From Terriglobia bacterium (GTDB taxonomy: Bacteria > Acidobacteriota > Terriglobia > Terriglobales > Acidobacteriaceae): a stretch of DNA of 64,000 bases. Shown piece by piece: positions 1 through 64,000 of this stretch. The notes beneath the pieces are model-generated. The model had not been told where the DNA came from. It worked only from the letters and a program-made list of their open reading frames with translations, and made no database searches. The stretch lies in contig JAIQEU010000018.1 in the NCBI GenBank assembly GCA_020073665.1, positions 1 to 64,000 of the forward strand, written 5' to 3'. Each line of letters starts with the position of its first letter. Position 1 is the stretch's first letter. The translations under genes were made by a program, and so were the position numbers.

Positions 1-39
1 CCCGCAATTTGCTTTGGAGTTCTGTCGCAAACAGAGCGA

Positions 40-3000
40 CTAGTGCCAGTCTCCAGCAGCAATGAAGGCACCCCAGTAAAACGGATGAGTGCTCCGGTGT
101 TTCGCCCGACGTTGCCGGAGAATCTCCAAGCTGGCAGCACGTACCGATTCCCCGGTGTCCTTCCCATCCAAAAAGTGCTCGCGGTACAGCGTTCCCATCC
201 ATTGCCTTGTGGTTTCGTCCTCGACCGACCACAGGCTCATAATCACAGTCTTGGCTCCAGCCAATTGGAACGCCCGCCGCAGGCCAAATACACCTTCTCC
301 AACTCTGACTTCGCCAACTCCTGTGTCGCATGCAGACAGCACTGCCCAGTCCACCCCCGCCAGATTGATCCCTGCTATTTCTTCCGCAGTAAGAATCCCA
401 TCTGTCTCGTCTGGCTTGGCCGAGTCTCGACGATTCGCCCCAGCGAAGGCAAGTCCCGACAACAGCAACGGATTCTCGGCGGCCGCTGGCAGGATGCTTG
501 CGTCCCGTTTGCTGGGGTCCAACCGTCGTTGCACTGCCGACTCGCAACTACCCTCCAGAAAGAATCCGTGCGTGGCGACATGCAGGACGCGCTTGCCGGG
601 AGCGAATTGTTCGAATGCTTCCGGACTGGCGTCCGCGCCGGTCATCTGCAGCAATTCACCGCTGTCGGGCTGAACGGCAGATCCCCTCATGATCGGGGCG
701 CCTTCTCCAGCGCTGGATTGCCTCCACAGAGCAGCAATGTTCTCCGCTTCCTGCTGGGAGCCGGGCAAGGGGGGAAAGCGGAGAGTCTGGAACGTTCCGC
801 AAGCCGAGCGGGTACCGCGCAGGAGCGTTCCCGTTGTGCCGGTCGCCGTGCTCACTGGAGCCGACTGTTGACTTGACGCCACCGTAAGCTTGCCGGCCTG
901 ATCAAATGCCGGATTGCCCACGACCAGAATGCCTTTCCCTTGTTGGGATTGCTCGGGCACCAGGTCGCGCTCCGTAGAAAGGTAGTGGATCAACGGTTTG
1001 GTTTCGACGAGATACTGCGACACGCCAACCGGCAACGACGCCAGACTCACCAGGTGTAACGCCGCATCTGGAACCACGAATACCGCGCTGGCGTTGCCCA
1101 GGCCAGGTACTAGAGGGTCCCAGATCCTCCGGCGGAGCGCGGCTCCGGCGCGACGGTAGCTGCTCTCGTCTGTTTTTGCGGATACAGTCGCGGCCTCTGC
1201 TTGTTGCGTGATGTCTTGGCGCCATGCCGCGAGCAGATTCTCTATCTCGCGGGCGGCGCCCAGCCGTACGAGTTCCGGTTCATGTCCCCCTGCTCGCAGC
1301 ACAAATGCCGCATACGAAGGAACTGGCTCCGGAGCTACCTTGCCCGCCCGAGTTCTCTTGAGATCGTGTCTGTTGTATCGGACGAATGCCACGAGAGCGG
1401 CGTCGGGCGGTAACGCTGCAGAGATCTCCTTAAGTCCGAGCTGTGCCCGGGCCTGATCCTGCCGGAACGCGATGCTTTTCTCGGCGAGCATCCGTTCAGT
1501 TTTTTCCTTCCTCTCACGAGCGTCATCGAGGAACTTTCGATATGCCTCTGGCGTTCCGTCGCCAACGCCACGAAACACCAGCGTCGAAAGTTGCGCCCGG
1601 GCGGACGCAAGTTGGTTAGCGAGCTGGGTCACCTCCGGATCCCCACTGCCGTACGCGGAACGATGGCGCGCAGCCAGTTCATCGAACACCAGCGCCCGCG
1701 AGTGAATCACGGCATCGAAGACTTGGCTGCGAGCCGAAGGCGTATGGGCGCGGTCCGCGGTGAGGGTCAGGGCTAGATCCAATCCCGATGCACGGATGTC
1801 CTCATAAGCCAGCGCCTGCCGTTCCGAAAGCGTGCGCACCGACACACGCAGATGTTCCGCGCCGATATTCTCGGCCCGCAAGGCCATCTCTAATGCTTCT
1901 GGCCTTCTCCCGAAGGCCGCTAAAGTGAGGGCAAGGTCATTCAGACTGCGTGCCAGGTCAGGGTGCGTTGGCCCGAGATTTTTCTCGCGTATATCCACGG
2001 CTCGACGCAGGTAGCTCTCGGAACTGGCCAGGTCACCCTGCTCATAAGCCAGTTCACCGATGTCGTTCAGAATTTCCGGTACGCACGAGGAATCCGGGCA
2101 GGACTTCTGACTCATCTGTAGCGCACGCAGACCGTATTCCATGGCCATGCTTCTATTTCGTCGCGCCCGTTCTAACTTAGCGAGATCGTACAGACTATTC
2201 GCTACATACAGCGACTCCGGAGCTACCTTCTGCCGCATCTCCAAGGCCCTGTGGTAATGGTCGGCTGCTGAGCCAAGATCGCCTTGATCTCGTAAAATGT
2301 CTCCCATCTCGCTCAACTGGGCCGCGACTTCGACCGAGTCCCCCTGCCTATTCTGGAATAGGGTGATAGTGCGGCGGAATTGTTCGAGGGCGGATGCCAA
2401 ATCCCCTTGGTCATAAAGGTTTTGCGCTATGTCCACCTGAGCAACTAGAACTCCACCACCCTTAGGAGAGACCTTTTGAAAGATCGCGAGCGCCTTTTCG
2501 AAATAGTCGTTCGCCGAGGCAAAATCATATTGGGCACCCGCAATCAACCCAAGATGTATCAGCCCAGAGGCCACGCCAATGTCGCCGCTCAGATTTTCCG
2601 CGATGGCCTGCATGCGCTGGAAATGGCCGAGTGCCGAGGGCAGATCACCTTCTTGGAACTCCAGATTCGCCAAGGCGTCCAAACTTTTGCCGAGCACCTC
2701 GGACCCTGGAGCCAGTCTCTCCGAAAGGGCGGATGCCTCCTCAAGGTACCGGTGCGCGGTGACAAAATCTGTCAGGCCCATTTCCAAGGTGCCCAGGTCG
2801 GCCAGGATGTCTGCTTCCTCGATGGATCCGCCGGGCGCGATGTTCTTTTGAATCCGCAACGCTGCGAGCAGGTGCTCGCGTGTCTTGTCAGCGTGAGCGT
2901 CGTCGCCCATCTCTATTTCGGATTCACCCAGGTAGTGCAGGCTCTCTACCACCAGGGACGAATCCGGAGCCAAACGTTGGCTTATCTCAAGCGCCCGTGC

Positions 3001-3705
3001 GGTACAATCGTGTGCCACGTGATAGGGATCGGCAAGACCTGGCACTTTGCGGGTAAGCGACAATTTCGCTAGGGCGATCAATGTCTCCACTATGTGCAAA
3101 GATTCCGGCGTCTGTTTTTTCCTCATCGCCAGCGCGGCATTCAGGTAGTCCCAGCCTGCTCCTCTTTGTTTTTGCTCACTCAGCGTAACTCCCGAGTCGT
3201 GCAGCGCCTGGGCGAGCGCACCCGGGCGCTGAGTCTCCTCCTTCCCCACTGCCAAGCCTTGTGAAAACAGCCTCTGTGACTCAGTGCGGTTGTCCGCAGA
3301 GAGCAACCCCGCCTGCACAAGTGCCCTGATCTGCTCCGGGGTGTCGCCGGCGCGCGCCCAGATCTGCTGAGCCTCCTGCCACGCGGCTAGAGCTTCCGGA
3401 ATGCGCTGGAGATCCCGCAGGGCCTTTGCACGCGCTTGCTGTGCGAATGCCGCACCGGCTGTGTCGTGGGTATCTCGGGCCACTTCGAGGGCTTGGTCTG
3501 CTGTTTTGAGCGAGTCGAGCTGCTGCTTCGCTTCGCCCAGGCGGCTAGCCTCAGCCAGCATCTTGTCCACGGCTGCCGACGCCTTTGGCCCAGAAGGTTC
3601 CGCAGCAACTGTAGCTGGTTGGGATGATTCAGTGGCAGCGCACGCGTGGGGCTGGAGTGTGGAGCATGCGAGCAGAGATACCAAGATCCGGATGGTCTGC
3701 GTCAA
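40..3705 (-). CDS. Secreted TPR-repeat protein with C-terminal CHAT (caspase-like) domain
   Basis: 1221 aa. The N-terminus has a signal peptide-like stretch ending in a small-residue site near residue 23. Residues about 60-620 are successive tetratricopeptide repeats (LALREQG/AxxxyxxAL type). The C-terminal 350 residues match the CHAT peptidase family, with the His motif HVATHGFF near residue 1041 and the Cys motif LSACDTG near 1124, both appropriately spaced. CHAT domains are clan CD proteases; TPR-CHAT proteins are common in Acidobacteriota, Cyanobacteria and Myxococcota. The substrate is unknown. The gene is intact, with the TAG stop close to the window edge. Its start lies next to a recombinase fragment and tRNA-Asn, so it may sit beside an integration site. 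The signal peptide suggests a periplasmic or exported role rather than an intracellular CRISPR- or gasdermin-type role. Confidence 0.9.
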   Translation of the reverse strand: MTQTIRILVSLLACSTLQPHACAATESSQPATVAAEPSGPKASAAVDKMLAEASRLGEAKQQLDSLKTADQALEVARDTHDTAGAAFAQQARAKALRDLQRIPEALAAWQEAQQIWARAGDTPEQIRALVQAGLLSADNRTESQRLFSQGLAVGKEETQRPGALAQALHDSGVTLSEQKQRGAGWDYLNAALAMRKKQTPESLHIVETLIALAKLSLTRKVPGLADPYHVAHDCTARALEISQRLAPDSSLVVESLHYLGESEIEMGDDAHADKTREHLLAALRIQKNIAPGGSIEEADILADLGTLEMGLTDFVTAHRYLEEASALSERLAPGSEVLGKSLDALANLEFQEGDLPSALGHFQRMQAIAENLSGDIGVASGLIHLGLIAGAQYDFASANDYFEKALAIFQKVSPKGGGVLVAQVDIAQNLYDQGDLASALEQFRRTITLFQNRQGDSVEVAAQLSEMGDILRDQGDLGSAADHYHRALEMRQKVAPESLYVANSLYDLAKLERARRNRSMAMEYGLRALQMSQKSCPDSSCVPEILNDIGELAYEQGDLASSESYLRRAVDIREKNLGPTHPDLARSLNDLALTLAAFGRRPEALEMALRAENIGAEHLRVSVRTLSERQALAYEDIRASGLDLALTLTADRAHTPSARSQVFDAVIHSRALVFDELAARHRSAYGSGDPEVTQLANQLASARAQLSTLVFRGVGDGTPEAYRKFLDDARERKEKTERMLAEKSIAFRQDQARAQLGLKEISAALPPDAALVAFVRYNRHDLKRTRAGKVAPEPVPSYAAFVLRAGGHEPELVRLGAAREIENLLAAWRQDITQQAEAATVSAKTDESSYRRAGAALRRRIWDPLVPGLGNASAVFVVPDAALHLVSLASLPVGVSQYLVETKPLIHYLSTERDLVPEQSQQGKGILVVGNPAFDQAGKLTVASSQQSAPVSTATGTTGTLLRGTRSACGTFQTLRFPPLPGSQQEAENIAALWRQSSAGEGAPIMRGSAVQPDSGELLQMTGADASPEAFEQFAPGKRVLHVATHGFFLEGSCESAVQRRLDPSKRDASILPAAAENPLLLSGLAFAGANRRDSAKPDETDGILTAEEIAGINLAGVDWAVLSACDTGVGEVRVGEGVFGLRRAFQLAGAKTVIMSLWSVEDETTRQWMGTLYREHFLDGKDTGESVRAASLEILRQRRAKHRSTHPFYWGAFIAAGDWH

Positions 3706-3710
3706 CCGCG

Positions 3711-3869
3711 GTGCGCATGATCTCCGAAGTTTACGGTCACGTCGGCCTTCCTGCGAAACAGCGGGCGATGGTGCAGGTCGAACAGTTCATGGCCGCACAA
3801 AGAAAACCCTCTGGGGTGGGCACAGAACTGGGCACAATCGAGGACGAGAAAATTTTAAGGGTTCAGTAA
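3711..3869 (+). pseudogene. Tyrosine recombinase (integrase) C-terminal remnant
   Basis: The reading frame gives EVYGHVGLPAKQRAMVQVEQ and then a divergent tail to a TAA at 3867. This resembles the last segment of phage-type tyrosine recombinases, where the nucleophile Tyr lies in a xxYGHV motif followed by an amphipathic tail. The upstream catalytic boxes are missing because the CHAT gene start lies there. The fragment points at, and stops 14 bp from, the 3' end of tRNA-Asn, the usual arrangement for an integrase next to its tRNA attachment site. The similarity rests on a short motif, so the call is tentative. Confidence 0.45.
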
Positions 3870-3882
3870 GTGCTTGAGAAAA

Positions 3883-3958
<76 letters not shown>

Positions 3959-4027
3959 GTGTGGGGTGAACTCTTCCTCATCCATAATATCATTTGCACG
4001 CGGATTTGCTAAGCTACCGGGGGTGAG

Positions 4028-6181
4028 GTGATTATGCCAGGAGGGTGGCGTTTGTTCTGGATTCTTGCCGGTCTTTTTCTTTTTGCCGCAGCACTTTTCG
4101 CCGGAGACAGCTCTGCTCCCACCGCCACAGCGGCCCCGCCAAAAGTTCCCGTCCACGTGGTCGAAGACACCATCTACGGCCACACCATCGCCGACCCCTA
4201 CCGCTGGCTCGAGAATAGCGACAGCCCGGAGACCCAGCAGTTCGTCCACGACGAACTGGCCTACACTCGCAGCATCCTTGACCCGCTGCCGCTGCGCGAC
4301 CAGATCCACAAGCGCCTTACCGACCTGATGTCCATCGGCGCCATCGGTACCCCGCAGATTGGCGGTCCTTATTATTTCTACACCCGCCGCGAGGGCACCC
4401 AGAACCAGCCGGTGCTGCTGGTGCGTGAGGGCTCGAACGGGAAAGACCGTGCCCTGGTCGATCCCAACCAGATGTCGAGCGATGGCACCACTGCCATGGA
4501 CTGGTGGTATCCCTCCGACGACGGCAAGTTTGTAGCCTATGGAATCTCCAACAGCGGCTCCGAGCAGAGTGTGCTGCACGTGGTTGAAACCGCTACTGGC
4601 AAGGTCTTGCCCGACACCATCGACCGCACCCGCTTCGGCGGCGTGGCCTGGAAAAAGGATAACTCCGGTTTTTACTACAATCGCAATCCCAGGAAGGGTG
4701 ACGTCCCCGCCGGCGAAGAGGTGTACCACGTCAAAACCTTTTACCATGCGCTGGGCAGCGATCCCGCCACTGACAAGCTCTTCTTCGGTGAAGGGTTGGG
4801 CGCACAGGAAATTCCCAGCGTACAGTTCGCCGACGACGACGGCCGCTGGCTGCTGATCAAAGTCTTCGTCACCTATGTGAAGTCCGAACTCTACCTGCAG
4901 GATCTGAAGGCGGGCACGCCGCCGGTCAAGATCACCAACGATAAAGAGGCTATCTACGACGGCGAAATCTTCCGCGGCAAAATCTACATCACCAGCAACG
5001 AAGACGCGCCCCGTTTCCGCATGTTCGTGGCGGACGTGGGCCATCCCCAACGCGAGCACTGGAGCGAAGCCATCCCCCAGAGCGACGCCATCCTGCAGAA
5101 CATCAGCGTGGTCGGAGAGAAACTGGTCGGGCTGTACGAGAAAAACGCCAGTTCGCAACTCAAGCTGTTCGAACTGAGTGGCAAGCCGATGGCCGACGTT
5201 CCTCTCCCCACCATCGGTTCGGTGGCTGGCTTGGGCGGCAAGTGGGACCGCAAGGAGATGTTCTTCGGCTTCCAGTCCTTCATCGTTCCTCCCACCATCT
5301 ACCGTTACGACCTCGACGACCGCAAAACCAGTCTCTGGGACAAGGTCCACTCCTCCATCGATCCCTCCGCCTACGAAGTCCACCAGGAATGGTTCACCTC
5401 CAAAGATGGCACCAGGGTCCCCATGTTCCTGTTCCACAAGAAAGGCATCGAACGGAACGGCAAGAATCCCACGCTGCTGACCGGCTATGGCGGCTTCAAC
5501 ATCAGCCTGACCCCGCAGTTCGTTCCCGACCGCTTTGTGTGGCTCGAGCACGGAGGCATATTCGCCGTCGCCAACCTGCGTGGCGGCTCCGAGTTCGGCG
5601 AGGAGTGGCATCGCGCCGGCATGCTCGGCCACAAGCAGAATGTATTTGATGACTTCATCGCCGCCTCCGAGTACCTGGTCGCGCAGAAGTACGCCGACAA
5701 GGATCATCTGGCCATCCGTGGCGGATCCAATGGCGGCCTGCTGATGGGCGCGATGATTACGCAACGTCCCGACCTGTTCAAGGTGGTGGTGTGCCAGGTG
5801 CCGCTGCTCGACATGTTGCGCTACCAGAATTTCCTGATTGCCAAGTTGTGGGTGCCGGAATATGGCTCCGCCGATGATCCCAAGCAATTCGACTGGCTCT
5901 ACGCCTACTCGCCCTACCATCACGTGAAGCCGGGCACGGAATATCCCTCCATCCTCTTTATGACGGCCGACAGCGACTCGCGCGTGGATCCCATGCACGC
6001 CAAGAAGATGGCTGCCCTGATGCAGGCCGAGGCCGCCAACGGCCAGAGTCGCGAACGCCCCATCCTGCTGCGCATCGAACCCAAGGCCGGGCACGGCGTA
6101 GGCAAGCCCATCAGCAAACAGATCGAGGAACTGACCGATATCAATTCCTTCCTGTTCTGGCAGCTGGGAGTAAGAGAGTAG
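4028..6181 (+). CDS. Prolyl oligopeptidase (family S9A), probably exported
   Basis: About 717 aa, the usual family length. An N-terminal hydrophobic signal segment is followed by the beta-propeller domain (motif ADPYRWLEN near residue 55) and a C-terminal alpha/beta hydrolase domain. The catalytic triad is visible: Ser in GGSNGG near 566, Asp in SDSRVDP near 649 and His in KAGHGVG near 687. It cleaves short proline-containing peptides. Two starts are possible: GTG at 4028, or ATG at 4034, which has GAGGTG just upstream at 4025-4030. The ATG is slightly more likely. The gene stands alone, preceded by the divergent tRNA-Asn. Confidence 0.95.
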   Translation: MIMPGGWRLFWILAGLFLFAAALFAGDSSAPTATAAPPKVPVHVVEDTIYGHTIADPYRWLENSDSPETQQFVHDELAYTRSILDPLPLRDQIHKRLTDLMSIGAIGTPQIGGPYYFYTRREGTQNQPVLLVREGSNGKDRALVDPNQMSSDGTTAMDWWYPSDDGKFVAYGISNSGSEQSVLHVVETATGKVLPDTIDRTRFGGVAWKKDNSGFYYNRNPRKGDVPAGEEVYHVKTFYHALGSDPATDKLFFGEGLGAQEIPSVQFADDDGRWLLIKVFVTYVKSELYLQDLKAGTPPVKITNDKEAIYDGEIFRGKIYITSNEDAPRFRMFVADVGHPQREHWSEAIPQSDAILQNISVVGEKLVGLYEKNASSQLKLFELSGKPMADVPLPTIGSVAGLGGKWDRKEMFFGFQSFIVPPTIYRYDLDDRKTSLWDKVHSSIDPSAYEVHQEWFTSKDGTRVPMFLFHKKGIERNGKNPTLLTGYGGFNISLTPQFVPDRFVWLEHGGIFAVANLRGGSEFGEEWHRAGMLGHKQNVFDDFIAASEYLVAQKYADKDHLAIRGGSNGGLLMGAMITQRPDLFKVVVCQVPLLDMLRYQNFLIAKLWVPEYGSADDPKQFDWLYAYSPYHHVKPGTEYPSILFMTADSDSRVDPMHAKKMAALMQAEAANGQSRERPILLRIEPKAGHGVGKPISKQIEELTDINSFLFWQLGVRE

Positions 6182-6258
6182 TCAGTGAGAAGTACGTCGC
6201 GATTGGTTCGGTAGCCGGCCGTCGCGAAGTGGCGAAGAGAATGCAGTTTGTCGGGCAG

Positions 6259-6278
6259 GGCACGGCTTCAGCCGTGCC
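6259..6278. repeat. Short palindromic intergenic repeat (GCACGGCT-AGCCGTGC)
   Basis: An 8-9 bp perfect inverted repeat with a 2-nt loop lies just after the peptidase gene. It is the type of palindrome I know as dispersed in Acidobacteriota intergenic regions. It has no T-run, so terminator function is uncertain. It lies inside an open frame that extends the next gene upstream, which argues against that longer start. Confidence 0.5.
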
Positions 6279-6339
6279 GAAAGCTCGCAGAACTAGACAA
6301 GTCTTTGAACCCTGCGCCCTCACGTGTCAAAATCACGTC

Positions 6340-6753
6340 GTGCGCTACATCCTCAAGCACTTCGACCTGATCCCCTGGCTCGGCGTCTACATCTATTGCC
6401 TCTTCCACAGCCGCCCGGCTTGGCAGTACATCACCGGAATGGTGATTGCCGGCATTGGTTTTGTCCTCTGGTGGATCGCCCGCGCCCAGCTTGGAGATTC
6501 CTTCAGCGCAAGGCCCAAGGCACACAAACTGGTCACAACGGGGCTCTACTCGAAAATAAGAAACCCAATTTATCTGTTTGGCACGCTCGCCGTGATTAGC
6601 ATCTGTTTCGGTATGCACTGGTACTGGGTTGGCGGGGCGATCTTGGTTGTCTCCCTGATTGGGCAGACCCGCCGTGCCCGCGCCGAGGCCCGCGTTCTCG
6701 AGGCCGCCTTCCCCGAAGAATATCGTCAATACCGCGCCCGCACTTGGTTCTAA
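6340..6753 (+). CDS. Isoprenylcysteine methyltransferase-family (ICMT/PEMT-like) integral membrane protein
   Basis: 137 aa from GTG 6340. There are several hydrophobic helices and the C-terminal family signature: GLYSKIRNPIYLFG, then ARAEARVLEAAFPEEYRQY and a final RTWF. This is typical of small bacterial SAM-dependent membrane methyltransferases of the ICMT-like superfamily; the substrate cannot be told. The frame stays open to 6229, but the extra residues translate the palindromic repeat, so the shorter start is preferred even though no clear ribosome site precedes it. Confidence 0.75.
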   Translation: MRYILKHFDLIPWLGVYIYCLFHSRPAWQYITGMVIAGIGFVLWWIARAQLGDSFSARPKAHKLVTTGLYSKIRNPIYLFGTLAVISICFGMHWYWVGGAILVVSLIGQTRRARAEARVLEAAFPEEYRQYRARTWF

Positions 6754-6839
6754 AATACTCAGTCCGCTGGCCACAGGTCGTGGTCCGCAGGCCAGGATTC
6801 GATGAGTGTTCCTGCCGCCTGCGCCCTGCCACCTGTCTT

Positions 6840-7370
6840 TCAGGGTTTTCCCGCAAGCGTGTACTCGAACTCGTACGAATGCTTTCCGTTATCGATCTTG
6901 ATCGTCATCCGCCCCGCAAGCCCCACCAGTTGCCCGGTACCGGAATCCGGCACCACCGTGATCGTCAGTTGCGGCGTGCCGCGCGTCATGGTCCCGCTAT
7001 GCTGCAGGACAAAACTCCCGCTGCGGCCGCCGAGCGTTCCACTTACTCGCTCGATCGCGACATATCCGGCCGAGCCCTTGACGCTTGTCGCCGCGCTCAA
7101 CATCTCACCCTTGCTGGTCCCTTCCAGATCGCCGTGAAACTGTTTGTCAATCGACATCCTGCCCAGGGTCGCATCCGCCACTTTGTCGTCCAGCGTCAGC
7201 GGGTTCAGCTTTACATCAAACGTTCCACCTGCATGACTTCTCATGACCGCCTCTTTCTGGACTGGACTTGCACCCGCCGAACCCGTCTGGGCGTACCCCG
7301 ACAAGCTCAATCCGACGCCCAGGCAGACACGCGCGATGACGCCAAAACCGGCTGGCACGCGATTCTTCAT
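6840..7370 (-). CDS. DUF3224 secreted protein
   Basis: 176 aa. After a signal-like N-terminus, residues 47-175 follow the DUF3224 pattern: GTFDVKL, FHGDLEGTSKGEML, RVSGTLGGRSGSFVLQHSGT, VVPDSGTGQLVGL and KHSYEFEYTL. The family is predicted to form a small beta-barrel and its function is unknown. It is transcribed divergently from the next gene. Confidence 0.85.
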   Translation of the reverse strand: MKNRVPAGFGVIARVCLGVGLSLSGYAQTGSAGASPVQKEAVMRSHAGGTFDVKLNPLTLDDKVADATLGRMSIDKQFHGDLEGTSKGEMLSAATSVKGSAGYVAIERVSGTLGGRSGSFVLQHSGTMTRGTPQLTITVVPDSGTGQLVGLAGRMTIKIDNGKHSYEFEYTLAGKP

Positions 7371-7510
7371 ACTTGTCTGGCCCCACCTTGGCCACCGATC
7401 AATATATATCGAACTCGGCTCCGGCTACTCTGAGGCGGCACAACAGGTGTACACTGCTTCCGGTTTTCGAAGACGGAAATTTAGCGCATATTTCCCGCGG
7501 GGGGTGGCTT

Positions 7511-8092
7511 GTGGCGGTACCTCTAACAGGCCCGGAAACCAAACAGCTCATCAGAGAATTTTCTGCTTACATCCAGCAGCAGCGGGATTCTTTCTTCCCT
7601 GAGAGCCTTGCCCTCAGCCCTCGACACAAGGAACCACTCGAAGGGTTCTTTTCTTCTTCCCTGCTTGAAAAAGTCCGTATCGTGCAGCTTCAGGGCAATA
7701 GAATTCCGCTGCCGGTAATTTCCCTGCGCGACCGGATCAGCCAGTATGTCGAACTGCCCGACATCGCGCACATGAACTCGTTTACTTTCTGGGATGTGCT
7801 GGTGTTTCAGGACCCGATCACCGAGCGCAGGCTCTTCCACGGACTGGTGCACGCGGTGCAGCTTGCCCGATTGGGACTGGAAACGTATCTCGAACTCTAC
7901 ATACGCGCCTTCCTGAAGACCGGCAAGTACCTCACGGTTCCTCTGGAAGTCCAGGCCTTCCGCATGGATGCCCGTTTCTCCGAAGCCTCCGCCGACCGCT
8001 TCAAAGTAGAGGAAGAGGTTGAGCTATGGTTACAGCGAGGGCTTTATCAGATGGGCGCGCCAACGCCGGAGACGTACAGACCAGTGCGCTGA
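7511..8092 (+). CDS. Conserved hypothetical protein
   Basis: 193 aa from GTG 7511, which is preceded by a G-rich stretch at 7496-7504; the frame is open further upstream to 7373. The protein has no signal peptide or membrane helix. It contains a conserved-looking helical segment, FHGLVHAVQLARLG, with the FxxxxH/FHxxVHxxQ spacing of a degenerate zinc-peptidase-like helix, but no supporting third ligand that I can identify. I do not recognise a named family. Confidence 0.6.
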   Translation: MAVPLTGPETKQLIREFSAYIQQQRDSFFPESLALSPRHKEPLEGFFSSSLLEKVRIVQLQGNRIPLPVISLRDRISQYVELPDIAHMNSFTFWDVLVFQDPITERRLFHGLVHAVQLARLGLETYLELYIRAFLKTGKYLTVPLEVQAFRMDARFSEASADRFKVEEEVELWLQRGLYQMGAPTPETYRPVR

Positions 8093-8672
8093 ATCCAGCA
8101 ACTAGAAGAAAAAACGCACACGCCCAGCGGTCAATACCCATCTCAGGCGGGATTCTCGGCTCCAGGCAAGAAACCGCCGGGGGTTTAATCCGGCGGTCAG
8201 GCATGGGGGAGGGAGATTGAGAGCAATGAGTCTTTCGACTCCGGTAGGAAAAGGCCTGCCATGCGCGATGGCAGGCTTCTCCTTCGTTCACTCAACGCCG
8301 CAGTTTCCGAAGCTTGCTTGGGGCGCTAGGAAACCGGGTACCCCATTTCTCGCGTGTGCAAGAAATGGCTAACTTGCCGCTATAGTGCTCCTTTAAACCT
8401 TAAGCCAGGCTGAATTATTCAAAACTCTGAGCCGGGTGCCCCATCCTAGCGCGTTCTTTGCGCTAGGGTGGGAATTTGTCCCGAACCCTCCAACTGGTGT
8501 CGCACCCCTGCTATCCCCAGATCCCCATTGCAGTCAGTGTGCAAATTCATGCATCTTGACACCCTCGCCGCTCGCCCCTAACATCCTCGCAATCTTGGGG
8601 GTAGCTCGCCCTGCACCCGCAGCGTGCACCGTTCCAAAAGGCCTTCACTTCAAATTTCCACAGAGGAAGAAC
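8093..8672. other. Intergenic region with hairpins and a GGGTGCCCC-family repeat
   Basis: No supported gene. It contains a CCGCCGG/CCGGCGG hairpin near 8172-8196 and a perfect 9-bp stem-loop at 8254-8276 followed by TTCTCCTT, a plausible terminator of the upstream gene. At 8431-8475 a copy of the dispersed repeat starts GCCGGGTGCCCCA and folds through CCTAGCGC/GCGCTAGG. Confidence 0.6.
8254..8276 (+). terminator. Probable intrinsic terminator
   Basis: GCCTGCCAT and ATGGCAGGC form a perfect 9-bp stem around a 5-nt loop, followed by a short T/C-rich run. It lies 160 bp downstream of the hypothetical gene ending at 8092. Confidence 0.45.
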
Positions 8673-10136
8673 ATGCGAGGAGCATTCATGAAAATGTTTC
8701 GGACCCTGGGGATCGCGCTTATGGGACTGTTCGTTTGGGTCGGCGCGGCCCAATCACAGACCTGGACACCGCTCACCCATCAACCCACTTTCCAAACCGA
8801 CACCGCCCTGCAGCTTACTGATGGCACCGTGATGGTGCATGAGTATCAGACTCCCAACTGGTGGCGCCTCACGCCCGACAACACCGGTAGTTATGTCAAC
8901 GGCACCTGGTCCAAGATTGCCTCCATGGCTTCAAACTACCTGCCGCTCTACTTCGCTTCCGCTGTGCTGGCCGACGGCAACGTGATCGTCGAAGGCGGCG
9001 AATATGACGGCAGCCACAGCCAGACCAACGATGGTTCATACTATGATTCCGTCCTCAACACCTGGACTCGCATCGCTCCTCCCGCCGGGTGGACTGAAAT
9101 CGGCGATTCCCCAGGCATAGTTCTGCCAACCGGAACCTTCATGCTCGGCGAGAACATGAGCACGAACGCGGCTCTGTTCAACGAAGCCACAAAGACTTGG
9201 ACGACCACCGGCACTGGCAAACAAGATGATTATGAAGAAGAAGGATGGATCCTTCTACCTGATCGAACCGTGCTCACCACCGACGCGATAAAGGAACCAC
9301 ACGCAGAGAAGTACATCTACACCACCGGCACATGGATCAGCGCAAACAGCACCATCGTCCGCCTCGAAGACGGCGGCTCTGAAGAAATCGGCCCCATGGT
9401 GCTCCGTTACGACGGCACCGTTTTCGCCACCGGCGGCAACGCCACCGGCGCAGGTCACACTTCTATCTATCACCCGCCCACCCATCCGCTGCAGCCTGGC
9501 AAGTGGACCCCTGGTCCCGATATGCCCAAGACCAACGACATGGCGGACGCACCCGCATCCATCCTGCCCAACGGCGACGTGCTCTGCGAAATGAGCCCGG
9601 GAATCTTCCAGTCTCCGGTCAGCTTCTACGAATTCGACGGCACCAAGTTCACCCAGGTCCCCAACCCGTCCAATCCCAGCATGACTTCCTACCAGGGACG
9701 CATGCTCGTACTTCCCACCGGCCAGGTACTGTTCCTGGTAGCCGACGGCAACACCATCGACGTGGAAGCGTTCAACGCCACCGGCAATCCCGATCCGTCG
9801 TGGGCACCGACGATTACGAACTTCCCGTCGAGCGTAACGCGCGGAAGCTCCTACATCATCAAAGGCACGCAGTTCAACGGTCTCACCACCGGCGCCAACT
9901 ACGGCGACGATGCCCAGATGGCCACCAACTATCCGCTGGTGAGAATCACCAACGATTCCACCGGACACGTCTTCTACGCCCGCACTCACAACCACAGCAC
10001 CATGGGCGTAGCTACTGGAACCAAGCTGGTTGGCACCCACTTCGATGTGTCGTCCAACACCGAAACCGGCCCCAGCCACCTGGAGGTCGTCGCCAACGGC
10101 ATAGCCTCCACCCCGGTCGCCATCACCGTGAACTAA
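8673..10136 (+). CDS. Secreted kelch-repeat (galactose-oxidase-like beta-propeller) protein
   Basis: 487 aa from ATG 8673 (ribosome site GAGGAAG at 8663) or ATG 8688 (GAGGAG at 8677). A clear signal peptide ends at GAAQSQ. The body is a series of kelch-like blades (AVLADGNVIVEGGEYD, MVLRYDGTVFATGGN, SILPNGDVLCE and LVLPTGQVLFLVAD). These are followed by an Ig-like C-terminal module starting about APTITNFPSSVTRGSSYIIKG, similar to the DUF1929-type end of galactose-oxidase-like proteins. I see no evidence for the copper ligands, so oxidase activity is not claimed. A strong terminator follows. Confidence 0.85.
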   Translation: MRGAFMKMFRTLGIALMGLFVWVGAAQSQTWTPLTHQPTFQTDTALQLTDGTVMVHEYQTPNWWRLTPDNTGSYVNGTWSKIASMASNYLPLYFASAVLADGNVIVEGGEYDGSHSQTNDGSYYDSVLNTWTRIAPPAGWTEIGDSPGIVLPTGTFMLGENMSTNAALFNEATKTWTTTGTGKQDDYEEEGWILLPDRTVLTTDAIKEPHAEKYIYTTGTWISANSTIVRLEDGGSEEIGPMVLRYDGTVFATGGNATGAGHTSIYHPPTHPLQPGKWTPGPDMPKTNDMADAPASILPNGDVLCEMSPGIFQSPVSFYEFDGTKFTQVPNPSNPSMTSYQGRMLVLPTGQVLFLVADGNTIDVEAFNATGNPDPSWAPTITNFPSSVTRGSSYIIKGTQFNGLTTGANYGDDAQMATNYPLVRITNDSTGHVFYARTHNHSTMGVATGTKLVGTHFDVSSNTETGPSHLEVVANGIASTPVAITVN

Positions 10137-10159
10137 GACAGAAATAGTTCTGGAGGGTG

Positions 10160-10191
10160 CCCCGTCCAAGCTCCGCTTGGGCGGGGTTTTT
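10160..10191 (+). terminator. Strong intrinsic terminator made from the GGGTGCCCC repeat
   Basis: A 12-bp stem (CCCCGTCCAAGC paired with GCTTGGGCGGGG, one G-T pair) has a 3-nt loop and is followed by TTTTT. The hairpin is a copy of the repeat family also present near 15950, 16200 and 17840. Confidence 0.85.
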
Positions 10192-10231
10192 CATTGACGC
10201 GGAACAATGCGAGGTTGCAGCCCAAAAGCCA

Positions 10232-10253
10232 AGGGCCGCCCAAAGGCGGCCCT
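10232..10253 (-). terminator. Terminator-like hairpin downstream of the radical SAM gene
   Basis: AGGGCCGCC and GGCGGCCCT form a perfect 9-bp stem with a 4-nt loop. On the minus strand it is followed by GGCTTTT. It lies about 40 nt past the stop of the radical SAM gene. Confidence 0.5.
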
Positions 10254-10290
10254 ATCTTGAAACCAGAAACCCGAAACTAGAAACTGTTAC

Positions 10291-12429
10291 TTAGTCCCCC
10301 GCGACCGGCTCTCCCATCTCGACATTGGTGCCGGGCGCAGGAGCAATCCCGCCATTCCCGTTGGTCGGAGCCAGCGCCCCGAGCGGAATAAACCCGTTCT
10401 CCGCCACCACCGGCTTCTCTTTCAGAACCACTTCGCGGTACAGCGCCGCCATGCGCGCGTTGTACGCCGGATCTTCTTTCTGCTTGGCGTCGCGCGCCCG
10501 CTTCTTCTCTTCCCCGGCATTCTTCGCGATCCCCAGTTTGTCCAGATCGTGTTGGATTTCGTTAGTCACGATCTCATCTTTCAGTACCAGCGAATGCGCC
10601 GTCGACTCCATCTTCACATTCTTGCCACCCGCAAAGATCTCATGCCGCCCGTGCTCCTCATACCACTTGGTGAGCGTCGCGGTCATGTGCATCTTCTCGA
10701 TAATGTTGCGCCAGCCCACGCCCGTGTTGTACGCGCAGAAGGAAATTTCTCCTTCTTGCGTGGCGTAAGGAATAATGCACTGCTCCGTCCGCCGGAAGTC
10801 GTAATTGAACAGGTCCTGGAACCACATCCCGGCGATGAACAGGAAATTCCACCGGTCCTGCCGCCGCTTCATCACGTCATCAATCGTCCGGTCCGGCCCC
10901 ACCTTGCCGTAGTTTTTGCCCGTAGCATTGAAGTTCTTATCAAACTTCTTCAAAAGATCCATCATCTTGAAATGCGTCGGCGACTGGAACGGATCGTAGT
11001 TCTTCATGAGGCACAAAGCCATCCCCACAATCGTCAGAAACTTCCCCCGCGCCGCATCATTGACTTTGGCAATATCCTTGGCCAACTGATCGCCCTTCAA
11101 GAAAGCCGTAACCGGCACCGCCTCCTTGGTCTCCTTGTCAATCATCACCGCCATCCCCGTCCCGCAATTCGGATGGCAACCGCAGGAGAGTTGGCCCCAG
11201 TCGTTTTTTACGTCGTTGACGTGCATGAGGTCGGCCCAGTCGGAGAAGGTTCCCATGAAAGAGATGGGGAACCAGTCGCGGGCGGGCTCGCCTAGGCCGG
11301 TTTGATTTTTTACGTCGTGGGCTAAGTGCGAGAGGGTGTAGCGCTGGGCTTGGCGGCGGTCGTCGGTTACGGCTTCGTCACGGCCGGTGAAGCTTACTGG
11401 TTGGAAACTGAGGAAGCCAATGCGCTTGGGATTGTCCAGCGCGAACTTGATGATTCTTCCTACCTGTTCGTTGTTGATGCCGTTTACGATCGTTACTACA
11501 GGAACAATTTCGACGCCTGCGTTGTGCAGGTTTTCGATGGCTTTTAATTTTACGTCAAACAGGTTGCCGACTTTTCTGTGGGCGTTGGCGGCGTTGCCGA
11601 TTCCGTCGAACTGCAGGTAGGCGTAGCGCATGCCGGCTTCGGCGGCTTGCTGGGCGAATTCGAAACTCTTGGCGAACTCGATGCCGTTGGTTGCAGCCTG
11701 CACAGAGTTGTATCCAACTTTGCGGGCGTAGCGGACGGCGTCCAAAAAGTACGGGCTCAACGTGGGCTCACCACCGGAGAACTGCACGCTCATCTGGCGG
11801 CGCGGTTTAATGGTGATGGCGTTGTCGAGCATGGTCTTGATTTCTTCCCAGGTCAATTCGTGGACGAAGCCAACCTGGTTGGCGTCCATGAAGCAGGGAT
11901 CGCACATCATGTTGCAGCGGTTGGTGAGGTCGATGGTGAGCACCGATCCGCGTCCGTACTTCACGGTCGAAGAGCCGTGATGGTGGAGCTTCTCGTCGTT
12001 ATGGGCGACGATGTCGCGGCCGGGGAAAACCTCTTCCAGGTGCTGCGAGAACTCGGTGTCCATGGACATGACATCTTCAAAGTGGCCGTGGGTGGGGCAG
12101 TCCTTGACCATGAGGATCTTGCCGTCACGCTCGATGATCTGGGCCTTGATCTCGCCGACCTTTTCGTTCATCAGAACTTCGTAGGGCAGCTTGCCGTCGA
12201 GAATCTGCTGGCGAATTTCGGGGACACACTTGGGGCAAAGCGAGTCAGTGGTGCGAGGCCAGCCGAGCGGCGGCTTGGTCTTCTGATAAGACTTGAGTAG
12301 TGGCTTGTCGGACCATTTGGGCGTAGGCGACGGGTTCTGCTTAATGCGGTTGAGTCCGTTGAAAACAACCCATGCGCCTTTGGCGGCAACGGTGACGGCT
12401 TTTTCCACATACTTTACGGGCTTATGCAT
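10291..12429 (-). CDS. Radical SAM protein of the tetraether/membrane-spanning lipid synthase-like group (candidate)
   Basis: 712 aa from ATG 12429; the frame extends upstream to 12537 but that part translates a repeat-like inverted sequence. The radical SAM cluster motif CNMMCDPC (CxxxCxxC) is near residue 171, followed by SGGEPTLSP. N-terminal to it are extra cysteine motifs, LCPKC near 63 and CPTHGHFEDV near 111, and further cysteines (SCGCHPNCG) lie after the barrel. This arrangement, together with the length, is what I recall for the MJ0619/Tes-type enzymes that couple lipid tails in archaea and for their bacterial relatives, proposed to make membrane-spanning iso-diabolic acid lipids in Acidobacteriota. 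The radical SAM call is certain; the lipid role is inference. The gene stands alone. Confidence 0.8.
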   Translation of the reverse strand: MHKPVKYVEKAVTVAAKGAWVVFNGLNRIKQNPSPTPKWSDKPLLKSYQKTKPPLGWPRTTDSLCPKCVPEIRQQILDGKLPYEVLMNEKVGEIKAQIIERDGKILMVKDCPTHGHFEDVMSMDTEFSQHLEEVFPGRDIVAHNDEKLHHHGSSTVKYGRGSVLTIDLTNRCNMMCDPCFMDANQVGFVHELTWEEIKTMLDNAITIKPRRQMSVQFSGGEPTLSPYFLDAVRYARKVGYNSVQAATNGIEFAKSFEFAQQAAEAGMRYAYLQFDGIGNAANAHRKVGNLFDVKLKAIENLHNAGVEIVPVVTIVNGINNEQVGRIIKFALDNPKRIGFLSFQPVSFTGRDEAVTDDRRQAQRYTLSHLAHDVKNQTGLGEPARDWFPISFMGTFSDWADLMHVNDVKNDWGQLSCGCHPNCGTGMAVMIDKETKEAVPVTAFLKGDQLAKDIAKVNDAARGKFLTIVGMALCLMKNYDPFQSPTHFKMMDLLKKFDKNFNATGKNYGKVGPDRTIDDVMKRRQDRWNFLFIAGMWFQDLFNYDFRRTEQCIIPYATQEGEISFCAYNTGVGWRNIIEKMHMTATLTKWYEEHGRHEIFAGGKNVKMESTAHSLVLKDEIVTNEIQHDLDKLGIAKNAGEEKKRARDAKQKEDPAYNARMAALYREVVLKEKPVVAENGFIPLGALAPTNGNGGIAPAPGTNVEMGEPVAGD

Positions 12430-12434
12430 TTGAT

Positions 12435-12540
12435 CTCGCTTTCGAAAAACGGTCGTTGGTCTTTGGTCGTTCGTCGTTGGCCTAGACTGTGGCCCAGGGC
12501 CGCTGGTTTTGACCAACGACCAATGACGAACGACCAACTA
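12435..12540. repeat. Imperfect inverted repeat of GGTCGTT-type words
   Basis: The word TTGGTCGTTCGTCGTTGG and its near reverse complement (CCAACGACCAATGACGAACG) occur 40 bp apart, just upstream of the radical SAM start. It is low-complexity, non-coding in character, and could form a long hairpin in the leader. Confidence 0.5.
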
Positions 12541-12752
12541 CACTTTTGAACCCTGGGAGCGCCGGTTAGGCAGTCCCCTGCTTGTCCAATGTTCTGAGGC
12601 TTATGTTATTGAAAGGGCAAGGCCGGGGCACGGGGAATCGGCTGAAAGGGGAAAAATGGGGGTTTAGCGGGGAGGGGGTGCATTGGGCGGGGGTAAAGTA
12701 TTGAAAAGGAAAGGGGTTTGGGCTACGACTGACATGCTGGTGTGCAAGATGG

Positions 12753-13319
12753 TCAGCCGCCGGCAGCGTTGCGTACCTTCTCAAACAGTTGGCGGTCGAT
12801 CGTCGCAAATGCGAAATTATCGCCATCGCCGATGTAGCTCTCTGGACGGACGAGTTCCATCTGTTCCCAAAACATATCGATCCACTGTTGCCGTTTGTAA
12901 GCTTCTTGCTTGATCACATTCCCGTCCGCCTGCGATCCCGCTGCGGTTTGTGCACCGTCTAGCTCTAGCTGGACGGACATCGGCTCAAGTGTGAACGCGG
13001 GGTAATCTATGAAAGCTTCTGGAATTTCAGGTGTTGTTGGGGAAGCGAACACATACCACTCATCGTATTGATCGTGAGGAAGGTCGGCAACTGAATCCAC
13101 ACGAGGACGCATTGCCAGTCTCCCATATTCCTGCCACCCCAGCTTCACCTCCGCCTCAGTGGGCACAAGCGGGCCGGAATCAAAGAGGCTGACGACTAGG
13201 CACTTACCCATCACAACTTCGGGGCAGGTTTCGAGCAGGGCATGAAGGTGAAATCGTCTTGACACCAACCAGTGGTAGGCTCCGTACTGACCCGATGATG
13301 GCGTTACAAGACTAGTCAA
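12753..13319 (-). CDS. Hypothetical protein
   Basis: 188 aa, no signal peptide. It is acidic and aromatic-rich, with words such as HDQYDEWYVFASP and QQWIDMFWEQMELVRPESYIGDGDNFAFATI. I do not recognise a family. Its composition and its position beside a toxin-tail-like fragment are compatible with an immunity-type or other accessory protein, but nothing in the sequence proves this. Confidence 0.55.
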   Translation of the reverse strand: MTSLVTPSSGQYGAYHWLVSRRFHLHALLETCPEVVMGKCLVVSLFDSGPLVPTEAEVKLGWQEYGRLAMRPRVDSVADLPHDQYDEWYVFASPTTPEIPEAFIDYPAFTLEPMSVQLELDGAQTAAGSQADGNVIKQEAYKRQQWIDMFWEQMELVRPESYIGDGDNFAFATIDRQLFEKVRNAAGG

Positions 13320-13463
13320 GAATCGCCTGCTTAGCCTGCAGAATGCAACAACAGTGACTATTCGCGACGGTCACAATCGTTGCCAGCATCATACCTCGAT
13401 TTACCACGACCTAAAAACTGTAGGTGATCCACTTTTACGACATCTCCACCGGACGCACAATTA

Positions 13464-13760
13464 TTACGTTGCCCACCGTTGTTCCGACGGTTCCGTCTCC
13501 TTCGATTTTATCCTTGGTGGCGGCGGATTGAGGGGCACTACGGGTTGCGCCTTTCCTCTTTTCCCAGTCTTAGGATCCGCCCTGTGTTCGTGGGGATTAG
13601 TGTGACCCTGGGCTCTTCGCCCAGGCCCATGATCGGTGTGGTCGATCGTTTTCACTTCTTTCCCGTTGGCATCGAATTCACGCGACTGCGGATAAGAAGT
13701 GCCCGGCCTGTCGTGGCTCTGACGTGTACCCAATTGTGTATGTGCTGCCGGGTGCCCCAC
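13464..13760 (-). pseudogene. Fragment resembling the tail of a polymorphic/Rhs-type toxin
   Basis: An open frame of 98 codons whose middle reads EFDANGKEVKTIDHTDHG and then HTNPHEHRADPKTGKRG. This is close to short C-terminal modules that I recall at the ends of Rhs or other polymorphic toxins (FDxxGxxVxxIDxTDHG...HxNPHxH). No complete upstream protein exists: the 5' part runs into a GGGTGCCCC repeat copy. It is best read as a leftover gene end; a short independent gene cannot be excluded. Confidence 0.3.
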
Positions 13761-13880
13761 ACAATTCTAAAGGCTCTGAACAGCCGCCGAAGTATAACTC
13801 AAAACCATGTCGGGGGTGCCCCACTTCATTCGCGGTTTTTGCGAATGAGTGGGCGCGGTCGCAATTGGATCGCGACACTG
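13745..13880. repeat. Partial, diverged copy of the 273-bp MITE-like repeat
   Basis: It begins with GCCGGGTGCCCCACACAATT and matches the first half of the full repeats, including the TTCATTCGCGGTTTTTGCGA hairpin, then diverges. Confidence 0.7.
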
Positions 13881-13961
13881 GTCACAGACAGAATCCCACC
13901 TCTATGCATACGCTGAGCGGGTGCCTCAAGGATTGCATCGTATCTACGGCGTGCACCACCT

Positions 13962-14234
13962 GCCGGGTGCCCCACACAATCCCGGGCACACTCAAAGAGC
14001 CGCCGAAGTATAACTCAAAACCATCTTGGGGGTGCCCCACTTCATTCGCGGTTTTTGCGAATGAGTGGGTGCAGTCGTAATCGCGTCGCAATGCCGGTCG
14101 AGCACAATCGATTGGGGCGGCGAAGTAATGCATTCCTCCCCCCAGGAAAGTCCAGAAATGGGAGAGAGTCGCCCACTCATTCGCAAAGTACGCGAATGAA
14201 TGGGGCACCCCCGAGATTGTCCGGGGCACCCGGC
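13962..14234. mobile_element. MITE-like element, full copy 1 (273 bp)
   Basis: The ends are imperfect terminal inverted repeats: the left end GCCGGGTGCCCCACACAATC and the reverse complement of the right end agree at about 19 of 22 positions. A longer internal inverted repeat surrounds ATTCGCG...CGCGAAT. It has no coding capacity. A copy of the same length, identical apart from one base I noticed, lies at 15085-15357. Confidence 0.75.
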
Positions 14235-14377
14235 ACAGGATTCTTCCCCATTTTCTTCGGCGAAATCATGTTCAATTTCGTGACGGATTCAGGGAAGCAG
14301 TTCAACCCGGACAGAGATGATAGCGAGGGGTTCCCCTATTCGCTGTCTCCTCTCATTTTTCACTGAAACGTGCAATG

Positions 14378-15046
14378 TTAATTGGTAGGTCGCTTGAGGG
14401 GATGTGTTTTCCGGCTCGTCACCGATAGCAAGTAGTCTGGCAACTCGGCCATTCTGTAGAGCTTCTTGCCGATAACCGAACTGGGGCTCTCTACTCTGAA
14501 TTCACCAATCCAGTTTTCAACCGAGTCCTCTCCAAGCACTTGGTCAAGATATAGCGAGACAGCCCGTAATGCCGAATCGCGATCGGAACGTGAAAGCTGA
14601 TCATCGACAACGACCAAGTCAAGTCTGCCACTCTGACTTTGCTCCAAAGGAACGAATTTCCATTCTATCGTCTCAAAGACTTCACCGCTGTCCGGCATTC
14701 GGACAACGCCTGGAGCGGGCCGTGAGGGCCGCGCAGAGTACAGTTCCCACGTTCCTAAACCGGCCGGTGCTAGACCAATCATGAGTTCAGCAAGCTCCCG
14801 AAGTCGTGGGTTGCCTTCTCCAGATATGGCAAATAGGTACGGTTTATTCTTGCCGGGGCCTATTTCCCAAGCGAGTTCCGGCTCAATTCTATCGAGTTCT
14901 CGATTGACTTCCGCGGCAAGCTCTTCCAAAAAACCAGCAGAATATAAGCCTTTGAGCCTCTCCGCGTTAGCAGCAAACCAACGCCAGAATCGACTGATGG
15001 CCTGACTTGAGGATTGTTCACTGGTTCTAGTGGCCACTGGCTGCAT
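14378..15046 (-). CDS. Hypothetical protein between two MITE-like copies
   Basis: 222 aa from ATG 15046, preceded by GAAGGGA; the frame remains open further up only because it reads through the repeat. It starts with a conserved-looking FWRWFAANAERLKGL segment and continues with EPELAWEIGPG, LFAISGEGNPRLRELAELMI and WELYSARPSRP. I recall this pattern from a widespread family of short cytosolic proteins of unknown function that often lie in toxin-immunity or accessory neighbourhoods. No membrane or signal segment. It is flanked by direct 273-bp repeats and next to toxin-tail debris, which suggests acquired DNA. Confidence 0.65.
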   Translation of the reverse strand: MQPVATRTSEQSSSQAISRFWRWFAANAERLKGLYSAGFLEELAAEVNRELDRIEPELAWEIGPGKNKPYLFAISGEGNPRLRELAELMIGLAPAGLGTWELYSARPSRPAPGVVRMPDSGEVFETIEWKFVPLEQSQSGRLDLVVVDDQLSRSDRDSALRAVSLYLDQVLGEDSVENWIGEFRVESPSSVIGKKLYRMAELPDYLLSVTSRKTHPLKRPTN

Positions 15047-15084
15047 TCCCTTCAGTTCGATACCACACCCTAAGTGCGCATCCG

Positions 15085-15357
15085 GCCGGGTGCCCCACAC
15101 AATCCCGGGCACACTCAAAGAGCCGCCGAAGTATAACTCAAAACCATCTTGGGGGTGCCCCACTTCATTCGCGGTTTTTGCGAATGAGTGGGTGCAGTCG
15201 TAATCGCATCGCAATGCCGGTCGAGCACAATCGATTGGGGCGGCGAAGTAATGCATTCCTCCCCCCAGGAAAGTCCAGAAATGGGAGAGAGTCGCCCACT
15301 CATTCGCAAAGTACGCGAATGAATGGGGCACCCCCGAGATTGTCCGGGGCACCCGGC
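15085..15357. mobile_element. MITE-like element, full copy 2 (273 bp)
   Basis: Same length as copy 1 and essentially identical (A for G within AATCGCATCGC), in the same orientation, on the other side of the 222-aa gene. The 3' 162 bp is tandemly duplicated immediately downstream. Confidence 0.75.
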
Positions 15358-15519
15358 AGTCGTAATCGCATCGCAATGCCGGTCGAGCACAATCGATTGG
15401 GGCGGCGAAGTAATGCATTCCTCCCCCCAGGAAAGTCCAGAAATGGGAGAGAGTCGCCCACTCATTCGCAAAGTACGCGAATGAATGGGGCACCCCCGAG
15501 ATTGTCCGGGGCACCCGGC
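15358..15519. repeat. Perfect tandem duplication of 162 bp of the MITE-like element
   Basis: 15358-15519 repeats 15196-15357 exactly as far as I can compare by eye. It ends with the CACCCGGC terminus and is followed at once by the truncated DUF1801-like gene end. Confidence 0.85.
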
Positions 15520-15520
15520 T

Positions 15521-15715
15521 GCGTTGCAGGACCCTTTCGGTCTATTCAACTCCAGCCTCGACGGGAATGTCAGGCGCGCCATTGACATCCACGAAGGCGA
15601 CAAGGTCGATGAGGCGGCCTTGAAGGATCTCATCCGCGCTGCCGTGGCGCTCAATCTCAAGGGCAAGAACAAGCCGAAGCCCAAGCCGAAGCCCCGGCGA
15701 ACACCCCCACTCTAA
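15521..15715 (+). pseudogene. 3' remnant of a DUF1801-like gene
   Basis: The frame gives PFGLFNSSLDGNVRRAIDIH followed by EGDKVDEAALKDLIRAAVAL and a Lys/Pro-rich tail. This looks like the C-terminal end of DUF1801 (YdhG-like) proteins; I rely on the recalled LFN-LDG-RRAIDxxEGDxxDExAxKxLIRxAVALN pattern. The 5' part is missing and replaced by the tandem MITE copy, so the gene was cut by the repeat or by a rearrangement at it. Confidence 0.45.
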
Positions 15716-15917
15716 ATTTCGCAAAGAACGCGGAATCTAGAATGGGGCACCGGACAAGCGGGCCGAGTAGCTTCATCGCAGGTCCCGGCCAGATCTCCTC
15801 CCATAAGCCGATGCCGGCACCCGCCCCTTGCAAAAAACGCAAGGAGCGGGGCACCCACGGAATCTTTTTTCTGAATTATTAAGTTCGGCGCTAGGGGTGG
15901 GCCACCCGCCTACTCTG

Positions 15918-15992
15918 GGGATGACAACGTGGTGGGGACAGGTCAACACCCCCGCCCAAGCAGAGCTTGAGCGGGGCACCCTCGGGAGTCGG
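15918..15992. repeat. 75-bp direct repeat, copy 1
   Basis: It begins GGGATGACAACGTGGTGG and contains the CCCCGCCCAAGC...GCTTGAGCGGGG hairpin and CACCCTCGGGAGTCGG. It differs from copy 2 at about three positions. Confidence 0.8.
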
Positions 15993-16154
15993 TGTGATTG
16001 ACGGGGCGGGGGCGGTAGGCAAGTCCCCGCCCTGTCGCTCCAAAAGCGGGAGCGACAAGGACGGGGCATCCGCAAGACGAAGGCATCTCGCGAAGAAGAA
16101 AGTCACACCTTAGGTCGCTGTCGACTCCGCTCAGGGTTGGCTCTCGCTACGCTC

Positions 16155-16229
16155 GGGATGACAACGTGGTGGAGACAGGTCAACACCCCCGCCCAAGCGG
16201 AGCTTGAACGGGGCACCCTCGGGAGTCGG
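16155..16229. repeat. 75-bp direct repeat, copy 2
   Basis: Same length and orientation as the copy at 15918; about 72 of 75 bases identical. It ends just downstream of the stop of the minus-strand endonuclease-like gene. Confidence 0.8.
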
Positions 16230-16253
16230 AATGAATTGCCAGGACGGGCTCGG

Positions 16254-16874
16254 CTACTTCTTGTCAGTTAGGGTTTGGACTCGCTTGGACCACTGGGTCA
16301 TGATGCGCTCGATCCGGGACTGAGGGGAGTCGATTACTGGGTCGGCGTCTTTATTAGTACTAGCGTCCGGTTCGGTTGCTGTTTCGGCGACTGCTTCAGG
16401 GGTGGAACGGGCTTGGCGGCGGTCTTTGGGTGGTTTGGGTTTTTGGAATATGGTCCAGGCTTCGCGGTATTGCTCGAAGCGGGGTTTGCGGGTGTTGCCT
16501 TCGGGATAGAAACGCAGGCTGGCGCTCTGCGGCAGGGCGTGGGCGGGGACTATGTACCAGAGATCGAGGGGGAGTATGTAGGCGACTAAGATGTCTATGT
16601 CGTCGGCGGTGTAGTGGCCTTTTTGTTTACAGTCGGAGTAAGTGGATTGGACCTGATATCCGCCGGCGTTGGTGGATTCGGTGCACTTGATTTGCACGCG
16701 CCAGGTGCAGTGGCCGGCGTCGAGGATGAAGTCGTAGCGCTCGCTGTCTCCCCAGGGCTTGGAGACGGCGAATCCGAGGCCGGCGGCTTTGACGACGAAA
16801 GCGGCTTCGGCGAGTTCTCCGGTGCGCTTGGTGTTGGGATGGCGGCGAGGGAGCGGCTTGGGAGGTTGCGACAT
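16254..16874 (-). CDS. PD-(D/E)XK endonuclease-like protein (group I intron-associated family)
   Basis: 206 aa from ATG 16874, preceded by GGGAG. The N-terminal half has the nuclease-fold pattern GELAEAAFVVKAAGLGFAV, then GDSERYDFILD and VQIKCT. The Glu, Asp and QxK positions match the active-site residues of the PDDEXK_5 type that I associate with group I intron proteins, and free-standing copies are frequent in Acidobacteriota. The C-terminal third (residues 140-206) is charged and low-complexity. No intron or recognisable target is visible here. Confidence 0.75.
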   Translation of the reverse strand: MSQPPKPLPRRHPNTKRTGELAEAAFVVKAAGLGFAVSKPWGDSERYDFILDAGHCTWRVQIKCTESTNAGGYQVQSTYSDCKQKGHYTADDIDILVAYILPLDLWYIVPAHALPQSASLRFYPEGNTRKPRFEQYREAWTIFQKPKPPKDRRQARSTPEAVAETATEPDASTNKDADPVIDSPQSRIERIMTQWSKRVQTLTDKK

Positions 16875-17067
16875 GACGGCTCCCGGGTTGCAGGGAGCTA
16901 TATCAAGAAGATGTATTGTAGCACGATGGGTTAGCTGGGGTGACCACCGGCCTTCCCGCGCCCACCTTTGCAAAAAAAAGCAAAGCTGGGCCGCCCGCCT
17001 AGCTTACGATTTTCCTTGCTTTGCACAAGTCTGAGTGTAAATTGTTGGACTCAAAACGGAGGGACTT

Positions 17068-17760
17068 ATGTCCACGATCGCAACTTCTGGCCGGGTTGTG
17101 GCTCCGGCAAAACCGGGGACGCCGAACCGCACGGCAAAGATTCTGGCCTCGGCTGCGATTCTCGCCCTGGCTATCGCCTTCGTTCTCAAATACGTGTTCC
17201 GTTACTACCTGAATTACAACCAGGCGGCATTTACCGATCCCATCCAAGGCGCGGCCAACTACTGGGTGATGCGCGGCTGGCTGCTGATGCACATGACCGG
17301 GGGCATGGTGGCTTTGCTGACCGGGCCCTGGCAGTTCTGGACGGGCTTCCGCACGCGCTATGCCCGCCTGCACCGCTGGACGGGCAGGGTGTTTCTGGGT
17401 GCCGTGGCGGTAGGCGCGGTCGGGGCCTACCAGATGGCGATGGCCACCACCTTCGGATGGGCCCTTGGCTTCTCGTTGCTTTCTTTGGCCACCGCCTGGG
17501 TCACGACCGCGGGCATGGCGTACTACGCGATCCGGAAGGGGCGCATTCAGATCCACAAGGAATGGATGGTACGGGCTTACGTTGTCACATTCGCCTTCGT
17601 GACTTTCCGGATCCTGAACGACTACGGTCCGACTTCGCGTCTGCAGCCAGACAGCGACCGGACGGTGACAATCGGCTGGGCCTGTTGGGTTCTTCCGCTG
17701 CTGGTGACGGAAGTGGTTCTGCAACTGCGGGGGATGCGGTCCAGTGCTACTTCGGCGTGA
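17068..17760 (+). CDS. DUF2306 integral membrane protein
   Basis: 230 aa, start supported by GGAGGGAC two bases before ATG 17068. Five or six hydrophobic helices. Conserved DUF2306 features are visible: LLMHMTGGMVALLTGPWQF, RLHRWTGRVFL and IHKEWMVRAY, with His and Arg residues on helix ends. The function is unknown. The gene is convergent with the cytochrome gene, with a repeat-type terminator between. Confidence 0.85.
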   Translation: MSTIATSGRVVAPAKPGTPNRTAKILASAAILALAIAFVLKYVFRYYLNYNQAAFTDPIQGAANYWVMRGWLLMHMTGGMVALLTGPWQFWTGFRTRYARLHRWTGRVFLGAVAVGAVGAYQMAMATTFGWALGFSLLSLATAWVTTAGMAYYAIRKGRIQIHKEWMVRAYVVTFAFVTFRILNDYGPTSRLQPDSDRTVTIGWACWVLPLLVTEVVLQLRGMRSSATSA

Positions 17761-17829
17761 AGCGTTGCCCCATCACCCACCGTTGACGCAGAGGGTGCGA
17801 ACAAGGGTGACAAGAGGCACAGAATGAAA

Positions 17830-17866
17830 ACCCCCGCCCAAGCAGAGCTTGAGCGGGGCACCCTCG
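17830..17866. terminator. Repeat-derived hairpin between convergent genes
   Basis: CCCCGCCCAAGC and GCTTGAGCGGGG form a stem flanked by runs of A on the plus strand, i.e. T on the minus strand. It suits termination of the minus-strand cytochrome gene and may act on both strands. Confidence 0.55.
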
Positions 17867-17892
17867 AGTTTCGGGACGCGGATACAAGTAAC

Positions 17893-18345
17893 TCACTTGC
17901 GCTGTAGAGACTCGATGTAGCGGGCGAGATTGTCGATGCGAACGTTGCCCAGGTCCTGGTCGGCGTCCACCTGGTGGAAAATGGGCCCCCACACGGGCAT
18001 CTCGCGCGACCCGTGGCCACTCAAGGTTTCCTTGCCATCAATAATGTCGCGGATGCGAGCAATGGGAAATTTCCCGTTGCCTCGCTTGGAAATCTCGGTG
18101 AGGTCAGGGACCTTATACTTCAGCGCCGGCGCGACCGGGCCATTGCCCTTGCCGTCAATTCCGTGGCAGGCCGCGCAATAGTCGCGAAAGATTTCCGCGC
18201 CATTCACCGTATAGATGGGCAGTGTTTTCGCCGGGCCGTGGGCGTGCGCCGCAGCCAGAAAAAAGAACGCCAGCGGCAGTGCGGCAACACAGAAAGCGAT
18301 GGTAATGCGGGGAAGGCAACGTGGGGTGAGGGGAAGGGGCTGCAT
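17893..18345 (-). CDS. c-type cytochrome, exported
   Basis: 150 aa from ATG 18345. A hydrophobic N-terminal signal ends around AHAHG. The haem-binding motif CAACH is near residue 58, followed by GIDGKGNGP. A candidate Met axial ligand is in SREMPVWG near 116, and the C-terminal helix is RIDNLARYIESLQRK. It is a single-haem class I cytochrome of the alcohol dehydrogenase/cbb3-subunit size class, expected in the periplasm as an electron carrier. No oxidase or dehydrogenase gene is adjacent. Confidence 0.9.
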   Translation of the reverse strand: MQPLPLTPRCLPRITIAFCVAALPLAFFFLAAAHAHGPAKTLPIYTVNGAEIFRDYCAACHGIDGKGNGPVAPALKYKVPDLTEISKRGNGKFPIARIRDIIDGKETLSGHGSREMPVWGPIFHQVDADQDLGNVRIDNLARYIESLQRK

Positions 18346-18610
18346 GTTGCGACCCGGTGCGATCGACTGGCTCAATCGCCGTGCGCTCGTTCAGCCGGGC
18401 GCTACCGGGCAACGTCCGTATCAGAGCCTTTGCGTCCAGTTTTGGGCGTCTACAGCAAGGTGACGGGGCATAGCCTGGGTAGCGCCCGGACGGTTCTGAT
18501 TATCGGACGCTTTTTCGCGATCGTCGGTGACCGAGCGCACCTACTCCGGTGATTAGGCAGGCGCAGCTCCGGAGTGACCAGGCTAGAGTTGGGGAAGCCG
18601 GTTGGACCCG

Positions 18611-18832
18611 CTATGGGCCCGAACTTCTCTGGTCCGCCGGGCTGAGGTCCAGTGGCCAGCGGTTGCGCTGCGACGATGAGGGTGATGGCCGTTCCGGCGA
18701 TCCAGGGCTCGAGGTGGTCTCTTCTTCCAACAGCGGTATGATCCCGCGCAACGCCTGAATTTCCCCGCGTACGCGCGCGATATCCATTTCCTTGCTTCGC
18801 AAGACCTCGTACAGGTCCTTCATGACCGCCAT
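18611..18832 (-). CDS. Small conserved acidobacterial protein (MKDLYEVLR family)
   Basis: 73 aa. The N-terminus, MKDLYEVLRSKEMDIARVRG, is followed by EIQALRGIIPLLEEE and a disordered Pro/Ser-rich tail. I recall many similar short proteins scattered through Acidobacteriota genomes. The first 40 residues form an amphipathic helix with heptad spacing, suggesting a coiled coil. The role is unknown. Start at ATG 18832 or the in-frame ATG 18823. Confidence 0.7.
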   Translation of the reverse strand: MAVMKDLYEVLRSKEMDIARVRGEIQALRGIIPLLEEETTSSPGSPERPSPSSSQRNRWPLDLSPADQRSSGP

Positions 18833-19130
18833 CCACGCTACGTTTGAATTGACTTAACTGTAGTTGAGTTCTGGCGTCTGGGATAGACACCGAAAGGGCA
18901 ACGATCCGCATTGCCGCGGGCTGGTTTGGTGCGGGGGATTGTATTACAGAGAAAGGTATCCTGCCAGATCCTGCAAGACAAAATTAATGAGACTAAGAGC
19001 AAGCTGCTGAAGAATTCAACACTCAGCTGGCGCGGTGGTGAAAGCAGTCCAAAAATCTATCCGTGCGCTTGTGGGGCACAATAGCGGCGAGCGGCGCTGG
19101 TGGCCGGCGGGACGCCGGGGCTACCGCTGC

Positions 19131-19373
19131 TCAGGCAGCCCCCGACTGTAGAGAAGGAGTTCTTATCCCAAACCGGGTTGTGAGTTCTAGCATGCGATGT
19201 TTGACGTAGCCGTCTTCGGTGACATGGGCTGAGGCAGTGTCATCCAATTTGGCCGTAACCAAGCGATCGATGAGCTTGCGGCTGCTGAATTCCGGATCAT
19301 GATGACTGCAAAACTGGCAGTCCCGGCCCATACGAAAATCCTTCTGCTGCGGTTTGCGATGCACAAAGTCCAT
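19131..19373 (-). CDS. Small hypothetical protein with CxxC motif
   Basis: 80 aa from the second Met. It contains GRDCQFCSHHDPEF, which could bind a metal, and a regular mixed composition. It has no recognisable family and no strong ribosome site, so it is weakly supported. Confidence 0.35.
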   Translation of the reverse strand: MDFVHRKPQQKDFRMGRDCQFCSHHDPEFSSRKLIDRLVTAKLDDTASAHVTEDGYVKHRMLELTTRFGIRTPSLQSGAA

Positions 19374-19887
19374 AGCCGGACGATCCTCCGCGAAGAAGCA
19401 AATGAAAATCAATGGTGATGGAAGAAGCGCGGCAGTTATAACACGGTCGCCGTGGCTAAGGGAAGTCTACGCAACCGACTTTTTTGGTCATTCTGAATCG
19501 AGGTTTGTGCAAACCGGTAACGAAGGCATGGGTACTGCCTTTGCTGCGATTTACCCGGCACTTTTTCACAACTTCTGTTGAAAACTCGGGGGTAGCCAGA
19601 GAGGGCCAGCACCTGTCCCAATCCGGAACGGGCGAGGTTGGGGCGTCCCCCGGAAGTCGGTAGTTCCTCTGGTGTTCCCTGCCCCTCCTCAAAGCCGCCG
19701 GATTTCCGACGCCCCATAAGCCCCAAACGGACGAGAAAATATGGCCGAGGGTCAGACTTTCCGCACAGGGGGTACGTGGCGAATCCTGCAATGGGCAGTG
19801 GCGGTTTGCCGGTATATACTCTAGCGACAGGCGGAGCTTTCCCCCGGGCATCCCTTGGCGTTTGGGTGCCAGTTCCCAGGTGAATAG
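19374..19887. other. Intergenic region upstream of the kinase gene
   Basis: No gene is supported. A TATACT hexamer at 19815-19820 is a possible -10 for the kinase gene but lacks a good -35. Otherwise nothing recognisable. Confidence 0.4.
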
Positions 19888-22800
19888 ATGGACGGACCCA
19901 AGCGAGAGCCGGATGGGCGGGAGTCCTCTCGCGCCCCGAACACCCAAGGCGTAGGGACGCCTTTCAAGGGTGAGAGTTCGTCCAGCAACGTTCCGCTTTC
20001 GCCCGACGAGATAGCCGGAAAGACGCCCTTCCCGAGACCGAGTGATACGGACGCCACCCTGGTGGACTACGACGCTACCCTGGTCGACGGGATCATGCCG
20101 CGTTCGCCGGCTCCAGTTTCTCCCGGCAAGAATCTGTCTGGCCTTTTTGTAAGCGCAGCTGTGCTGCAGCCCGGAGATGTGTTGGGCGGCCGCTACGAGA
20201 TCCTGCAACTGCTGGGCGAAGGCGGGATGGGGGCGGTTTACAAAGCCAGGGACCGGGAACTGGATCGCTTTGTGGCGCTGAAGCTGATTCGTCCGGAACT
20301 GGCTGCCAGCCCCGCGATTCTGGCTCGCTTCAAGCAAGAGCTGCTGCTCGCCCACCAGGTCACGCACAAGAACGTCATCCGCATCTACGACCTGGGCGAG
20401 GCCGACGGGGTCCGCTTCATCACCATGGAGTTCATCGAGGGACAGGATTTGCGTTCCCTCCTCATCGAGCATGGCAAACTCACGCCGGAAGCGGCAGTGA
20501 ACATGATGCGCCAGGTGTGCCTGGCACTGGATGCAGCCCACGCGGTAGGAGTGATTCACCGCGACTTGAAGCCGCAGAACGTGATGCAGGACAAGCAAGG
20601 CCGCATCCTGGTGATGGATTTTGGCCTGGCGCGTTCAGTGGGATCGGAGGGAATGACCCAGACCGGCGCCCTGGTCGGCACCATGGAGTACATGTCGCCG
20701 GAACAGGCGATGGGCGGCACGCTCGACCAGCGCTCCGATATTTTCTCGCTGGGCCTGATCTTCTTTGAACTGCTCACCGGCAAGATGCCGTACAAGGCCG
20801 ACACCGCGCTAGCCAGCCTGCTGAAGCGGAACCAGGAGCGCGCGATTCCGGCCGTGGACCTGGACCCCACGATTCCAAAAGGGATCAGCGACATTGTCAG
20901 CAAGTGCCTGGAGCGGGATCTGAACCAGCGCTACCAGACCACGCAGGAGATCGAGGCTGACCTGGACGCCTGGCAAGGCAAGCGTCCGGTCTCCGCGTCG
21001 TTTTCGCAGTCACAGATGATGCTGCCGGCGGCCAAGCCATCCTTGCCGTGGAAGTGGATCGGCGCGGGGGTGGCGGTGGTGGTGCTGGCCCTGGCCGGGT
21101 GGATGGCGCGCGGGAGAATATCTTTTAGAACCGGCAACTCGGCGGTTCACGGCCCGGTTACGTCACTGGCGATTCTTCCCTTCCGCAATGCTTCGGGCGA
21201 CCCTGCGCTGGACTGGCTGGGATCGAGCATGGCGCAAATGCTCAGCACCGACGTGGGACAATCGGCGAGCCTGCGCACGGTATCGTCCGACCGCTTGCAC
21301 CAGGTGATGAAAGATCTTCACCTGGGCGGGGACGCGCAACTCGATCCCCAGACTCTGAAGCAGATTGGCGAGTTCAGCAACGCGCAGACGCTGGTGTGGG
21401 GACAGTACGTCAAGGTGGGCGACCAGATTCGAATTGACGCCACGCTGCAGGACCTGAAGCGGCAGCGCACGGCCACGCTCAAGGCGGAGGCATCCTCGGA
21501 CAAGGATTTGCTGGCGGCGGTCGATCGCCTGGCGCAAGCCATCCGGGAGAACCTCGAGCTGGCGCCGGAGATTGTGAAGGAATTGCAGGCGCAGGCGTTC
21601 CGGCCGACGTCAAAATCAGTGGATGCGCTGCGCGACTACAACGATGGCATCGAGTTGGTGCGGCAGGGGAACAATCTGGAGGCGCAGAAGAAGTTCGACG
21701 CCGCCACCCAGGCGGATCCCGAGTTTGCCCTGGCGTTCTCGCGCCTGGCGCAAACCTACTCGGCGCTGGGATATGACAACGAGGCTGACCGGTATTCACA
21801 GCGGGCAGTCGAACTCAGCCAGCAATTGCCCCAGGCGGAGAGATACCTGATCGAGGCCAGCAGCGCGCGCATTCAGAACGATTCGCAGAAGGCGATTACG
21901 TCCTACCAGAATCTGGCCAAGGTTGCGCCTGAAGACCCGGACATTCAGTTCACCCTGGCGTCGCTGTACGAATCGGCGAACGACTTCGACAACGCCCGGA
22001 AGCACTACGCCAAGGTGCTGGAGCAGGACCCCAAGTACGTGGATGCCCTGCTGGCCAGCGGGCGAGTGGAGATCAAGAGCGGCGACCCGCAGAAAGGCCT
22101 GGAATTTCTGAATCGCGCCCTCACCCTGGCTACCCTGGTCGACAACCAGGAAGAGAAAGCCGCCATCCTGCAGGCCACGGGGGTGGCTTACCGGCTGACC
22201 GGCAAACCGGAAGAGGCGATACGCAATTACAAGGATTCGCTGGCGATCAAGCAGCAGATCGGGGACAAGCGCGGAATCGCCGTCAGCTTGAACGAAATGG
22301 CGCAGGCCCAGGTCATGCTGGGCCAGACCGCCGCGGCCCTGGGCAGTTACCAGGATGCATTGAAGATCCGCCGTGAAATTGGCGACAAGCGCGGCGTGGC
22401 CGATACCCTGAACGATCTGGCCAACTTCTACCAGGACAGGGCGCAGCCGGATGACGCGCTGAAGATGTACAAGGAAGCGTTACAGATCAATCGTGACCTG
22501 GCGGACGAGTCGAGCCAGGCGATGATCCTGAACAACATCGGTACGTCCTACCTTTCCAAGAGCCAGTACCAGGATGCGCTGACTTATTACCAGCAGGCCC
22601 TGCAACTGCGCGAGAAGCTCAAAGTCCCGGATGACATTGCGGAAACCGTCCGCAACCTGGCGGCGACGGACACCAAGCTAGGCCAGTACGAGGAAGCGCT
22701 GACGCAGTACCTGAAGGCGCTGGATCTGCGGCGGAATACCGGGGACAAGCGTGGCGCGGCTGACGTTTCCTATGACATGGCGAGCGTTTTCGCGTACCAG

Positions 22801-23550
22801 GGCCGCTTCGGCGCCGCCCTGAACTCGCGCCAGGAAGCGCTCAAAGGCTATCGCGATCTGAAGGACCGCAGCTACTGGATGGCGCAAGCCCTGATCGGCT
22901 ATGGGGAATCTCTTGCCCAGGCGGGCCGGGGGGATGAAGCGCAGCCGAGCTTTGATGAGGCCTTGGCCATTGCCCGCGAATTGAAAAACGATAGTTTGAT
23001 TGCGCAGACACTTCATGCCCAGGGAGACGTGGCCTCGTACCGGAAGGATTTCAAGGCGGCCAAGGGATTTTACGACCAGGCACTGCAGTCGGCGACGCGC
23101 GCCAAAGATACGGAACAGACTCTGCTGGCGCGCCTGGCGCTGGCCCGCAATGACATCCAACAGGGGAGATCTGCGGCCGCCATTGCTCCGCTGCGGAGCC
23201 TGGTGCAGCAGGCGGAAAGCCAGGGACTGAAGTATGAGTCGGTACAGTGCTCGTTGGATCTGGCCGAAGCCCTGATCAATAGCAAGGCGGTGCCGCAAGC
23301 GCGAGTGGAACTGGAGCGAGCGCTCACCAGCACGCAAAAGCTGGGTATGAAGTCGTTGCAGGCCCGGGCAGAGTACTTGCTGGCTACGGACTCCCGCCTC
23401 AGCGGCAACAATACGCTGGCACTCGATCACTACCGCGAATGTCTGCGCTTGCTTGACGACATCAGCAAGGAGTCAGGCAGCGACAAGATCCGGCAACGCG
23501 CGGATTTTGCGGCGATGTCGGCAGATGCCAAGCGCTGGACGTCATCCTAG
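19888..23550 (+). CDS. Transmembrane Ser/Thr protein kinase with TolB/FlgO-like and TPR domains
   Basis: 1220 aa. Residues 1-95 are a disordered N-terminus. A Hanks-type kinase domain spans about 100-365: glycine loop GEGGMGAVYKA near 109, VALKLI, catalytic HRDLKPQN near 223 and DFG near 244. A single TM helix (about 386-408) is followed by a TolB/FlgO-like segment, LAILPFRNASGD...LDWLGSSMAQML, to about 557. The rest is a long series of TPRs. The layout predicts a cytoplasmic kinase with an external TPR scaffold, a very common acidobacterial architecture. The partner and substrate are not visible. The gene is monocistronic. Confidence 0.95.
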   Translation: MDGPKREPDGRESSRAPNTQGVGTPFKGESSSSNVPLSPDEIAGKTPFPRPSDTDATLVDYDATLVDGIMPRSPAPVSPGKNLSGLFVSAAVLQPGDVLGGRYEILQLLGEGGMGAVYKARDRELDRFVALKLIRPELAASPAILARFKQELLLAHQVTHKNVIRIYDLGEADGVRFITMEFIEGQDLRSLLIEHGKLTPEAAVNMMRQVCLALDAAHAVGVIHRDLKPQNVMQDKQGRILVMDFGLARSVGSEGMTQTGALVGTMEYMSPEQAMGGTLDQRSDIFSLGLIFFELLTGKMPYKADTALASLLKRNQERAIPAVDLDPTIPKGISDIVSKCLERDLNQRYQTTQEIEADLDAWQGKRPVSASFSQSQMMLPAAKPSLPWKWIGAGVAVVVLALAGWMARGRISFRTGNSAVHGPVTSLAILPFRNASGDPALDWLGSSMAQMLSTDVGQSASLRTVSSDRLHQVMKDLHLGGDAQLDPQTLKQIGEFSNAQTLVWGQYVKVGDQIRIDATLQDLKRQRTATLKAEASSDKDLLAAVDRLAQAIRENLELAPEIVKELQAQAFRPTSKSVDALRDYNDGIELVRQGNNLEAQKKFDAATQADPEFALAFSRLAQTYSALGYDNEADRYSQRAVELSQQLPQAERYLIEASSARIQNDSQKAITSYQNLAKVAPEDPDIQFTLASLYESANDFDNARKHYAKVLEQDPKYVDALLASGRVEIKSGDPQKGLEFLNRALTLATLVDNQEEKAAILQATGVAYRLTGKPEEAIRNYKDSLAIKQQIGDKRGIAVSLNEMAQAQVMLGQTAAALGSYQDALKIRREIGDKRGVADTLNDLANFYQDRAQPDDALKMYKEALQINRDLADESSQAMILNNIGTSYLSKSQYQDALTYYQQALQLREKLKVPDDIAETVRNLAATDTKLGQYEEALTQYLKALDLRRNTGDKRGAADVSYDMASVFAYQGRFGAALNSRQEALKGYRDLKDRSYWMAQALIGYGESLAQAGRGDEAQPSFDEALAIARELKNDSLIAQTLHAQGDVASYRKDFKAAKGFYDQALQSATRAKDTEQTLLARLALARNDIQQGRSAAAIAPLRSLVQQAESQGLKYESVQCSLDLAEALINSKAVPQARVELERALTSTQKLGMKSLQARAEYLLATDSRLSGNNTLALDHYRECLRLLDDISKESGSDKIRQRADFAAMSADAKRWTSS

Positions 23551-23650
23551 GAAATGGCCAAGGCGAACCTCAGCGTTTAAAGCCGTTGACAGTGTCATTG
23601 AGCCCTCGACCCGGCTGGATTCAAGGTCTAGCCCCTCGGTGCATTTGAAT

Positions 23651-23682
23651 CCTGGTCAATGAGTGTAAACGCCTGTTTTCAA
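23651..23682. repeat. Dispersed repeat family B, partial copy
   Basis: GGTCAATGAGTGTAAACGCC plus TGTTTTCAA is the reverse complement of the start of the repeats at 37852 and 41293 (AAACAGGCGATTACACTCAT). Confidence 0.6.
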
Positions 23683-23748
23683 TAGTTACTAGGGGAAAAA
23701 AGACCTTTCAGTTGACCTGCTAGACAAACTGCGGCAACATGCCCTCGG

Positions 23749-25572
23749 ATGGCGATTTCAGAACGTTTTATTTTGGCGTGGTGTTTTTGTGCCTTTGCAT
23801 GCTTATTCGCCGCGGCGGCGGACAAACCATGGGTAGAGGTCCACAGTCCGCACTTCCGCGCGATCAGTAACGGCAGCGATAAAGACGCCCGCCGCATTGT
23901 TCGCGAGTTCGAGCAGATGCGTGCTCTGTTCGCGAACGAATTTCCCAATCTGCGCCTGGATTCCGGCGCCCCGCTGCTGGTGCTGGCTCCCCGCGACGAA
24001 CCCAGCATGAAGGCGCTGGCCCCTCAGATGTGGAAGCAGAAAGGGGCCAAGCCATCTGGCTTCTTCCAACACGGATGGGAAAAGCAATTCGCAATGGTTC
24101 AGCTTGATGAAGACTTGCCCGGCGCTTACGGCGTCGTCTATCACGAGTATGTCCACACTCTCCTGCACATGAACTTTCGCTGGTTGCCCCTCTGGCTTGA
24201 TGAGGGGTTAGCGGAGTTCTACGGTAACACTCGGTTTGAGCAATCGCAGATGTTCGTAGGCGCTCCCAGTTCGCGGGTCCGCATACTGCAGGCGAGGGGA
24301 CTGATTCCGCTCGAAACCTTGCTTGCTGTGAACCAGAGCTCTCCCTACTACCACGACGAAGACAAAGTGCAGACGTTCTACGCGGAGTCCTGGGCGCTCA
24401 CCCACTTCCTTGCGATGGAAAAAGGCCAACGGCTGACCGAGTTCTACAGGTTGGTGCAGCAGGGGGTGGACGAGAAGAAGGCCTTCCAACAGGTGATTGG
24501 CGATTTCAAGGAGGTAGAGAAGAACCTAGATCAATATGTGCACAAACTCACTATGCCCAGCTGGGTGCTCAAGAATCCACCTCAGATCGACGAGAGGAAC
24601 TTCACGGTCCGTAGTCTCAGTCTCGCTGAAACCGAGGCCGAACTCGGCGGCTATCACCTCTGGTCTGGCGGCGTGGGGGATGCCCGGCCTCTGATCGAAC
24701 AGGCCCTGAAGAATGATCCCCAGCTTGGTCTTGCCCACGAGAACATGGGCTTTCTCGACTTTGCTGAGGGCAAGGACGAAGAGGCCGTCCGCGAGTTCGC
24801 ACAGGCATACGAACTCGATGGGAGTCGTTATCTCTCGCTGTTTTTCAAGACTATGCTCTCGCCCAGCGCACGCTCTGATGTGCCAGCCGATCAAGCGAGT
24901 TTCCATGATGCTCTGCTGAAGGCGCTTCAGCTCAACTCGGAGTTCGCGCCTCCATATACCCAACTAGCGCGGTTGGACGTACGCCAAGGCAAGCTGACGA
25001 ACGCGCTTGCGGTCGCGCGCAAGGCGGAACAACTGGAACCTTCCCGCGCTGGCTATCACCTGCTAAGCGGCCGGATCATGTTGCGTATGGGGCAGGGCAC
25101 CGAAGCCGCTACAATGGCCAAGTACGTGGCCGATCATTGGTACGGCGCCGATCACGACGAAGCCGTTGAACTCTGGGACAGTGTACCTGCGACGCAAAGG
25201 CCTATTGGAGATCATCCGCGCTACGAAACAGTCCCCCAAGGGGCGCAAACGGTCGAAGGAAGGGTGGAATCGGTGACCTGTGGTGACAAAGATGAGGGAC
25301 TGACGTTGGTGCTCGACCACGACGGCCAGTCGCTCAGCTTTCACGGAGCAAAGGGTGGCTGGCACGGGGGCTTCCCCGACACGATCTGGTATGGCGAGGA
25401 CCACTTCAGCTTCTGCCATCATGTCGAAGGCATGCGGGCCGTGGTGACTTACAAACCGTCCTCGGACAAAATCTATGCGGGCGATCTTGCGGAATTGGAA
25501 TTGCGGGAGGACTTGCCTGCGTCACTGGCAGTGTCGAAAACAGAAGAAGCCAAGCCAGAAGAGAATCGGTAG
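23749..25572 (+). CDS. DUF1570-type metallopeptidase-like protein with TPRs, exported
   Basis: 607 aa with a signal peptide ending at AAAADKP. The N-terminal 290 residues contain the zincin motif HEYVH near residue 130, followed 20 residues later by LDEGLAEFYG, consistent with two His and a Glu ligand. This is the gluzincin-like pattern seen in DUF1570 proteins. Residues about 300-480 contain TPR-like helical pairs (QALKNDPQLGLAHENMGFLD). The last 100 residues form a separate beta-rich domain (VEGRVESVTCGDKDEGLTLV). It is likely a periplasmic peptidase; the substrate is unknown. Confidence 0.8.
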   Translation: MAISERFILAWCFCAFACLFAAAADKPWVEVHSPHFRAISNGSDKDARRIVREFEQMRALFANEFPNLRLDSGAPLLVLAPRDEPSMKALAPQMWKQKGAKPSGFFQHGWEKQFAMVQLDEDLPGAYGVVYHEYVHTLLHMNFRWLPLWLDEGLAEFYGNTRFEQSQMFVGAPSSRVRILQARGLIPLETLLAVNQSSPYYHDEDKVQTFYAESWALTHFLAMEKGQRLTEFYRLVQQGVDEKKAFQQVIGDFKEVEKNLDQYVHKLTMPSWVLKNPPQIDERNFTVRSLSLAETEAELGGYHLWSGGVGDARPLIEQALKNDPQLGLAHENMGFLDFAEGKDEEAVREFAQAYELDGSRYLSLFFKTMLSPSARSDVPADQASFHDALLKALQLNSEFAPPYTQLARLDVRQGKLTNALAVARKAEQLEPSRAGYHLLSGRIMLRMGQGTEAATMAKYVADHWYGADHDEAVELWDSVPATQRPIGDHPRYETVPQGAQTVEGRVESVTCGDKDEGLTLVLDHDGQSLSFHGAKGGWHGGFPDTIWYGEDHFSFCHHVEGMRAVVTYKPSSDKIYAGDLAELELREDLPASLAVSKTEEAKPEENR

Positions 25573-25783
25573 GGGTAGTTCATCTCTGCCACACGCTTTC
25601 GAAGGGGCTGGAGAGCAGTTGTTTGAGGAGTTCCGCACAGCGCCAAGATAGTGGGCGAAAAATCGCCATTACACCAACAACCGGGAAGTGGGTCAGTGGT
25701 GTGAAGGGCTGATTGCGACAGCTAAAATAATCCCCGCAAAGCAAGTTCGTGGTGACGATCGTTGGAAAGGAGGGTCTCGTCAA

Positions 25784-26963
25784 ATGAGGGTTATCAGGGG
25801 AGTCCCTTTTTTTCTAGTGTTTTTCCCCGTTTGCTTGTTCTCTGCGTCCGCAACGAATGACAAGGCGGAGCAACGGCGAGAGAGAAGACTCCGCAGGTAT
25901 GTCATTGCGCTCGGCGCGGTGCTCATGCTGGGTAGCCTCGGCGCCTGGTCGCAAGAGCCACCGGGCGGCCCTACCGTAACTCTTGCAATTGAAGTCAGCC
26001 TGCCCGATGGTGCGGTTTTCCATATTCCTGTGGTGGGCGACGGAGAGATGCCAGGCATTGTTCCGCTTCCCCAGGGCCGTTTTGCAGGTATTCGCATCGT
26101 ACCCCGCATGCGCGGGGATTCAGTTCAGATCGAGGTTTCTGCCCTAACTACGGCCAGGAAGAAGCTGTCGGAAGCAACCTGCGATGAAGTGCGGTCATGG
26201 AACAGTGAAGACGCCGGTTCTTATGACGGGGAAGAGAATGAATCCCTGGTGCTCTCAGGGTTGGGCCGGCTTGGCCTTCCGGTCTTGAGGGTGAAAGTTG
26301 TCCGGGCCGGGGGACCGCCGCCTGGCGGCTTTCATCATCCGTACGCCAATTCCCTTGCCTTCTGCGGTTGCAACTACCCCAAACCCCGATCCATCAGCAA
26401 CCCCGATGGGAGTTCGGTTATCGGGGCGGCGGGGACCATTTCTTATCCTGACGCTGGGAAATGCGTACAGATCAGCGGATGCGGTCAGTGTTGCAGGACC
26501 GCCGTAGTGGCGTCGGTGCAGCCAGCATCGATGACGCCGGACCAGGTGAATACGGCCGGTTGGGATGAAGGTTGGACGAATCTGGTAAACGATGTGGAGC
26601 AGACGTTCACGCCGTCGCTTCCAAGACTGGCGGGCGTCGAGGTGGAGTTGGTGGTGGGGAATGGCCGGCGCAGCAGAGGATCAATTAACGCTGACGGTTC
26701 TGGACGCAACTGGACTAACGGTGGCGGTTGTGACAGAGAACGTACCAACGGCGGACTGCGATCAGGTGACGTTTGTGATTCCGTACGGCGGAGTGGAAAT
26801 TACGCCCGGACAGACTTACCGATTGAAATTGAGCGGCGGGACCACGTTTGGGTGGAAATATGTCGCGGGCGGATACCAAAATGGCGCAGCGACATTTAAT
26901 GGAAAACCGCTCTTGCCGGACGGGCGGAGTACATTCTTGTTCCGGACATTTGGGGTGCAGTAA
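25784..26963 (+). pseudogene. Secreted hypothetical protein interrupted by a one-base frameshift
   Basis: The first frame (ATG 25784, AAGGAGG upstream) encodes two hydrophobic N-terminal segments, a Cys-rich stretch (AFCGCNYPKP, KCVQISGCGQCC) and then AGVEVELVVGN. From about 26660 sensible coding moves to the next frame, which continues AAEDQLTLTVLDATGLTVAV and ends STFLFRTFGVQ at 26963. The first frame after the switch is low-quality Arg/Gly-rich sequence to 26899. Dropping one G in the GGGGAATGGCC stretch would rejoin them. The C-terminal half is a beta-sandwich-like domain (FTPSLPRLAGVEVELVVGN) that I recall from acidobacterial secreted proteins. It could be a true mutation or an assembly error. 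Confidence 0.7.
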
Positions 26964-27123
26964 TGTCCCGCTAGGTTCCCACCGGGAATCCAACCGTCCA
27001 GAGATGATGGGGCTTCGACCCTGATGGCAGGAGGGGGCTAACCGTCCGGACCTCATACTAAAGATGTACCTAACCCTAGTGTCTGCGCGCTCCCAAACGT
27101 CTGACTAGTTCCAAGAGACATGA

Positions 27124-27153
27124 AAAAGCCGGACCCTGGCAGGTCCGGCTTTT
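27124..27153. terminator. Bidirectional intrinsic terminator
   Basis: AAAAGCCGGACC and GGTCCGGCTTTT form a 12-bp stem with a 6-nt loop and give T-runs on both strands. It sits between the convergent frameshifted gene and the lectin gene. Confidence 0.85.
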
Positions 27154-27176
27154 CCCTTCGTATGCTTAACCCGTCC

Positions 27177-30100
27177 TCAGTGCCCTTTCTTCCGAACCGT
27201 GGCGGTTATGGGAACCAGCACGGGGTTGGCGGAAGCATTGGTAGCGATGTTCAGGGTACCGTTGTCGGTGGCCACATCGTCAGCATAGAACGTGATCATG
27301 ATCGTGCAACTCTTACCGACTGCGAGGGAGGAGCCGCACATGTTGACCAAGGCGAACTCGTCCGAATCGTTCGGAGGATTGGTTAAAGTAACGCTGCTGA
27401 TCAGGAGGGTGACGGTGCCGGTGTTCTGCAGCGTCACGGTCTTCATGTTGAAGCTCTTCAGATAGACCGTCCCGAAGTTGACGCTGGTCGGTGAAACCGT
27501 GAACATCGGTCCCGAGACGATCAAGGTGAAGTTCTGAGTAGAGTCCGCACCGATCCCATTGTGGGCAGTGAAGACGAGGTTGTAGGTACCGGTCGTGCCG
27601 ATTGCCGGCGTGCCGCTGAGCACTCCGCCGCTGAAGTTGACGCCGCTGGGCAACGTGCCCGACTCGCTGATCGTAGGCGCGGGGAACCCGGTCGCAGTCA
27701 CGGTAAATGTGCCCGGCGTGCCCACGGCGAACGTGGTACTGCCGGCGCTGGTAATAGCCGCGGCCTGGTTGACGGTTAAGGTGAAGGTCTGTGTGGCGTC
27801 CGCACCGACGCCGTTGTGAGCGGTGAAGGTGATGTTGTAAGTGCCGCCGGTACCAGACGCGGGTGTGCCGCTAAGCACTCCTCCGCTGAACATGACACCG
27901 TTAGGCAGAGCGCCCGCTTCGCTGATCGTAGGCGCGGGGAAGCCAGTCGCGGTCACGGTAAACGTGCCCGGCGCACCCACGGTGAACGTGGTATTGCTGG
28001 CGCTGGTGATGGCCACGCCCTGGTTAACCGTCAGGGTGAAGGATTGCATGGTACTGCCGGAGCTGTTGGTGGCGGTGAAGGTGAGGGGGTACGTGCCGCC
28101 GGTACCAGCTGCGGGCGTGCCGCTGAGCACTCCGCCGCTGAACATCACGCCGTTGGGCAACATGCCCGATTCGCTGATCGAAGGTGCGGGGAACCCAGTC
28201 GCGGTCACGGTAAACGTGCCCGGGGTGCCCACGGCGAAGGTGGTGTAATTGGCGCTGGTGATGGCAGCAGCTTCATTCACGGTCAGAGTGAAGGTTTGGG
28301 TTGCGTCCGATCCAATGCCGTTGTGGGCGGTGAAGGATATGTTGTAGGTGCCGCCGGTGCCAGCAACGGGTGTGCCGCTAAGCACTCCGTTGTTGAAGGT
28401 GACGTTGGCCGGCAAGCTGCCCGATTCGGTGATGGTAGGCGCGGGGAAACCGGTCGCAGTCACGGTAAATGTGCCCAGCGTGCCCACCGTGAACGTCGTG
28501 TTATTGGCGCTGGTGATGGCGGCAGCGTCATTCACGGTAAGGGTGAAGCTCTGGGTGGCGTCCGTGCCAATACCGTTGTGCGCAGTGAGGGTGATGGGGT
28601 AGGCACCGCCGGTGCCCGCCAGCGGTATGCCCATGAGCGCGCCGCCCGGGCTCAACGTGACACCGCTGGGCAGAGCGCCGGTTTCGCTGAAGGTGGGCGC
28701 CGGGAAGCCAGTCGCGGTCACGGTAAATGCCCCCGCTGTGCCCACGGTGAACGTCGTGCTGTTAGCGCTGGTAATGGCGGCAGCCTGGTTCACCGTCAGA
28801 GCGAAGGATTGCTGGGCGCTGCCGGCGGTGTTGGTGGCCATCAGGGTGATGTTGTACAAGCCGCCGGTGTTGGCTGCGGGAGTTCCCGAGAGTGTGCCGG
28901 TCCCATCGCCGTTGCTCTGCAAAATAACTGGAGACGGCAGGGCGCCAGATTCGCTGATAGTGGCATTGGGTGAGCCGGTGGTGGTGACGGTGAACGAACC
29001 CGGCGTCCCGACCTGGAAGGTCGTGCTCGCGCCGCTGGTGAACGTGGGCACGGAACCGATCGTAAAGTTGGAGGTCGTGGTGTTGGTGTCCTGCACACTG
29101 TCGGTGCCCGTGACAATCAGCGTTCCTGTCCCGGTCTGATTGAATACGACCGTGCTGTTGTTGGTGACCGGGTTACCGTTCAGGGTGGCGGTGCAGCTGA
29201 CCAGAGTCACAAGCGGTGCGTTGGGATCGGTCCCGCAGCTGAAGGTGATGGTCACGTTCTGGCCGACCAGAACGGTGGATCCATCCGCCGGTGAAACATT
29301 GCTGAACGACGGCAGCGCGGTGGCGCCCTGCACCAGGATGAAGTCGGAGAATCCCTTGCTGCCCGAGTGGGTTCCCGGATCGTTGCGGGTCTGGGTGAAG
29401 GTCTGGATGATGTTCGCCCAGGTATTCATGCCGATAGGAGCCTTCAATACACCGGCGCCGACAATGGTCTGGCTGGTATTGAAGTTGTTGAACAGATCGT
29501 AGTTGAGCGTGGAGCAGTCGGTACCCGAGGTCTGGGTACACGTCACTTCGAACTCGACGCACAGACCCCCGGTGCCGTCATAGATCACGCACTGAGCGTT
29601 GGTGAAAGGAGTACCCGCAAGCCGCATGTCATGGAAAACAGTTTGATCGATGGGGATAGCCGTCACCGTCACGCCGTCACCGCTGTTGGCTCCCGTGTAT
29701 TGCAGCTTGTGGTTGTAGCTGCCGTAGAGGTAGTTGGTGTCAACCGGCGTTGGCGAGGGAGTCAAAGTCTGGGTGATGGGAGTGGGAGCGGTTCCTGGAG
29801 TGAAGGTCCAGGTCAGAATGTCGTTATTCTCGGTGAGAGCGCCGGTGGCACCAGTGAAACCCACCCATGCGGTGCCGTTGTTCAGGCTCAGCAAGGTGGA
29901 AAGATCGGTGTTGATGACCAACACTGGTACGCCCAAATCGTCGATGAACACGCGCAAAGTCCCGGGATCGTAGTCAACGACCGCGGTGTGCACAGTGCCA
30001 TCGAAAAGGCTGATCGCGCCCAAGTTGGAGTTGATCCCGAGGTTCGCGGGATTGCCATTCATACAGATAGCATTGTGATTCTGGGTGTTGGAGCCAGTCC

Positions 30101-30611
30101 CGCAACTCTGTACCGCGACGTGGTTGTTGTTGGGGTCCCAGGCAGTGTTATCGAAAGTGTCGAACTCCACTGCCAAACTGTCGGGAATGGCGACGCCATT
30201 GTCGCCAGGGTCAGGCACGCCGTATCCGATGGCGCCGCCGGAGCCGCCTCGTGCGGATGTACCGAAGCCATTGCCAGTGGAATTCTGAATGACAAAAGCC
30301 AAGCCGTCGGCCTGGGAGCTGGCATGAGTGATTTGAAACGTGAAGGAAGTGGTGAAGCCACTGGTGACGGACTGTTGGGAAGTGGCAAACCATGCACTTC
30401 CGGAGACGTGGGTCTTCTTGTCGGGAGTGAGGCGCAGCACCTTTTGATTATTGGCGTTGGTCGCCTGGGCAGCCGCACCGTTCAGCTTGAGGCTGGTGAC
30501 GTTGCTGAAATCATTAAAGGAAATCTGGGCGAAGGCCGTGGTGGCGCCGAGCCCCAACAACAGGCAGACCATCGTCAGCAACCGCGACGCAAACCGCAAT
30601 GTGGATCTCAT
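27177..30611 (-). CDS. Secreted L-type lectin protein with six putative-Ig repeats and a HYDIN-like C-terminus
   Basis: 1144 aa. A signal peptide ends at TAFAQ. Residues about 28-270 form a legume-type lectin domain (ADGLAFVIQN, DSLAVEFDTFDN and the metal-site-like DPNNNHVAV). Residues 290-500 are a linker region with Cys pairs. Six tandem modules of about 86 aa (ITSANxTTFxVGTxGxFTVTATGFP) follow from about 520 to 1032, the He_PIG putative-Ig type. The last 110 residues match HYDIN/ASPM-like choice-of-anchor repeats (FTVSPTSVNFGTV). This suggests a carbohydrate-binding surface or extracellular adhesin. The six modules are also near-repeats at DNA level, so copy number may vary. It is convergent with the preceding gene. 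Confidence 0.9.
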   Translation of the reverse strand: MRSTLRFASRLLTMVCLLLGLGATTAFAQISFNDFSNVTSLKLNGAAAQATNANNQKVLRLTPDKKTHVSGSAWFATSQQSVTSGFTTSFTFQITHASSQADGLAFVIQNSTGNGFGTSARGGSGGAIGYGVPDPGDNGVAIPDSLAVEFDTFDNTAWDPNNNHVAVQSCGTGSNTQNHNAICMNGNPANLGINSNLGAISLFDGTVHTAVVDYDPGTLRVFIDDLGVPVLVINTDLSTLLSLNNGTAWVGFTGATGALTENNDILTWTFTPGTAPTPITQTLTPSPTPVDTNYLYGSYNHKLQYTGANSGDGVTVTAIPIDQTVFHDMRLAGTPFTNAQCVIYDGTGGLCVEFEVTCTQTSGTDCSTLNYDLFNNFNTSQTIVGAGVLKAPIGMNTWANIIQTFTQTRNDPGTHSGSKGFSDFILVQGATALPSFSNVSPADGSTVLVGQNVTITFSCGTDPNAPLVTLVSCTATLNGNPVTNNSTVVFNQTGTGTLIVTGTDSVQDTNTTTSNFTIGSVPTFTSGASTTFQVGTPGSFTVTTTGSPNATISESGALPSPVILQSNGDGTGTLSGTPAANTGGLYNITLMATNTAGSAQQSFALTVNQAAAITSANSTTFTVGTAGAFTVTATGFPAPTFSETGALPSGVTLSPGGALMGIPLAGTGGAYPITLTAHNGIGTDATQSFTLTVNDAAAITSANNTTFTVGTLGTFTVTATGFPAPTITESGSLPANVTFNNGVLSGTPVAGTGGTYNISFTAHNGIGSDATQTFTLTVNEAAAITSANYTTFAVGTPGTFTVTATGFPAPSISESGMLPNGVMFSGGVLSGTPAAGTGGTYPLTFTATNSSGSTMQSFTLTVNQGVAITSASNTTFTVGAPGTFTVTATGFPAPTISEAGALPNGVMFSGGVLSGTPASGTGGTYNITFTAHNGVGADATQTFTLTVNQAAAITSAGSTTFAVGTPGTFTVTATGFPAPTISESGTLPSGVNFSGGVLSGTPAIGTTGTYNLVFTAHNGIGADSTQNFTLIVSGPMFTVSPTSVNFGTVYLKSFNMKTVTLQNTGTVTLLISSVTLTNPPNDSDEFALVNMCGSSLAVGKSCTIMITFYADDVATDNGTLNIATNASANPVLVPITATVRKKGH
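27515..29050 (-). repeat. Six tandem ~258-bp coding repeats (putative-Ig modules)
   Basis: The words GGCGCGGGGAA(C/G)CC(A/C)GTCGC and TGCCGCTGAGCACTCC recur roughly every 258 bp within the lectin gene. The periodicity is maintained at both protein and nucleotide level, pointing to recent duplication. Confidence 0.8.
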
Positions 30612-31178
30612 AGTCTCAGTCTCTCCGTGATTCGGTAACCGAATCTTCCAGCCACGAGCGAGTAATATTCTTACGGATGGAGGTCGAACCCGCGATGGTG
30701 CAACAGTCCGCGAAACCTGCCGGGGGGAGGCGAGCCATACTAAACGCCGACCTGGGGTTAGTCAATGTGTTTAGCCGAGCCGCCGCGTCCCCGACCCGGC
30801 GCCCAAGGGACCTTCAGCCCACTCCCCGCCATGCGCACACCACAAACCGGACTGTTACAGGCACGCTGTTTGCCATTGGCCTGCCGGGTAGGGCCGCGAG
30901 GGCGGTTCGCTCTCGGCGCGAACAGGAAGGCCCAATACCGGCGCAAAGCTTTGGAATCTAAGCAATTTCGATAGGCGACGGGTACGCGGGACAGCCTGTT
31001 TCAGAACCCGCCTGGCGATCCTCTGCGCCACCAATATGTCATCCTGAACTTGCCCGGATGTCGTGTGGACAACCTTTTTCACACTTTTCCCCAGATGGGC
31101 ACTCCAGCAGGCATAGGGCCGGTCGGGAGAAAACCAAGCCGCTGGCCCGGGTAGGAAGGGCCAGCGGCGGATTTTTTC
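30612..31178. other. Intergenic region between two secreted-protein genes
   Basis: No gene or RNA is supported. It contains the upstream region of the lectin gene and, at its right end, the terminator hairpin of the SBBP gene. Confidence 0.5.
31139..31167 (-). terminator. Terminator hairpin of the SBBP/DUF11 gene
   Basis: CCGCTGGCCC pairs perfectly with GGGCCAGCGG. On the minus strand it is followed by GGCTTGGTTTTC, and on the plus strand by ATTTTTTC, so it may work in both directions. Confidence 0.65.
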
Positions 31179-33710
31179 TTACTGCACCGTCACGCTAACT
31201 AATTTCGAATTGTTCGAGGACACTGGATCGGTCACCAAGTTCGCAATGGCGGCCTTGTTCTTGATGATGGTCCCGGAAGCCGCGTTGACGTTTACTACCA
31301 CCGTGGTAACCCAGGTCCCGCCCGCAGCCAGACTCGGGAGCGAGCAGCGCAACGGTCCGGTGGGTCCGGGTGGGTTGACGCACGCGGCCCCGTTTCCGGT
31401 GGTGGCGCTGACAAAAGAAGTTCCGGTCTGGATGTTATCGGTCATTAACAAACTCAAGCCTGCATCCGGTCCATTGTTGGTGATGGTTATGGTGTAAGTG
31501 AGATTGGCCCCGGAAGGCACAGGATCGGGCGAAGCGGTCTGGCCCACCGACAAGTCGGCGGTAATTCCCACTTTGGAAACGAATGCGTCGCTTCCACCAC
31601 CTCCGTAGGTGGGTTGGAAAGCGCCCGTAGTCACAGGAAAAACGGACGAGGTCGTCATGCCGGTCACAAAGGCATTCAGCTTAGCGTCAGCCGCCACCTG
31701 CGCCGGTGTATCGCCACTCGCCGCACCCAGCAGGGTTGAGTAAGCGGGGATGGTAATGCCAGAACCATCCAGCGTGGCCAAGAACAGGTCACCGGTCGTC
31801 TGGACAGAATGGGCCAGCGGAAAGTCGGAAGAAGTTGTGGAACCATAAACCAGCGCGACGCACGGTGAAGCGCACCCGGTGTTGAGCGCGATACCGGTCC
31901 CCGTGGAACCGCTGCTCCCACCCAGGTAGGTGGAGTAGAAGAGGTGCGAGCCATCCGAGGTGAGGCGCATCACAAAGGCACTCGACGGCCCGCCGGGATA
32001 GCTGTGCTGCAAGACACCCGTAGTCACGGGAAAGTCGGTTGATCCGGTGTTGCCCACAAGGTACGGGATGAATTTGAAGTCTACGGCGATTGCCGAACCA
32101 TACTCGAGGGTGGTGGCATCGCTGCCGCCGGCGTAACTGGAGAAAGCCAGAGCGGCGCCAGTGGTGTTTACTTTGGTTACGAAGGCGTCGGAGAGTCCGC
32201 CGCCAAAGTTCTTCTGGAAAGGCCGGGCGGTCACGGGGAAATTATTGCTGGTGGTAATGCCCGTGACGTAGGCGTTGCCCAGGCGATCCAAGGCAATCGC
32301 GTTCCCGGCGGTGGTGCCGGAAGTCAGAGCGCGGAGGTAGGTGCTGTAGAGCAACCCGGCTCCGTTAACGCTGAACTTGGTGACGAATGCGCCCTGATCG
32401 CCGGCAGCGTCCAGGGTGGTCTGGAACGCGCCGGTGGTCGCCAGAGTCCCGGTGGTGTCGAAACCGGTCACGTAAGCATTGTTGCTGGTGGCGCTCACCG
32501 CGATACCCAGAATGTTGGTAGCCTTAGTCGCGACCAGCCCGCCAAAGTAGGTGGACCAGACCAGCGACGCTCCATCTGCGCTGAAGTGGGTCACAAAGCC
32601 GCTGCCTCCAGCGGTCCCGCCCGCGCAACCGCTTCCCGTGGTCTGATAAGCGCCGACGGTGACCGGGAAATCAAGGGAAAAGGTGCGGCCGGCGACAAAC
32701 GGCTCACTGAGCGAATTGAGCGCCACGCCATTGGCGCGGTCTCCGCCGCAAACCAGATCGCTGCCGCCCAGGTAAGTGGAGAATACTACTGACTTGCCGT
32801 CAGCACTGAACTTGGTCAGGAAGGCGTTCGAACCTTTATTGGTTGGCTGAAACGCGCTGGCGGTGGGGAAGTTGATAGACGCAGTCTTGCCTACGACGTA
32901 GGCGCTGCCGCTAGCATCGACCGCGACGCCGGTCGCCAAGTCGTTGTCGCTGCCGCCCAGATAAGTGGAATAGTTGAGTTGCGGGTCGATCACCAGCGGC
33001 TTTTGAGAATCATAGGGCCCGACGGCGAACCGTACGCTGCCGTCTGCGTTCAGCACGTAACCGCCAGCAACTTCACGGCGCTTGCCGTTGACCTGCTGGT
33101 ACACCACCGGCTTTTGCACTTCGACGGCGCCGCCGGGCAACTGTACCACCAGTCCACCCTGAGGGTTCAACTGCAGTTTGTCGCTGCCTTCAATGGCAAA
33201 CGCGATCGCGCTGGGATCAGCACCGGGTGCCACCACAAAGTCGTATTCCAGCTGCCGCTGCTGTCCGTAGTAAAGCAGGCTCACTCCGGGATACACATCG
33301 CTGTACTCGACTTTGGCGTAATGCGGAATCCTGGTCTGCCACTTACTGGGATCCTGCCCGATGAGGTAATTGCTGTAACCCTGCAGGAGATCACGCCCGA
33401 CAATGGCCGGCGAAGGGTTCGCGCCCACCAGCTGCATGCCCACCGCACTCACGCCGCGATCTGCACTCTTGGCGTGCAGGGAGAGCACCGCTTCCGAAGG
33501 CGTCAGGAACAATGCATAGCCCTGGCCGCGCGCCACGAAGCGGGTCTGCGCGTCGGTCTGTCCGCGGTTGGGTTCGAAGTAGAGTGGAAGTTGGCTATAC
33601 GCCGAAAGCGTGGAAGGGTTGGCGGGCGTGGCCGCCGCGGTCTTAGACTGCATCAGTTGAGTTGCAGCCAACAACAGCGTGGCGGTCAGGAGTACACGGA
33701 CACTTCTCAT
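31179..33710 (-). CDS. Secreted SBBP-repeat beta-propeller protein with C-terminal DUF11 domain
   Basis: 843 aa with a signal peptide. Residues about 40-240 form the N-terminal domain typical of these proteins (YFEPNRGQTDAQTRFVARGQ, LYYGQQRQLEYDFVVAPGA). From about 245 to 745 there are repeated blades of the form YSTYLGGSxxDxxTGVAVDxxGxAYVxGxT, i.e. SBBP repeats. The last 95 residues (DLSVGQTASPDPVPSGANLT) form a DUF11 Ig-like module. It is predicted extracellular or surface-attached; the ligand is unknown. Such proteins are very abundant in Terriglobia. Confidence 0.9.
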   Translation of the reverse strand: MRSVRVLLTATLLLAATQLMQSKTAAATPANPSTLSAYSQLPLYFEPNRGQTDAQTRFVARGQGYALFLTPSEAVLSLHAKSADRGVSAVGMQLVGANPSPAIVGRDLLQGYSNYLIGQDPSKWQTRIPHYAKVEYSDVYPGVSLLYYGQQRQLEYDFVVAPGADPSAIAFAIEGSDKLQLNPQGGLVVQLPGGAVEVQKPVVYQQVNGKRREVAGGYVLNADGSVRFAVGPYDSQKPLVIDPQLNYSTYLGGSDNDLATGVAVDASGSAYVVGKTASINFPTASAFQPTNKGSNAFLTKFSADGKSVVFSTYLGGSDLVCGGDRANGVALNSLSEPFVAGRTFSLDFPVTVGAYQTTGSGCAGGTAGGSGFVTHFSADGASLVWSTYFGGLVATKATNILGIAVSATSNNAYVTGFDTTGTLATTGAFQTTLDAAGDQGAFVTKFSVNGAGLLYSTYLRALTSGTTAGNAIALDRLGNAYVTGITTSNNFPVTARPFQKNFGGGLSDAFVTKVNTTGAALAFSSYAGGSDATTLEYGSAIAVDFKFIPYLVGNTGSTDFPVTTGVLQHSYPGGPSSAFVMRLTSDGSHLFYSTYLGGSSGSTGTGIALNTGCASPCVALVYGSTTSSDFPLAHSVQTTGDLFLATLDGSGITIPAYSTLLGAASGDTPAQVAADAKLNAFVTGMTTSSVFPVTTGAFQPTYGGGGSDAFVSKVGITADLSVGQTASPDPVPSGANLTYTITITNNGPDAGLSLLMTDNIQTGTSFVSATTGNGAACVNPPGPTGPLRCSLPSLAAGGTWVTTVVVNVNAASGTIIKNKAAIANLVTDPVSSNNSKLVSVTVQ

Positions 33711-34197
33711 GGTGACCTCTCAAATCAGGTGGGTGAGCCCCGGGGGAGGCGATGAGCGCCGGCAAGGACACGTGCCCCGTCCAGCGGGCGTCTAAAAACA
33801 CTAATGCGAAGTCATCTTCGCGTCAAGATGAAGAAGTTTGCATACACGGGATGACGACAGAGTCTAAAGGCTCTAGTCGCAACCGGCGAGTTTGAGTCTC
33901 GCCCGGTCGTATCGGAAGCGTGTCCGCAGCCGCCGCGATGCCCGCAGCTCGGTTGAAATCGTGCGTTGGTCACTCAGCGCATGAGCGATTCAGTGCGAGG
34001 CGGTTCTTCTCCGCACCAGAACAGGAAAGAGTATCGTAGCCGTTTCGATTTCTTGCGCTCGTGGAGTTGGGGCAAGATGTAAACTGCGGAGGTAATCGGA
34101 AACGAACGATGGATGCCTGTGGCCCAGCCAATCGCACCGCAGTCCAACTTCCCGCTGACTATTTTCCCGGAGGAGTCAACCTGGAGGGTCAACTCTA
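33711..34197. other. Intergenic region
   Basis: No gene, RNA or repeat recognised. It carries the divergent control regions of the SBBP gene and the MgtC/DUF4010 gene. Confidence 0.5.
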
Positions 34198-35463
34198 GTG
34201 GAACTCTTTCAGCGCCTGCCTCCTGAAGTTCTGAAGATCGTCCTGGTTCTATTTTTGTCTTTCCTGATAGGGCTGGAGCGGGAAGAACACAAGGTAGCCG
34301 TGGGCTCGTACGCCTTCGGAGGAGTGCGCACGTTCCCGCTCATTGGACTGATTGGCTATTCGATCGCTCTACTTTCGGGTGCGCAGCTGCTGCCGCTGAC
34401 CGTGGGCTTTCTAGTGGTCGCGGGATTCTTGCTGTTGTCCTACTGGCACAAGCTTTCTGCGGCAGAAGCCGCCGGTGTCACCTCCGAGATGTCTGGGCTC
34501 ACGACATACCTGGTCGGAGCCCTGGTCTGCTATGGACATTTCTGGATTGCGACCACGCTGAGTGTTGCCAGCCTGCTGCTGCTCGATCTCAAGGTGGCGC
34601 TTGAGAAGCTGGCGGTTCGCATCGCTCCCCGGGAAATTCTCACGTTCGCCAAGTTTCTGCTGTTGACCGGCGTCATCCTGCCAGTACTGCCGAACCAGGA
34701 ATTCAGCCGATTTCACATCAACCCTTTCAAGACCTGGCTGGTCGTGGTTGCTGTCAGCACGATCTCGTACGGCAGCTACGTTCTGCAGAAGTTGACGAAG
34801 CAACAGGGCGGGGCCGCCTTGGCAGCTTTGCTGGGCGGAGCATATTCATCGACCGTCACTACGGTCGTCGTGGCTCGCCGCGCCTCTCGCGAGCGGCATC
34901 CCCACCTCTTCGCCGGGAGCATCCTGATCGCCTCCGGCGTAATGTACTTGCGCCTGGTCGCGCTTCTGGCCCTGTTCAACCGGCAACTGATGGCCTTGCT
35001 GGCGGTGCCCTTTCTGGTACTGGCAGGTCTGGCGGTCGGCATCGGTTGGCTGTGGACGCGCCGGCCGGAGACCGGCGCTCAGGCAGAAAAGCGGGAATTC
35101 GAACCTAAGAATCCGCTCGAGTTGATCGCAGCCTGTGTCTTCGCCGGGTTGTTTCTGGCCATGCTGGTCGCAACCCAGTTGGCCGTCACTTACCTTGGCA
35201 GAGCAGGAGTGAATACCCTGGCTGCCATCATGGGTGTTACCGATGTGGATCCCTTCATCATGGGGATGACTCAGGCCGCCGGTGCACTCACGCCCCTGAA
35301 AGTCGCGGCGGGTGCGGTTCTAATCGCCGCGGCCAGCAACAATCTCGTCAAGGGCATTTACGCCTATAGCCTGGCCGACCGGGAAACCGGTTTGCAAAGC
35401 CTCTCGCTGTTGACGACACTTGCTGCGGTCGGCCTCATTCCCTTGCTTTGGATCGGATCGTGA
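34198..35463 (+). CDS. MgtC/SapB-type N-terminus with DUF4010 membrane domain
   Basis: 421 aa, GTG start. About ten hydrophobic helices. The N-terminal part has the MgtC-like signature SFLIGLEREE and GVRTFPLIGLIGY. The C-terminal half is the DUF4010 permease-like domain, with GGAYSSTVTTVVVARRA and AAASNNLVKGIYAY. It is probably an inner-membrane transporter or ion-homeostasis protein; the substrate is not known. The nearest ribosome-site-like motif (GGAGGG) is rather far upstream, so the precise start is uncertain. The trmO start lies about 115 bp after the stop, so the two may be co-transcribed. Confidence 0.85.
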   Translation: MELFQRLPPEVLKIVLVLFLSFLIGLEREEHKVAVGSYAFGGVRTFPLIGLIGYSIALLSGAQLLPLTVGFLVVAGFLLLSYWHKLSAAEAAGVTSEMSGLTTYLVGALVCYGHFWIATTLSVASLLLLDLKVALEKLAVRIAPREILTFAKFLLLTGVILPVLPNQEFSRFHINPFKTWLVVVAVSTISYGSYVLQKLTKQQGGAALAALLGGAYSSTVTTVVVARRASRERHPHLFAGSILIASGVMYLRLVALLALFNRQLMALLAVPFLVLAGLAVGIGWLWTRRPETGAQAEKREFEPKNPLELIAACVFAGLFLAMLVATQLAVTYLGRAGVNTLAAIMGVTDVDPFIMGMTQAAGALTPLKVAAGAVLIAAASNNLVKGIYAYSLADRETGLQSLSLLTTLAAVGLIPLLWIGS

Positions 35464-35578
35464 GCCTCAGGCTAGACCGCCAGTCATGAGCACAGTTCGT
35501 GGCCGTGGAAGCGCGCCGCATCATGAGCACGTTCGGCCTTCCTGCCGGCGGAGGCCTGGAGGCGCTGGAGAAAGTGCA

Positions 35579-36028
35579 ATGTTCATACTGCAGCCCATTG
35601 GCCGTGTAAGTAGTCCGTACAAAGATACCCAGGATATTCCCAAAGGGTTGGGTGCAAAACACGAAGCGGAAGGTGTGCTCGAGATACAGCCGGAATTCGA
35701 GGCTGGGCTCACTGACATCGAGGGTTTTTCCCATCTCATCATCATCTGGGTATTTGACCGGTCGCAAGGGTTCGAATTGCTGAGCACACCGCCCAGCGAT
35801 AACCGGCCGCACGGCGTGTTCGCGACTCGATCCCCGCGACGTCCCAACCCCATTGGCTTGACCGTGGTGGAACTCCTCCGTCGAGAGGGCCCGCGGCTGC
35901 ATGTCCGCGGCGTGGACATGCTCGACGGAACACCGATTCTCGATATCAAGCCGTACCTGTCGAGCGTCGCGATGGAGAGCTTGCGGCGCGGGTGGCTACA
36001 GGAAGCTGAAGTGCGTAGAGACAAGTGA
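35579..36028 (+). CDS. trmO: tRNA N6-threonylcarbamoyladenosine methyltransferase TrmO (TsaA/YaeB family)
   Basis: 149 aa from ATG 35579, with GGAGA eight bases upstream; the longer open frame is not needed. The sequence shows the family pattern: PIGRVSSPY, GFSHLIIIWVFDRS, GVFATRSPRRPNPIGLTVVE and VRGVDMLDGTPILDIKPYL. E. coli TrmO N6-methylates t6A37 in some ANN-decoding tRNAs, using SAM. This protein lacks the longer C-terminal extension of E. coli TrmO and is of the short form common in bacteria and archaea. Specificity in short forms is not always established. Confidence 0.85.
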   Translation: MFILQPIGRVSSPYKDTQDIPKGLGAKHEAEGVLEIQPEFEAGLTDIEGFSHLIIIWVFDRSQGFELLSTPPSDNRPHGVFATRSPRRPNPIGLTVVELLRREGPRLHVRGVDMLDGTPILDIKPYLSSVAMESLRRGWLQEAEVRRDK

Positions 36029-36344
36029 TCGTGCATCCTGCCCACAGCCCCGACCACAATCGTGCTGACCTGCATGAGGATGGACGTCATACTGACGTCA
36101 TACTAAGGATAGCGGCCCTAACACTGACCAAGAGCATTACCGGGCAATTGGCTGCAGCAGAACCAGCTCCGGCAGTTCACGCAAGTGGTGGGGTGGTTGG
36201 CGTCCCCGACGGGATTTGAACCCGTCGGACTTCAAAATGGCCCGCTGATTCCAAAGAACTTAGGCCAAGCCGGCCTTTGCCGGGCTCATCCTCACCCCCC
36301 TTTTCAAGAAGCCTGCCATGAGAGCGCGAGTATTTGATCGCGAC
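36029..36344. other. Intergenic region containing a tRNA 3'-end fragment
   Basis: No gene. A direct doubling of GACGTCATACT occurs at about 36083-36105. A tRNA 3'-end copy lies at 36198-36225 (see that entry). Confidence 0.5.
36198..36225 (-). other. tRNA-Glu-type 3'-end fragment (possible att site)
   Basis: On the minus strand it gives a T-arm with loop TTCAAAT, acceptor 3' strand CGGGGAC, discriminator G and CCA. No matching 5' acceptor (GTCCCCG) lies upstream, so it is not a tRNA gene. The 29-bp stretch 36197-36225 is identical to 42719-42747, which extends into a recognisable tRNA-Glu half. Confidence 0.6.
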
Positions 36345-37523
36345 TCATCTCCCGACCTTGAATACAGAGCCCCGTGTGAGCCGACCCAGGGTGGTTCCAT
36401 ATAAGTTGCCCGCACCATCGAGAACGAGCTTTCCTTCCGCATATGCGCCATCGCCGGAATCCTGGAAGTTGTGCAAGACTCTGAATTTGCCGCTGGCATT
36501 GATGACAAAGAGCGTTCCTTCATTGGCGCTGCCGCCTAAATTGCAGACGCCATAAAGATTTCCATTCGCATCTCGCACTAGACCTGCCTCGGGGTTTTTC
36601 CCGTCGGCACGGGTTTGGTTGAAGTTTTTCAACACGGTTTCATTCCCGGCGGTATCCAGTTTGAACACCGTCCCGTTGAAAGGCGAGTCAACCGAAGTGG
36701 CAGTGGTGCCGTAAAGATTGCCGGCTGCATCCAGCACCAGGCTGCTGGTTGGATTCGAGCCGTCGCCTGGGTTGGTGCCGAAGCTGTACAGAATGGTTTC
36801 TTGTCCATTGGCATCGATTTTGAAAACCGTGCCGAAATCGAGAGTTCCGCCTCGAACGGTGGTTCCATAGATATTCCCGGCGGTGTCGCGGATTAGGTCC
36901 CCGGCGGGATCTTCGCCATCCGGAGCCCCGGCAAAGTCGTGCAGGACGCTTTTGTTGCCGCTGGCGTCAATCTTAAAGATGGTTCCGAGAGTGAACTGTC
37001 CGCCGTTACCAGTTGCTCCGTAGAGGTTGCCTGCTGCGTCGCGAGTGACGCCAGCCCGCGGCGCGCCAGCGTCCGAACCGCCGGCGAAGTTGTAGAGCGT
37101 GGAAAAAGTTCCGTCGGCCGCAATCTTGAAAACGGTGCCGTGATTTTGAGTGCCACCCGCCAGTGTGGTGCCGTACAGATTGCCTGCTGCGTCCCGAAGC
37201 AAACGAGCGAAAGGAGTGCTTCCGTCGGGCCCGCTGAAAGAATGCAGGAGCGTTTCCTGTCCGTTCACATCAATTTTGTAAGCCGTTCCAAACTTTCCCG
37301 TGCCCCCGCCTTCGGTGGTCCCGTAGATGTTTCCGGCTTGGTCCAGAATGACGCCCGAGCGCGGCCCGGACGCGTCGGGGGTGCCCGCAAAGGTGTAAAT
37401 CGTCTTAAAGGTTTGCGCGGTCGCCTGCAGTGCGGCTCCAGAGGAGCAAACGATCGTCAACAGCAAGGCAATGGCGGCGGTTTGGGTTCGAGGACGCGAG
37501 AAAAACGGCTGAGTGTTCTTCAT
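36345..37523 (-). CDS. Secreted GloVer-type tandem-repeat protein
   Basis: 392 aa from ATG 37523 (GAAAGG six bases upstream). A signal peptide ends near ATAQT. The body consists of repeated blades of the form GGTxxxGTVFKIDANGQETxLxxF followed by DAAGNLYGTT. This matches the 'choice-of-anchor tandem repeat GloVer-containing' family, predicted beta-propeller. Secreted; function unknown; very common in Acidobacteriota. Confidence 0.85.
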   Translation of the reverse strand: MKNTQPFFSRPRTQTAAIALLLTIVCSSGAALQATAQTFKTIYTFAGTPDASGPRSGVILDQAGNIYGTTEGGGTGKFGTAYKIDVNGQETLLHSFSGPDGSTPFARLLRDAAGNLYGTTLAGGTQNHGTVFKIAADGTFSTLYNFAGGSDAGAPRAGVTRDAAGNLYGATGNGGQFTLGTIFKIDASGNKSVLHDFAGAPDGEDPAGDLIRDTAGNIYGTTVRGGTLDFGTVFKIDANGQETILYSFGTNPGDGSNPTSSLVLDAAGNLYGTTATSVDSPFNGTVFKLDTAGNETVLKNFNQTRADGKNPEAGLVRDANGNLYGVCNLGGSANEGTLFVINASGKFRVLHNFQDSGDGAYAEGKLVLDGAGNLYGTTLGRLTRGSVFKVGR

Positions 37524-38061
37524 TGGTTGCCTTTCGGTGGGTGTGCCGGACAGCGCTGCACAGATCCCTTGTAAATTATGGAGCATCAAGCCGATTGCGG
37601 CTGCGATGCGCGCTCAAACATGAAGCACAGGGGAGGACGAAATCGCTTTTAAGCAGTGGGTACTGTGCCGCGTTCACGGGTTGATGTCAAGGGGTGAAGA
37701 TTTTGCGTGGGACGATAATACACTGTAGCGGGATGAGTGACGGACAAATGCAATGGTGGAGGACCGCCGCGGGAGCCTGCCCCCTAAAGCTGGGGCGCCT
37801 CTCGGACTGCAGCAGCCAGCGAGAGTTGTACGTTGGAGGGGCGAGGTGGACGTAAGTGTTGTTAACAGGCGATTACACTCATCGACTCTGGGCCGGTAGG
37901 GGTTTTGAGTGTAATCGGGATGTTACGCCAACAATGCCACTTGTACCAAAATGGATTTGCAGCCCTCTGCCTTCCCCATTTGGAAATCACCAGCCTGTCT
38001 CCTGTCACTCTTCTGCGCCTCCACAGTTGAAAAGCACGAGAATTTAGGGTGTAGAAGTTTG
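37524..38061. other. Intergenic region with repeat family B
   Basis: No gene is supported. It contains the family B repeat at 37852-37931 and the probable promoter region of the lipoprotein gene, upstream of the structured leader. Confidence 0.5.
37852..37931. repeat. Dispersed repeat family B, hairpin copy
   Basis: It begins GTAAGTGTTGTTAACAGGCG. It contains a perfect 12-bp inverted repeat, CGATTACACTCA...TGAGTGTAATCG, separated by 24 bp. Related copies are at 23651, 39141 and 41293. Confidence 0.75.
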
Positions 38062-38113
38062 CGCCTCTCCGAAGAGCAGTTCTTGCCAGTTGAGATGCAA
38101 CACCCCCTGAGGC
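38062..38113 (+). ncRNA. Putative structured 5' leader RNA, copy 1
   Basis: A 52-nt element that matches a second copy at 39337 in 47 of 52 positions. It can fold into an outer stem (GCCTC with GAGGC) enclosing two small hairpins, CTCT-CCGA-AGAG and GTTG-AGATG-CAAC. The paired bases are conserved, and the five differences fall in predicted loops or linkers. It lies 47 nt before the start of a lipoprotein gene. I cannot match it to a known riboswitch. Confidence 0.5.
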
Positions 38114-38160
38114 CGCCACGCACTTCATCATGCACGTTCAGAAACGCTTGGAGGTGGATC

Positions 38161-39075
38161 ATGCCAATCATGAAATCCACGCTGCTGACAGCTCTTACCG
38201 TGATCGTCGCTGCACTTGCACTTGCGTGCGCGACAGGTTGCGGGAGTGATTCCACACCCGTCAATCACGCACAAACCAAGGTCGCCTTCGCCTCTGGTCG
38301 TGCTAGCGGCGATGTGAACCCGGACCCGTACGTCATGAACCGCGATGGCTCCAGCGTGACGCCGCTACCCTACGGCGCTATGCCATCTAGGCCCAGAGGC
38401 ACCACCGTATCCCCGGATGACTCGAAGGTGCTGTTCGAGGCGAGTCACAATAGCCCCACGCAGGTCTATACGGCAGCGCTCGATGGAACGGCGGTGACGC
38501 CGCTCACTACCACCGGGTCCAACCGCGTGCCGCGCTGGTCTCCCGATGGGAAGCAGATCGTGTTCATGTCCACCCGGGACGGATTATCGGGATGGCTAAT
38601 TTACGTAATGAACGCGGATGGTTCCAGCCAAGCGCACCTCTCGCCGCTCGACAATACAATCAACGACATCTTTCCGAGCTTTTCACCCAACGGCAAGCAG
38701 ATCGTCTTTACCGGATGGGACGCAACAGCGTTCCAGTACGCCATCTGGACGATGAACGCCGACGGCAGCAACCGTAAATCCGTTATTGTCCCCTCCGCCA
38801 CTCCAGTGACCCCAGCCTTCAGCCCCGACGGCAGCAAAATCTTGTGGGTAGCCAGCGGGGAGATCGCATCGGTCAACCTAGATGGCAGTGGACAGACCAC
38901 CATTACCAGCAGCGGCGGCAAGATCCTCGAACTCATGACTCTCGGCACCGAGGTGTGGTTCACAACCATGCAGGACGGCAACCCTGAGGTCTACAAGATG
39001 AGTGCAGATGGCTCAGGGCAGAAGGACATGACCAACAACCCGTACGGAGATTCGCTGTACCTGAATGTTCCTTGA
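38161..39075 (+). CDS. TolB-like (PD40 beta-propeller) lipoprotein
   Basis: 304 aa from ATG 38161, preceded by GGAGGTGG. The N-terminal hydrophobic stretch ends in ACATGC, a possible lipobox. The rest is PD40-type blades: PRWSPDGKQIVFMSTRDG, YVMNADGSSQAHLSP, PSFSPNGKQIVFTG and PAFSPDGSKILWVA. Similar proteins fold as TolB-like six-bladed propellers and lie in the periplasm or outer membrane. No tol-pal genes are nearby, so a TolB role is not implied. Confidence 0.8.
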   Translation: MPIMKSTLLTALTVIVAALALACATGCGSDSTPVNHAQTKVAFASGRASGDVNPDPYVMNRDGSSVTPLPYGAMPSRPRGTTVSPDDSKVLFEASHNSPTQVYTAALDGTAVTPLTTTGSNRVPRWSPDGKQIVFMSTRDGLSGWLIYVMNADGSSQAHLSPLDNTINDIFPSFSPNGKQIVFTGWDATAFQYAIWTMNADGSNRKSVIVPSATPVTPAFSPDGSKILWVASGEIASVNLDGSGQTTITSSGGKILELMTLGTEVWFTTMQDGNPEVYKMSADGSGQKDMTNNPYGDSLYLNVP

Positions 39076-39336
39076 TGCCGTCGCGTCGATACGCCGCCGG
39101 GCCTTCCGAGGGACGTTTCTTCTACTCACGCGCGATAACTGTTGCAACCAGGCGTTAGCACTCAAAACCCCTGGGCCAGGTCAATGAGTGCAATCGGGAT
39201 TTTGCGTCAATTGACCCTTCCGGAAGCCACCACTTCCGCACCTTCATTGATTTGCGACGTTGACCGCCCCGTGGACTAATCCATTTTTCTTCGCCGCCGT
39301 GGTCGGAAAGTAGGATAATTTTGGGATACAGAATCT
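39076..39336. other. Intergenic region with repeat family B
   Basis: No gene. A family B copy lies at 39141-39213. An ATAATT word at 39315-39320 lies just before the structured leader and may be part of its promoter. Confidence 0.5.
39141..39213. repeat. Dispersed repeat family B, inverted-core copy
   Basis: GCACTCAAAACCCCTGGGCC...TGAGTGC forms a 7-bp inverted repeat. Its central part is in the opposite orientation to the copy at 37852, and it ends with the same CAATCGGGAT...TTGCGTCAA side. Confidence 0.6.
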
Positions 39337-39388
39337 CGCCTCTCCGAAGAGCAGTTCCCGCCCGTTGAGACGCAACGCCCCCTGAGGC
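39337..39388 (+). ncRNA. Putative structured 5' leader RNA, copy 2
   Basis: Same 52-nt length as the copy at 38062, 47/52 identical. Here the outer stem can be extended to 7 bp (TCGCCTC with GAGGCGA), and the inner loops CCGA and AGACG are kept. It lies 32 nt before a short signal-peptide ORF and follows an ATAATT promoter-like word. Confidence 0.5.
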
Positions 39389-39420
39389 GAAAGACCTTAA
39401 AGAGATTTCAAGGGGGGATT

Positions 39421-39594
39421 ATGAGAGGAAATCGTGTTACACGTGTGGGAATTTCGTGCGCGGTTCTCCTGTGGGCGATGGCTGTTTCCGTTCAAACAAG
39501 CTCTCACAGCGAGGCAAAACGGCAACCGCTAGCCGGCTATACCGCAATATTGGTGGAACCATTTACTGTCGAAAAAAACGAGTTTACAACGTAA
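39421..39594 (+). CDS. Short secreted protein, probably a truncated gene
   Basis: 57 codons starting MRGNRVTRVGISCAVLLWAM, preceded by AAGGGGGG. A signal peptide is followed by GYTAILVEPFTVEKNEFTT and a stop. The mature start resembles the beginning of DUF4410-like proteins I recall from Acidobacteriota (YTAIxVEPFTVxKN). Those are much longer, so this is likely a 5' remnant cut off before the transposase debris that follows. Confidence 0.5.
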   Translation: MRGNRVTRVGISCAVLLWAMAVSVQTSSHSEAKRQPLAGYTAILVEPFTVEKNEFTT

Positions 39595-39657
39595 CCGTCC
39601 GGCCAAGACCGGGGTGACACGGTGAGACGTGAGCTGTGTGATGCGGAAAGCATGGCC

Positions 39658-39823
39658 GGATGGAAACAACCGCTCATCCTTGTCACACCACGAACGGTTG
39701 TCGGCTGGCATCGGGCCCGGTTTCGGTTGTATTGGAAATGGCTGTCACGAGCCAGTCCGAAAGGGAGGTCGCAAGCCTGTTAGCAAAGAAATCCGGGCCT
39801 TGATCTTTCAGATGCCTGCTTGA
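39658..39823 (+). pseudogene. Transposase (integrase-core IS type) remnant
   Basis: One frame gives ILVTPRTVVGWHRARFRLYW followed by KWLSRASPK; the next frame continues KGGRKPVSKEIRALIFQM. Together they match the segment before the DDE domain in IS481-like or related transposases (WHRxGFRLFWRWKSR..GRPxxSxEIRxLIRxM). A one-base shift near the CCGAAAGGG stretch breaks it and both ends are missing, so it is inactive. Confidence 0.6.
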
Positions 39824-40039
39824 AGGCATCCGGGGCGGACACGGTATCGGATGTCAAGGAAAGGCCGATGGTCGCTTGGAACTTACAAAGCCCCTTGAGA
39901 GCGCACTTACCTATGTGGTTTCGCTGATAAGAGTCGAGGCGTATTTCAACAAGAACAGAGTCGGGCGAAATGTAAAGGATTTTTCCGCAGCCTCGTCACC
40001 CCGACGGCAGACCCCCGGCCACAGCAACTCTGAAACGTT
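39824..40039. other. Region after the transposase remnant
   Basis: A short coding-like stretch in one frame (about 39837-39985: GRLELTKPLESALTYVVSLI) has no start, stop context or recognised family. It is probably the remains of a gene end. Confidence 0.3.
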
Positions 40040-41053
40040 TTAGTTGCCTTTCACGCCTTTGGGAACAGCACCCAGCTTCGCCTCATGTAGCGTCTGCTCC
40101 GCGGGAAGCACCAGCGCGTCTTGCGCGTTGAATACCTGTTCGCCGCCAAGCACGGCATCGACTTGCTTTAAGGTCACGGTCGGGACCTTCCATTTTGCCG
40201 GGATGCGCGAAACCTCTAAGTAATACGATTGGCCGGCTTCGACCGCGAGCGTGACCAGCGCCGACTGCTGTTGCGGCTTCGACAACTTCGTGGAGGGACT
40301 GCCAGCGTAGATCCAATAACGGACCCGCGGCACTTTAAATTCGAGGTACTGGCTGCCAGAAAGGTCACCCAGGTAGTATCTGCCGCAGCTCACCGGCTGG
40401 TCGAAGCCGGGGTCCTTGTCCTGGTTTCCGCGAAAGACGTAGATTGTCGCGCTGTTGGAATTCATCTCGGCCGCGGGCGTGTTCGCCCCGAGACTGGAAC
40501 GGTCCAGCTTCACGTCACCGTCCACGAAAGCGGTGAAGCGGGCCCCCGCGGGAATGCTGACTTCTTTGCCCTTCCCCAGCAGGTACATCGGCGCCAACGG
40601 CATGTAGTAGAGCGTGGCGCCAACGGCGACGGCGGCGCCAACGTCGTGCCAGCCGAAATTGCGCTCCTTGCGCGACTCCACTGCTCGGAGAGGAGCGTAC
40701 TCACCGTTGGCGAGTTGCACGCTCTCAATGGCCAGCGTGAGTTTCCCGCCGTGATGCGCGAGTTTGGCGTGCTCTGCGGAAGTGATTCTTCCGACAGCGA
40801 TGGAATGTAGCGGAATCGCCACTACGCCATCGCTGCTGACGGCGCGGATGACCTCGAACCGCACGGTCTCGCCCGCTTGCGACTTGTTGGAGGCTATCGG
40901 CTCGATGCTGCGCAGCACGACTTCCTGTCCGTCGTGCAGTACGACATCGGATGGAGAATCCGACGCGGACTGTGCCTTATCGGGTTGCTGCTGGGCCGCT
41001 CCGGCGAGGCAGAATGAGAGCACAAACACGGCAACCACGAGGATTCGCGGCAT
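40040..41053 (-). CDS. Secreted protein with DUF2846-like C-terminal domain
   Basis: 337 aa from the Met of MPRILVVAVFVLSFCLAG (ATG 41053). A signal peptide ends near AGAAQQQ. Residues 40-170 form a beta-rich domain (LHDGQEVVLRSIEPIASNKS, VGRITSAEHAKLAHHGGKL) with a small hydrophobic stretch at about 140-160. Residues 200-300 (ATIYVFRGNQ, GRYYLGDLSGSQYLEFKVP, VEAGQSYYLEVSRI) resemble DUF2846, found in lipoprotein-like proteins. It is probably periplasmic; the function is unknown. Confidence 0.7.
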   Translation of the reverse strand: MPRILVVAVFVLSFCLAGAAQQQPDKAQSASDSPSDVVLHDGQEVVLRSIEPIASNKSQAGETVRFEVIRAVSSDGVVAIPLHSIAVGRITSAEHAKLAHHGGKLTLAIESVQLANGEYAPLRAVESRKERNFGWHDVGAAVAVGATLYYMPLAPMYLLGKGKEVSIPAGARFTAFVDGDVKLDRSSLGANTPAAEMNSNSATIYVFRGNQDKDPGFDQPVSCGRYYLGDLSGSQYLEFKVPRVRYWIYAGSPSTKLSKPQQQSALVTLAVEAGQSYYLEVSRIPAKWKVPTVTLKQVDAVLGGEQVFNAQDALVLPAEQTLHEAKLGAVPKGVKGN

Positions 41054-41292
41054 TTCAACCTCTGCAACCAAACGTCATTCTAGGCGCTCGCGGACAGGAA
41101 GTCAGTGACGTAACCGGTGCTCTTTGTGCCAGGGGAAATGTTAGAAAAACTGGTACAAGAGGAGCTGGAGCATGGCACGGAAAGGTCCACAAACCAGGCG
41201 GCCCCGTTGCGTCTCCACTCGCCAATGCAATGACTGGCCGCACCGAGTGCGATGCCTGCAATAAAAGGCGCGTGGTGGTAAGCGTTGAAATG

Positions 41293-41375
41293 GTAAGTGT
41301 TGTAAACAGGCGATTACACTCATTGACCCCTTGGGCGGGGAGGGGGCGTTGAATGTATGGCGATATTTCGCCAAT
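41293..41375. repeat. Dispersed repeat family B, copy with diverged right half
   Basis: GTAAGTGTTGTAAACAGGCG then ATTACACTCATTGACCCC matches the copy at 37852 closely. The right half (GTTGAATGTATGGCGATA) is degenerate. Confidence 0.65.
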
Positions 41376-41501
41376 CAACTTCTGTATGGCAGTGGCAAGA
41401 GATTCACTACCAAAACTTGTTGAACTCCACCACGCTCCACGAATCACCCTCGGCGACCGGGATATAATCTCTGCCGCATCACCATCGCGAAAGAGGGTCT
41501 G
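41376..41501. other. Upstream region of the membrane protein gene
   Basis: No gene. AGAGGGT at 41493 provides the ribosome site for the downstream ATG. With the repeat it completes the gap from 41054. Confidence 0.4.
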
Positions 41502-42389
41502 ATGCTTTCATCAACAAATTTCTGGATGAGTTTTGCCGGGCTTATCTATCTTGTCGCCGGAGTTCTCATACTTCGAAAAGAGATCAGCGCGGCTCGCGGC
41601 TGGGACAAGCTCATCACCTTGGGCTGTGTCTTCATCGCCGTTCCACTCGCTGTATTCGCGCCCGAGCATTTCCACGGCCCCGAGTTTATCCAGAATATGG
41701 TCCCGTCCTGGATGCCGGCGCACTGGTTCTGGCCGTATTTTGTCGGATGCGCGCTGCTCGCAGCAGCTACCAGTCTTACCGTGAGGAAGTTCGTACGCTT
41801 GTCGTCCACCCTGCTCGGATTGATGTTCTTTCTGTTTGTCTGCATGATTTATATGCCGAGTGCGCTCGCGCATCTGAAAAATCGATTCGCGTGGGCCTAC
41901 GCGCTAAGAGATCTCTCTTTTGCCGGAGGCGCATGGGCTCTCGCTGGACTGCATAGTCGCGCCCCTTCGCCGCAACAATCGAAATGGATGATTTTATTCG
42001 GGCGCATCGTCGTAGCGATTGCTGCCATCTTTTTTGCTGTACAACATTTTCTTCATCCAGAGTTTGCGCCCGGCGTTCCTTTGGAAAAGATGACGCCATT
42101 ATGGGTTCCATTCCCCAGCGTATGGGGATACCTCGCAGGAGCGATCCTACTGGCCGCTGGAATCGGCTTGGCCCTGAACAAACAATCTCGGAGAGCCGCA
42201 GCCTCAATTGGCGCATTGGTGACCGTCCTCACTCTTTTCCCATATCTGCTTATCTTGGTCCTTGCCCACGGCGGATCGGAGATCAATGAAGGGTTAAATT
42301 ACGTGGCGGACACATTGCTCTTCGCCGGGGCAGCACTCGTCCTGGCATCGGCATTGCCGCGCGATCCTGATCGCGCGGAGAAAACGTAG
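41502..42389 (+). CDS. Eight-helix integral membrane protein, DoxX-like duplicated fold
   Basis: 295 aa with about eight hydrophobic helices. The two halves look related: PEHFHGPEFIQNMVPSWMPA in the first and VQHFLHPEFAPGVPLEKMTP in the second are followed by similar W-P/G-Y helices, pointing to an internal duplication. The pattern resembles DoxX-type four-helix units. Function unknown. It is the last apparently chromosomal gene before the mobile-element remnant. Confidence 0.7.
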   Translation: MLSSTNFWMSFAGLIYLVAGVLILRKEISAARGWDKLITLGCVFIAVPLAVFAPEHFHGPEFIQNMVPSWMPAHWFWPYFVGCALLAAATSLTVRKFVRLSSTLLGLMFFLFVCMIYMPSALAHLKNRFAWAYALRDLSFAGGAWALAGLHSRAPSPQQSKWMILFGRIVVAIAAIFFAVQHFLHPEFAPGVPLEKMTPLWVPFPSVWGYLAGAILLAAGIGLALNKQSRRAAASIGALVTVLTLFPYLLILVLAHGGSEINEGLNYVADTLLFAGAALVLASALPRDPDRAEKT

Positions 42390-42478
42390 CGTCCACGTCT
42401 CCAAGATCGCAACTAACCCTTTTCCAGCGTGCGAGTCCAGGCTCGTGACAGTGTAAACGTCCATGGTGATCGCGTTTC

Positions 42479-42712
42479 CATGACCTCCGCCACACGGCGG
42501 CGAGCTGGCTGCGAATGCAAGGCGCAGACCTCCACACTGTCGCTCAATTGCGAGGGCACAAAGACCTCAGGATGGCGGCCAGATACCAGCATCTTTCCCC
42601 CGCGTTTCTGGGCGAAGCCGTGGCGCGTTTGGATGTCGTGTTCGACCTTCCCCGTCACCACAACGTCACCGCGACAAGAGTATTGACAGCAGGAGAGGCC
42701 GCAAGTGCTTGA
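42479..42712 (+). pseudogene. Tyrosine recombinase C-terminal remnant (HxxR to Tyr boxes)
   Basis: The frame encodes HDLRHTAASWLRMQGADLHT, then VAQLRGHKDLRMAARYQHLS and an amphipathic tail to 42712. This contains the box II HxxR motif, the LGHK-type His/Trp region (RGHKD) and the nucleophile in ARYQHL, all with normal spacing. No consistent frame continues upstream: the N-terminal two thirds and the first catalytic Arg are gone. It ends seven bases before a tRNA 3'-end copy, the classical int-att arrangement. Confidence 0.85.
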
Positions 42713-42719
42713 AAGGATT

Positions 42720-42763
42720 TGGCGTCCCCGACGGGATTTGAACCCGTGTTACCGCCGTGAAAG
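42720..42763 (-). other. 3' half of tRNA-Glu (TTC), probable attachment-site core
   Basis: The minus strand reads CTTTCACGGCGGTAACACGG and then the T-arm, CGGGGAC, G and CCA. This is a textbook tRNA-Glu from the anticodon loop to the 3' end. The 5' side of the anticodon stem and everything before it do not match a tRNA. It lies directly next to a recombinase remnant, and its last 29 bp recur at 36197. Confidence 0.75.
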
Positions 42764-42895
42764 TCGTCCTAGAGTTCGTAACCGATTGAAACTAAACGGT
42801 ACGGATAGCGCTCTAGGGCACTTATCGGACTGTGGAGACGGGTTATCGGACTGTTAACGGACTGTGGTGGCCAGGTGCTAAGGAGCCTGAAAATC

Positions 42896-43294
42896 ATGGA
42901 CCTGACCCTTCTTTCCCTGCTGGATTCGATCCCGCAGAAACCACCTCGCTCCAAACTCGAAACTCACCGCGAACTGATCCGCCAGCTGCGCCGCAAAGGC
43001 TGCACGTATCGCGACATCGTTCGCATTCTTCACGAGCGTGCCGGCCTCGACGTGGCAGTCAGCACGATTCACTCCTTCATCAAGGTACGTGCCAAGCACC
43101 GAAAGCAGGTGCAGTACGAACTGCCTCCGCTCGAACCGGAATCGCCCGTTAGCACCCGTATGAGTTCCGACGATGTTGCGTCCCGAATTGCGGCACTCAA
43201 AGCAAAACCAGTTGAGCAGAAAGCAAAACCCAAACACTTTCACTTTGAAGAAACCGAGCCGTTGAAACTCGTCAGCCAAGGAGGATCGCGATGA
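42896..43294 (+). CDS. Small HTH protein of a mobile-element transfer/partition cluster
   Basis: 132 aa from ATG 42896. The first 70 residues read as a helix-turn-helix domain: RELIRQLRRKGCTYRDIVRI and VAVSTIHSFIKVRAK. The remainder is charged and linker-like. I recall this MDLTLLSLLD...RRKGxTYRDIxxIL type from plasmids and integrative elements, beside ParA/TraL-like ATPase genes. The stop overlaps the next start by 4 bp (ATGA), implying translational coupling. Its role could be regulatory or accessory to mobilisation. Confidence 0.6.
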   Translation: MDLTLLSLLDSIPQKPPRSKLETHRELIRQLRRKGCTYRDIVRILHERAGLDVAVSTIHSFIKVRAKHRKQVQYELPPLEPESPVSTRMSSDDVASRIAALKAKPVEQKAKPKHFHFEETEPLKLVSQGGSR

Positions 43295-44022
43295 ACGCCC
43301 CAGCGAAGAACAAACGAGTCGTCTTCACCATGGGTGGCAAAGGCGGAGTTGGCAAGACTGGCCTGATGGTCGCCCTGGCGGAGTGGTTCGAAGCCAATGA
43401 GATTCCATTCACGCTGCTCGACCTCGATACCGAAAACAAAGCTCGGGGATCACTCAAACACTTCTTCAACGGGTCGGTGGCCAAGGTAAATATTCACACT
43501 CCAGCCGGTCTCGACGCGTTCGTAGATCATCTCGAATCCGGCGCCGCGATTATCCTAGCCGATATGGGAGCCGGTTCCGGGCAAGTGGCGACCGAGTGGT
43601 TCGACGCAATGTATGAGGATGTCGCGGCGACCGGCGCGCGCTTCACTGCGGTGGGTGTTGTTACGCCAGACCCAGCAAGCGTTGAGAGTGTCCTCGCATG
43701 GGGAAACCGACTGCAGGAACGGGCACAGTTTCTGATAGTCCAGAATGCGACAAGTCCTCAGGCAGACTTCAGCTACTGGGATTCGGCTGAGCAAGCCATT
43801 CGTTTCCGCGAAGCGCTATCGCCGACCGTGATTCGGATGGAGTTTCGCTTGGCAGAACTGGAAAACCCCGCACGGCAACACGGCATCCGCCTTGGCCAGG
43901 TTGCTACAAGGCAGAATGCGATTAACGAACTGAAGCGTGCCTCGATCGTGATGCGTGCGGAGAGCTACCGGCGGCGGCTCTTCTCCGAATTCGACCGGGC
44001 AAAGGAGATATTTCTACCATGA
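43291..44022 (+). CDS. ParA/MinD-superfamily ATPase (TraL-like)
   Basis: 243 aa with AAGGAGG upstream and a 4-bp overlap with both neighbours. The deviant Walker A motif GGKGGVGKTG is near residue 15, the Walker A' region is LLDLDTENKARGS, and the Walker B-like stretch is IILADMGAG. No membrane segment. Such ATPases on mobile elements act in partition or, as TraL-like proteins, in mobilisation. The gene order with an HTH protein before and a coiled-coil membrane protein after is consistent with a plasmid or ICE remnant. Confidence 0.75.
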   Translation: MNAPAKNKRVVFTMGGKGGVGKTGLMVALAEWFEANEIPFTLLDLDTENKARGSLKHFFNGSVAKVNIHTPAGLDAFVDHLESGAAIILADMGAGSGQVATEWFDAMYEDVAATGARFTAVGVVTPDPASVESVLAWGNRLQERAQFLIVQNATSPQADFSYWDSAEQAIRFREALSPTVIRMEFRLAELENPARQHGIRLGQVATRQNAINELKRASIVMRAESYRRRLFSEFDRAKEIFLP

Positions 44023-44870
44023 GCCCCGAGCAGGAAATCCTCAATTTGGCGGGCGCAGAGTTGGCGGGCGCAGAGTTGGCGGGCGCAGAGTCCGAGAGCA
44101 AAACCCTGTTCGATGAACTGGCCGGACTGGTGCCCGTTGAACGGCAGGCGGAATACTATAGGGTCATCGCACACACTCGCACCCTTAGCCCAAACGACGA
44201 GATGCTCCGGATACTGGAAGCGATGGGCATCCTCGCGCTCCTCACCCGAGAAACGCCTGCGGAGATCGCCGCAGAGCGGAAGTCATTGCGGAAGATCTTG
44301 GAAGCTTCCGCTTCTCAGGCCAATGCGGTCGAGAAGCGAATGGAAGAATACACATCGCTACTTGAATCACGCATTACCCACTTGCCGAAGGAATTGGAAA
44401 CAGGGTTGGACCCGCCTCGAATTGCGAAGTTGCTGGGCGAGAGTATTCGACAGTGTTTCCAGCAGTCCGGTCTGCCGGATAGCGCCAGAGCGCTTGACCA
44501 ATCTTGTTCTGAAATGAGTTCCGTCCAAAAGCAACTTATGAACGTGCTGCGAGAAGTAGCTCACCCCGACATCGGAGTGATCGCAAAGGTCCGAAGCGCT
44601 AATGACTCGCTCGTGCGGAGCATGACTGCAAGGGCACAACAAATCGACGTTTTACTTGATAGGCTGGAAAAGCAGGTCTGGGCAACGTGGCTGCCTGTCG
44701 TTGCCAGTGCCGCCCTCGCATTGGGCTTCTTCTTGGGTACTTGGTTTGCCAATAAACGGCAAGTGGCAGTGGCACCGGAGACACATGGGACCGCTCAATC
44801 ACAACAAGAGCTGTTGGCTCCAGAGGTATCTCCCCGGACTCTTCCGCAGCGGCGGTTAAAGCACCATTGA
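44019..44870 (+). CDS. Coiled-coil protein with C-terminal transmembrane helix
   Basis: 283 aa, start coupled to the ATPase stop (ATGA). Near the N-terminus is a threefold LAGAE pentapeptide repeat. Residues about 85-225 are helical with coiled-coil character. One TM helix (WLPVVASAALALGFFLGTWF) near 228-247 is followed by a polar tail. It resembles in layout the TraM-type or other mobilisation-associated membrane proteins that follow TraL-like ATPases, but I see no specific motif. Confidence 0.55.
   Translation: MSPEQEILNLAGAELAGAELAGAESESKTLFDELAGLVPVERQAEYYRVIAHTRTLSPNDEMLRILEAMGILALLTRETPAEIAAERKSLRKILEASASQANAVEKRMEEYTSLLESRITHLPKELETGLDPPRIAKLLGESIRQCFQQSGLPDSARALDQSCSEMSSVQKQLMNVLREVAHPDIGVIAKVRSANDSLVRSMTARAQQIDVLLDRLEKQVWATWLPVVASAALALGFFLGTWFANKRQVAVAPETHGTAQSQQELLAPEVSPRTLPQRRLKHH
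44046..44090 (+). repeat. Three perfect 15-bp tandem repeats inside the gene
   Basis: TTGGCGGGCGCAGAG occurs three times in a row, coding LAGAE each time. It is in frame, so copy-number change would not break the protein. Confidence 0.9.
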
Positions 44871-44879
44871 AACGAAATA

Positions 44880-44945
44880 TTGCGAGAGGGGCGACCTGGC
44901 TATACTATTAAGCACGCAGTTCCCATAAAGTGCGAACTATATGGG
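44880..44945 (+). promoter_or_regulatory. Probable abiE promoter with inverted repeats
   Basis: TTGCGA (44880) and TATACT (44901) are separated by 15 bp. Downstream are short inverted repeats CCCATA...TATGGG (44922-44945) and CTATAT...ATATAG (44938-44956). Known AbiEi antitoxins autorepress by binding inverted repeats at their promoter, so these are candidate operators. Confidence 0.4.
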
Positions 44946-44958
44946 TTAGAATATAGCC

Positions 44959-45765
44959 ATGAAACCTGAGCCAGATTCGTTGCCTGCCTCTCGCGCGCGG
45001 CTCGCTGCGGTACTTCGCTCCACAAAGGAAGTCGTATCGGTTGACATTACGACCAAGACCCTCGGAATTGATCGGCGCGCCGCCGCCAAACTTCTGTCCC
45101 GATGGAGAGAGCAAGGCTGGCTTCGAAGGATAGGCCGCGGGCTCTATGTTTCCGTACCTTTGGATCTGGCAGCCAGCGAGCAGGTAATTGGAGATCCATG
45201 GGTGCTCGTCCCAACGCTCTTTGGCCAATGCTACATCGGCGGTTGGACGGCCGCTCACCATTGGGAACTCACTGAGCAGCTCTTTAATGAAACCTTCGTC
45301 TTTACCACGCGCCGTGTCATTGAGAAACGAGTAACTGCCCAAGGCGCTACCTTCCTGCTGCGCAGCGTGAAAACCAAACGCCTCTTCGGATTGAAAACAC
45401 TGTGGCGTGGTTCTGTCAAGGTCGCGATATCGGATTCCGCGCGCACGTTGGTCGATATGATCGCCGCGCCGGATGTTGGAGGCGGCATCGATCACGTAGC
45501 CGATTGCGTAAGTACATATCTCGGCAGCAAGACTGCCGATCGCGATCTGTTGATCCGCTATGCAACGCAGTTCGGCAATGGCGCCATCTTTAAGCGGCTC
45601 GGGTTTCTTGCAGACACTCGCCTGCGCGACAAGAAACTCGCGGCTGAGTGCCGCTCCCGTCTCACGCAGGGTTATGCCAGACTCGACCCGGCGCTCTCCT
45701 CCCGGAAACTCGTCACCGCTTGGCGGCTCTGGGTACCAGCGGCCTGGAAAGAAACAGCCTCATGA
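44959..45765 (+). CDS. AbiEi-type antitoxin / transcriptional regulator
   Basis: 268 aa. The N-terminal winged-HTH-like region (ITTKTLGIDRRAAAKLLSRW followed by GWLRRIGRGLYV) is typical of AbiEi proteins. The AbiEi C-terminal domain follows: YIGGWTAAHHWELTEQ, FVFTTRR and DSARTLVDMIAAPDVGGGID. In known type IV systems this protein represses the operon and counteracts the AbiEii toxin without forming a stable complex. The stop overlaps the toxin start (ATGA). The promoter lies just upstream. Confidence 0.85.
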   Translation: MKPEPDSLPASRARLAAVLRSTKEVVSVDITTKTLGIDRRAAAKLLSRWREQGWLRRIGRGLYVSVPLDLAASEQVIGDPWVLVPTLFGQCYIGGWTAAHHWELTEQLFNETFVFTTRRVIEKRVTAQGATFLLRSVKTKRLFGLKTLWRGSVKVAISDSARTLVDMIAAPDVGGGIDHVADCVSTYLGSKTADRDLLIRYATQFGNGAIFKRLGFLADTRLRDKKLAAECRSRLTQGYARLDPALSSRKLVTAWRLWVPAAWKETAS

Positions 45766-47156
45766 TCGACAAACGCGAAATTCTCGAATCCGCGTCGTCG
45801 TTTTCTCTGTTGCCCAGCATTGTGGAGAAGGACTACGTCCTAGGCTGGATACTCGCCGGTATCAACGCGCACGAAGAGCTCTCGGAAAGCTGGGTCTTTA
45901 AGGGAGGCACCTGTCTCAAGAAGTGTTATTTCGAGACATACCGGTTTTCAGAGGATCTGGATTTCACGCTGCGGGATGAAGGTCACATTGACGACGAGTT
46001 CCTGCGTCCGGTATTCGAAGAAGTTATCCGTTGGGTATCGGAACAATCGGGACTGAACATCCCCGTCGATCAGCTCGAATTCGATATCTACGAAAACCCG
46101 CGTGGCCGTCCCAACTGTCAGGGAAAGATTGCTTATCGAGGCCCAGTCTCCCCGACTTCGGGCGGCTGGCCGAAAATCAAGCTCGATCTAACGGCGGATG
46201 AGAGGCTGGTGCTTCCCTCTGTCCGTCGCGAGGTATTTCATCCCTACAGCGACCGTCCCGAAGGAGGGATTTGGGCCAATTGCTACGCCTACGAGGAAGC
46301 CTTCGGGGAAAAGTTGCGGGCGCTCGGAGAACGGACGCGCCCCCGCGATCTTTACGACGTGGTGAACCTCTATAGGCACACGGACAGTCGTCCAAGTGCG
46401 TCGGTACTTCGCGACGTGCTCCAGCAGAAGTGCGCATACAAAGCGATTCCTGTGCCCACGTTCGAGCTCCTGGCATCCCATCGCCTGTCTCTTGAGGCGA
46501 TGTGGTCGGATATGCTAGCGCACCAGCTTCCCGTTCTTCCCCCGCTGAATGACTTCTGGGACGCGCTCCCCGAAATCTTCACTTGGATCATGCGTGGCAC
46601 GGACGTCCCGCAGCGCGCACTCATTCAGCACGGCGCCAGCGAAACCGCTGTCCGCACGCGCGTGCTGCCGATGGGCATTCCCTTCCGCTCCCGTTCGACT
46701 CTGGAAATCATCCGCTTCGCTGCGGCGAACCATCTGTGCGTTGATCTGAGCTATGACGGCAGCGTGCGCCGCATAGAGCCGTATTCTCTGCGCCAGACGG
46801 CCGACGGATACTTCGTACTGCACGCCATCCGCAGCGATTCGGGCGAGCATCGCTCTTACCGTGTGGACCGGATGCAGGATGCAACCGTCACGTCGCAAGT
46901 CTTCATGCCGCGCTACGCGGTTGAACTGACTTCGACGGGGCCTCTCGCCGTTGCTCCTACAGCAATGCCTCGAATACCAAGCATCCGTCGAGCGGCGAGA
47001 GCCGCACGGCAGGGCCCGACTTACGTCTACCGATGTACCGTCTGCCGAAAGACATTTACCAGAAAGGCTATGGACGGCTCGCTCAACCCTCACAAAAACC
47101 CTCGTGGCTATCCATGCCCTGGACGGTACGGCGTGTACGTTCGCACCAAGTATTAG
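45762..47156 (+). CDS. AbiEii-family nucleotidyltransferase toxin fused to WYL domain and C-terminal Cys/His cluster
   Basis: 464 aa from ATG 45762, coupled to abiEi. The N-terminal 290 residues are the AbiEii/AbiGii nucleotidyltransferase: VEKDYVLGWILAGI, FKGGTCLKKCYFETYRFSED near 45-64 (the GG...SxDLDF active-site pattern), IKLDLTADE and EEAFGEKLRALGERTRPRDLYDVV. Residues about 305-388 read as a WYL domain (RIEPYSLRQTADGYFVLHAI, SYRVDRMQDATV). The end has CTVCRKTF with a following His and Cys, a zinc-ribbon-like tail. Classical AbiEii ends after the first part, so this is a fusion with a probable ligand-sensing module. Some relatives (MenT) act on tRNA 3' ends with NTPs; that activity here is inference. 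Confidence 0.85.
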   Translation: MIDKREILESASSFSLLPSIVEKDYVLGWILAGINAHEELSESWVFKGGTCLKKCYFETYRFSEDLDFTLRDEGHIDDEFLRPVFEEVIRWVSEQSGLNIPVDQLEFDIYENPRGRPNCQGKIAYRGPVSPTSGGWPKIKLDLTADERLVLPSVRREVFHPYSDRPEGGIWANCYAYEEAFGEKLRALGERTRPRDLYDVVNLYRHTDSRPSASVLRDVLQQKCAYKAIPVPTFELLASHRLSLEAMWSDMLAHQLPVLPPLNDFWDALPEIFTWIMRGTDVPQRALIQHGASETAVRTRVLPMGIPFRSRSTLEIIRFAAANHLCVDLSYDGSVRRIEPYSLRQTADGYFVLHAIRSDSGEHRSYRVDRMQDATVTSQVFMPRYAVELTSTGPLAVAPTAMPRIPSIRRAARAARQGPTYVYRCTVCRKTFTRKAMDGSLNPHKNPRGYPCPGRYGVYVRTKY

Positions 47157-47559
47157 GATGGCGGATTAGTGAACTCGCTAGTCTCCGAAGCGCCGGTTCT
47201 AGATTTTTCATGGTGTCCGAACGATGACCGCACAGGAGTCGAACAGACTCGAACCCTGTTCGATCTCGTGCGAGCAGCGTTCGCTAGTTCCCGGACGGCC
47301 TGCACCGACCTAAGCCGAAGGCTTAGGGATGGTGTCTCTTTGGAAAACGAATTGGTTTCCTCTCGAATGGCCTCTGCTGCGCCAAATCTCCATCAGTCGT
47401 GGATAGCCTGCCGTTCCAAGGCTGGCCTACGAAAAACGCGTGCACCACCAACGGTTTCATGCTAAATTAGTTTTGTGAAGCGCCTGCTTCAATTTCGATC
47501 GTCATTACGACTCAGTCCATCCCGACTGAGTTATTAACTCCTGCACAATTTATAGCTTC
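47157..47559. other. Region between the abiE pair and the plus-strand tRNAs
   Basis: An open frame from 47169 to 47465 is not convincing. A small palindrome, TAAGCCGAAGGCTTA, lies near 47311. No clear tRNA promoter was identified. Confidence 0.4.
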
Positions 47560-47637
47560 AGGCCCGTGGCGGAACTGGCATACGCAGCTGCCTCAAGAGC
47601 AGCCTTTTTGTGGGTTCAACTCCCACCGGGCCTACCA
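47560..47637 (+). tRNA. tRNA-Leu (CAA), short variable arm
   Basis: Acceptor AGGCCCG/CGGGCCT, A73 and encoded CCA. The D-arm GCGGAACTGGCATACGC is leucine-like. The anticodon arm is GCTGC-CTCAAGA-GCAGC, giving CAA. The variable region is only six nucleotides (CTTTTT), whereas bacterial tRNA-Leu normally carries a long arm. Confidence 0.85.
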
Positions 47638-47665
47638 GAATTCTGTTGTTCTTTGACAATTCAAC

Positions 47666-47753
47666 GGAGAGTGGGCCGGACGGTAAGGCACTTGTCTGCT
47701 AAACAAGGGCTCTCGCAAGAGGCTAACGGGTTCAACTCCCGTACTCTCCGCCA
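47666..47753 (+). tRNA. tRNA-Ser (GCT)
   Basis: Acceptor GGAGAGT/ACTCTCC, G73, CCA. The anticodon arm is CTTGT-CTGCTAA-ACAAG. It has a normal long variable arm (GGCTCTCGCAAGAGGCT). Confidence 0.95.
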
Positions 47754-47757
47754 ATGC

Positions 47758-47846
47758 GGAAGGTACTGCTGAATGGCCGGCAACTGGTCCTGAAAACCGG
47801 GGCATCGTGATGAGCGATGGGCGTTCGATTCGTCTACCTTCCGCCA
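47758..47846 (+). tRNA. tRNA-Ser (TGA)
   Basis: Acceptor GGAAGGT/ACCTTCC, G73, CCA. The anticodon arm is CTGGT-CCTGAAA-ACCGG. A long variable arm is present. Only four bases separate it from the preceding tRNA. Confidence 0.9.
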
Positions 47847-47851
47847 AGTTT

Positions 47852-47942
47852 GCACAGGTGCGTAAGCCCGGCCGAAACGGACCGACTGTAACCCGGTTTC
47901 CCCGAGTGGGACGCGGAGGTTCAAATCCTCCCCTGTGCACCA
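47852..47942 (+). tRNA. tRNA-Tyr (GTA)
   Basis: Acceptor GCACAGG/CCTGTGC, A73, CCA. The anticodon loop is CTGTAAC with a weak last stem pair (A-C). The long variable arm is as expected for bacterial tRNA-Tyr. Confidence 0.9.
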
Positions 47943-47946
47943 CAGT

Positions 47947-48023
47947 GCCAGCGTGTGCGAATTGGAATAGCAGCCTGTCTTAGAAACAGGTGTTTGAGAG
48001 TTCGAATCTCTCCGCTGGCACCA
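47947..48023 (+). tRNA. tRNA-Leu (TAG), short variable arm
   Basis: Acceptor GCCAGCG/CGCTGGC, A73, CCA. The anticodon arm is CCTGT-CTTAGAA-ACAGG. The variable loop is five nucleotides (TGTTT), again not the class II arm expected for leucine. Confidence 0.85.
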
Positions 48024-48068
48024 GATTTCTTGATCCGCTGTGCATGGTCGGAAATCGGCAGTCCGCCG

Positions 48069-51000
48069 CTACTGGCCAACGGCCTTCGCCGAGTTGTTCG
48101 CACTACCTCGCAACATTGTCAGATGTTGTTGCGCTATGACATAAGAGGTACCGGGATAGTCCGTCTTAGGCTTCTCCACGCGGGAGTACATTTTCTCGGC
48201 CGCATCGAGAACGCCATATTGCTCCGCGATCAGAGCAAACCCGAACCACACCTCCGAGTTTGCCTCCTCCAGGTGCAGCGTATCCATGGCTTTCAGCAAT
48301 AGATCGCGTGCCTGACTGGTCTTCCCCGCCTGGGCATCGACACAAGCGAGGGTATGGAGAATAGCGAAATTGGCGTTCTTGCTCAGGTCGTTGGCACGCT
48401 GCGCCACATCAATCGCGCTCTGCTCGATCGGACCGGGGAGAAGCAACGCATACCATGCATACAGATTCAGGTCGGTCTCCGTGGCCTGTCCCTTGTCCAT
48501 GATTCCCTTAATAATGTCCCTTGACCTGCCGAACTGCCCTCGATAAGCAGCCAGCCTCGCGGATGAACGTACATAGGCCAACTCATCGGGATACTCTTGT
48601 ATCCGAGTTTGAACGAGTCTATCCCAATCGTCAAACCGCTTCAGTCCCGCAAACGCCGTCGTAGCAAGTTCGAAAGCACGCACCGAAGTGGGTGCGGCCT
48701 TTAGCAATTCTGCTGTCAGCGGCAGCATGTCGGCCCATTTCTCCTGGGCTGCATAAGCATATGCCATTACCATCGTCAGTCGGTTGCGATCGAGATCTGT
48801 CTTCGCTGCCTTCCGCGCTTGATCCAGCGCGGTGAAATACGGGCCGTTGACCGCTTTGGATCGGAGCAGCACGAGGCTTGCGGTGCGCATGGTTGGGACA
48901 TCAGCGTCTTGTCCTTTGGTCCAGAAGTAAGGAAAAGGCTGACCAGAGAGAGGATCGTCGCCACCGCTCACATGTATCTTGTCTCGTGCCCGATCCAGCC
49001 ATTTCCTTGCAGCAGACGGGTTGTTGTTCTCGATGGCTTGAAGCGCGAGCGGAGCCAGTTCTTCGATGTTCGAGCCGGACTCGGCAAAAGCAGCTGCTTT
49101 GTAACGCCCTCCATCCTTCACGACATACACGTCCTGGGCAGCCGCTCCGGGGCTCTCGATGATGATCTTGTACCCGAGCGAGTCATCGCCGTCCACCGTG
49201 TAATGCATGTTGGACACTGCTAGATCAGCGATGGTGACGAGCGGAAGTCCCGTAGCTGCCATCTGCGACTTGAGTCCTGCCATCATCTCGTGGAATTGCT
49301 TTTCGTCCTGCGTCGCGTCTGAGTCCTTCGGGTCGATGTAGATCATTGACTTGAACTCTTCAAGGGTCAGCTGGCCACTTAACATCAGGCCAAATAACTG
49401 CTGCACCACGCCGCGCGGGTCGGCTGGATCGATGGCTGTTGCGTCATACGGTTTAGTTGTGGCGAAGATGGCTGCACTTCGCGTGATTTGACTCTCGTTG
49501 CTTTGTCCCCGCGCTCCTTCGGTTATTAACACAGCAGCTTCCGGATATTTTCTGACTCGAACCAGGACCGCTCCAGCATTAGCCAATACTTTGCTGCGGC
49601 TTTGGTCGTCTGTTGTGATCTCCAGCGACCTCTTCAGCGCTGCATCTGAGCCTTGCTGGATGGAAATCGCCGCCAACATGAGGCCCTTTCGAACATCGCT
49701 GGCGGGCAGAGTTGCCGCGTAGTCGACGACACCTTTGTAGTCGTGCGCGTACCAGAGATCGTAGAGAATATTGTCGTCGTAGGTGCGACTGTATTCTTCG
49801 TCAAGCTTCTTCAATTCACGCAAGACTTCCACCGCTTCCTTTAGCCGCGCTTTCTCGCCGTACCGGGTTCCGTCTGCGTCGTACTCAAGCAAAAGTGCGA
49901 GGTTTGCGCGCGTCTCTTTATCCTTCGGATCGAGCGCGATGGCCTTTCGGTATGCGGCGATCGCCCCGTCATAGTCCATCCCCTTTTTCAGAAGGCGGCC
50001 GATCAGATCATGTTTCAAAACCATCCCGAGAGTGCTTTGTGCCAATGCCGAGTTGGGTTCAAGCGCAGTACTCTCCGAGGCCACGCGACGAGCTTGCTCC
50101 CCCAGTCCGGCCGTGATCAGCGCCTGAGCAAGTTGCACCTTGTGCAATGCCTCCTTGGGGCGCTGGGCTGCGACCTCACGATAAGCCGCCAGCCCCTCTT
50201 TGATCTTGCCGGCGGAAATGAGCGAGTGTCCGACATTGTCGAATGTGACGAAGATGGGATCGACAGCGCGCGCTTTCAGCACCGCCTCGCGCAGATCCTT
50301 GGCTTGCTGCACTGTCATTCTGGTGTTTGTATTCTCGACTCGGAGGAACGCTTCCACAATGGTGCCCTCGGAGTTGGTCGAGTACTTTTGAGTGAAGCTC
50401 AGAGTGTCTACCTTCTCGTCCTTATCTGAAGGAAGCGCCCGCAGTTTGAAACCGAGTGGCGCTGTTACCTTGTAGTGCCATTCGGTGGTGAAAGGTGTTA
50501 TCAACCAATCGGTCGTCCGTGGTTTTGGCTTCTCCGAGTCCTCCCCTTCAGTCGTCTCCTCGTTCTCTTTGGTTCTAAAGTACTTAGGAAGACGGTCGAA
50601 GAGAGACTCAACGCGGATGGCCACGAGGGCCGTGGTCAGGTCGGTATTCCCGCGCTTCCCCTTGCTGACGAACCGGATTGACGCTGGTTTCTCCAAGTCA
50701 GATAAATCGTCGTGCTCCAAGGAGGTAAGCGAATCAGCCAAATACATGTCTTTTACATAGCTTTCGCTGGCCTCCCTGACTTGCTTGCTATCGCCACTGT
50801 AGTATTCGCGATAGTCAGCTTCATCCGGGCCAATCTCCTCATCGGTTTCCACAAATGTTGCCAATCCGTAATCGGCGAGCGTGACCTCTCGCGATTCCCG
50901 GTGCACATTACCTGCTGATGTAATGTCAGGAGTCTTCCTCAGCGCTTCGGTCTTCTCATCAACGATGAGGGCCCAACGCCCGTAGTCCATCCATGGCAGC

Positions 51001-52222
51001 ATCCCCAGTTGAGAGTATTGGGCGGTAGCGTCAACCCAAAGATCCGAATCGGCACCAGACGCTGGAACATATACGATGGCGTGGTCAAACATCCCCATAC
51101 CAGGTAGATGAGTATTAAGCTCTCGTCCTGGCCCAGTATTGAGAAGAGCTAGACTCGCAGGAATTCCTGCGCTCCGAAGCATTGTGACCAGCAGCGTGGC
51201 CTTGTCTTTGCAATCGCCGTACCCGCGCTTCAGAGTCTCGGATGGAAACTGCGGGATTAAACTAGACTCCCCAAACTCTATCCCTGTGTAACGAACGTTT
51301 TTGTGCAAGGTGCCGACAATGCCGTGAATCAGGTCGCTGCGAGTTCCATTCTTCGCCTTGATCTTAGAAATCAGTGTCTGAACGTCCTCCGACCGTAGTT
51401 TGTCATTCGATAGACGCGCATACTCGGAAGCAACGTGATGCCATGAGGTGCCGGTCGAAAACTCGATTTCCGGGTACAAAACGAGATCGGCTGGAACGTG
51501 GTTTATCTCCTCCGTGTAGGCAGGCAATGGCCCTTGCTGAACAGTAATTGTCTCCAGGCCGACGTCCGTTGACTTCCCAACGGTTGCCTCTGGCAGCAAG
51601 TGCACTTCGTACTGGATGGGAAGTGAGACAGGATGTATGAGAACGACACGAGTCTTGTTTACAGGAACATTCCAACCAAATATCCACCTGCGAACTGTTC
51701 CCGCAGCAAAAAGGGGAGCCGTATCGCGGACCGACACTTCCTCCTCGACAATTGAGCCAGGAGCAACTGCTGGTAACGGTCCGCCATACTTTCGCTCATC
51801 GCTGTAAACATCTGGTGCATCCTCGTGCACGGGGAAGTCATTCAGAGTCTTTGGATCGAGCCAGTGGACAGCGCCGTCGGCCGTGATGACGCGAGCCTTA
51901 ATCTCCGGTTTGTCCTGATGCCACGCCTCCCATCGGCCACTGGTCTCAGCCCAGTCTTTTACACCATCTTGATTTTCGATCCGGTAGATCAAGTGGCGGG
52001 TCTCTAGCATCTTGCCGTTTTCGTCGAACTTGAAATGCAGCTCGTTCAACAGTACGGTGGCTTCACTATTTTTCCTGCCTGGACTGCCTGAGCTGCCTGC
52101 CGCAGAATTGCCGCATCCGTCGTGAAAGCTGGGCTGTCCCAAGCATCTGTAGCGCTCAATCGGGTGCCGATTGAAAGAACAACAACGATCAAGAATGTCT
52201 GAAGACGCAGCAGCGAATGCAC
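48069..52222 (-). pseudogene. DUF3857/transglutaminase-like protein with TPRs; signal peptide in another frame
   Basis: The long frame (to 52142) encodes a DUF3857 domain (VLLNELHFKFDENGKMLETR), then a transglutaminase-like domain with GYGDCKDKATLL, FDHAIVYVP and LWVDAT (the Cys, His and Asp of the family). About 700 residues of TPR-like helices follow. Its own N-terminus is implausible. A GTG at 52222, preceded by GAGG, opens a neighbouring frame giving a good signal peptide, HSLLRLQTFLIVVVLSIGTR, followed by DAAILRQAAQAVQAGK. That frame would join the main one if the A run (T run at 52069-52073) had one more base. So the gene is either disrupted, mis-assembled by one base, or slips there. 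The intact family is periplasmic. Confidence 0.75.
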
Positions 52223-52335
52223 GTTTGGAACCTCGGTGGCCAGAGTAGAACCTATTCTTCTACGCTAATATCGCAATGAAAGAAAGAGAAAATGCCCTAG
52301 GGCTCATTGGCCGCTAGCCATTTGCGGCGCGTAAA

Positions 52336-54891
52336 CTACAGTCTCGGATCTACGGGTTCGCTCTCCAGCGCAAGCACTCCGAAGACACACTCATGAACTC
52401 GGCGCAGTGGTTCTTGGTGAACAAACCGCTCCAACGCTTCCAACCCCAAAGCAAACTCCCGAAGCGCGAGCGAACGCTTTGCGCCCAGACCTCTGCTCTT
52501 TAGCCGCAGCAAGTTCTCGGGAAGCGTGTATTCCGGGCCATAGATAATCCGCAAGTATTCTCGTCCACGGACCTTCACGGCAGGTTGCACCAATCCTTTC
52601 CGACCCTTAGCCACAAACTCCAACGGCTTAACAACCATGCCTTCACCGCCACTTGCCGTCAGCTCCTCCCACCATTTGATTCCTTTCTCCTGGTCGGCTC
52701 TGTCGGTAAGATCCACGACTTGAAATGGTGTTGCGAGTAGTAGACCAATGTCGGCCTGACACATTCGGGCAAGAATCCCCATGTGCCACAGGTGATCTTT
52801 CGCGGAGTGAACGGCACCCTCGCTGGCAAGCAGGTGGAAAGGCGCCAGTTTCAGGTCGGCTAGAGAACGCACCGTCCAGCAGTATCGTCGGTAAGCCTCG
52901 ACATAGAGATCTGCGGCTTCCTTGCGCTGTTGGTATTGTTCTGCAAGCGCTGAAATTTCATGATTTTCCGCGCTCGCTCTCAACGCACCAATCGCCACCG
53001 GCAAAGCCGCTCGGGCCGCCGCCCCGGTTGGAGCATATTGCTGGCGCAGCAACTCTTGCGCCTTGGCTGACCATGGCATCAATTCGCAGTCCAGGCAGAC
53101 CCAGTCAGTTTTGAGCTCTTCCCAAATGCCCGCTACGTCTACGGCTTTTCGGACTTTTTCCAGAAACTCCGACTCTCGTGGCGGGTCATTGAAGAACCGC
53201 CGCCCCGTCCGCGTGTAGCAGACTCCGGCCTCGCCTTCCATAATTCCAAACCGTTTGCGCGCAGCATCGGCGTCACGACAGACAACGACTACCGCTCGCG
53301 ATCCCATGTGCTTCTGTTGGCAGACCACCTTGTGCACGCCCTCGTGCAGGTAGTAGGCAAAGGCTTCTTCAGGATGTTCGAGCAGTCCGTTACGTTTACT
53401 GGTCTCACATGGGGACATCGTGGGCGGCAGGTAGATGAGCCACTTTGGATTTACCGCAAATCGGCTCATCACCTCCAGGGCTGTGATCGCATTCTCTTCT
53501 CGAATCGTGATGTTACGGTGCAACCGCGTGTTAATGATCCGCTTGCCGATGACATCCTCGATGTCGAGCAGGTCATCCAATTGCTGTTGTGCAGTCAGCG
53601 CTGGCGCCAATTCCTCCTGGGACAAGAACGGCTTGGCCGACTCGTAATAGGTTCGGAGAGCAGAAACCGACATCAATTCACGTTCGGGATAACGGAGGGC
53701 AGTCAATTTTCCGCCGAACACGCACCCGGTATCTATGTTGATCGTGCGGTTCAGCCATTCTGGCTCGGCAACCGGCGTATGCCCATAAACCACCATCGCC
53801 TTGCCACGATACTCAGCCGCCCAGTTGTAGCGCACTGGGAGTCCGTATTCGTCCGTCTCCCCGGTGGTCTCTCCATAGAGCGCAAAATCGCGCACTTTGC
53901 CAGAGCCGCGTCCCTGCATCTCCTCTCTCATGCCGGCGTGTGCCACGACGAGCTTCCCTTCGTCGAACACATAGTGGCTGACCAGATCGTCGAGAAACTT
54001 GATGACCGTCTGCTTGAATTCAGGAGTCTCCTTATCGAGCTGTTCAACTGAGTCGGCCAATCCATGCGTCAACTGCACATCGCGTCCCTTCAGTTTCCGC
54101 ATCAGCTTCATGTCATGATTTCCAGGAACGCAGAACGCCGTGCCGTCTTCAACCATTTCCATGACCAGGCGCAGCACCGCTGAAATCTTGGGCCCGCGGT
54201 CAACTAGATCACCAACGAAAATCGCTCTGCGTCCATCGGGTGGAGTAACAGTTGTTGCTGTCGGTTCTTCGTTGATCTGGTAACCAAGCTGAACGAGCAA
54301 AGCGGACAACTCTTCGTAGCAACCGTGTACGTCCCCGATGATGTCGAACGGCCCATGCTCGTGTTTCAGATTATTCCAAAGCGGCTGTCGCACGATCGTG
54401 ACCGAGGAGACCTCCTCTGGACTCGACAGCACGAAGACATGACGGAAGCCTTCGCGTTCCAGTCCCCGAAGCGAGCGCCGCAGTTGTTGCGCCTGGTTTC
54501 GGATGACGTGAGGACCGAACTGACGGTCGGGCCGACTCTGATTACGTTCGTGGCAGACCTTCTCTGGCAGGTTCAAAACGATGGCCACCGGCAAAACATG
54601 AAACTCGCGAGCGAGTGCCACTAGCGGCTTGCGCGCCTCAGGCTGTACGTTGGTCGCGTCAACTACGGTCAGACGGCCAGCAGCAAGCCTCTTGCGAGCG
54701 ACGTAGTGCAGGACATCGAATGCATCATTCGTGGCCTCTTGGGAATTCTCGTCGTCTGACACAAGACCGCGGCAGAAGTCTGAAGAGAGAACCTCCGTGG
54801 ACTTGAAGTGCTCCCGAGCGAAACTCGACTTCCCGCAGCCCGAAGGACCGATGAGAACAACCAACGAAAGTTCAGGAATCGTTATGGTCAC
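52336..54891 (-). CDS. pnkp: Polynucleotide kinase-phosphatase-ligase of the bacterial RNA repair system
   Basis: 851 aa, close to the length of the well-studied clostridial Pnkp (about 870). Three domains are in order: a P-loop kinase (GPSGCGKSSFAREHF near residue 13); a binuclear metallophosphatase (GDVHGCYEE near 185, GDLVDRGP near 229, GNHD near 257, AHAGM and YGHTP); and a C-terminal nucleotidyltransferase/ligase domain with the adenylation-type motif QKHMGSR near 525. Known Pnkp heals both ends of cleaved RNA and seals after Hen1 activates it. The start overlaps the hen1 stop by 4 bp (ATGA). All three catalytic domains look intact. Confidence 0.95.
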   Translation of the reverse strand: MTITIPELSLVVLIGPSGCGKSSFAREHFKSTEVLSSDFCRGLVSDDENSQEATNDAFDVLHYVARKRLAAGRLTVVDATNVQPEARKPLVALAREFHVLPVAIVLNLPEKVCHERNQSRPDRQFGPHVIRNQAQQLRRSLRGLEREGFRHVFVLSSPEEVSSVTIVRQPLWNNLKHEHGPFDIIGDVHGCYEELSALLVQLGYQINEEPTATTVTPPDGRRAIFVGDLVDRGPKISAVLRLVMEMVEDGTAFCVPGNHDMKLMRKLKGRDVQLTHGLADSVEQLDKETPEFKQTVIKFLDDLVSHYVFDEGKLVVAHAGMREEMQGRGSGKVRDFALYGETTGETDEYGLPVRYNWAAEYRGKAMVVYGHTPVAEPEWLNRTINIDTGCVFGGKLTALRYPERELMSVSALRTYYESAKPFLSQEELAPALTAQQQLDDLLDIEDVIGKRIINTRLHRNITIREENAITALEVMSRFAVNPKWLIYLPPTMSPCETSKRNGLLEHPEEAFAYYLHEGVHKVVCQQKHMGSRAVVVVCRDADAARKRFGIMEGEAGVCYTRTGRRFFNDPPRESEFLEKVRKAVDVAGIWEELKTDWVCLDCELMPWSAKAQELLRQQYAPTGAAARAALPVAIGALRASAENHEISALAEQYQQRKEAADLYVEAYRRYCWTVRSLADLKLAPFHLLASEGAVHSAKDHLWHMGILARMCQADIGLLLATPFQVVDLTDRADQEKGIKWWEELTASGGEGMVVKPLEFVAKGRKGLVQPAVKVRGREYLRIIYGPEYTLPENLLRLKSRGLGAKRSLALREFALGLEALERFVHQEPLRRVHECVFGVLALESEPVDPRL

Positions 54892-56285
54892 GAGCTGAAT
54901 ACCCCCATCTGCGTGGGCGCGCCCACTTGGGGATCTTCTTCTCCGACCGGAAGAAACCTTACTGCGTACCCAAAGCGTTCAGAGATCCGGCGTGACCACA
55001 GCTGAAATTGCTTCCGAGTCCACTCAAAACGGTGATCTTTGTGGCGGAACTTTCCCGCGGGCAGAGTCTCGAACTTCACGTTGTACTCGCAGTTCGGAGT
55101 GGTCACGATGATCGTTTTCGGGCGCGCGGCTTCGAAAAGAACACGCTCGAATGCGGCCAGTCGCGGTGCGTCCAGATGCTCGATGACTTCCACGACCGTG
55201 GCGGCGTCGTAGCCACTCAGGCGCTTGTCCCGATACATTAGCGAACCATGGATCAGTTTCAACCGCTCCCTCTGCTTTGTGGGCATCCGGTCGACTTTCA
55301 AGCGCTGGCTCGCAATCTCAAGACTCCGATACGAGACATCCATACCCACGATCTCCGTTAGTGACTTCTCATCCAACAGGGTCCGCAGGAGTTTCCCTTC
55401 TCCACAGCCCAAGTCCAGGACGCGCTTCGCCTCGACGGATCGAAGCACAGCAACCACTGCTCCCATGCGCTGCTGCCAGAGCCGAATCGGCTCCTCCATT
55501 TTCGTTTCTTCCTCAGAGTGAGCTTCCTCTGCCGCGTCAGGATCGGGGTTGTCTTCCTCCGCGAGTCTGGCGAGTGCCTCTCGCGCCAGTTGCCGCTGCC
55601 GGGGCAGATATCGTTTTACGATCGCTTCTTTGTTAGGGTGCGATGCCAACCAGCCTTCCCCTTTTCGCAGGAGCTTCTCAACTTCGTCGTTCCCAATCCA
55701 GTAGTGCTTCTCCGCGTCGAGCACCGGGATCAGTACGTAAAGATGATTCAGCATGTCCTGCAAGCGGAATGTCCCCGCCAAGGTCACTGAGTAGTACGGT
55801 CCCTCACCCCACTCTGGAAATTTCTCGTCAAGCGGATGATGTTGGGCGGTTACGCTGTATCCCAGAGGCTCGAATAGCTCGCGGATCAAACCCTCACCGG
55901 CCCGGCAGGCTACCACCGTCAAGTTTGCGATCAACGGGATCGCCTGATCCGCCAGTTCTTGCCTCCCCTTGCTGCGGCCAGACATGGCTGTCCCGAAAGC
56001 GCGTCCCATAGCGACGCTAAGGAAAGAAGAGAGCACGTAGGGCCGGTCGTTCACATACTGATCAAGAGTTCCGCCCTCATGCTGACCCCGCTTGCCGCGA
56101 ACCAATCCCACTGGATCGACATCGAGCAGCAAGGCAGCCGTGCACCGTTCCGAGGTCGCTTCCGGGTAGAAAACATGTGCTTTCCCAAACGACAGCTCGA
56201 ACGAATGCAACTTCGCCGGGTTCTTATGAAGCAGGTAACCCAAGTCCGTCGCGGGGTTATGCGTAGTTGTGAGCGTCAAAAGCAT
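54888..56285 (-). CDS. hen1: RNA 3'-terminal 2'-O-methyltransferase Hen1
   Basis: 465 aa from ATG 56285; a longer frame continues upstream into the tRNA-Pro gene and is rejected. The N-terminal half is the bacterial Hen1 Pnkp-activating domain (LGYLLHKNPAKLHSFELSFG, FYPEATSERCTAALLLDVDP). The C-terminal half is the methyltransferase: DLGCGEGKLL near 290 and EVIEHLD near 368 (metal-binding Glu/His). In known systems Hen1 methylates the 2'-OH at the cleaved RNA 3' end before Pnkp ligation, making the repaired tRNA resistant to renewed cleavage. A perfect TATAAT lies seven bases before the ATG. Confidence 0.95.
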   Translation of the reverse strand: MLLTLTTTHNPATDLGYLLHKNPAKLHSFELSFGKAHVFYPEATSERCTAALLLDVDPVGLVRGKRGQHEGGTLDQYVNDRPYVLSSFLSVAMGRAFGTAMSGRSKGRQELADQAIPLIANLTVVACRAGEGLIRELFEPLGYSVTAQHHPLDEKFPEWGEGPYYSVTLAGTFRLQDMLNHLYVLIPVLDAEKHYWIGNDEVEKLLRKGEGWLASHPNKEAIVKRYLPRQRQLAREALARLAEEDNPDPDAAEEAHSEEETKMEEPIRLWQQRMGAVVAVLRSVEAKRVLDLGCGEGKLLRTLLDEKSLTEIVGMDVSYRSLEIASQRLKVDRMPTKQRERLKLIHGSLMYRDKRLSGYDAATVVEVIEHLDAPRLAAFERVLFEAARPKTIIVTTPNCEYNVKFETLPAGKFRHKDHRFEWTRKQFQLWSRRISERFGYAVRFLPVGEEDPQVGAPTQMGVFSS

Positions 56286-56291
56286 GGTCGA

Positions 56292-56297
56292 ATTATA
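56292..56297 (-). promoter_or_regulatory. TATAAT -10-like box just before hen1
   Basis: Six bases separate TATAAT from the ATG of hen1. If it is used, the transcript would begin at or next to the start codon (leaderless). I find no good -35 at 17 bp and there is no Shine-Dalgarno motif before this ATG. Confidence 0.4.
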
Positions 56298-56352
56298 CGA
56301 GTCCTTATTCTCTAGCTTTCGTGGACATGTATCGCCTCGAAAGCACAAAAAA

Positions 56353-56427
56353 TGGTCCGGGTGGCAGGAGTTGAACCTGCGTTGACATGTGCCCAAGACA
56401 TGTGGGTGGCCGCTACCCTACACCCGG
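56353..56427 (-). tRNA. tRNA-Pro (TGG)
   Basis: Acceptor CCGGGTG/CACCCGG, A73 and CCA. The anticodon arm is CATGT-CTTGGGC-ACATG. It lies between rtcB and hen1 in the same orientation, 33 bp after the rtcB stop. Confidence 0.95.
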
Positions 56428-56460
56428 ATTGTTAGAGAGGGCCTTGCAGCCCTCTCCTGT

Positions 56461-57690
56461 TTAGCCCTTCACGCAAACCACCTGGCGCAATGTGTGCACC
56501 ACATCCACCAAGTCACGCTGCGCTTCCATCACGGCGTCGATGGACTTGTACGCCATCGGAGTTTCGTCGATGACGTCCGCATCCTTACGACACTCGACGC
56601 CAGCCGTTGCCTTGGCGTGATCGTCCAGCGTGAAGCGGCGCTTCGCTTCCGTACGCGACATGGCGCGTCCGGCTCCATGACTACAACTCATGAAACTCTC
56701 CGGATTGCCCTTGCCGCGCACGATGTACGAGCGCGCTCCCATGCTGCCCGGGATGATTCCCATGTCGCCCTGTCGCGCACGAACTGCGCCCTTACGCGTG
56801 ATGAGCACGTTCTCGCCGTAGTGGTGCTCCCAAGTCACATAATTGTGATGGCAGCTCACGACTTCCACATTGGCTTCGAACGCCGGGACTTCTCCCGACG
56901 CCTGCACCGCCGCGATCAGGTTGCGCATCATTAGCTCGCGGTTGGCCAGCGCGTAGTCCTGTGCCCAATGCACTGCGCGGACGTAGTCCTCGAAGTGCTC
57001 CGTGCCCTGCGGCAGGTACGCGAGGTCCTGGTCCGGCAGGTTGATCATCCACTGACGCATGTCGTTCTTCGCTAGCTCGATGAAAAACGTGCCGAAGCGA
57101 TTGCCCACGCCGCGGGATCCTGAGTGCAGTAGGAACCAGACGTTCTTGTTTTCATCGAGGCAGACCTCGATGAAGTGGTTCCCAGTGCCAAGCGTTCCCA
57201 GGTGATTCACGCGCTGCTTGTGATCCAGCTTGGGATACTTCTCGACGATTGCCTTGTAAGCCGGCTCCATCTTCGCCCACACCTCCGCGTGATGCGACGG
57301 GGCATCCGACCACGCGCCGCGGTCGTTCGCTCGTCCGTTGTCGGTGCGTCCGTGCGGCACCGCCTTCTCAATCGCCGTACGGACGCCGTGCAGATTTTCC
57401 GGCAGATGATTGGCGTGCAAAGAAGTCTGCACCGCCATCATGCCGCAGCCAATATCCACACCTACCGCCGCCGGAATGATTGCGCCGCGAGTCGGAATGA
57501 CGCTGCCCACGGTCGCGCCGATGCCCCAATGCACGTCCGGCATGGCCGCCACCCACTTGTAGATGAACGGCAACTGTGCCACGTTCAAGAGCTGCTGACG
57601 CGCGGCGTCCTCGAGCTGGACACCCTTAGTCCAGGCCTTAATGGGCACGCCCTTGTCCGGCATCATCACGTTGTAGGTTGCGTCTGTCAT
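56461..57690 (-). CDS. rtcB: RNA-splicing/repair ligase RtcB
   Basis: 409 aa from ATG 57690, preceded by GGAAAG; upstream in-frame Met codons overlap tRNA DNA and are rejected. Conserved RtcB motifs are present: metal-binding GVDIGCGMM near residue 80, GTGNHFIEV near 167, HSGSRGVGN, SCHHNYVTWE and the guanylylated His in SCSHGAGR near 337. RtcB joins 2',3'-cyclic phosphate or 3'-phosphate ends to 5'-OH RNA ends using GTP and Mn. Here it sits directly behind 14 tRNA genes and ahead of tRNA-Pro, hen1 and pnkp. No archease or RtcR regulator is seen. Confidence 0.95.
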   Translation of the reverse strand: MTDATYNVMMPDKGVPIKAWTKGVQLEDAARQQLLNVAQLPFIYKWVAAMPDVHWGIGATVGSVIPTRGAIIPAAVGVDIGCGMMAVQTSLHANHLPENLHGVRTAIEKAVPHGRTDNGRANDRGAWSDAPSHHAEVWAKMEPAYKAIVEKYPKLDHKQRVNHLGTLGTGNHFIEVCLDENKNVWFLLHSGSRGVGNRFGTFFIELAKNDMRQWMINLPDQDLAYLPQGTEHFEDYVRAVHWAQDYALANRELMMRNLIAAVQASGEVPAFEANVEVVSCHHNYVTWEHHYGENVLITRKGAVRARQGDMGIIPGSMGARSYIVRGKGNPESFMSCSHGAGRAMSRTEAKRRFTLDDHAKATAGVECRKDADVIDETPMAYKSIDAVMEAQRDLVDVVHTLRQVVCVKG

Positions 57691-57730
57691 TGTCTTTCCT
57701 TTCTTGCAGCCAACATTTGCGTCACGAATC

Positions 57731-57804
57731 TGGTGGCTCGGCACGGAATTGAACCGTATCCACTGGCTTTTCAGACCAGCACTCTGCCGTCGAGTTCCCG
57801 AGCC
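57731..57804 (-). tRNA. tRNA-Phe (GAA)
   Basis: Acceptor GGCTCGG/CCGAGCC, A73, CCA. Anticodon loop CTGAAAA. Last tRNA of the array, 40 bp before the rtcB start. Confidence 0.95.
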
Positions 57805-57809
57805 AAACT

Positions 57810-57883
57810 TGGTGGACGGTGCGAGAATTGAACTCGCATTTCACGGTTGCAGGCCGTGAGTAATCCCGTTATACGAACCGCCC
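57810..57883 (-). tRNA. tRNA-Ala (TGC), C33 variant
   Basis: Acceptor GGGCGGT/ACCGTCC contains the G3-U70 pair and A73 that define alanine identity. The anticodon arm CACGG-CCTGCAA-CCGTG gives TGC with C instead of the near-universal U at position 33. Reading GCA (Cys) would require a broken stem and does not fit the acceptor. Confidence 0.75.
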
Positions 57884-57886
57884 ATT

Positions 57887-57962
57887 TGGGGCGAGATGAG
57901 AGAATCGAACTCTCGTGACTGGAGCCACAATCCAGTGCCTAAGCCATTCGGCCAATCCCGCC
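57887..57962 (-). tRNA. tRNA-His (GTG)
   Basis: G-1 opposite C73, the histidine identity feature. Acceptor GCGGGAT/ATCTCGC, anticodon loop TTGTGGC, encoded CCA. Confidence 0.95.
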
Positions 57963-57971
57963 ATCGAAATC

Positions 57972-58045
57972 TGGAGCTGGTCGAGTGAATCGAACACTCG
58001 TCGGAGAGGTACAAGCTCTCTGCACTCCCACTGTGCTAGACCAGC
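57972..58045 (-). tRNA. tRNA-Thr (TGT)
   Basis: Acceptor GCTGGTC/GACCAGC, T73, CCA. Anticodon arm GAGAG-CTTGTAC-CTCTC. Confidence 0.9.
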
Positions 58046-58052
58046 AAACTTG

Positions 58053-58127
58053 TGGAGCTGGCACGCAGCCTCGAACTGCGGTCGGGCGCTTACCATGCGC
58101 CTGCTCTTCCCGTTGAGCTATACCAGC
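58053..58127 (-). tRNA. tRNA-Thr (GGT)
   Basis: Acceptor GCTGGTA/TGCCAGC, T73, CCA. Anticodon arm GGCGC-ATGGTAA-GCGCC. Confidence 0.9.
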
Positions 58128-58129
58128 GG

Positions 58130-58201
58130 AGCTGGTGCGGCGATTCGAACGCCGATCACGGACTTACGAGGCCGGCACTCTTCCCACTGAGCTACACCAG
58201 C
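58130..58201 (-). tRNA. tRNA-Thr (CGT)
   Basis: Acceptor GCTGGTG/CACCAGC, T73. Loop CTCGTAA with one mismatch in the anticodon stem. CCA is not encoded: the next bases are CCG and the last is shared with the 5' end of the adjoining tRNA-Thr (GGT). Confidence 0.85.
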
Positions 58202-58223
58202 GCAAAACTTCTTTGCGACTATC

Positions 58224-58299
58224 TGGAGGCGGTGGGGAGAATTGCACTCCCGATGATCTCCTTTGCAGGGAGATGCCTTGCTGTCTTGGCTACACCGCC
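58224..58299 (-). tRNA. tRNA-Cys (GCA)
   Basis: Acceptor GGCGGTG/CACCGCC, T73 (cysteine-type), CCA. Anticodon arm TCTCC-CTGCAAA-GGAGA. The T-loop is TGCAATT instead of the usual TTCxAxT. Confidence 0.9.
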
Positions 58300-58309
58300 T
58301 CATGAAACC

Positions 58310-58385
58310 TGGAGCGGAAGGCGGGACTCGAACCCGCGCTCTCGACGTTGGCAACGTCGCGTCTTGGCCACTAGACGACTTCCGC
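58310..58385 (-). tRNA. tRNA-Gly (GCC)
   Basis: Acceptor GCGGAAG/CTTCCGC, T73, CCA. Anticodon arm CGACG-TTGCCAA-CGTCG. Confidence 0.95.
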
Positions 58386-58398
58386 CCTCACAAAATCT

Positions 58399-58473
58399 TG
58401 GAGCGAGCAGCGAGAGTCGAACTCGCGTCATCGGGTTGGAGGCCCGAGGCACCAGCCGCTATACCATGCTCGC
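58399..58473 (-). tRNA. tRNA-Gly (TCC), C33 variant
   Basis: Acceptor GCGAGCA/TGCTCGC, T73, CCA. Anticodon arm TCGGG-CCTCCAA-CCCGA, with C rather than U at position 33. Confidence 0.85.
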
Positions 58474-58483
58474 CCTTCACATC

Positions 58484-58560
58484 TGGCAGGGGTGACAGGA
58501 TTCGAACCTGCTTGAACTCGTTTTGGAGACGAGCGCCCTTCCCACCGGGTCATCACCCCT
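58484..58560 (-). tRNA. tRNA-Trp (CCA)
   Basis: Acceptor AGGGGTG/CACCCCT, G73, CCA. Anticodon arm CTCGT-CTCCAAA-ACGAG. Confidence 0.95.
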
Positions 58561-58561
58561 G

Positions 58562-58635
58562 TGGCGGTCGCAACGGGAGTTGAACCCGTCCCTCCTGATA
58601 GACAGTCAGGCATCCTGCCGCTAGACTCTACGACC
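58562..58635 (-). tRNA. tRNA-Asp (GTC)
   Basis: Acceptor GGTCGTA/TGCGACC, G73, CCA. Anticodon arm CCTGA-CTGTCTA-TCAGG. One base separates it from tRNA-Trp. Confidence 0.95.
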
Positions 58636-58647
58636 ACTTTTCAAACT

Positions 58648-58723
58648 TGGCTGCGAGGGCACGATTCGAACGTGCATGAACCGGGTCAGAGCCGGTTATC
58701 CTGGCCGATTGGATGACCTCGCA
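58648..58723 (-). tRNA. tRNA-Gln (CTG)
   Basis: Acceptor TGCGAGG/CCTCGCA, G73, CCA. Anticodon loop CTCTGAC. Confidence 0.95.
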
Positions 58724-58850
58724 ACTATGAGGAGGGAACCTGCGGATACGGTGTGTTTTCTGGACAAGAGAAGTAACCGTAGCCTTCACCACTCCCCGAA
58801 TTCTAACCATTGCTCCTTAATGAGCTTCCTCCTTTGCTGACCTTAGAAAC

Positions 58851-58924
58851 TGGCTGCCGGGGAGCGATTCGAACGCCCGTATCTGGATTCAAAATCCAGG
58901 GTCCTGCCACTAGACGACCCGGCA
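58851..58924 (-). tRNA. tRNA-Gln (TTG)
   Basis: Acceptor TGCCGGG/CCCGGCA, G73, CCA. Anticodon arm CTGGA-TTTTGAA-TCCAG. The 127-bp gap before the next tRNA (58724-58850) holds no recognisable gene. Confidence 0.95.
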
Positions 58925-59116
58925 TCACACTTTCAGCGACACTGCTTTCATGCACCGCACACACAACACCGCCGACTCATCGATGTTGTGGCCAAGTCTC
59001 CTGCGATCCATGCGCGCACGATCCACCAACTCGCGATGATCTCCGCCGCGGTCGCAGAAGAGTTCCGATGCCAGCTCGATCTCAAGCCCTTCGAGTTCAA
59101 TCGTTTGTGTACTCAT
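58925..59116 (-). CDS. Small ORF inside the tRNA array
   Basis: 63 aa (MSTQTIELEGLEIELASELF ... VLCVRCMKAVSLKV). Its ATG lies 5 bp past the 3' end of tRNA-Glu, and its stop codon touches the first base of tRNA-Gln (TTG). It is acidic, with one CxxC pair near the end. No ribosome site is evident and no family is recognised. It could be a genuine small protein carried with the array. Confidence 0.45.
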   Translation of the reverse strand: MSTQTIELEGLEIELASELFCDRGGDHRELVDRARMDRRRLGHNIDESAVLCVRCMKAVSLKV

Positions 59117-59120
59117 AAGT

Positions 59121-59195
59121 TGGTAGCAGCGAGGAGAGTCGAACTCCCATCTCAGCCTTGAAAGAGCCGTATCCTGGCCGTTAGACGACGCTGCC
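59121..59195 (-). tRNA. tRNA-Glu (TTC), first gene of the array
   Basis: Acceptor GGCAGCG/CGCTGCT with a G-U first pair, A73 (G is usual for Glu), CCA. The anticodon arm CGGCT-CTTTCAA-GGCTG has two wobble pairs. Its sequence is unlike the tRNA-Glu 3' half at 42720, so it is not the attachment-site parent. Confidence 0.9.
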
Positions 59196-59237
59196 TCCTC
59201 TCTGCGCATCGGTACAAATGCGCCGTAAAAAGCAAAA

Positions 59238-59259
59238 GCCCCCGATTTGTATCGGAGGC
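59238..59259 (-). terminator. Terminator/attenuator hairpin ahead of the tRNA array
   Basis: On the minus strand GCCTCCGAT pairs with ATCGGGGGC around ACAA, followed by TTTTGCTTTTT. It lies 42 nt upstream of the first tRNA, an unusual place for a terminator unless it attenuates array transcription or ends a leader. Confidence 0.55.
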
Positions 59260-59395
59260 CCAGAAAAACTACGCGCTATGGATCGCCCCCGTTACATGAA
59301 CGTACCTTCCCCCGCCCATTGCCACGTAAACGTGGCCGGTGTCGGGAAGCAATCGGTATGGGGTTTGCGCATCATTGCGTGTATCTCAGTTTCTA

Positions 59396-59423
59396 CTTTT
59401 ACATCATTCTACAAATTCGTCAA
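59396..59423 (-). promoter_or_regulatory. Possible promoter of the tRNA array
   Basis: Minus strand TTGACG (59418-59423) and TAAAAG (59396-59401) with a 16-bp spacer. The -35 is good and the -10 is weak. Confidence 0.35.
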
Positions 59424-59616
59424 TACCCAAAAGTGGTGGGCTTACTTCCGAGTCGCCAACCATCCTTAATCCAGTTCGACCACAACGGTCGCGTCCTCAG
59501 GCGCCCGGCCTAATGCTGTGAAACGATCCAGTCTGACTTGTACAAGTTACCACCGATGTGTGAAATCATAAATCCCATCGCTAATTCTGCTACCATGCGG
59601 CCATTCGGAGAACCAC

Positions 59617-62600
59617 ATGGCCTGTTTGCGCGCTTCGTACGCGGTGTGCGTCCTGATACTTTCCTTTCTTCTGGCTTCACACTCCTTCGGACAAACGCCC
59701 CCTTCACTTCGTGTCGATGAGCAGCAAATCAAGTTTCGACTCAACTCCCACCCGGTCGTGGAACTGCCAATTGTCAATGCATCGGATAAAACGCTCGTCG
59801 GAGATTTCAGGCTCGAGTTGCTGGACTCAAAGAACAAAGTGGAGTCTTTCGTAACGGGCAAGTTTCAGGAGAAGCCAGGCACCACGGTTGAGAAGGTCGA
59901 ATGGCCTTTGGATTACCTGGCAAACATTTCTCCTTCGAGTCTCGGTTGGCGACGGCTGCACTACTCGTTTGTCCAACGACCGGAAGTCGGAGTGGCGCCA
60001 GTGGAAGGATTTGTTCAACTGAGCCGAGTGCTGGTTGGCGTCTTCGAAGTCCGCATGACCGCAGCGTCGAAGGCCAAGCCAGGAAACAAGTTCCCAGTGC
60101 GCATTCGTGTTGATGATCCAAGCAATGGAAAGCCCCTACATGGAACTGCTGTAGACCTCACACTGGAGTTGGGAGACGATGACGACAACGCAATAAAGCA
60201 CACGGTAAGCACGGACTATTCGGGATACGCAGTCTATAGCTTCGATCTCCCGAAAGAGATCCAGGCCGACGAGGGGACTGTAAAGGCGGAGGCAAAACGA
60301 GGTCCCTATAGTGAGGACGTTGAACTCACTTTCGACCTGCGTTCTAAGGGCAAGCTAACGCTGACGACAGATAAGCCTCTGTATCAACCAGGACAGCAGG
60401 CTCATCTGCGGGTTCTCGCGTTCGGGCCAGACAAGCGGGCGTTTGCAGGTAAGGACTTGGTGGTCACGATCGAAGATGAAGATGGAAACGAGCAGTTTCA
60501 CGAGACAGTCAAGACTTCGCGCTTTGGGGTGGCGAGCGCGGATTGGGACATTCCACAGAAGCTGCGTTTGGGGGACTACCAAGTTCATGCAAAATTAAAG
60601 GGCTCAGAAGACGACTATGACGCTCCACAGGCGCGGGCCACTGTACGTGTCAGCCGCTACGAATTGCCGACCTTTACCGTGAAGGCTGATCCGGACCGCA
60701 AGTACTATCTACCTGGCGAAGACGCGACGATTACGATCAGCGCAGATTATCTCTTCGGGAAGCCGGTTCGGAACGCAAACGTCCGCTTGGTGAGTCAGCA
60801 GAATCGCCATTGGGACTTCAAAGAGCAGAAGTGGGTGACGGAAGAATCCAATCCGATCGAAGGTCCATTTGACAAAGAGGGCAGGTTCGAAGCGAAGGTC
60901 GACCTGCAGGATGACTTCAAGGATTTCAATCCGGAAGACTACTCCCACTATGAAGACTTAACATTTGCAGCTTACGTCACGGATCTCTCGACCAACCGGA
61001 CCGAGCAACGCCGTTTTCGAATTCGCCTCACTGAAAGGCCGATTCAACTCTATGTTACAAGCGGCGATTCCTGGTCCGCTCCCGACAAACACCCCAGTCT
61101 GTATGTGACATCTTCCTACGCCGACGGAACTCCCGCTTCGGTGAGCGGAACTCTGTATTTTGCCGAACCGAACAACGCGGGCGAATTTGAAAAGACTCCC
61201 TGGCAGGATGGCCGATCCAAAGTCCTCACGTTCCACACAAACCGATTCGGGGTTGGCAAGATCACGCTGCCTCGCATCCGAGATCGGTTTCTTGTGACTC
61301 CCCGAAACACTTATCGGTACTACTACAGCTATTCGCGCGAGAACGACCATTATCGAAACGCACTACTGTTGCTTGAGGGAAGGGATAAAAAAGGTCGACA
61401 AGGGCGGAGTTCCGAAGAATGGACGATAGCTCCCGAGCGCCGTTACTTACGGGTCAACACAACACAGGTGCTGTACCGACCAGGAGATGCACTGCCGATC
61501 ACAATTGAGTCCAACAGTCCTGTCCGCGATGTGATTGTCGATGTCTCAACGCCAGCCGGACTGATCACCTCACGAGTTGTGCGTCCGGTAAACGGACAAG
61601 CGGAACTGAGCGTTGAGTACGATTCGCGGCTGAGTGGAGAGGTTGAAATTACCGCCTTCGCGCTCACGGAGTCTCCACAACAGAATGACTACGCACTCAG
61701 CGGGACCACCCATGTCATTTATCCAGCGCTGCAGGATTTGAGAGTCGGCGTGAAAATGGCACATACCACGTATCGTCCGGGTGAAACCGCTTCTGCAGAA
61801 TTTAGCGTCAGATCGCCAGAAGGAAAACCCGTCGAAAGCGACTTGGGTCTCTTGGTTTTCGATCGTGCAGTCGCTGAGCGCGTGCGCAGCGACGAAGAGT
61901 TTGGCCGTCCTTCCGGGTTCTCTATTTACGATTATCTCGATGAAAACTATATCGGAAAGATAGCAGGCATTGGGTATCGCGATTTATTGGGCCTCAATCC
62001 CAATGAGCCATTCAGTGCAGATCTGCAACTGCTTGCTGAAGCGTTGATGTCTTCGGCGCAATACAACTGGTGGTACGGGAATGTGAGGTTAACGGGCGGC
62101 GAGAACTACCCTCGGGGCGCCGGGAGTGTCTTCGCTGAACTCATGACAAATTCCCTGAAGCCGGTACGCGAAGCTCTACAGGCGACCTATGACAAGGAAG
62201 CCCGATACCCCAAGAATGATGCTGAGTTAAATGCCATCTTGGCAGCCAAGAGCATTGACTTAGCAAAAATAACCGACCCGTGGGGTCTTACGTACCGACC
62301 CGAATACTCTGTGAGCGGCGCTTTCGACGTGCTGACGTTCAAGAGCAATGGACCGGATAAGAAGGCCGGAACTGCCGACGATGCCGACGCAACTTCCATG
62401 CAATGGCAGTATTTCCGGAAGACGGGCCAAAGTATCGACCAGATGGCGCGAGAATATCCGTACAAGACGGGCAACTACATTCGCGATTATCCGACTCTAC
62501 GTCAGGTGATGAAAACGAAGGACCTTGATCCGGACACGATGCTCGATCCGTGGGGGCATCACTACAGGTTTTCCTTCGAAACAGTTGGACCATACTTCAA

Positions 62601-64000
62601 GGTATTCGTAACCAGTGCTGGACCGGACGGCGTCTTCGATTCTCAGCAGAAGCCGTCTTGGGACGACGTACAGGAGTGGACATCCTCTGTTCATTATTTC
62701 GTCAGGGAGACCGAGGACATTGAGCGAGCGTTAGCAGAACACTTTGCCGCGACCAAACAGTTTCCGCAGACAGAAGACGAACTCAAGCCGATTCTCGCAA
62801 TTGCACACATTTCGGGCGATCGTTTACTCGATCCCTGGGGGAGGCCATACCACTTCACATTCTCAAAACGGAGCCGCTACTGGGACCGCGTGAACGTTTC
62901 TACTTACTACGATTACACCGCAGCCAAAGAAAAGCGTGTCACTGAGGTGACGCCAGTGACCCAGGAAATGGCTTTCCTGGTGGTTTCCAGCTACGGCCCC
63001 GAGAACCAGGCGGAACAGGCGTTCAACGTTGCCGAGTTCAGCCGCGTCCTAGCCGAACAGTCAAGCAAAGACCTGAATAAGAAGCCAGCGTCCACTACAC
63101 AGGGTCCGCTTCCGTCAGGTTCGGGGGCAATCACCGGGGTGGTCACAGATCAGAGCGGTGCCGTGGTTGCGAGTGCCACAGTGACAATTCTTTTCCAGAA
63201 TGGCCAAAGCGAAACCACAACCACGGATAGTAATGGACGCTATTTGATCTCCAGTCTTTCGGCCGGAACGTGCGAGATCGAATTCAATGCCGCCGGTTTC
63301 CAGCAAACTACAGTGACCCGCGTGCCGATACAACCGGGCTCAACGGTGAACCTGGATGCCACCCTACGCGTGGGGACCACATCAGAAGCAGTTGAGGTGA
63401 CTGCCGAAGCAGTTCAATCATTGAATACAGAATCGGCGGAAGTCGCCGGCACTGTCGGGAAGGCGTTGCAGGGAACTGCGTCCGCCGAGAAAACGCTCTT
63501 TACGCCACGTCTCCGGAAGTATTTCCCTGAGACGCTAGTCTGGAAACCAGAGGTTATCACCGACGACCACGGACGGGCGCACTTCGACTTTCCGATGGCG
63601 GACAACATCACGGCATGGTCCATGTCGGTTGTCGCTTCGACCGAAGCTGGGCAGGTCGGAGTGGCAGAAAGGGAGTTGCGGACCTTCCAGCCTTTCTTCA
63701 TTGAGCACGATCCACCTAAAGTACTTACCGAAGGTGATCAAATCAGCCTCCCGGTAGTCTTGCGTAACTACTCCGACAAACAGCAGACGCTACAGACGGA
63801 ACTCAAATCAGAGGAGTGGTTTTCCATGCTCTCTCCGCCGCAGCAGAACGTGACCGTCGCGGCTGGAGCGGATGCGAATGCAGTCTTCACCTTCAAGGCG
63901 ATAGCACGAGCGAATCCCGGCAAACAACGCGTAACCGCGCGGAATAGCGAGACGGGAGATGCAGTGGAACGCGAGGTTCAAGTCCATCCTGACGGCCAGG
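59617..64000 (+). CDS. Alpha-2-macroglobulin-like protein with pseudopilin-like and carboxypeptidase-regulatory insertions (3' end outside window)
   Basis: At least 1461 codons, open at the right edge. A signal peptide (VCVLILSFLLASHSFGQ) follows ATG 59617, with GGAG six bases upstream. MG2-type repeats are seen: LTTDKPLYQPGQQAHLRVLA near residue 246 and TTQVLYRPGDALPITIES further on. Around residues 830-1110 there are three blocks with DPWG (near 886, 977 and 1072) plus SNGPD/SAGPD, as in the C-terminal part of type II secretion pseudopilins. A carboxypeptidase-regulatory/TonB-plug-like module (GAITGVVTDQSGAVVASATV) starts near 1170. The A2M signature region follows: FPETLVWKPEVITDDHGRAH near 1302. 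Family members trap proteases in the periplasm; the thioester region, if present, would lie beyond the window. Confidence 0.85.
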   Translation, partial: MACLRASYAVCVLILSFLLASHSFGQTPPSLRVDEQQIKFRLNSHPVVELPIVNASDKTLVGDFRLELLDSKNKVESFVTGKFQEKPGTTVEKVEWPLDYLANISPSSLGWRRLHYSFVQRPEVGVAPVEGFVQLSRVLVGVFEVRMTAASKAKPGNKFPVRIRVDDPSNGKPLHGTAVDLTLELGDDDDNAIKHTVSTDYSGYAVYSFDLPKEIQADEGTVKAEAKRGPYSEDVELTFDLRSKGKLTLTTDKPLYQPGQQAHLRVLAFGPDKRAFAGKDLVVTIEDEDGNEQFHETVKTSRFGVASADWDIPQKLRLGDYQVHAKLKGSEDDYDAPQARATVRVSRYELPTFTVKADPDRKYYLPGEDATITISADYLFGKPVRNANVRLVSQQNRHWDFKEQKWVTEESNPIEGPFDKEGRFEAKVDLQDDFKDFNPEDYSHYEDLTFAAYVTDLSTNRTEQRRFRIRLTERPIQLYVTSGDSWSAPDKHPSLYVTSSYADGTPASVSGTLYFAEPNNAGEFEKTPWQDGRSKVLTFHTNRFGVGKITLPRIRDRFLVTPRNTYRYYYSYSRENDHYRNALLLLEGRDKKGRQGRSSEEWTIAPERRYLRVNTTQVLYRPGDALPITIESNSPVRDVIVDVSTPAGLITSRVVRPVNGQAELSVEYDSRLSGEVEITAFALTESPQQNDYALSGTTHVIYPALQDLRVGVKMAHTTYRPGETASAEFSVRSPEGKPVESDLGLLVFDRAVAERVRSDEEFGRPSGFSIYDYLDENYIGKIAGIGYRDLLGLNPNEPFSADLQLLAEALMSSAQYNWWYGNVRLTGGENYPRGAGSVFAELMTNSLKPVREALQATYDKEARYPKNDAELNAILAAKSIDLAKITDPWGLTYRPEYSVSGAFDVLTFKSNGPDKKAGTADDADATSMQWQYFRKTGQSIDQMAREYPYKTGNYIRDYPTLRQVMKTKDLDPDTMLDPWGHHYRFSFETVGPYFKVFVTSAGPDGVFDSQQKPSWDDVQEWTSSVHYFVRETEDIERALAEHFAATKQFPQTEDELKPILAIAHISGDRLLDPWGRPYHFTFSKRSRYWDRVNVSTYYDYTAAKEKRVTEVTPVTQEMAFLVVSSYGPENQAEQAFNVAEFSRVLAEQSSKDLNKKPASTTQGPLPSGSGAITGVVTDQSGAVVASATVTILFQNGQSETTTTDSNGRYLISSLSAGTCEIEFNAAGFQQTTVTRVPIQPGSTVNLDATLRVGTTSEAVEVTAEAVQSLNTESAEVAGTVGKALQGTASAEKTLFTPRLRKYFPETLVWKPEVITDDHGRAHFDFPMADNITAWSMSVVASTEAGQVGVAERELRTFQPFFIEHDPPKVLTEGDQISLPVVLRNYSDKQQTLQTELKSEEWFSMLSPPQQNVTVAAGADANAVFTFKAIARANPGKQRVTARNSETGDAVEREVQVHPDGQ

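Follow-up and report, generated by a model that had tools for sequence, protein, structure and literature searches.

Which enzyme joins the lipid tails of Acidobacteriaceae is the question raised by a radical SAM gene in the window, the whole 64,000-nucleotide stretch of DNA analysed here. Iso-diabolic acid makes up 11.8–30% of the fatty acids in Edaphobacter isolates (PMC11354219) and 27–49% in Occallatibacter and relatives (PMC12935467), and at least a quarter of the fatty acids in most measured Acidobacteriaceae, the isolate genera being placed in the sampled family by inference from locus titles. It is also the likely building block of brGDGTs, which serve as worldwide proxies of past temperature and pH. 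The first-pass annotation attributed acidobacterial membrane-spanning lipids to Tes-like enzymes, an idea already in print: a role in brGDGT or iso-diabolic lipid synthesis was proposed for acidobacterial Tes homologues in 2022 (PMC8941075, PMC10087280). Specifically, Zeng 2022 proposed that bacterial Tes homologues make brGDGTs, including that of Edaphobacter aggregans, a maker of iso-diabolic acid and brGDGTs with one Tes homologue (32% to archaeal Tes MA_1486; PMC8941075). Bacterial Tes homologues are still described as unconfirmed (PMC11868695), and Solibacter usitatus has two with no detected iso-diabolic acid (PMC10087280), so the presence of a homologue alone does not predict the lipid. 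While the general Tes-homologue idea is known, the new part is a subfamily without one of the Tes clusters and its pairing with canonical Tes; no description of either was found in the literature searched.

A Tes-family radical SAM protein

The gene (10,291–12,429, minus strand) encodes a 712-residue Tes-like radical SAM protein, hereafter type A, delimited by its ATG start and by homology searches. The start was fixed at the ATG at 12,429, and an upstream TTG was discarded, because all 36 aligned relatives share Met1. The Pfam domain matches (Radical_SAM, 1.6e-18; PF23545, "HMPTM N-terminal zinc ribbon", 1.2e-13) and 80 distinct full-length relatives of 76–92% identity argue against a chance reading frame, and the nearest relatives come from soil Acidobacteriota labelled Terriglobales, Acidobacteriaceae or Candidatus Sulfotelmatobacter. 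The motifs CPKC, CPTHG and CNMMCDPC, noticed in the first pass, are all exact in the translation, at residues 65–68, 111–115 and 172–179, and the extra downstream cysteines mentioned with them correspond to C416, C418, C422, C551 and C565, which are invariant in the 36 relatives. The Tes/MJ0619-like motif set claimed on this basis therefore holds for the named motifs and the C-terminal cysteines and fails at one point, the N-terminal [4Fe-4S] motif of Tes being absent.

Sequence and structure comparisons lead to Tes/GDGT-MAS (MJ0619), reportedly the subject of Lloyd 2022 and Zeng 2022. The best curated family is NCBIfam Tes (NF045702), which matches at 320.4 bits over model positions 2–483 of 486, short of its equivalog cut-off of 450 bits. 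Among solved structures, phmmer retrieves Methanocaldococcus jannaschii (Mj) Tes (7TOL, E 4.1e-62) as the only strong match, with MoaA next at 4e-6. In line with this, Foldseek with the AlphaFold core finds 7TOM at E 6.6e-24 and the next family at 8.1e-7, and VIA-align of that core gives Z 20.0 over 420 residues at rmsd 4.0 for Tes and Z 14.3 over 239 residues for MoaA. By these four methods, the homology to characterised Tes spans the full core. The AlphaFold model of the full protein is weak (mean pLDDT 59.8), and the core-only model has a mean pLDDT of 68.1 and a pTM of 0.78. Because confidence in the core-only model is too low in the loop that replaces the N-terminal cluster and in the C-terminal ligand region, the metal sites were judged by alignment and not from modelled cluster geometry.

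Canonical acidobacterial Tes (type C; frames of 511–579 aa in the reference set) belong to the same family and phylum and are ~35–39% identical to type A; the four tested all score 523–619 bits, above the 450-bit Tes cut-off, and type C retains the CPxxCGLCxxH cluster that type A is without. In trees with plasmid TrsS-like proteins as outgroup and a single archaeal row (Mj Tes), types A and B come out as a single clade (100/100) within the Tes family, with two canonical acidobacterial Tes as closest neighbours, and a clade of canonical Tes and Mj Tes that excludes A and B is rejected (AU p 0.0041). The branching order appears less sure than Tes-family membership, because the A/B stem is long and the archaea are represented by a single sequence, so that long-branch effects are possible. 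Taken together, structure, sequence, curated family and trees place type A with Tes, as the first-pass annotation had proposed, and not in an unrelated radical SAM subfamily. Judged by sequence, type A is a Tes-like enzyme of a distinct acidobacterial subfamily, set apart because the N-terminal cluster ligands are gone, an N-terminal helix and a C-terminal extension are added, and the score is 320 against 450 bits. The E. aggregans homologue of Zeng 2022, known here by description, is very probably a type A orthologue, because type A is the one Tes-family gene in an Edaphobacter genome (L109); in the excerpted text of that paper on this homologue, a lost cluster goes unmentioned.

Metal sites and terminal additions of type A

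Residues were mapped onto Mj Tes in an alignment of 115 type A proteins, four further relatives (two type B and two deep-branching A, giving 119 A/B sequences in total) and 13 canonical bacterial Tes of type C, with residue roles taken from PMC9433317; the 7TOL chain numbering equals Mj + 20, by which the Met and Tyr fall at 439 and 459 as published. All features below lie on the minus strand. The rubredoxin-type iron site consists of CPKC (residues 65–68; 12,226–12,237; Mj Cys9 and Cys12), with Cys in 115/115 type A, 4/4 further relatives and 13/13 type C, and of CPTHG (111–115; 12,085–12,099), which aligns with Mj Cys33 and His36; the CPKC–CPTH spacing is 42 residues in type A versus 20 in Mj Tes. 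CNMMCDPC (172–179; 11,893–11,916) is, by motif, Pfam and alignment, the CX3CX2C of the radical SAM [4Fe-4S] cluster, and GGEP (219–222; 11,764–11,775), another radical SAM motif, is unchanged in Mj Tes and in every type. FQPVSFTGR (342–350; 11,380–11,406) aligns with Mj Gln268, Ser271 and Arg275, which have 5'-dAH-contact and active-site-loop roles (PMC9433317).

The ligands of the C-terminal [4Fe-4S] site are retained as well. Specifically, CGCHPNC (416–422; 11,164–11,184) contains Cys422, equivalent to Mj Cys338, together with two extra cysteines, CIIPY (551–555; 10,765–10,779) supplies Cys551 and Tyr555 (Mj Cys455 and Tyr459), FCAYN (564–568; 10,726–10,740) supplies Cys565 (Mj Cys470), and Met535 (10,825–10,827; 115/115 in the alignment) matches Mj Met439, the labile ligand of this cluster. 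From their conservation, we infer that Mj Cys338, Cys455 and Cys470 are the three cysteines of the C-terminal cluster. Setting aside one or two sequences that are gapped or odd, types A, B and C all keep the rubredoxin ligands, CX3CX2C, Met439, Tyr459 and the C-terminal cysteine trio. Few positions are unchanged between Mj Tes and all three types, and most of these are metal ligands or belong to radical SAM motifs.

At the N-terminal [4Fe-4S] site, the ligands Cys73, Cys77, Cys80 and His83 occur in 13/13 type C proteins, and the three cysteines are retained in none of the 119 A/B sequences aligned. Cys73 is replaced by K, H or T, Cys77 by His (115/115 and 4/4) and Cys80 by Ser, so that the CxxxCxxC..H of Tes becomes an HxHGS...GRG loop in 119/119. 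In the window's protein this loop is HNDEKLHHHGSSTVKYGRG (143–161; 11,947–12,003), which aligns at the ligand position, has no Cys and includes the invariant His151; H149, H151, G152 and S154 are all invariant in the 36 relatives. Type A is thus predicted to keep two auxiliary metal sites out of the three in Tes and to have lost the N-terminal [4Fe-4S] ligands. The first-pass annotation had staked its assignment on additional cluster sites, and the alignment bears this out for the rubredoxin-type iron and for the C-terminal cluster ligands with Met and Tyr, and contradicts it for the N-terminal [4Fe-4S] cluster. Additionally, three substitutions near the active site mark the A/B sequences in the alignment (Mj Asn108 to Asp, His440 to Trp and His458 to Pro) and could reflect another substrate or reaction for type A. 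Mj Arg210 aligns with a variable site, and an invariant Arg285 lies one residue off.

Overall, type A and Mj Tes (MJ0619, 7TOL/7TOM) are ~27% identical and have in common the whole-core fold, the radical SAM cluster, the rubredoxin-type and C-terminal cluster ligands, Met439, Tyr459 and the FQPVSFTGR loop, whereas the N-terminal [4Fe-4S] ligands are found only in Mj Tes, and type A has ~56 additional N-terminal residues and a C-terminal extension. The N-terminal addition carries an amphipathic helix (residues 3–27; 12,349–12,423), identified by AlphaFold, with a pLDDT of about 88–92 over the first 20 residues, and by hydrophobic moment, which is 0.49 for residues 3–20, a value that 0.3% of shuffles attain; the moment is similar across the subfamily, where it averages 0.45. 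Such a helix was not found at the N-termini of archaeal and canonical bacterial Tes, and in type A it may serve as an anchor to the membrane surface. The C-terminal extension (600–712; 10,294–10,632) runs past the Tes core in the alignment, is variable and is modelled by AlphaFold with low confidence.

Distribution, pairing and proposed function

Type A is close to universal in its family. In the phylum sample, a homologue at E 1e-40 occurs in 162 of 297 genomes, with a strong match to the window's protein in 34/34 same-family genomes; in the family sample, a Tes-family gene, mostly type A, occurs in 141 of 150 genomes and a gene over the Tes cut-off in only 22, and a few genomes have only the latter or only fragments. 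The window's genome has type A as its single Tes-family gene (next match 52 bits), and among the 12 genomes with titled loci, 11, those of Edaphobacter and Acidipila rosea included, likewise have one such gene. Only a minority of the family carries canonical Tes, so among Tes-family genes type A best matches the near-constant iso-diabolic trait, and it is the best genomic candidate for iso-diabolic acid synthesis in Acidobacteriaceae. Near-universality in a family of iso-diabolic-acid makers agrees with this role, but would likewise be expected of any core gene, which counts against the coupling reading. As a near-universal and usually sole Tes-family gene, type A is a single deletion target.

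Where canonical Tes is present, the two genes can be neighbours. In 10 same-family genome regions (L173–L182), from at least six genera, they lie on one strand 0.3–11 kb apart, with type A upstream of canonical Tes in all ten; these regions were selected since both genes are visible on one contig, and in the other two-gene genomes they are on separate contigs. The tree shows matching groupings for the A and C members of the paired regions, suggesting that the two genes are inherited together, and the common ancestry of these loci limits the number of independent cases. The neighbourhood suggests, rather than proves, a process in common. RlpA before the pair and MutY or a DUF4440 protein after it recur in the paired regions, and across type A loci only upstream RlpA and downstream MutY recur, in some; no conserved lipid-gene neighbour of type A was found in 80 related loci.

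By analogy with Mj Tes, the most likely function of type A, and in our judgement a probable one, is to join iso-C15 acyl tails into iso-diabolic acid. The host is bacterial rather than archaeal, so the tails are presumably fatty-acyl and not phytanyl. The iso-methyl ends of two iso-C15 phospholipid acyl tails would be joined tail to tail to give this membrane-spanning C30 diacid. SAM would be cleaved by the CNMMCDPC cluster and the 5'-deoxyadenosyl radical would abstract an H atom from the terminal methyl group; the activated tail would be kept as a C–S bond on the C-terminal [4Fe-4S] cluster (Cys422/551/565, with the labile Met535), and once the other tail had been activated by a second SAM, the C–C bond would form. 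Type A would function without the N-terminal surface [4Fe-4S] cluster and might be held at the membrane by its amphipathic helix. If active, it would show that one of the four Tes metal sites is dispensable for chemistry, the roles of these sites having been left open in the structure paper (PMC9433317).

The proposed coupling has to be weighed against other roles. Type A might carry out a different step in making membrane-spanning lipids (ether-tail coupling, a second cross-link or chain methylation), with an Mss-type enzyme making iso-diabolic acid, which we consider unlikely. Mss of Thermotoga, reportedly the subject of Sahonero-Canavesi 2022, has its proposed product class, tail-to-tail coupled diacids, in common with type A, the two being compared by description only. 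It is a separate enzyme, validated by expression in E. coli (PMC11604127; PMC13274423) and reported to have Tes catalytic architecture (PMC13274423), and the T. maritima genome, which carries it, gives no match to the Tes model at E 1e-20. With its 29 radical SAM loci, the window's genome leaves room for an Mss homologue, and both the A/B substitutions near the active site and a PlsA/Ger-like ester-to-ether gene pair (1015 and 448 aa; G000:C54) in that genome, through which ether lipid forms are possible there, fit another step as well. Against this, type A is the sole Tes-family gene of that genome, its C-terminal coupling cluster ligands are intact, and it is almost universal in an iso-diabolic-rich family in which PF09989, the PlsA/Ger-type domain that by itself does not identify Ger/PlsA, occurs in only 8 sampled genomes.

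It is highly unlikely that type A is a class D type radical SAM methylase or TrsS-like protein whose Tes likeness reflects common ancestry only. The PF23545 zinc ribbon, the methyltransferase gene adjoining the plasmid relatives and the first name of Mj Tes, said to have been pterin methylase, count for this role, as does a TrsS model (NF045646) score of 209.9 bits, which is, however, far below the cut-off of 490; no conserved methyltransferase neighbour was found in the window and 80 loci, type A falls inside the Tes family in trees and preserves Met439, Tyr459 and the ligands of the C-terminal cluster. We give hardly any credence to type A acting only with canonical Tes, as partner subunit or helper: the paired loci and matching A and C groupings would fit such a role, but type A occurs without canonical Tes in most same-family genomes, including the window's, and retains its own SAM and coupling sites in the alignment. 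Building on tail coupling by type A, we propose, as a possible if doubtful extension, that type A is a separate coupling branch which lost its exposed N-terminal cluster as an air adaptation and acts on iso-C15 phospholipids with ester-linked tails, while a canonical Tes next to it, where present, acts on ether lipids; between them they would set the balance of ester and ether forms among soil iso-diabolic lipids and brGDGTs.

Related loci and window surroundings

Type B (L138, L139) is a second copy without the N-terminal cluster, ~52% identical, beside type A in genomes of other acidobacterial families. Shorter Tes-family frames of ~520–560 aa, scoring 325–338 bits in same-family genomes (G420:C143, G420:C251, G373:C161, G411:C177 and G369:C2), are possibly a fourth type. 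A search of viral contigs with the type A protein gave no relative, and 11 weak, partial viral matches to the Tes alignment were set aside; radical SAM proteins on viral contigs L155–L165 weakly resemble (23–33%) the N-terminal half of Tes. Plasmid matches to type A are only 22–30% identical TrsS-like or other radical SAM proteins. TrsS-like radical SAM genes adjoining a methyltransferase gene occur on plasmids of haloarchaea and Mycolicibacterium (L151–L153), with DUF547 and peroxiredoxin/redoxin genes as further neighbours in the former and CcdA and disulfide oxidoreductase genes in the latter.

The PlsA/Ger-like genes overlap (L172, 7,087–10,134 and 10,107–11,453, plus strand), encode BadF-type ATPase and DUF2229 domains and form a candidate ester-to-ether system. 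In L173–L182, type A and canonical Tes are often separated by an oppositely oriented sortilin/BNR or DUF4139/carboxypeptidase-regulatory-domain gene. Within the window, a 188-aa ORF (12,753–13,319, minus strand) with no Pfam match adjoins the type A gene. Repeated intergenic DNA at 13,779–15,520 and 15,910–16,234 is a source of spurious ORFs; it contains a 285-nt unit at 13,951 and 15,074 (98% identical), with a partial third copy at 15,236, as well as 105-nt units and inverted repeats around GGGGTGCCCCACTTCATTCGCG.

Follow-up and report, generated by a model that had tools for sequence, protein, structure and literature searches.

AbiE loci encode type IV toxin-antitoxin pairs in which growth is halted by the toxin, AbiEii, and AbiEi counteracts this toxin with no stable complex between the two, and the MenT-type toxins put nucleotides onto tRNA 3′ ends. 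A stretch of 64,000 nucleotides from a Terriglobia bacterium (contig JAIQEU010000018.1; hereafter the window) carries an AbiEii gene whose product continues beyond its nucleotidyltransferase (NTase) part into a WYL domain and a zinc-ribbon-like end. The question raised by this locus is whether such a toxin is itself switched by a signal, rather than depending on AbiEi. Our leading but tentative reading is that the locus is an AbiE pair whose toxin bears a C-terminal nucleic-acid-binding tail, and that this tail would provide a second control on top of that by AbiEi. The features concerned, all on the + strand, are as follows.

44898..44958, +, putative AbiEi operator immediately 5′ of the abiEi ATG, made up of nested inverted repeats (GGCTATA...AGTTC-N11-GAACT...TATAGCC)
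44959..45765, +, AbiEi antitoxin/repressor, 268 aa (PADLOC PDLC02271; Pfam AbiEi_4), with an ATGA overlap with the toxin start
45762..47156, +, toxin gene AbiEii-WYL-Zn, an ORF with an ATG start, 464 aa
45762..46595, +, AbiEii NTase part, residues 1-278 (Pfam PF08843; NTase motifs; Foldseek TglT/MenT3)
46677..46937, +, WYL domain, residues 306-392 (Pfam PF13280; model pLDDT about 87-95; Foldseek; PafB alignment)
46938..47015, +, basic disordered linker, residues 393-418 (low pLDDT; net charge)
47016..47153, +, CCHC zinc-ribbon-like tail, residues 419-464 (conserved ligands; all-beta model)

Domain architecture of the toxin

The AbiEii core proposed in the original prediction from the residues GGT (48-50) and SEDLDF (63-68) is borne out by a nearly full-length match of residues 29-269 to Pfam AbiEii (profile positions 1-236 of 238, E 1.3e-34). 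The residues of the four NTase motifs, namely GG48-49 (I), R61/S63/D65/D67 (II), K184 (III) and R195-D196-x2-D199 (IV), are each present in all 62 members of the alignment of relatives on which the conservation counts in this report are based. Given that the phosphoacceptor of MenT toxins lies in an S/T-x-D motif (PMC11375011), the equivalent residue in the window toxin is the invariant S63 (62/62), which sits in an S-x-D context comparable to T39-x-D41 of MenT1 and replaces T50 as the candidate for this role. When the model of the NTase part was compared with the PDB using Foldseek, the best matches were to TglT/MenT3 (6j7q and 6y5u, E 1e-6). MenT3/TglT and MenT1/MenT4 share the closest NTase fold and the S/T-x-D phosphoacceptor, although they lack the tail and, when the structures are aligned, identity is about 14% (PMC10435456, PMC11375011).

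The C-terminal region does not belong to the standard AbiEii fold: residue 269 already completes the Pfam domain, and the nearest tail-less relatives (L007, 279 aa; L012, 277 aa) finish close to that point. The proposed WYL region was recovered by profile search, with residues 313-376 covering positions 2-70 of the 70-position Pfam WYL profile at 26.3 bits (E 7.5e-6; Pfam cut-off 21.8 bits). AlphaFold2, supplied with the alignment of 62 relatives, models the toxin as three folded parts (mean pLDDT 86.9). Residues 1-278 form the NTase part, residues 306-392 a barrel of five strands with one helix, and residues 419-464 an all-beta tail with pLDDT of about 90, whereas pLDDT is below 50 for linker residues 393-416. 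The barrel matches DriD, PafBC, CapW and BrxR in the PDB, and the Foldseek matches include the solved DriD-ssDNA and CapW-ssDNA complexes. The link to nucleic acids that was originally drawn for WYL domains is supported, in that nucleic acid is a ligand of WYL domains with this fold.

The C-x2-C...H...C end was also read correctly from the sequence. The metal ligand pattern is C425-x2-C428...H444...C452, wherein C425, C428 and H444 are kept in 62/62 relatives and C452 in 61/62. Residues 419-436 give matches below the cut-off to zinc-ribbon and C2H2 Pfam models. Modelled alone, the tail is all-beta with no helix (mean pLDDT 90.7); the C2H2 finger assignment, suggested by weak sequence matches, was rejected, since the model lacks a helix. 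The top Foldseek matches are MCM zinc ribbons at E 0.59, and without a significant fold match we consider the label ‘zinc-ribbon-like’ to be fair but unproven. One AbiEi-paired relative (L006) does without this tail, and the genome of another relative carries a small stand-alone ORF of 111 aa with the same CxxC-L-x2-HK-x-C motif (L045 1330-1665).

Pairing with AbiEi and distribution of the fusion

The product of the gene preceding the toxin matches PADLOC PDLC02271 across its full length (E 7e-116). When 84,980 species genomes were searched using the WYL and zinc parts alone, 255 related loci emerged, and among the best 80 of these, AbiEii precedes the WYL and zinc parts in 80/80. The domain order seen in the window is therefore a recurrent one, and the fusion is not the product of chance. 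Judging by record titles, these best 80 of 255 come from at least a dozen bacterial phyla, with many metagenome-assembled genomes among them. Seven loci (L064, L074, L085, L087, L090, L129 and L131) appear to be frame-disrupted.

AbiEi is encoded directly upstream in 79 of the same best 80 loci, the exception (L132) being cut by a contig edge. The gap between abiEi and the toxin gene ranges from -11 to +13 bp, and -4 is the commonest value (42/78). The divergence of AbiEi tracks that of the NTase part, with a rho of 0.83 between their pairwise identities, above the 0.66 seen between the NTase part and its own WYL part. In addition, the inverted repeat found before abiEi in the window (AGTTC...GAACT within GCTATA...TATAGC) ends at the start codon, and a strict form of its inner repeat occurs in 31 of 76 family upstream regions compared with 33 of 10366 background windows. 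The AbiEi of Streptococcus agalactiae represses its own operon via inverted repeats (PMC3985639). With AbiEi adjacent upstream, coevolving with the toxin and preceded by a conserved inverted repeat, control by AbiEi has almost certainly been retained in the window’s clade, as far as sequence comparison can tell. Thus, the original prediction finds no support where it sets this toxin apart from AbiEii proteins that depend on AbiEi; the invariance of S63 likewise argues against such a separation. The locus resembles the S. agalactiae system in gene order, the winged helix-turn-helix of AbiEi, the four NTase motifs and the inverted repeats, and the toxin differs by about 185 extra residues comprising the WYL domain, basic linker and CCHC tail (PMC3985639).

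The pair of abiEi and AbiEii-WYL is also found on conjugative Rhizobium plasmids. Among 297 sampled genomes of the window’s phylum, six matches reach the WYL domain, of which one (L006) is the tail-less case noted above. No matches were detected among 50,697 phage records, and IMG/VR holds only two full-length matches, both with AbiEi. In six of 77 loci (L101, L112, L120, L132, L133 and L139), the next gene after the toxin is hsdM of a type I restriction-modification system, and two of these loci (L112 and L133) also have hsdS upstream; the position of hsdM directly 3′ of the toxin fits a defence role. We rejected the possibility that the WYL and zinc parts form a mobile module joined to other effectors, given that AbiEii is in front at 80/80 and that the other matches from the wider phylum search are weak and partial, although the patterns used in the module search are clade-specific and rarer fusions could escape them. 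The AbiE system of Mesorhizobium huakuii was likewise set aside as a studied member, since its toxin gene is 0.7 kb.

The AbiEii-WYL architecture has already been named, in that one sentence of Makarova et al. 2014 lists WYL in combination with an ‘AbiGII-like nucleotidyltransferase (DUF1814)’ (PMC4012209). This is the same domain combination; the zinc tail, the AbiEi pairing, the distribution and the mechanism are not given in that sentence. No further mention of DUF1814 together with WYL was found in the mostly open-access main texts searched. The subfamily, as far as the WYL domain extends, is also present in the PADLOC library, as the profile PDLC02317 (396 positions, labelled simply ‘AbiEii’) matches residues 1-397 at 1.9e-192 and stops before the zinc tail. 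We found no published description of the zinc tail, the strict AbiEi pairing, the operator or the hsdM association, and no study of the fusion.

Candidate roles of the C-terminal tail

Profile alignment of the WYL part with PafB of Mycobacterium smegmatis placed R336, R364, R367 and R370 of the toxin at R181, R208, R211 and R214 of PafB, and these four arginines are kept in 57-61 of the 62 relatives. In PafB, single-stranded DNA (ssDNA) binding is lost in the R181A, R211A/R214A and triple R181A/R204A/R208A mutants, and mutation of the WYL tyrosine, Y196, also abolishes it (PMC11804915). The position of Y196 is V, L or I in the 62 toxin relatives and R204 is not retained, and therefore the ligand may differ from ssDNA. 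As to the other eponymous residues, the tryptophan position holds L, I, F or Y, and the leucine is present in 62/62. The mean net charge over the relatives is +2.8 for the WYL domain, +5.5 for the linker and +6.7 for the zinc part, versus -11.9 for the NTase part. The toxin has the WYL fold and basic groove in common with the transcription factors PafBC, DriD, CapW and BrxR. However, in those factors the WYL domain governs a domain that binds DNA, and a WCX extension often comes after it, whereas in the window toxin it sits on an enzyme, has lost its tyrosine and is followed by no WCX extension.

From these sequence features, we judge it most likely that the tail binds single-stranded nucleic acid, serving either as a sensing layer or to recruit a (tRNA) substrate, and we put sensing a little ahead of recruiting. 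Switching of the toxin by a ligand is plausible, and substrate recruitment fits the same anatomy. In the mechanism that we tentatively favour, and by analogy with relatives, AbiEi would repress the operon and neutralise the toxin, perhaps by inducing autophosphorylation of S63 as in MenAT. Free toxin would transfer nucleotides to RNA, probably to tRNA 3′ ends, and growth would stop. Phage attack or DNA damage might then generate single-stranded nucleic acid to which the tail could bind, and this binding might raise toxin activity, as a control added to that by AbiEi and not as its replacement. Counting against this reading are the lost tyrosine and R204, the missing WCX extension and the AbiEi-paired L006, which does without the zinc tail. 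If true, WYL domains, familiar as regulators of transcription factors, would also act as the gate of a toxin enzyme. The predicted nucleic-acid-binding tail of so widespread a branch bears on the release of AbiE toxins in the course of infection.

Recruitment is the strongest competitor, and we regard it as a serious possibility that is nonetheless somewhat doubtful. It holds that the WYL domain and the basic CCHC tail would hold the target RNA, a tRNA, for the NTase, and that AbiEi would be the sole control, as it is in classical AbiE. The linker and tail are indeed basic, WYL is an Sm-like fold of RNA-binding type (PMC6789036), and tRNA is the target of AbiEii/MenT relatives (PMC10435456). 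Moreover, according to work cited in PMC9964779, the C-terminal WYL domain of TePif1, a Pif1 helicase from a thermophile, binds the 5′ end of the ssDNA substrate and is required for activity. However, MenT1, MenT3 and MenT4 modify tRNA without a comparable tail, and in most solved WYL proteins the domain is a sensor.

It is unlikely that the tail is purely structural, acting as a dimerisation or AbiEi-binding surface. PafBC and CapW are dimers and protein-protein contacts are possible for WYL proteins (PMC9964779), but such a role leaves aside the conserved arginines at positions that contact nucleic acid and the strongly positive charge.

Three divergent plasmid proteins (L033, L034 and L037) combine AbiEii with a diverged WYL-like region that has lost the R364/R367/R370 loop, and have no AbiEi nearby. 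One of them (L034 4529-7239, on a Streptomyces plasmid) lies downstream of an oligonucleotide cyclase gene with a gap of about 350 bp, and another (L037) precedes a DUF3800-like gene (match just under the cut-off). These proteins are what favours the original proposal of a WYL switch that has freed the toxin from AbiEi levels, which we consider very improbable for the window’s clade in view of its adjacent, coevolving AbiEi (79/80) and conserved operator.

A broader conjecture, to which we attach little weight, is that a ligand, either nucleic acid or nucleotide, directly gates the NTase toxins of the AbiEii-WYL type; this gating would be added to AbiEi in the main clade and replace it in the AbiEi-less branch. 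On at least one plasmid, that of L034, the protein occupies the place that an S-4TM effector takes beside related cyclases, and on this conjecture it would be an effector that modifies tRNA and is switched by a cyclic oligonucleotide. A recurrent operon of cyclase and AbiEii-WYL was rejected, since the cyclase relatives on two other plasmids adjoin S-4TM effectors.

Genomic surroundings

The abiE pair is contained in a short unit that is shared with one other genome.

42719..47339, no strand assigned, 4.6-kb shared block with 98.5% DNA identity to L062, both flanks differing
42719..42763, -, tRNA 3′-end fragment at the left block edge, a possible attachment site, with a 92% match to G000 C51:6631-6693

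In addition to abiEi and abiEii, the block contains small HTH-like, ParA-like ATPase and coiled-coil/TM genes upstream of abiE (42875-44870), with a faint likeness to the conjugation proteins TraK/TraL/TraM; among family loci, this trio is otherwise found only in L062. The matching segment C51:6631-6693 overlaps a tRNA called at C51:6653-6727, and an exact 29-bp copy of the tRNA fragment is located at 36197-36225. The 4.6-kb unit looks mobile, because its identity to L062 is confined to 42719-47339 and its left edge is a tRNA 3′ fragment repeated elsewhere in the genome. The copies at 42719-42763 and 36197-36225 may mark where islands lying in tandem were attached. No integrase was found inside the block. 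The 76-kb contig also encodes a TrwC/MobF relaxase (L160 8588-11386; C13 68587-71385), located about 21 kb downstream of abiE, and this gene suggests an integrated conjugative element or plasmid.

Beyond the block, about 30 tRNA genes are arranged in three clusters from 47560 to 59195 and on to contig position 66662 (L160 5725-6662), with about 46 tRNA genes elsewhere in the genome. A functional tie between abiE and this array is not supported, given that L062 synteny stops 220 bp short of the first tRNA; in 60 family loci scanned, there is at most one tRNA gene near abiE, and tmRNA occurs in two. Among the clusters are RNA-repair genes for Pnkp (52339-54891), Hen1 (54891-56396) and RtcB (56464-57744), all on the - strand, and the whole gives the impression of a spare set of tRNAs accompanied by a cassette for RNA repair. 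The trn operon of Anabaena comprises 26 tRNAs with rtcB co-regulated (PMC10272220). The Pnkp-Hen1-RtcB genes and their extra tRNA genes may exceed the toxin fusion in interest.

Follow-up and report, generated by a model that had tools for sequence, protein, structure and literature searches.

A tRNA gene array with rtcB, hen1 and pnkp inside it on a mobile element of a Terriglobia bacterium

Background

The Pnkp-Hen1 pair heals broken RNA ends, seals them and marks the junction by 2'-O-methylation, and RtcB joins 2',3'-cyclic phosphate or 3'-phosphate ends to 5'-OH ends. tRNA array units are defined by at least 20 tRNA genes at a density of at least 2 per kb. The trn operon of Anabaena sp. 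PCC 7120, which comprises 26 tRNAs on the delta plasmid, is described as silent and inducible by translation inhibitors; rtcB and a slipin gene are under the same repressor, TrcR, so that replacement and repair are co-regulated there (PMC10272220). Dense mobile tRNA sets are also reported from mycobacteria, plasmids and mycobacteriophages; the M. avium units serve 19-20 amino acids, frequently include HNH genes and have been termed putative antidefense, and the words "ligase" and "RtcB" are absent from the main texts of the two reports (PMC5966550, PMC12803027). Jumbo phages offer a further precedent (PMC7824862). For example, XacN1 is described with tRNAs for all 20 amino acids and Hen1-like and Pnkp-like genes in one mobile genome (PMC5852040). 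Finally, allo-tRNA(UAU), with its tRNA-Sec-like long arm and UAU anticodon, is reported from hosts that include Acidobacteria (PMC7609411).

Here we describe a large accessory tRNA array beside a native set, as in Anabaena, from a Terriglobia bacterium, one of the soil Acidobacteria. In Anabaena rtcB, though part of the regulon, lies apart on the chromosome, whereas here rtcB, hen1 and pnkp lie physically inside the array. The parts are already known; an array fused with these three genes was not found in the literature searched.

Gene content of the array

The window analysed is a stretch of 64,000 nt, positions 1-64,000 of contig JAIQEU010000018.1 (76,348 bases in total). The initial annotation had listed 20 tRNAs with no repeated anticodon, packed around rtcB, hen1 and pnkp, and this picture holds. 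ARAGORN recovered 19 of them in place, tRNA-Phe(GAA) at 57731-57804, which it missed, was found with Rfam RF00005 (53.9 bits), the 20 anticodons are distinct, and the three repair genes are full length on the minus strand. The 20th ARAGORN match, a tRNA-Asn at 3884, is separate from the array. The features of the region are as follows.

42515-42712, plus strand: C-terminal fragment of a tyrosine recombinase (weak match, below the Pfam cut-off)
43291-44022, plus strand: ParA-like ATPase of the element backbone, with a counterpart in the related genome G594 (Pfam, comparison with G594)
44019-44870, plus strand: backbone protein without assigned function, also in G594 (comparison with G594)
44959-45765, plus strand: AbiEi antitoxin (domain search)
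45762-47156, plus strand: AbiEii nucleotidyltransferase toxin with a WYL domain (domain search)
47560-48023, plus strand: five tRNAs, Leu(CAA), Ser(GCT), Ser(TGA), Tyr(GTA), Leu(TAG) (ARAGORN)
52336-54891, minus strand: pnkp, polynucleotide kinase-phosphatase-ligase, 851 aa (Pfam, structure matches)
54888-56285, minus strand: hen1, RNA 3'-end 2'-O-methyltransferase with a Pnkp-binding N-terminal domain, 465 aa (Pfam, structure matches)
56353-56427, minus strand: tRNA-Pro(TGG), between rtcB and hen1 (ARAGORN, Rfam)
56461-57690, minus strand: rtcB, RNA ligase, 409 aa (PF01139, structures 2epg and 1uc2)
57731-58924, minus strand: 13 tRNAs, Gln(TTG), Gln(CTG), Asp, Trp, Gly(TCC), Gly(GCC), Cys, Thr(CGT), Thr(GGT), Thr(TGT), His, Ala(TGC), Phe(GAA) (ARAGORN; Phe by Rfam)
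59121-59195, minus strand: tRNA-Glu(TTC), first gene of the main block (ARAGORN, Rfam)
59196-59440, minus strand: conserved putative leader of the main block (alignment of copies)

The array continues beyond the window edge with 11 further tRNAs, ten at 65724-66661 and a tRNA-Sec-like gene at 66401-66489, and as a whole comprises 31 tRNA genes with 31 anticodons for all 20 amino acids. Its density is 1.6 genes per kb overall (31 in 19.1 kb) and 9.6 per kb in the main block; the related copy in G737 has 27 tRNA genes in 6.9 kb. A tight minus-strand run of 6.9 kb, from Glu to pnkp, holds the three repair genes and 15 tRNAs, and clustering by chance is not an issue because 14 tRNA genes lie within 1,465 bases. 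The array is not continuous: a plus-strand macroglobulin gene separates the Glu block from the Arg block, and pnkp is parted from the five plus-strand tRNAs by a DUF3857/TPR gene. Both Leu(CAA) and Leu(TAG) are devoid of the long variable arm that the Leu tRNAs of XacN1 have. Since the array includes neither Leu(UAA) nor an initiator-type tRNA-Met, full replacement of the host set is impossible.

The RtcB domain is complete (PF01139, 1-426 of 426, 438 bits), and a second rtcB, on contig C42, shares 84.6% identity with this one. Hen1 combines Hen1_L (PF12623, residues 1-242, 386 bits) with a methyltransferase domain (PF08242) and matches structures 4dqz over 1-229 and 3jwh over 258-463. Pnkp carries, in order, AAA_33 (kinase), Metallophos (phosphatase) and PNKP_ligase (PF16542, 618 bits), with structure matches to 4gp6 at 1-170, 4j6o at 171-419 and 4drf at 441-851; its first 4 bases overlap the stop of hen1. 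Domains and gene pair, including the Pnkp-binding domain of Hen1, are those of the known Hen1-Pnkp system. The dN/dS values among copies (0.04-0.08 for rtcB, 0.04-0.06 for hen1 and 0.08-0.10 for pnkp; not estimable for hen1 and pnkp of G735) indicate strong purifying selection on the repair genes.

Relation to the native tRNA set

The proposal of a joint module had been tied in advance to the array not being the sole source of tRNAs, and outside it the genome has at least 48 more tRNA genes, which cover 42 anticodons. They provide a second copy for 28 of the 30 ordinary array anticodons; the exceptions are Ala-TGC and Ile-GAT, whose native copies may be absent from the draft or may have been overlooked by the search: of 168 candidates it scored 150, and two of the array's own tRNAs escaped it. 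A 16S gene was likewise not found in the draft, by a search that also missed it in 5 of 14 control genomes. An ordinary housekeeping cluster, to which the detection of Ala-TGC and Ile-GAT only in the array would lend some support, is thus refuted for the other 28 anticodons. Of the DNA matches listed for the 395 other phylum genomes sampled, none has the length of the array (across the 396 genomes, matches listed outside its own genome reach at most about 140 bases), and we regard such a cluster as having practically no chance of being the right description. Array tRNAs are 59-78% identical to the host isoacceptors (27 compared).

The surrounding element and its cargo

The unit is surrounded by genes for a TrwC relaxase, the ParA-like ATPase and AbiE, and the tyrosine recombinase fragment is possibly the left edge of an element. 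TrwC of G594 is 97% identical and collinear. AbiEii belongs to the same family as the tRNA-modifying MenT toxins (PMC10435456). The locus had been proposed as a possible defence or counter-defence island: "defence island" is too loose, and the data indicate a mobile element with a module of the resistance type.

The array slots are occupied by different genes in different genomes. For example, in G735 the rtcB slot is taken by an AbiV-like gene, G594 and G735 have two RlaP RNA-repair nucleotidyltransferases inserted between hen1 and pnkp, HNH genes, frequent in the mycobacterial units, are present only in some relatives, and the macroglobulin, DUF3857 and AbiE genes had no match in the fetched stretches of other copies. 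The repair genes are retained while the remaining cargo turns over. A phage origin is unsupported: when viral contigs were scanned with a Hen1 alignment, none of the 21 pattern matches was confirmed as a relative, the allo-tRNA-like gene had no exact 20-base match in viral contigs, and a PHROGs search with 10 element proteins returned a few families of unassigned function and no structural or packaging family. The element has a relaxase and a ParA-like gene instead, although a phage remnant is conceivable.

Occurrence in other genomes

Linkage of arrays with the repair genes in further genomes had also been set in advance as a point of decision, and it was found in L086, L087, G594, G735 and L102. 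The first four are acidobacterial and have the array beside hen1-pnkp by common descent; because of this common ancestor the acidobacterial copies count as one event. The array tRNAs are 95-100% identical to those of L086 (24 of 24) and at least 92% identical to those of L087 (14 of 16). Among the seven copies of the lineage, the rtcB slot is kept in five (the genome under study, G000, with G594, L086, L087 and G737) and hen1-pnkp also in five (G000, G594, L086, L087 and G735). G737 retains the array and rtcB without hen1-pnkp, and G627 has 6 tRNAs left and neither rtcB nor hen1-pnkp. In 106 array-to-array comparisons, restricted to tRNAs that were equally long and no less than 80% identical, 107 base pairs had changed. 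Pairing survived 38 double and 51 single changes and was lost in 1 and 17 cases, respectively; the sequences are related and the comparisons non-independent. These comparisons and those with the host exclude the genes that ARAGORN misses (Phe and the allo-tRNA).

The planctomycete L102 has a different array of 31 tRNAs, about 120 bases from pnkp, with 36 further tRNA matches outside it. Divergent arrays occur in G491 and G728, in genomes without Hen1. Common ancestry with the planctomycete, G491, G728 and XacN1 arrays is unsupported, the island being no closer than the host when compared tRNA by tRNA (Wilcoxon p 0.36-0.73); a distant common origin is possible. In XacN1, a phage, about 54 kb separates the repair genes from the closer of the tRNA copies, and its Hen1-like match aligns to 39% of the query with 29% identity.

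Unlike here, Hen1-Pnkp mostly stands without tRNA genes at the loci examined. Among the best 80 of 593 Hen1 matches, inspected up to 10 kb on each side on contigs that were often shorter, arrays were near 3 loci and absent at 77. Thirteen of the 396 phylum genomes were Hen1-positive, with an array near Hen1 in the genome under study only, and none of the 10 Hen1 plasmids examined (of 22 found) had an array. A search of 399 genomes matched 9. Of these matches, those in G598 and G257 are a tRNA-Sec and a Ser tRNA, respectively, and the second ones left over in G735, which has three, and G737, which has two, are Lys tRNAs.

An allo-tRNA(UAU)-like gene

The tRNA-Sec-like gene resembles allo-tRNA(UAU) and has covarying pairs. 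Its UAU anticodon lies in a folded arm, with the loop CTTATAC on a 5-bp stem that is kept with compensating changes in all eight aligned copies (seven UAU, and GAU in G728; G737, whose gene is broken in the 3' half, was excluded from this alignment, A8). The tRNA-Sec model RF01852 scores 30.2 bits against a cut-off of 47. The predicted fold has a 7-bp acceptor helix and a 5-bp T stem with one unpaired base between them; allo-tRNAs are recognized by a tRNA-Sec-like fold with a 12-bp acceptor branch (8/4 or 9/3). What is added to the described family is a genomic home, as the gene always occupies the same place in a tRNA array linked to repair genes.

Leaders upstream of tRNA blocks

Two tRNA blocks are preceded by leaders that are conserved in 5 copies and end in terminator-like hairpins, which makes induction of the array likely. 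The main-block leader has a TTGAC box near its far end, a strongly folded stretch and a hairpin with a T-rich run (59261-59236) directly before tRNA-Glu. Covariation is scant, one base pair per leader, too thin to prove structure, and some "broken" pairs are alignment faults, since neither leader alignment places the G737 terminator hairpin correctly. Pattern scans of the region were not above chance for promoters (2 sites against 2.5 expected) and gave 5 terminators against 8.0 expected, the leader hairpin among the 5. No T-box or other Rfam leader was detected up to E 5 in the portions of the two leaders that were scanned, 59196-59400 and L033 6662-6800.

Discussion

We lean, with a little better than even confidence, towards a module of a mobile element that rescues translation upon tRNA damage by replacement and repair. 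Transcription of the array would be blocked at the leaders and would read through only under stress; its divergent tRNAs would then substitute for host tRNAs cut or capped by ribotoxins or abortive-infection effectors, and Pnkp-Hen1 and RtcB would meanwhile mend cut tRNAs. Not only the host but also the element would gain, by entering and persisting in cells that kill invaders via tRNA attack. The module is mobile and probably inducible, and its replace-and-repair and defence or counter-defence roles are putative. The accessory set beside a native one argues for this reading, as do the divergence of the array from the host tRNAs combined with near-identity to the L086 and L087 copies and pairing-preserving changes, the low dN/dS of repair genes kept amid changing cargo, the recurrence with a different array in the planctomycete, and TrwC in G594 together with the terminator-tipped leaders. 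Against it stand the many Hen1 loci without arrays, the G737 and G627 copies without hen1-pnkp, the G491 and G728 arrays in genomes without Hen1, the single acidobacterial ancestry and incomplete tRNA set, and the thin leader covariation with scans not above chance.

Silent spare tRNAs switched on by ribosome-targeting antibiotics or starvation, with repair enzymes for general RNA upkeep and no counter-defence, would resemble the Anabaena operon, and the terminator-bearing leaders fit inducibility; however, an element with a relaxase and abortive-infection genes fits conflict better than housekeeping stress, and such a general translation-stress operon appears unlikely, though with some real plausibility. 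The differing genes in the slots, the AbiV-like gene replacing rtcB in G735, the lack of hen1-pnkp in G737 and the 77 array-free Hen1 loci would be expected if arrays were recombination-prone landing sites, with repair genes as passengers like macroglobulin, HNH and AbiE and no joint function. The retention of rtcB and of hen1-pnkp in five of seven copies each at low dN/dS speaks against such a hot spot, and so does the planctomycete, which joins the same partners, a single extra case and not statistically compelling by itself; we consider the hot spot rather improbable. A supply of tRNAs for element genes with codon use unlike the host's, as proposed for the XacN1 tRNAs (PMC5852040), is very improbable here: the array has one gene for nearly every anticodon and no codon-biased subset, 28 of 30 anticodons duplicate those of the host, and ligase and kinase genes would not be called for.

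A bolder version of the replace-and-repair module, which we hold to be doubtful, is a self-contained mobile kit in which a remodelled, near-complete tRNA set evades tRNA-targeting effectors, attenuator leaders sense tRNA damage or uncharged tRNA, and the repair enzymes share one transcription unit. The remodelling would consist of the allo-tRNA(UAU) for AUA codons, the Leu tRNAs without long variable arm and the bodies of 59-78% identity to the host's. If true, such kits would account for the orphan allo-tRNA(UAU) family of soil metagenomes.

Under the replace-and-repair reading, a single mobile unit of bacteria would join two strategies against tRNA-targeting immunity, so that what large tRNA arrays do could be tested at one locus. 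Moreover, the so far unexplained allo-tRNA(UAU) gains a defined genetic setting, and the leaders are candidate sensors of tRNA damage.

Composition of the array

The 20 tRNA genes listed by the initial annotation are real, 19 being called by ARAGORN and tRNA-Phe(GAA) by Rfam, and the rtcB, hen1 and pnkp genes lying among them are complete by domain content. The contig (C13; 76,348 bases, in a draft genome of 5.42 Mb and 62 contigs), whose first 64,000 bases form the window, holds more of the array past the window edge.

Features of the array and its flanks on contig C13
57731-57804, minus strand: tRNA-Phe(GAA), found by Rfam
65724-66661: ten further tRNAs, Arg (CCG, CCT, ACG, TCT), Lys (TTT, CTT), Ile (GAT), Val (TAC), Met (CAT) and Asn (GTT)
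66401-66489: tRNA-like gene between Met and Val (tRNA-Sec model, 30.2 bits, below the family cut-off)
68587-71385: TrwC relaxase, right of the array
left of the array: ParA-like ATPase, unknown protein, AbiEi/AbiEii and a recombinase fragment

The tRNA-like gene is missed by ARAGORN in C13, and its counterpart in a relative is called as Ile(TAT). In total the array has 31 genes with 31 anticodons, covering all 20 amino acids. By its anticodons and the usual wobble rules it would read all sense codons except UUA, and the sequence of its tRNA-Met suggests the lack of an initiator-type tRNA.

The stretch that runs from tRNA-Glu (59195) to the last base of pnkp (52336) holds 15 tRNAs and the three repair genes, all on the minus strand; no gap between them exceeds 196 bases, and hen1 and pnkp overlap by 4 bases. 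Hen1 carries the Pnkp-binding N-terminal domain, Pnkp has kinase, phosphatase and ligase domains, and most of the length of RtcB, Hen1 and Pnkp is covered by matches to solved relatives. Among the matches listed, the closest relatives of this Hen1 belong to the class Terriglobia of the Acidobacteriota.

The interval separating Gln(TTG) from Glu (58925-59120) is conserved in two relatives (L086 and G594) and could encode a 63-aa peptide, in contrast to the gap at 58724-58850, which is largely absent from L086. Two genes that match nothing in the stretches fetched for the compared copies also lie here: a very large alpha-2-macroglobulin-like gene, which contains an inserted carboxypeptidase-regulatory domain and splits the array from before 60.0 to 65.68 kb of C13 (positions 1-5682 of the fetched stretch L033), and a gene for a 1357-aa DUF3857/transglutaminase/TPR protein (48069-52142), between pnkp and the block of five tRNAs.

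Comparison with the native tRNA set

The draft genome gave 76 Rfam tRNA matches, 28 in the array and 48 elsewhere, the latter being a lower bound, because only 150 of the 168 candidates were scored and the array's own Ser(TGA) and Cys tRNAs went unnoticed. An ordinary housekeeping cluster is ruled out by these at least 48 tRNA genes elsewhere, among which ARAGORN distinguishes 42 anticodons. Copies of 28 of the 30 ordinary array anticodons are also present elsewhere in the draft. Ala-TGC and Ile-GAT have no copy outside the array in this draft; no 16S gene was found either, by a search that failed on 5 of 14 controls, so that an unassembled rRNA operon may hold the native copies. The array tRNAs are only 59-78% identical to host isoacceptors (27 compared), whereas they agree among copies of the lineage.

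Linkage and mobile setting

The comparison covered seven acidobacterial copies of the lineage, of which some are truncated at contig ends. The association of array and repair genes noted initially recurs in other genomes (G594, L086, L087, G735 and a planctomycete locus, L102). The unit includes rtcB, hen1 and pnkp in the present genome, G594, L086 and L087; in G735 it comprises hen1, two RlaP genes and pnkp, with rtcB located elsewhere. G737 has rtcB and lacks Hen1, and G627 has six tRNAs and neither gene. The tandem RlaP nucleotidyltransferase genes between hen1 and pnkp form a four-gene RNA-repair cassette in two relatives (L206:7605-9532 and L228:4174-5921), and a G735 gene with an AbiV-type HEPN domain (L228:832-2604) occupies the slot of rtcB in other copies. 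Measured against the window copies, rtcB gives dN/dS values of 0.037-0.082 (five comparisons, one with the displaced G735 gene), hen1 of 0.042-0.057 and pnkp of 0.079-0.101 (three comparisons each, excluding G735, which gave no estimate); for rtcB against its paralogue on another contig (C42) the value is 0.109. In the array tRNA stems, 89 of 107 pairs changed between copies stay paired.

G594 is collinear with C13 for the ParA-like gene, the unknown protein, the tRNA blocks, pnkp, hen1, rtcB and TrwC (97% identical), and the cargo between these shared genes differs. The ends of the element were not found. Two Acidobacteriota that have no tRNA array near hen1 likewise carry a TrwC-type relaxase at most 10 kb from it (L115, 61% identical; L074, 30%). 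Within 14000-15520 there are three copies (100%, 100% and 77%) of a repeat at least 236 bases long, the last two starting 162 bases apart.

Irregular tRNAs and leaders

A UAU anticodon and an arm resembling that of tRNA-Sec mark the 31st gene. A model of this gene matched 9 of 399 genomes of the class: strong matches adjoin tRNA-Met in the arrays of the present genome, G594, G735 (two copies) and G627, the G737 copy is broken, and distant relatives belong to arrays of two further families (G491, UAU; G728, GAU). Of the two genomes left, one was matched at a tRNA-Sec and the other at a Ser tRNA. All ten anticodon and T stem pairs are kept in eight aligned copies (G737 left out), six with changes on both sides. 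According to a review, allo-tRNA(UAU) is the most common allo-tRNA in metagenomes from soil and sediment, cannot be used in E. coli and has no known role; polycistrons that combine allo-tRNA-like with other irregular tRNAs are also mentioned there (PMC7609411). The arrays seen here look like the home of allo-tRNA(UAU). The array Leu tRNAs are also irregular, with 77-78 bases and no long variable arm, against 85-91 bases for the six Leu genes elsewhere in the genome. Short Leu genes (73-78) are present in the arrays of G594, L087, G737, G491 and L102, whereas those of the jumbo phage XacN1 have 85 and 87 bases.

Conserved stretches precede both minus-strand tRNA blocks, beginning with Asn and Glu. 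Aligned from five copies, these leaders span about 185 bases (82% mean column identity) and 245 bases (86%), and Rfam searches of most of both found no known family. Each has a stable fold, though with only one covarying pair, and a hairpin and T-rich run shortly upstream of the first tRNA. Such leaders may attenuate the array, transcription halting before the tRNAs until a signal permits read-through.

Recurrence and proposed function

A Hen1 scan covered genomes of 84,980 species, and the best 80 of at least 593 matches were examined for nearby tRNAs. An array lies within reach at three (L086, L087 and L102), the other 77 having 0-2 tRNAs each. Hen1_L is present in 13 of 396 genomes of the phylum, the present genome among them, the 12 others having at most one tRNA per fetched stretch around Hen1, and the 10 Hen1 plasmids examined (of 22 found) carry no tRNA over the cut-off. 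Among the loci examined, Hen1-Pnkp without an array is thus the rule and the fused form the exception. Two of four Hen1 phages were examined, XacN1 giving 60 tRNA matches and the other none. At L067, in another acidobacterial genome, a tRNA-Pro-like gene of ambiguous anticodon (867-944) and a gene slipin-like by eye only (about 1213-2330) precede hen1-pnkp.

At L102, 31 ARAGORN tRNAs begin about 120 bases after pnkp, and of the 69 tRNA matches of its genome, 33 fall within the array and 36 lie beyond it. Compared tRNA by tRNA, those of L102 are no nearer to the window array than to the other tRNAs of the window genome. This single unrelated recurrence is suggestive of an association between array and repair, short of proof.

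Neither the enzymes nor tRNA arrays on mobile DNA are new, and the idea of combining the two is also known; a 2016 survey reportedly treated RNA-repair systems in biological conflicts. No description of an array fused with Hen1/Pnkp was found in a search of open-licence papers, mostly by titles and the starts of abstracts.

MenT toxins, reported to add nucleotides to tRNA 3' ends, belong to the same family as AbiEii (PMC10435456), and the element may therefore have needed protection from its own AbiEii cargo; AbiE, however, finds no match in the equivalent part of G594 and cannot be the main reason. The AbiEii toxin of the window (45762-47156) has a C-terminal WYL domain. Immune effectors and toxins are reported to halt translation by cutting or capping tRNAs, and phages to answer with spare tRNAs and repair (PMC7824862, PMC10264068). 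The present element would carry both answers, tRNA replacement and repair, at one locus.
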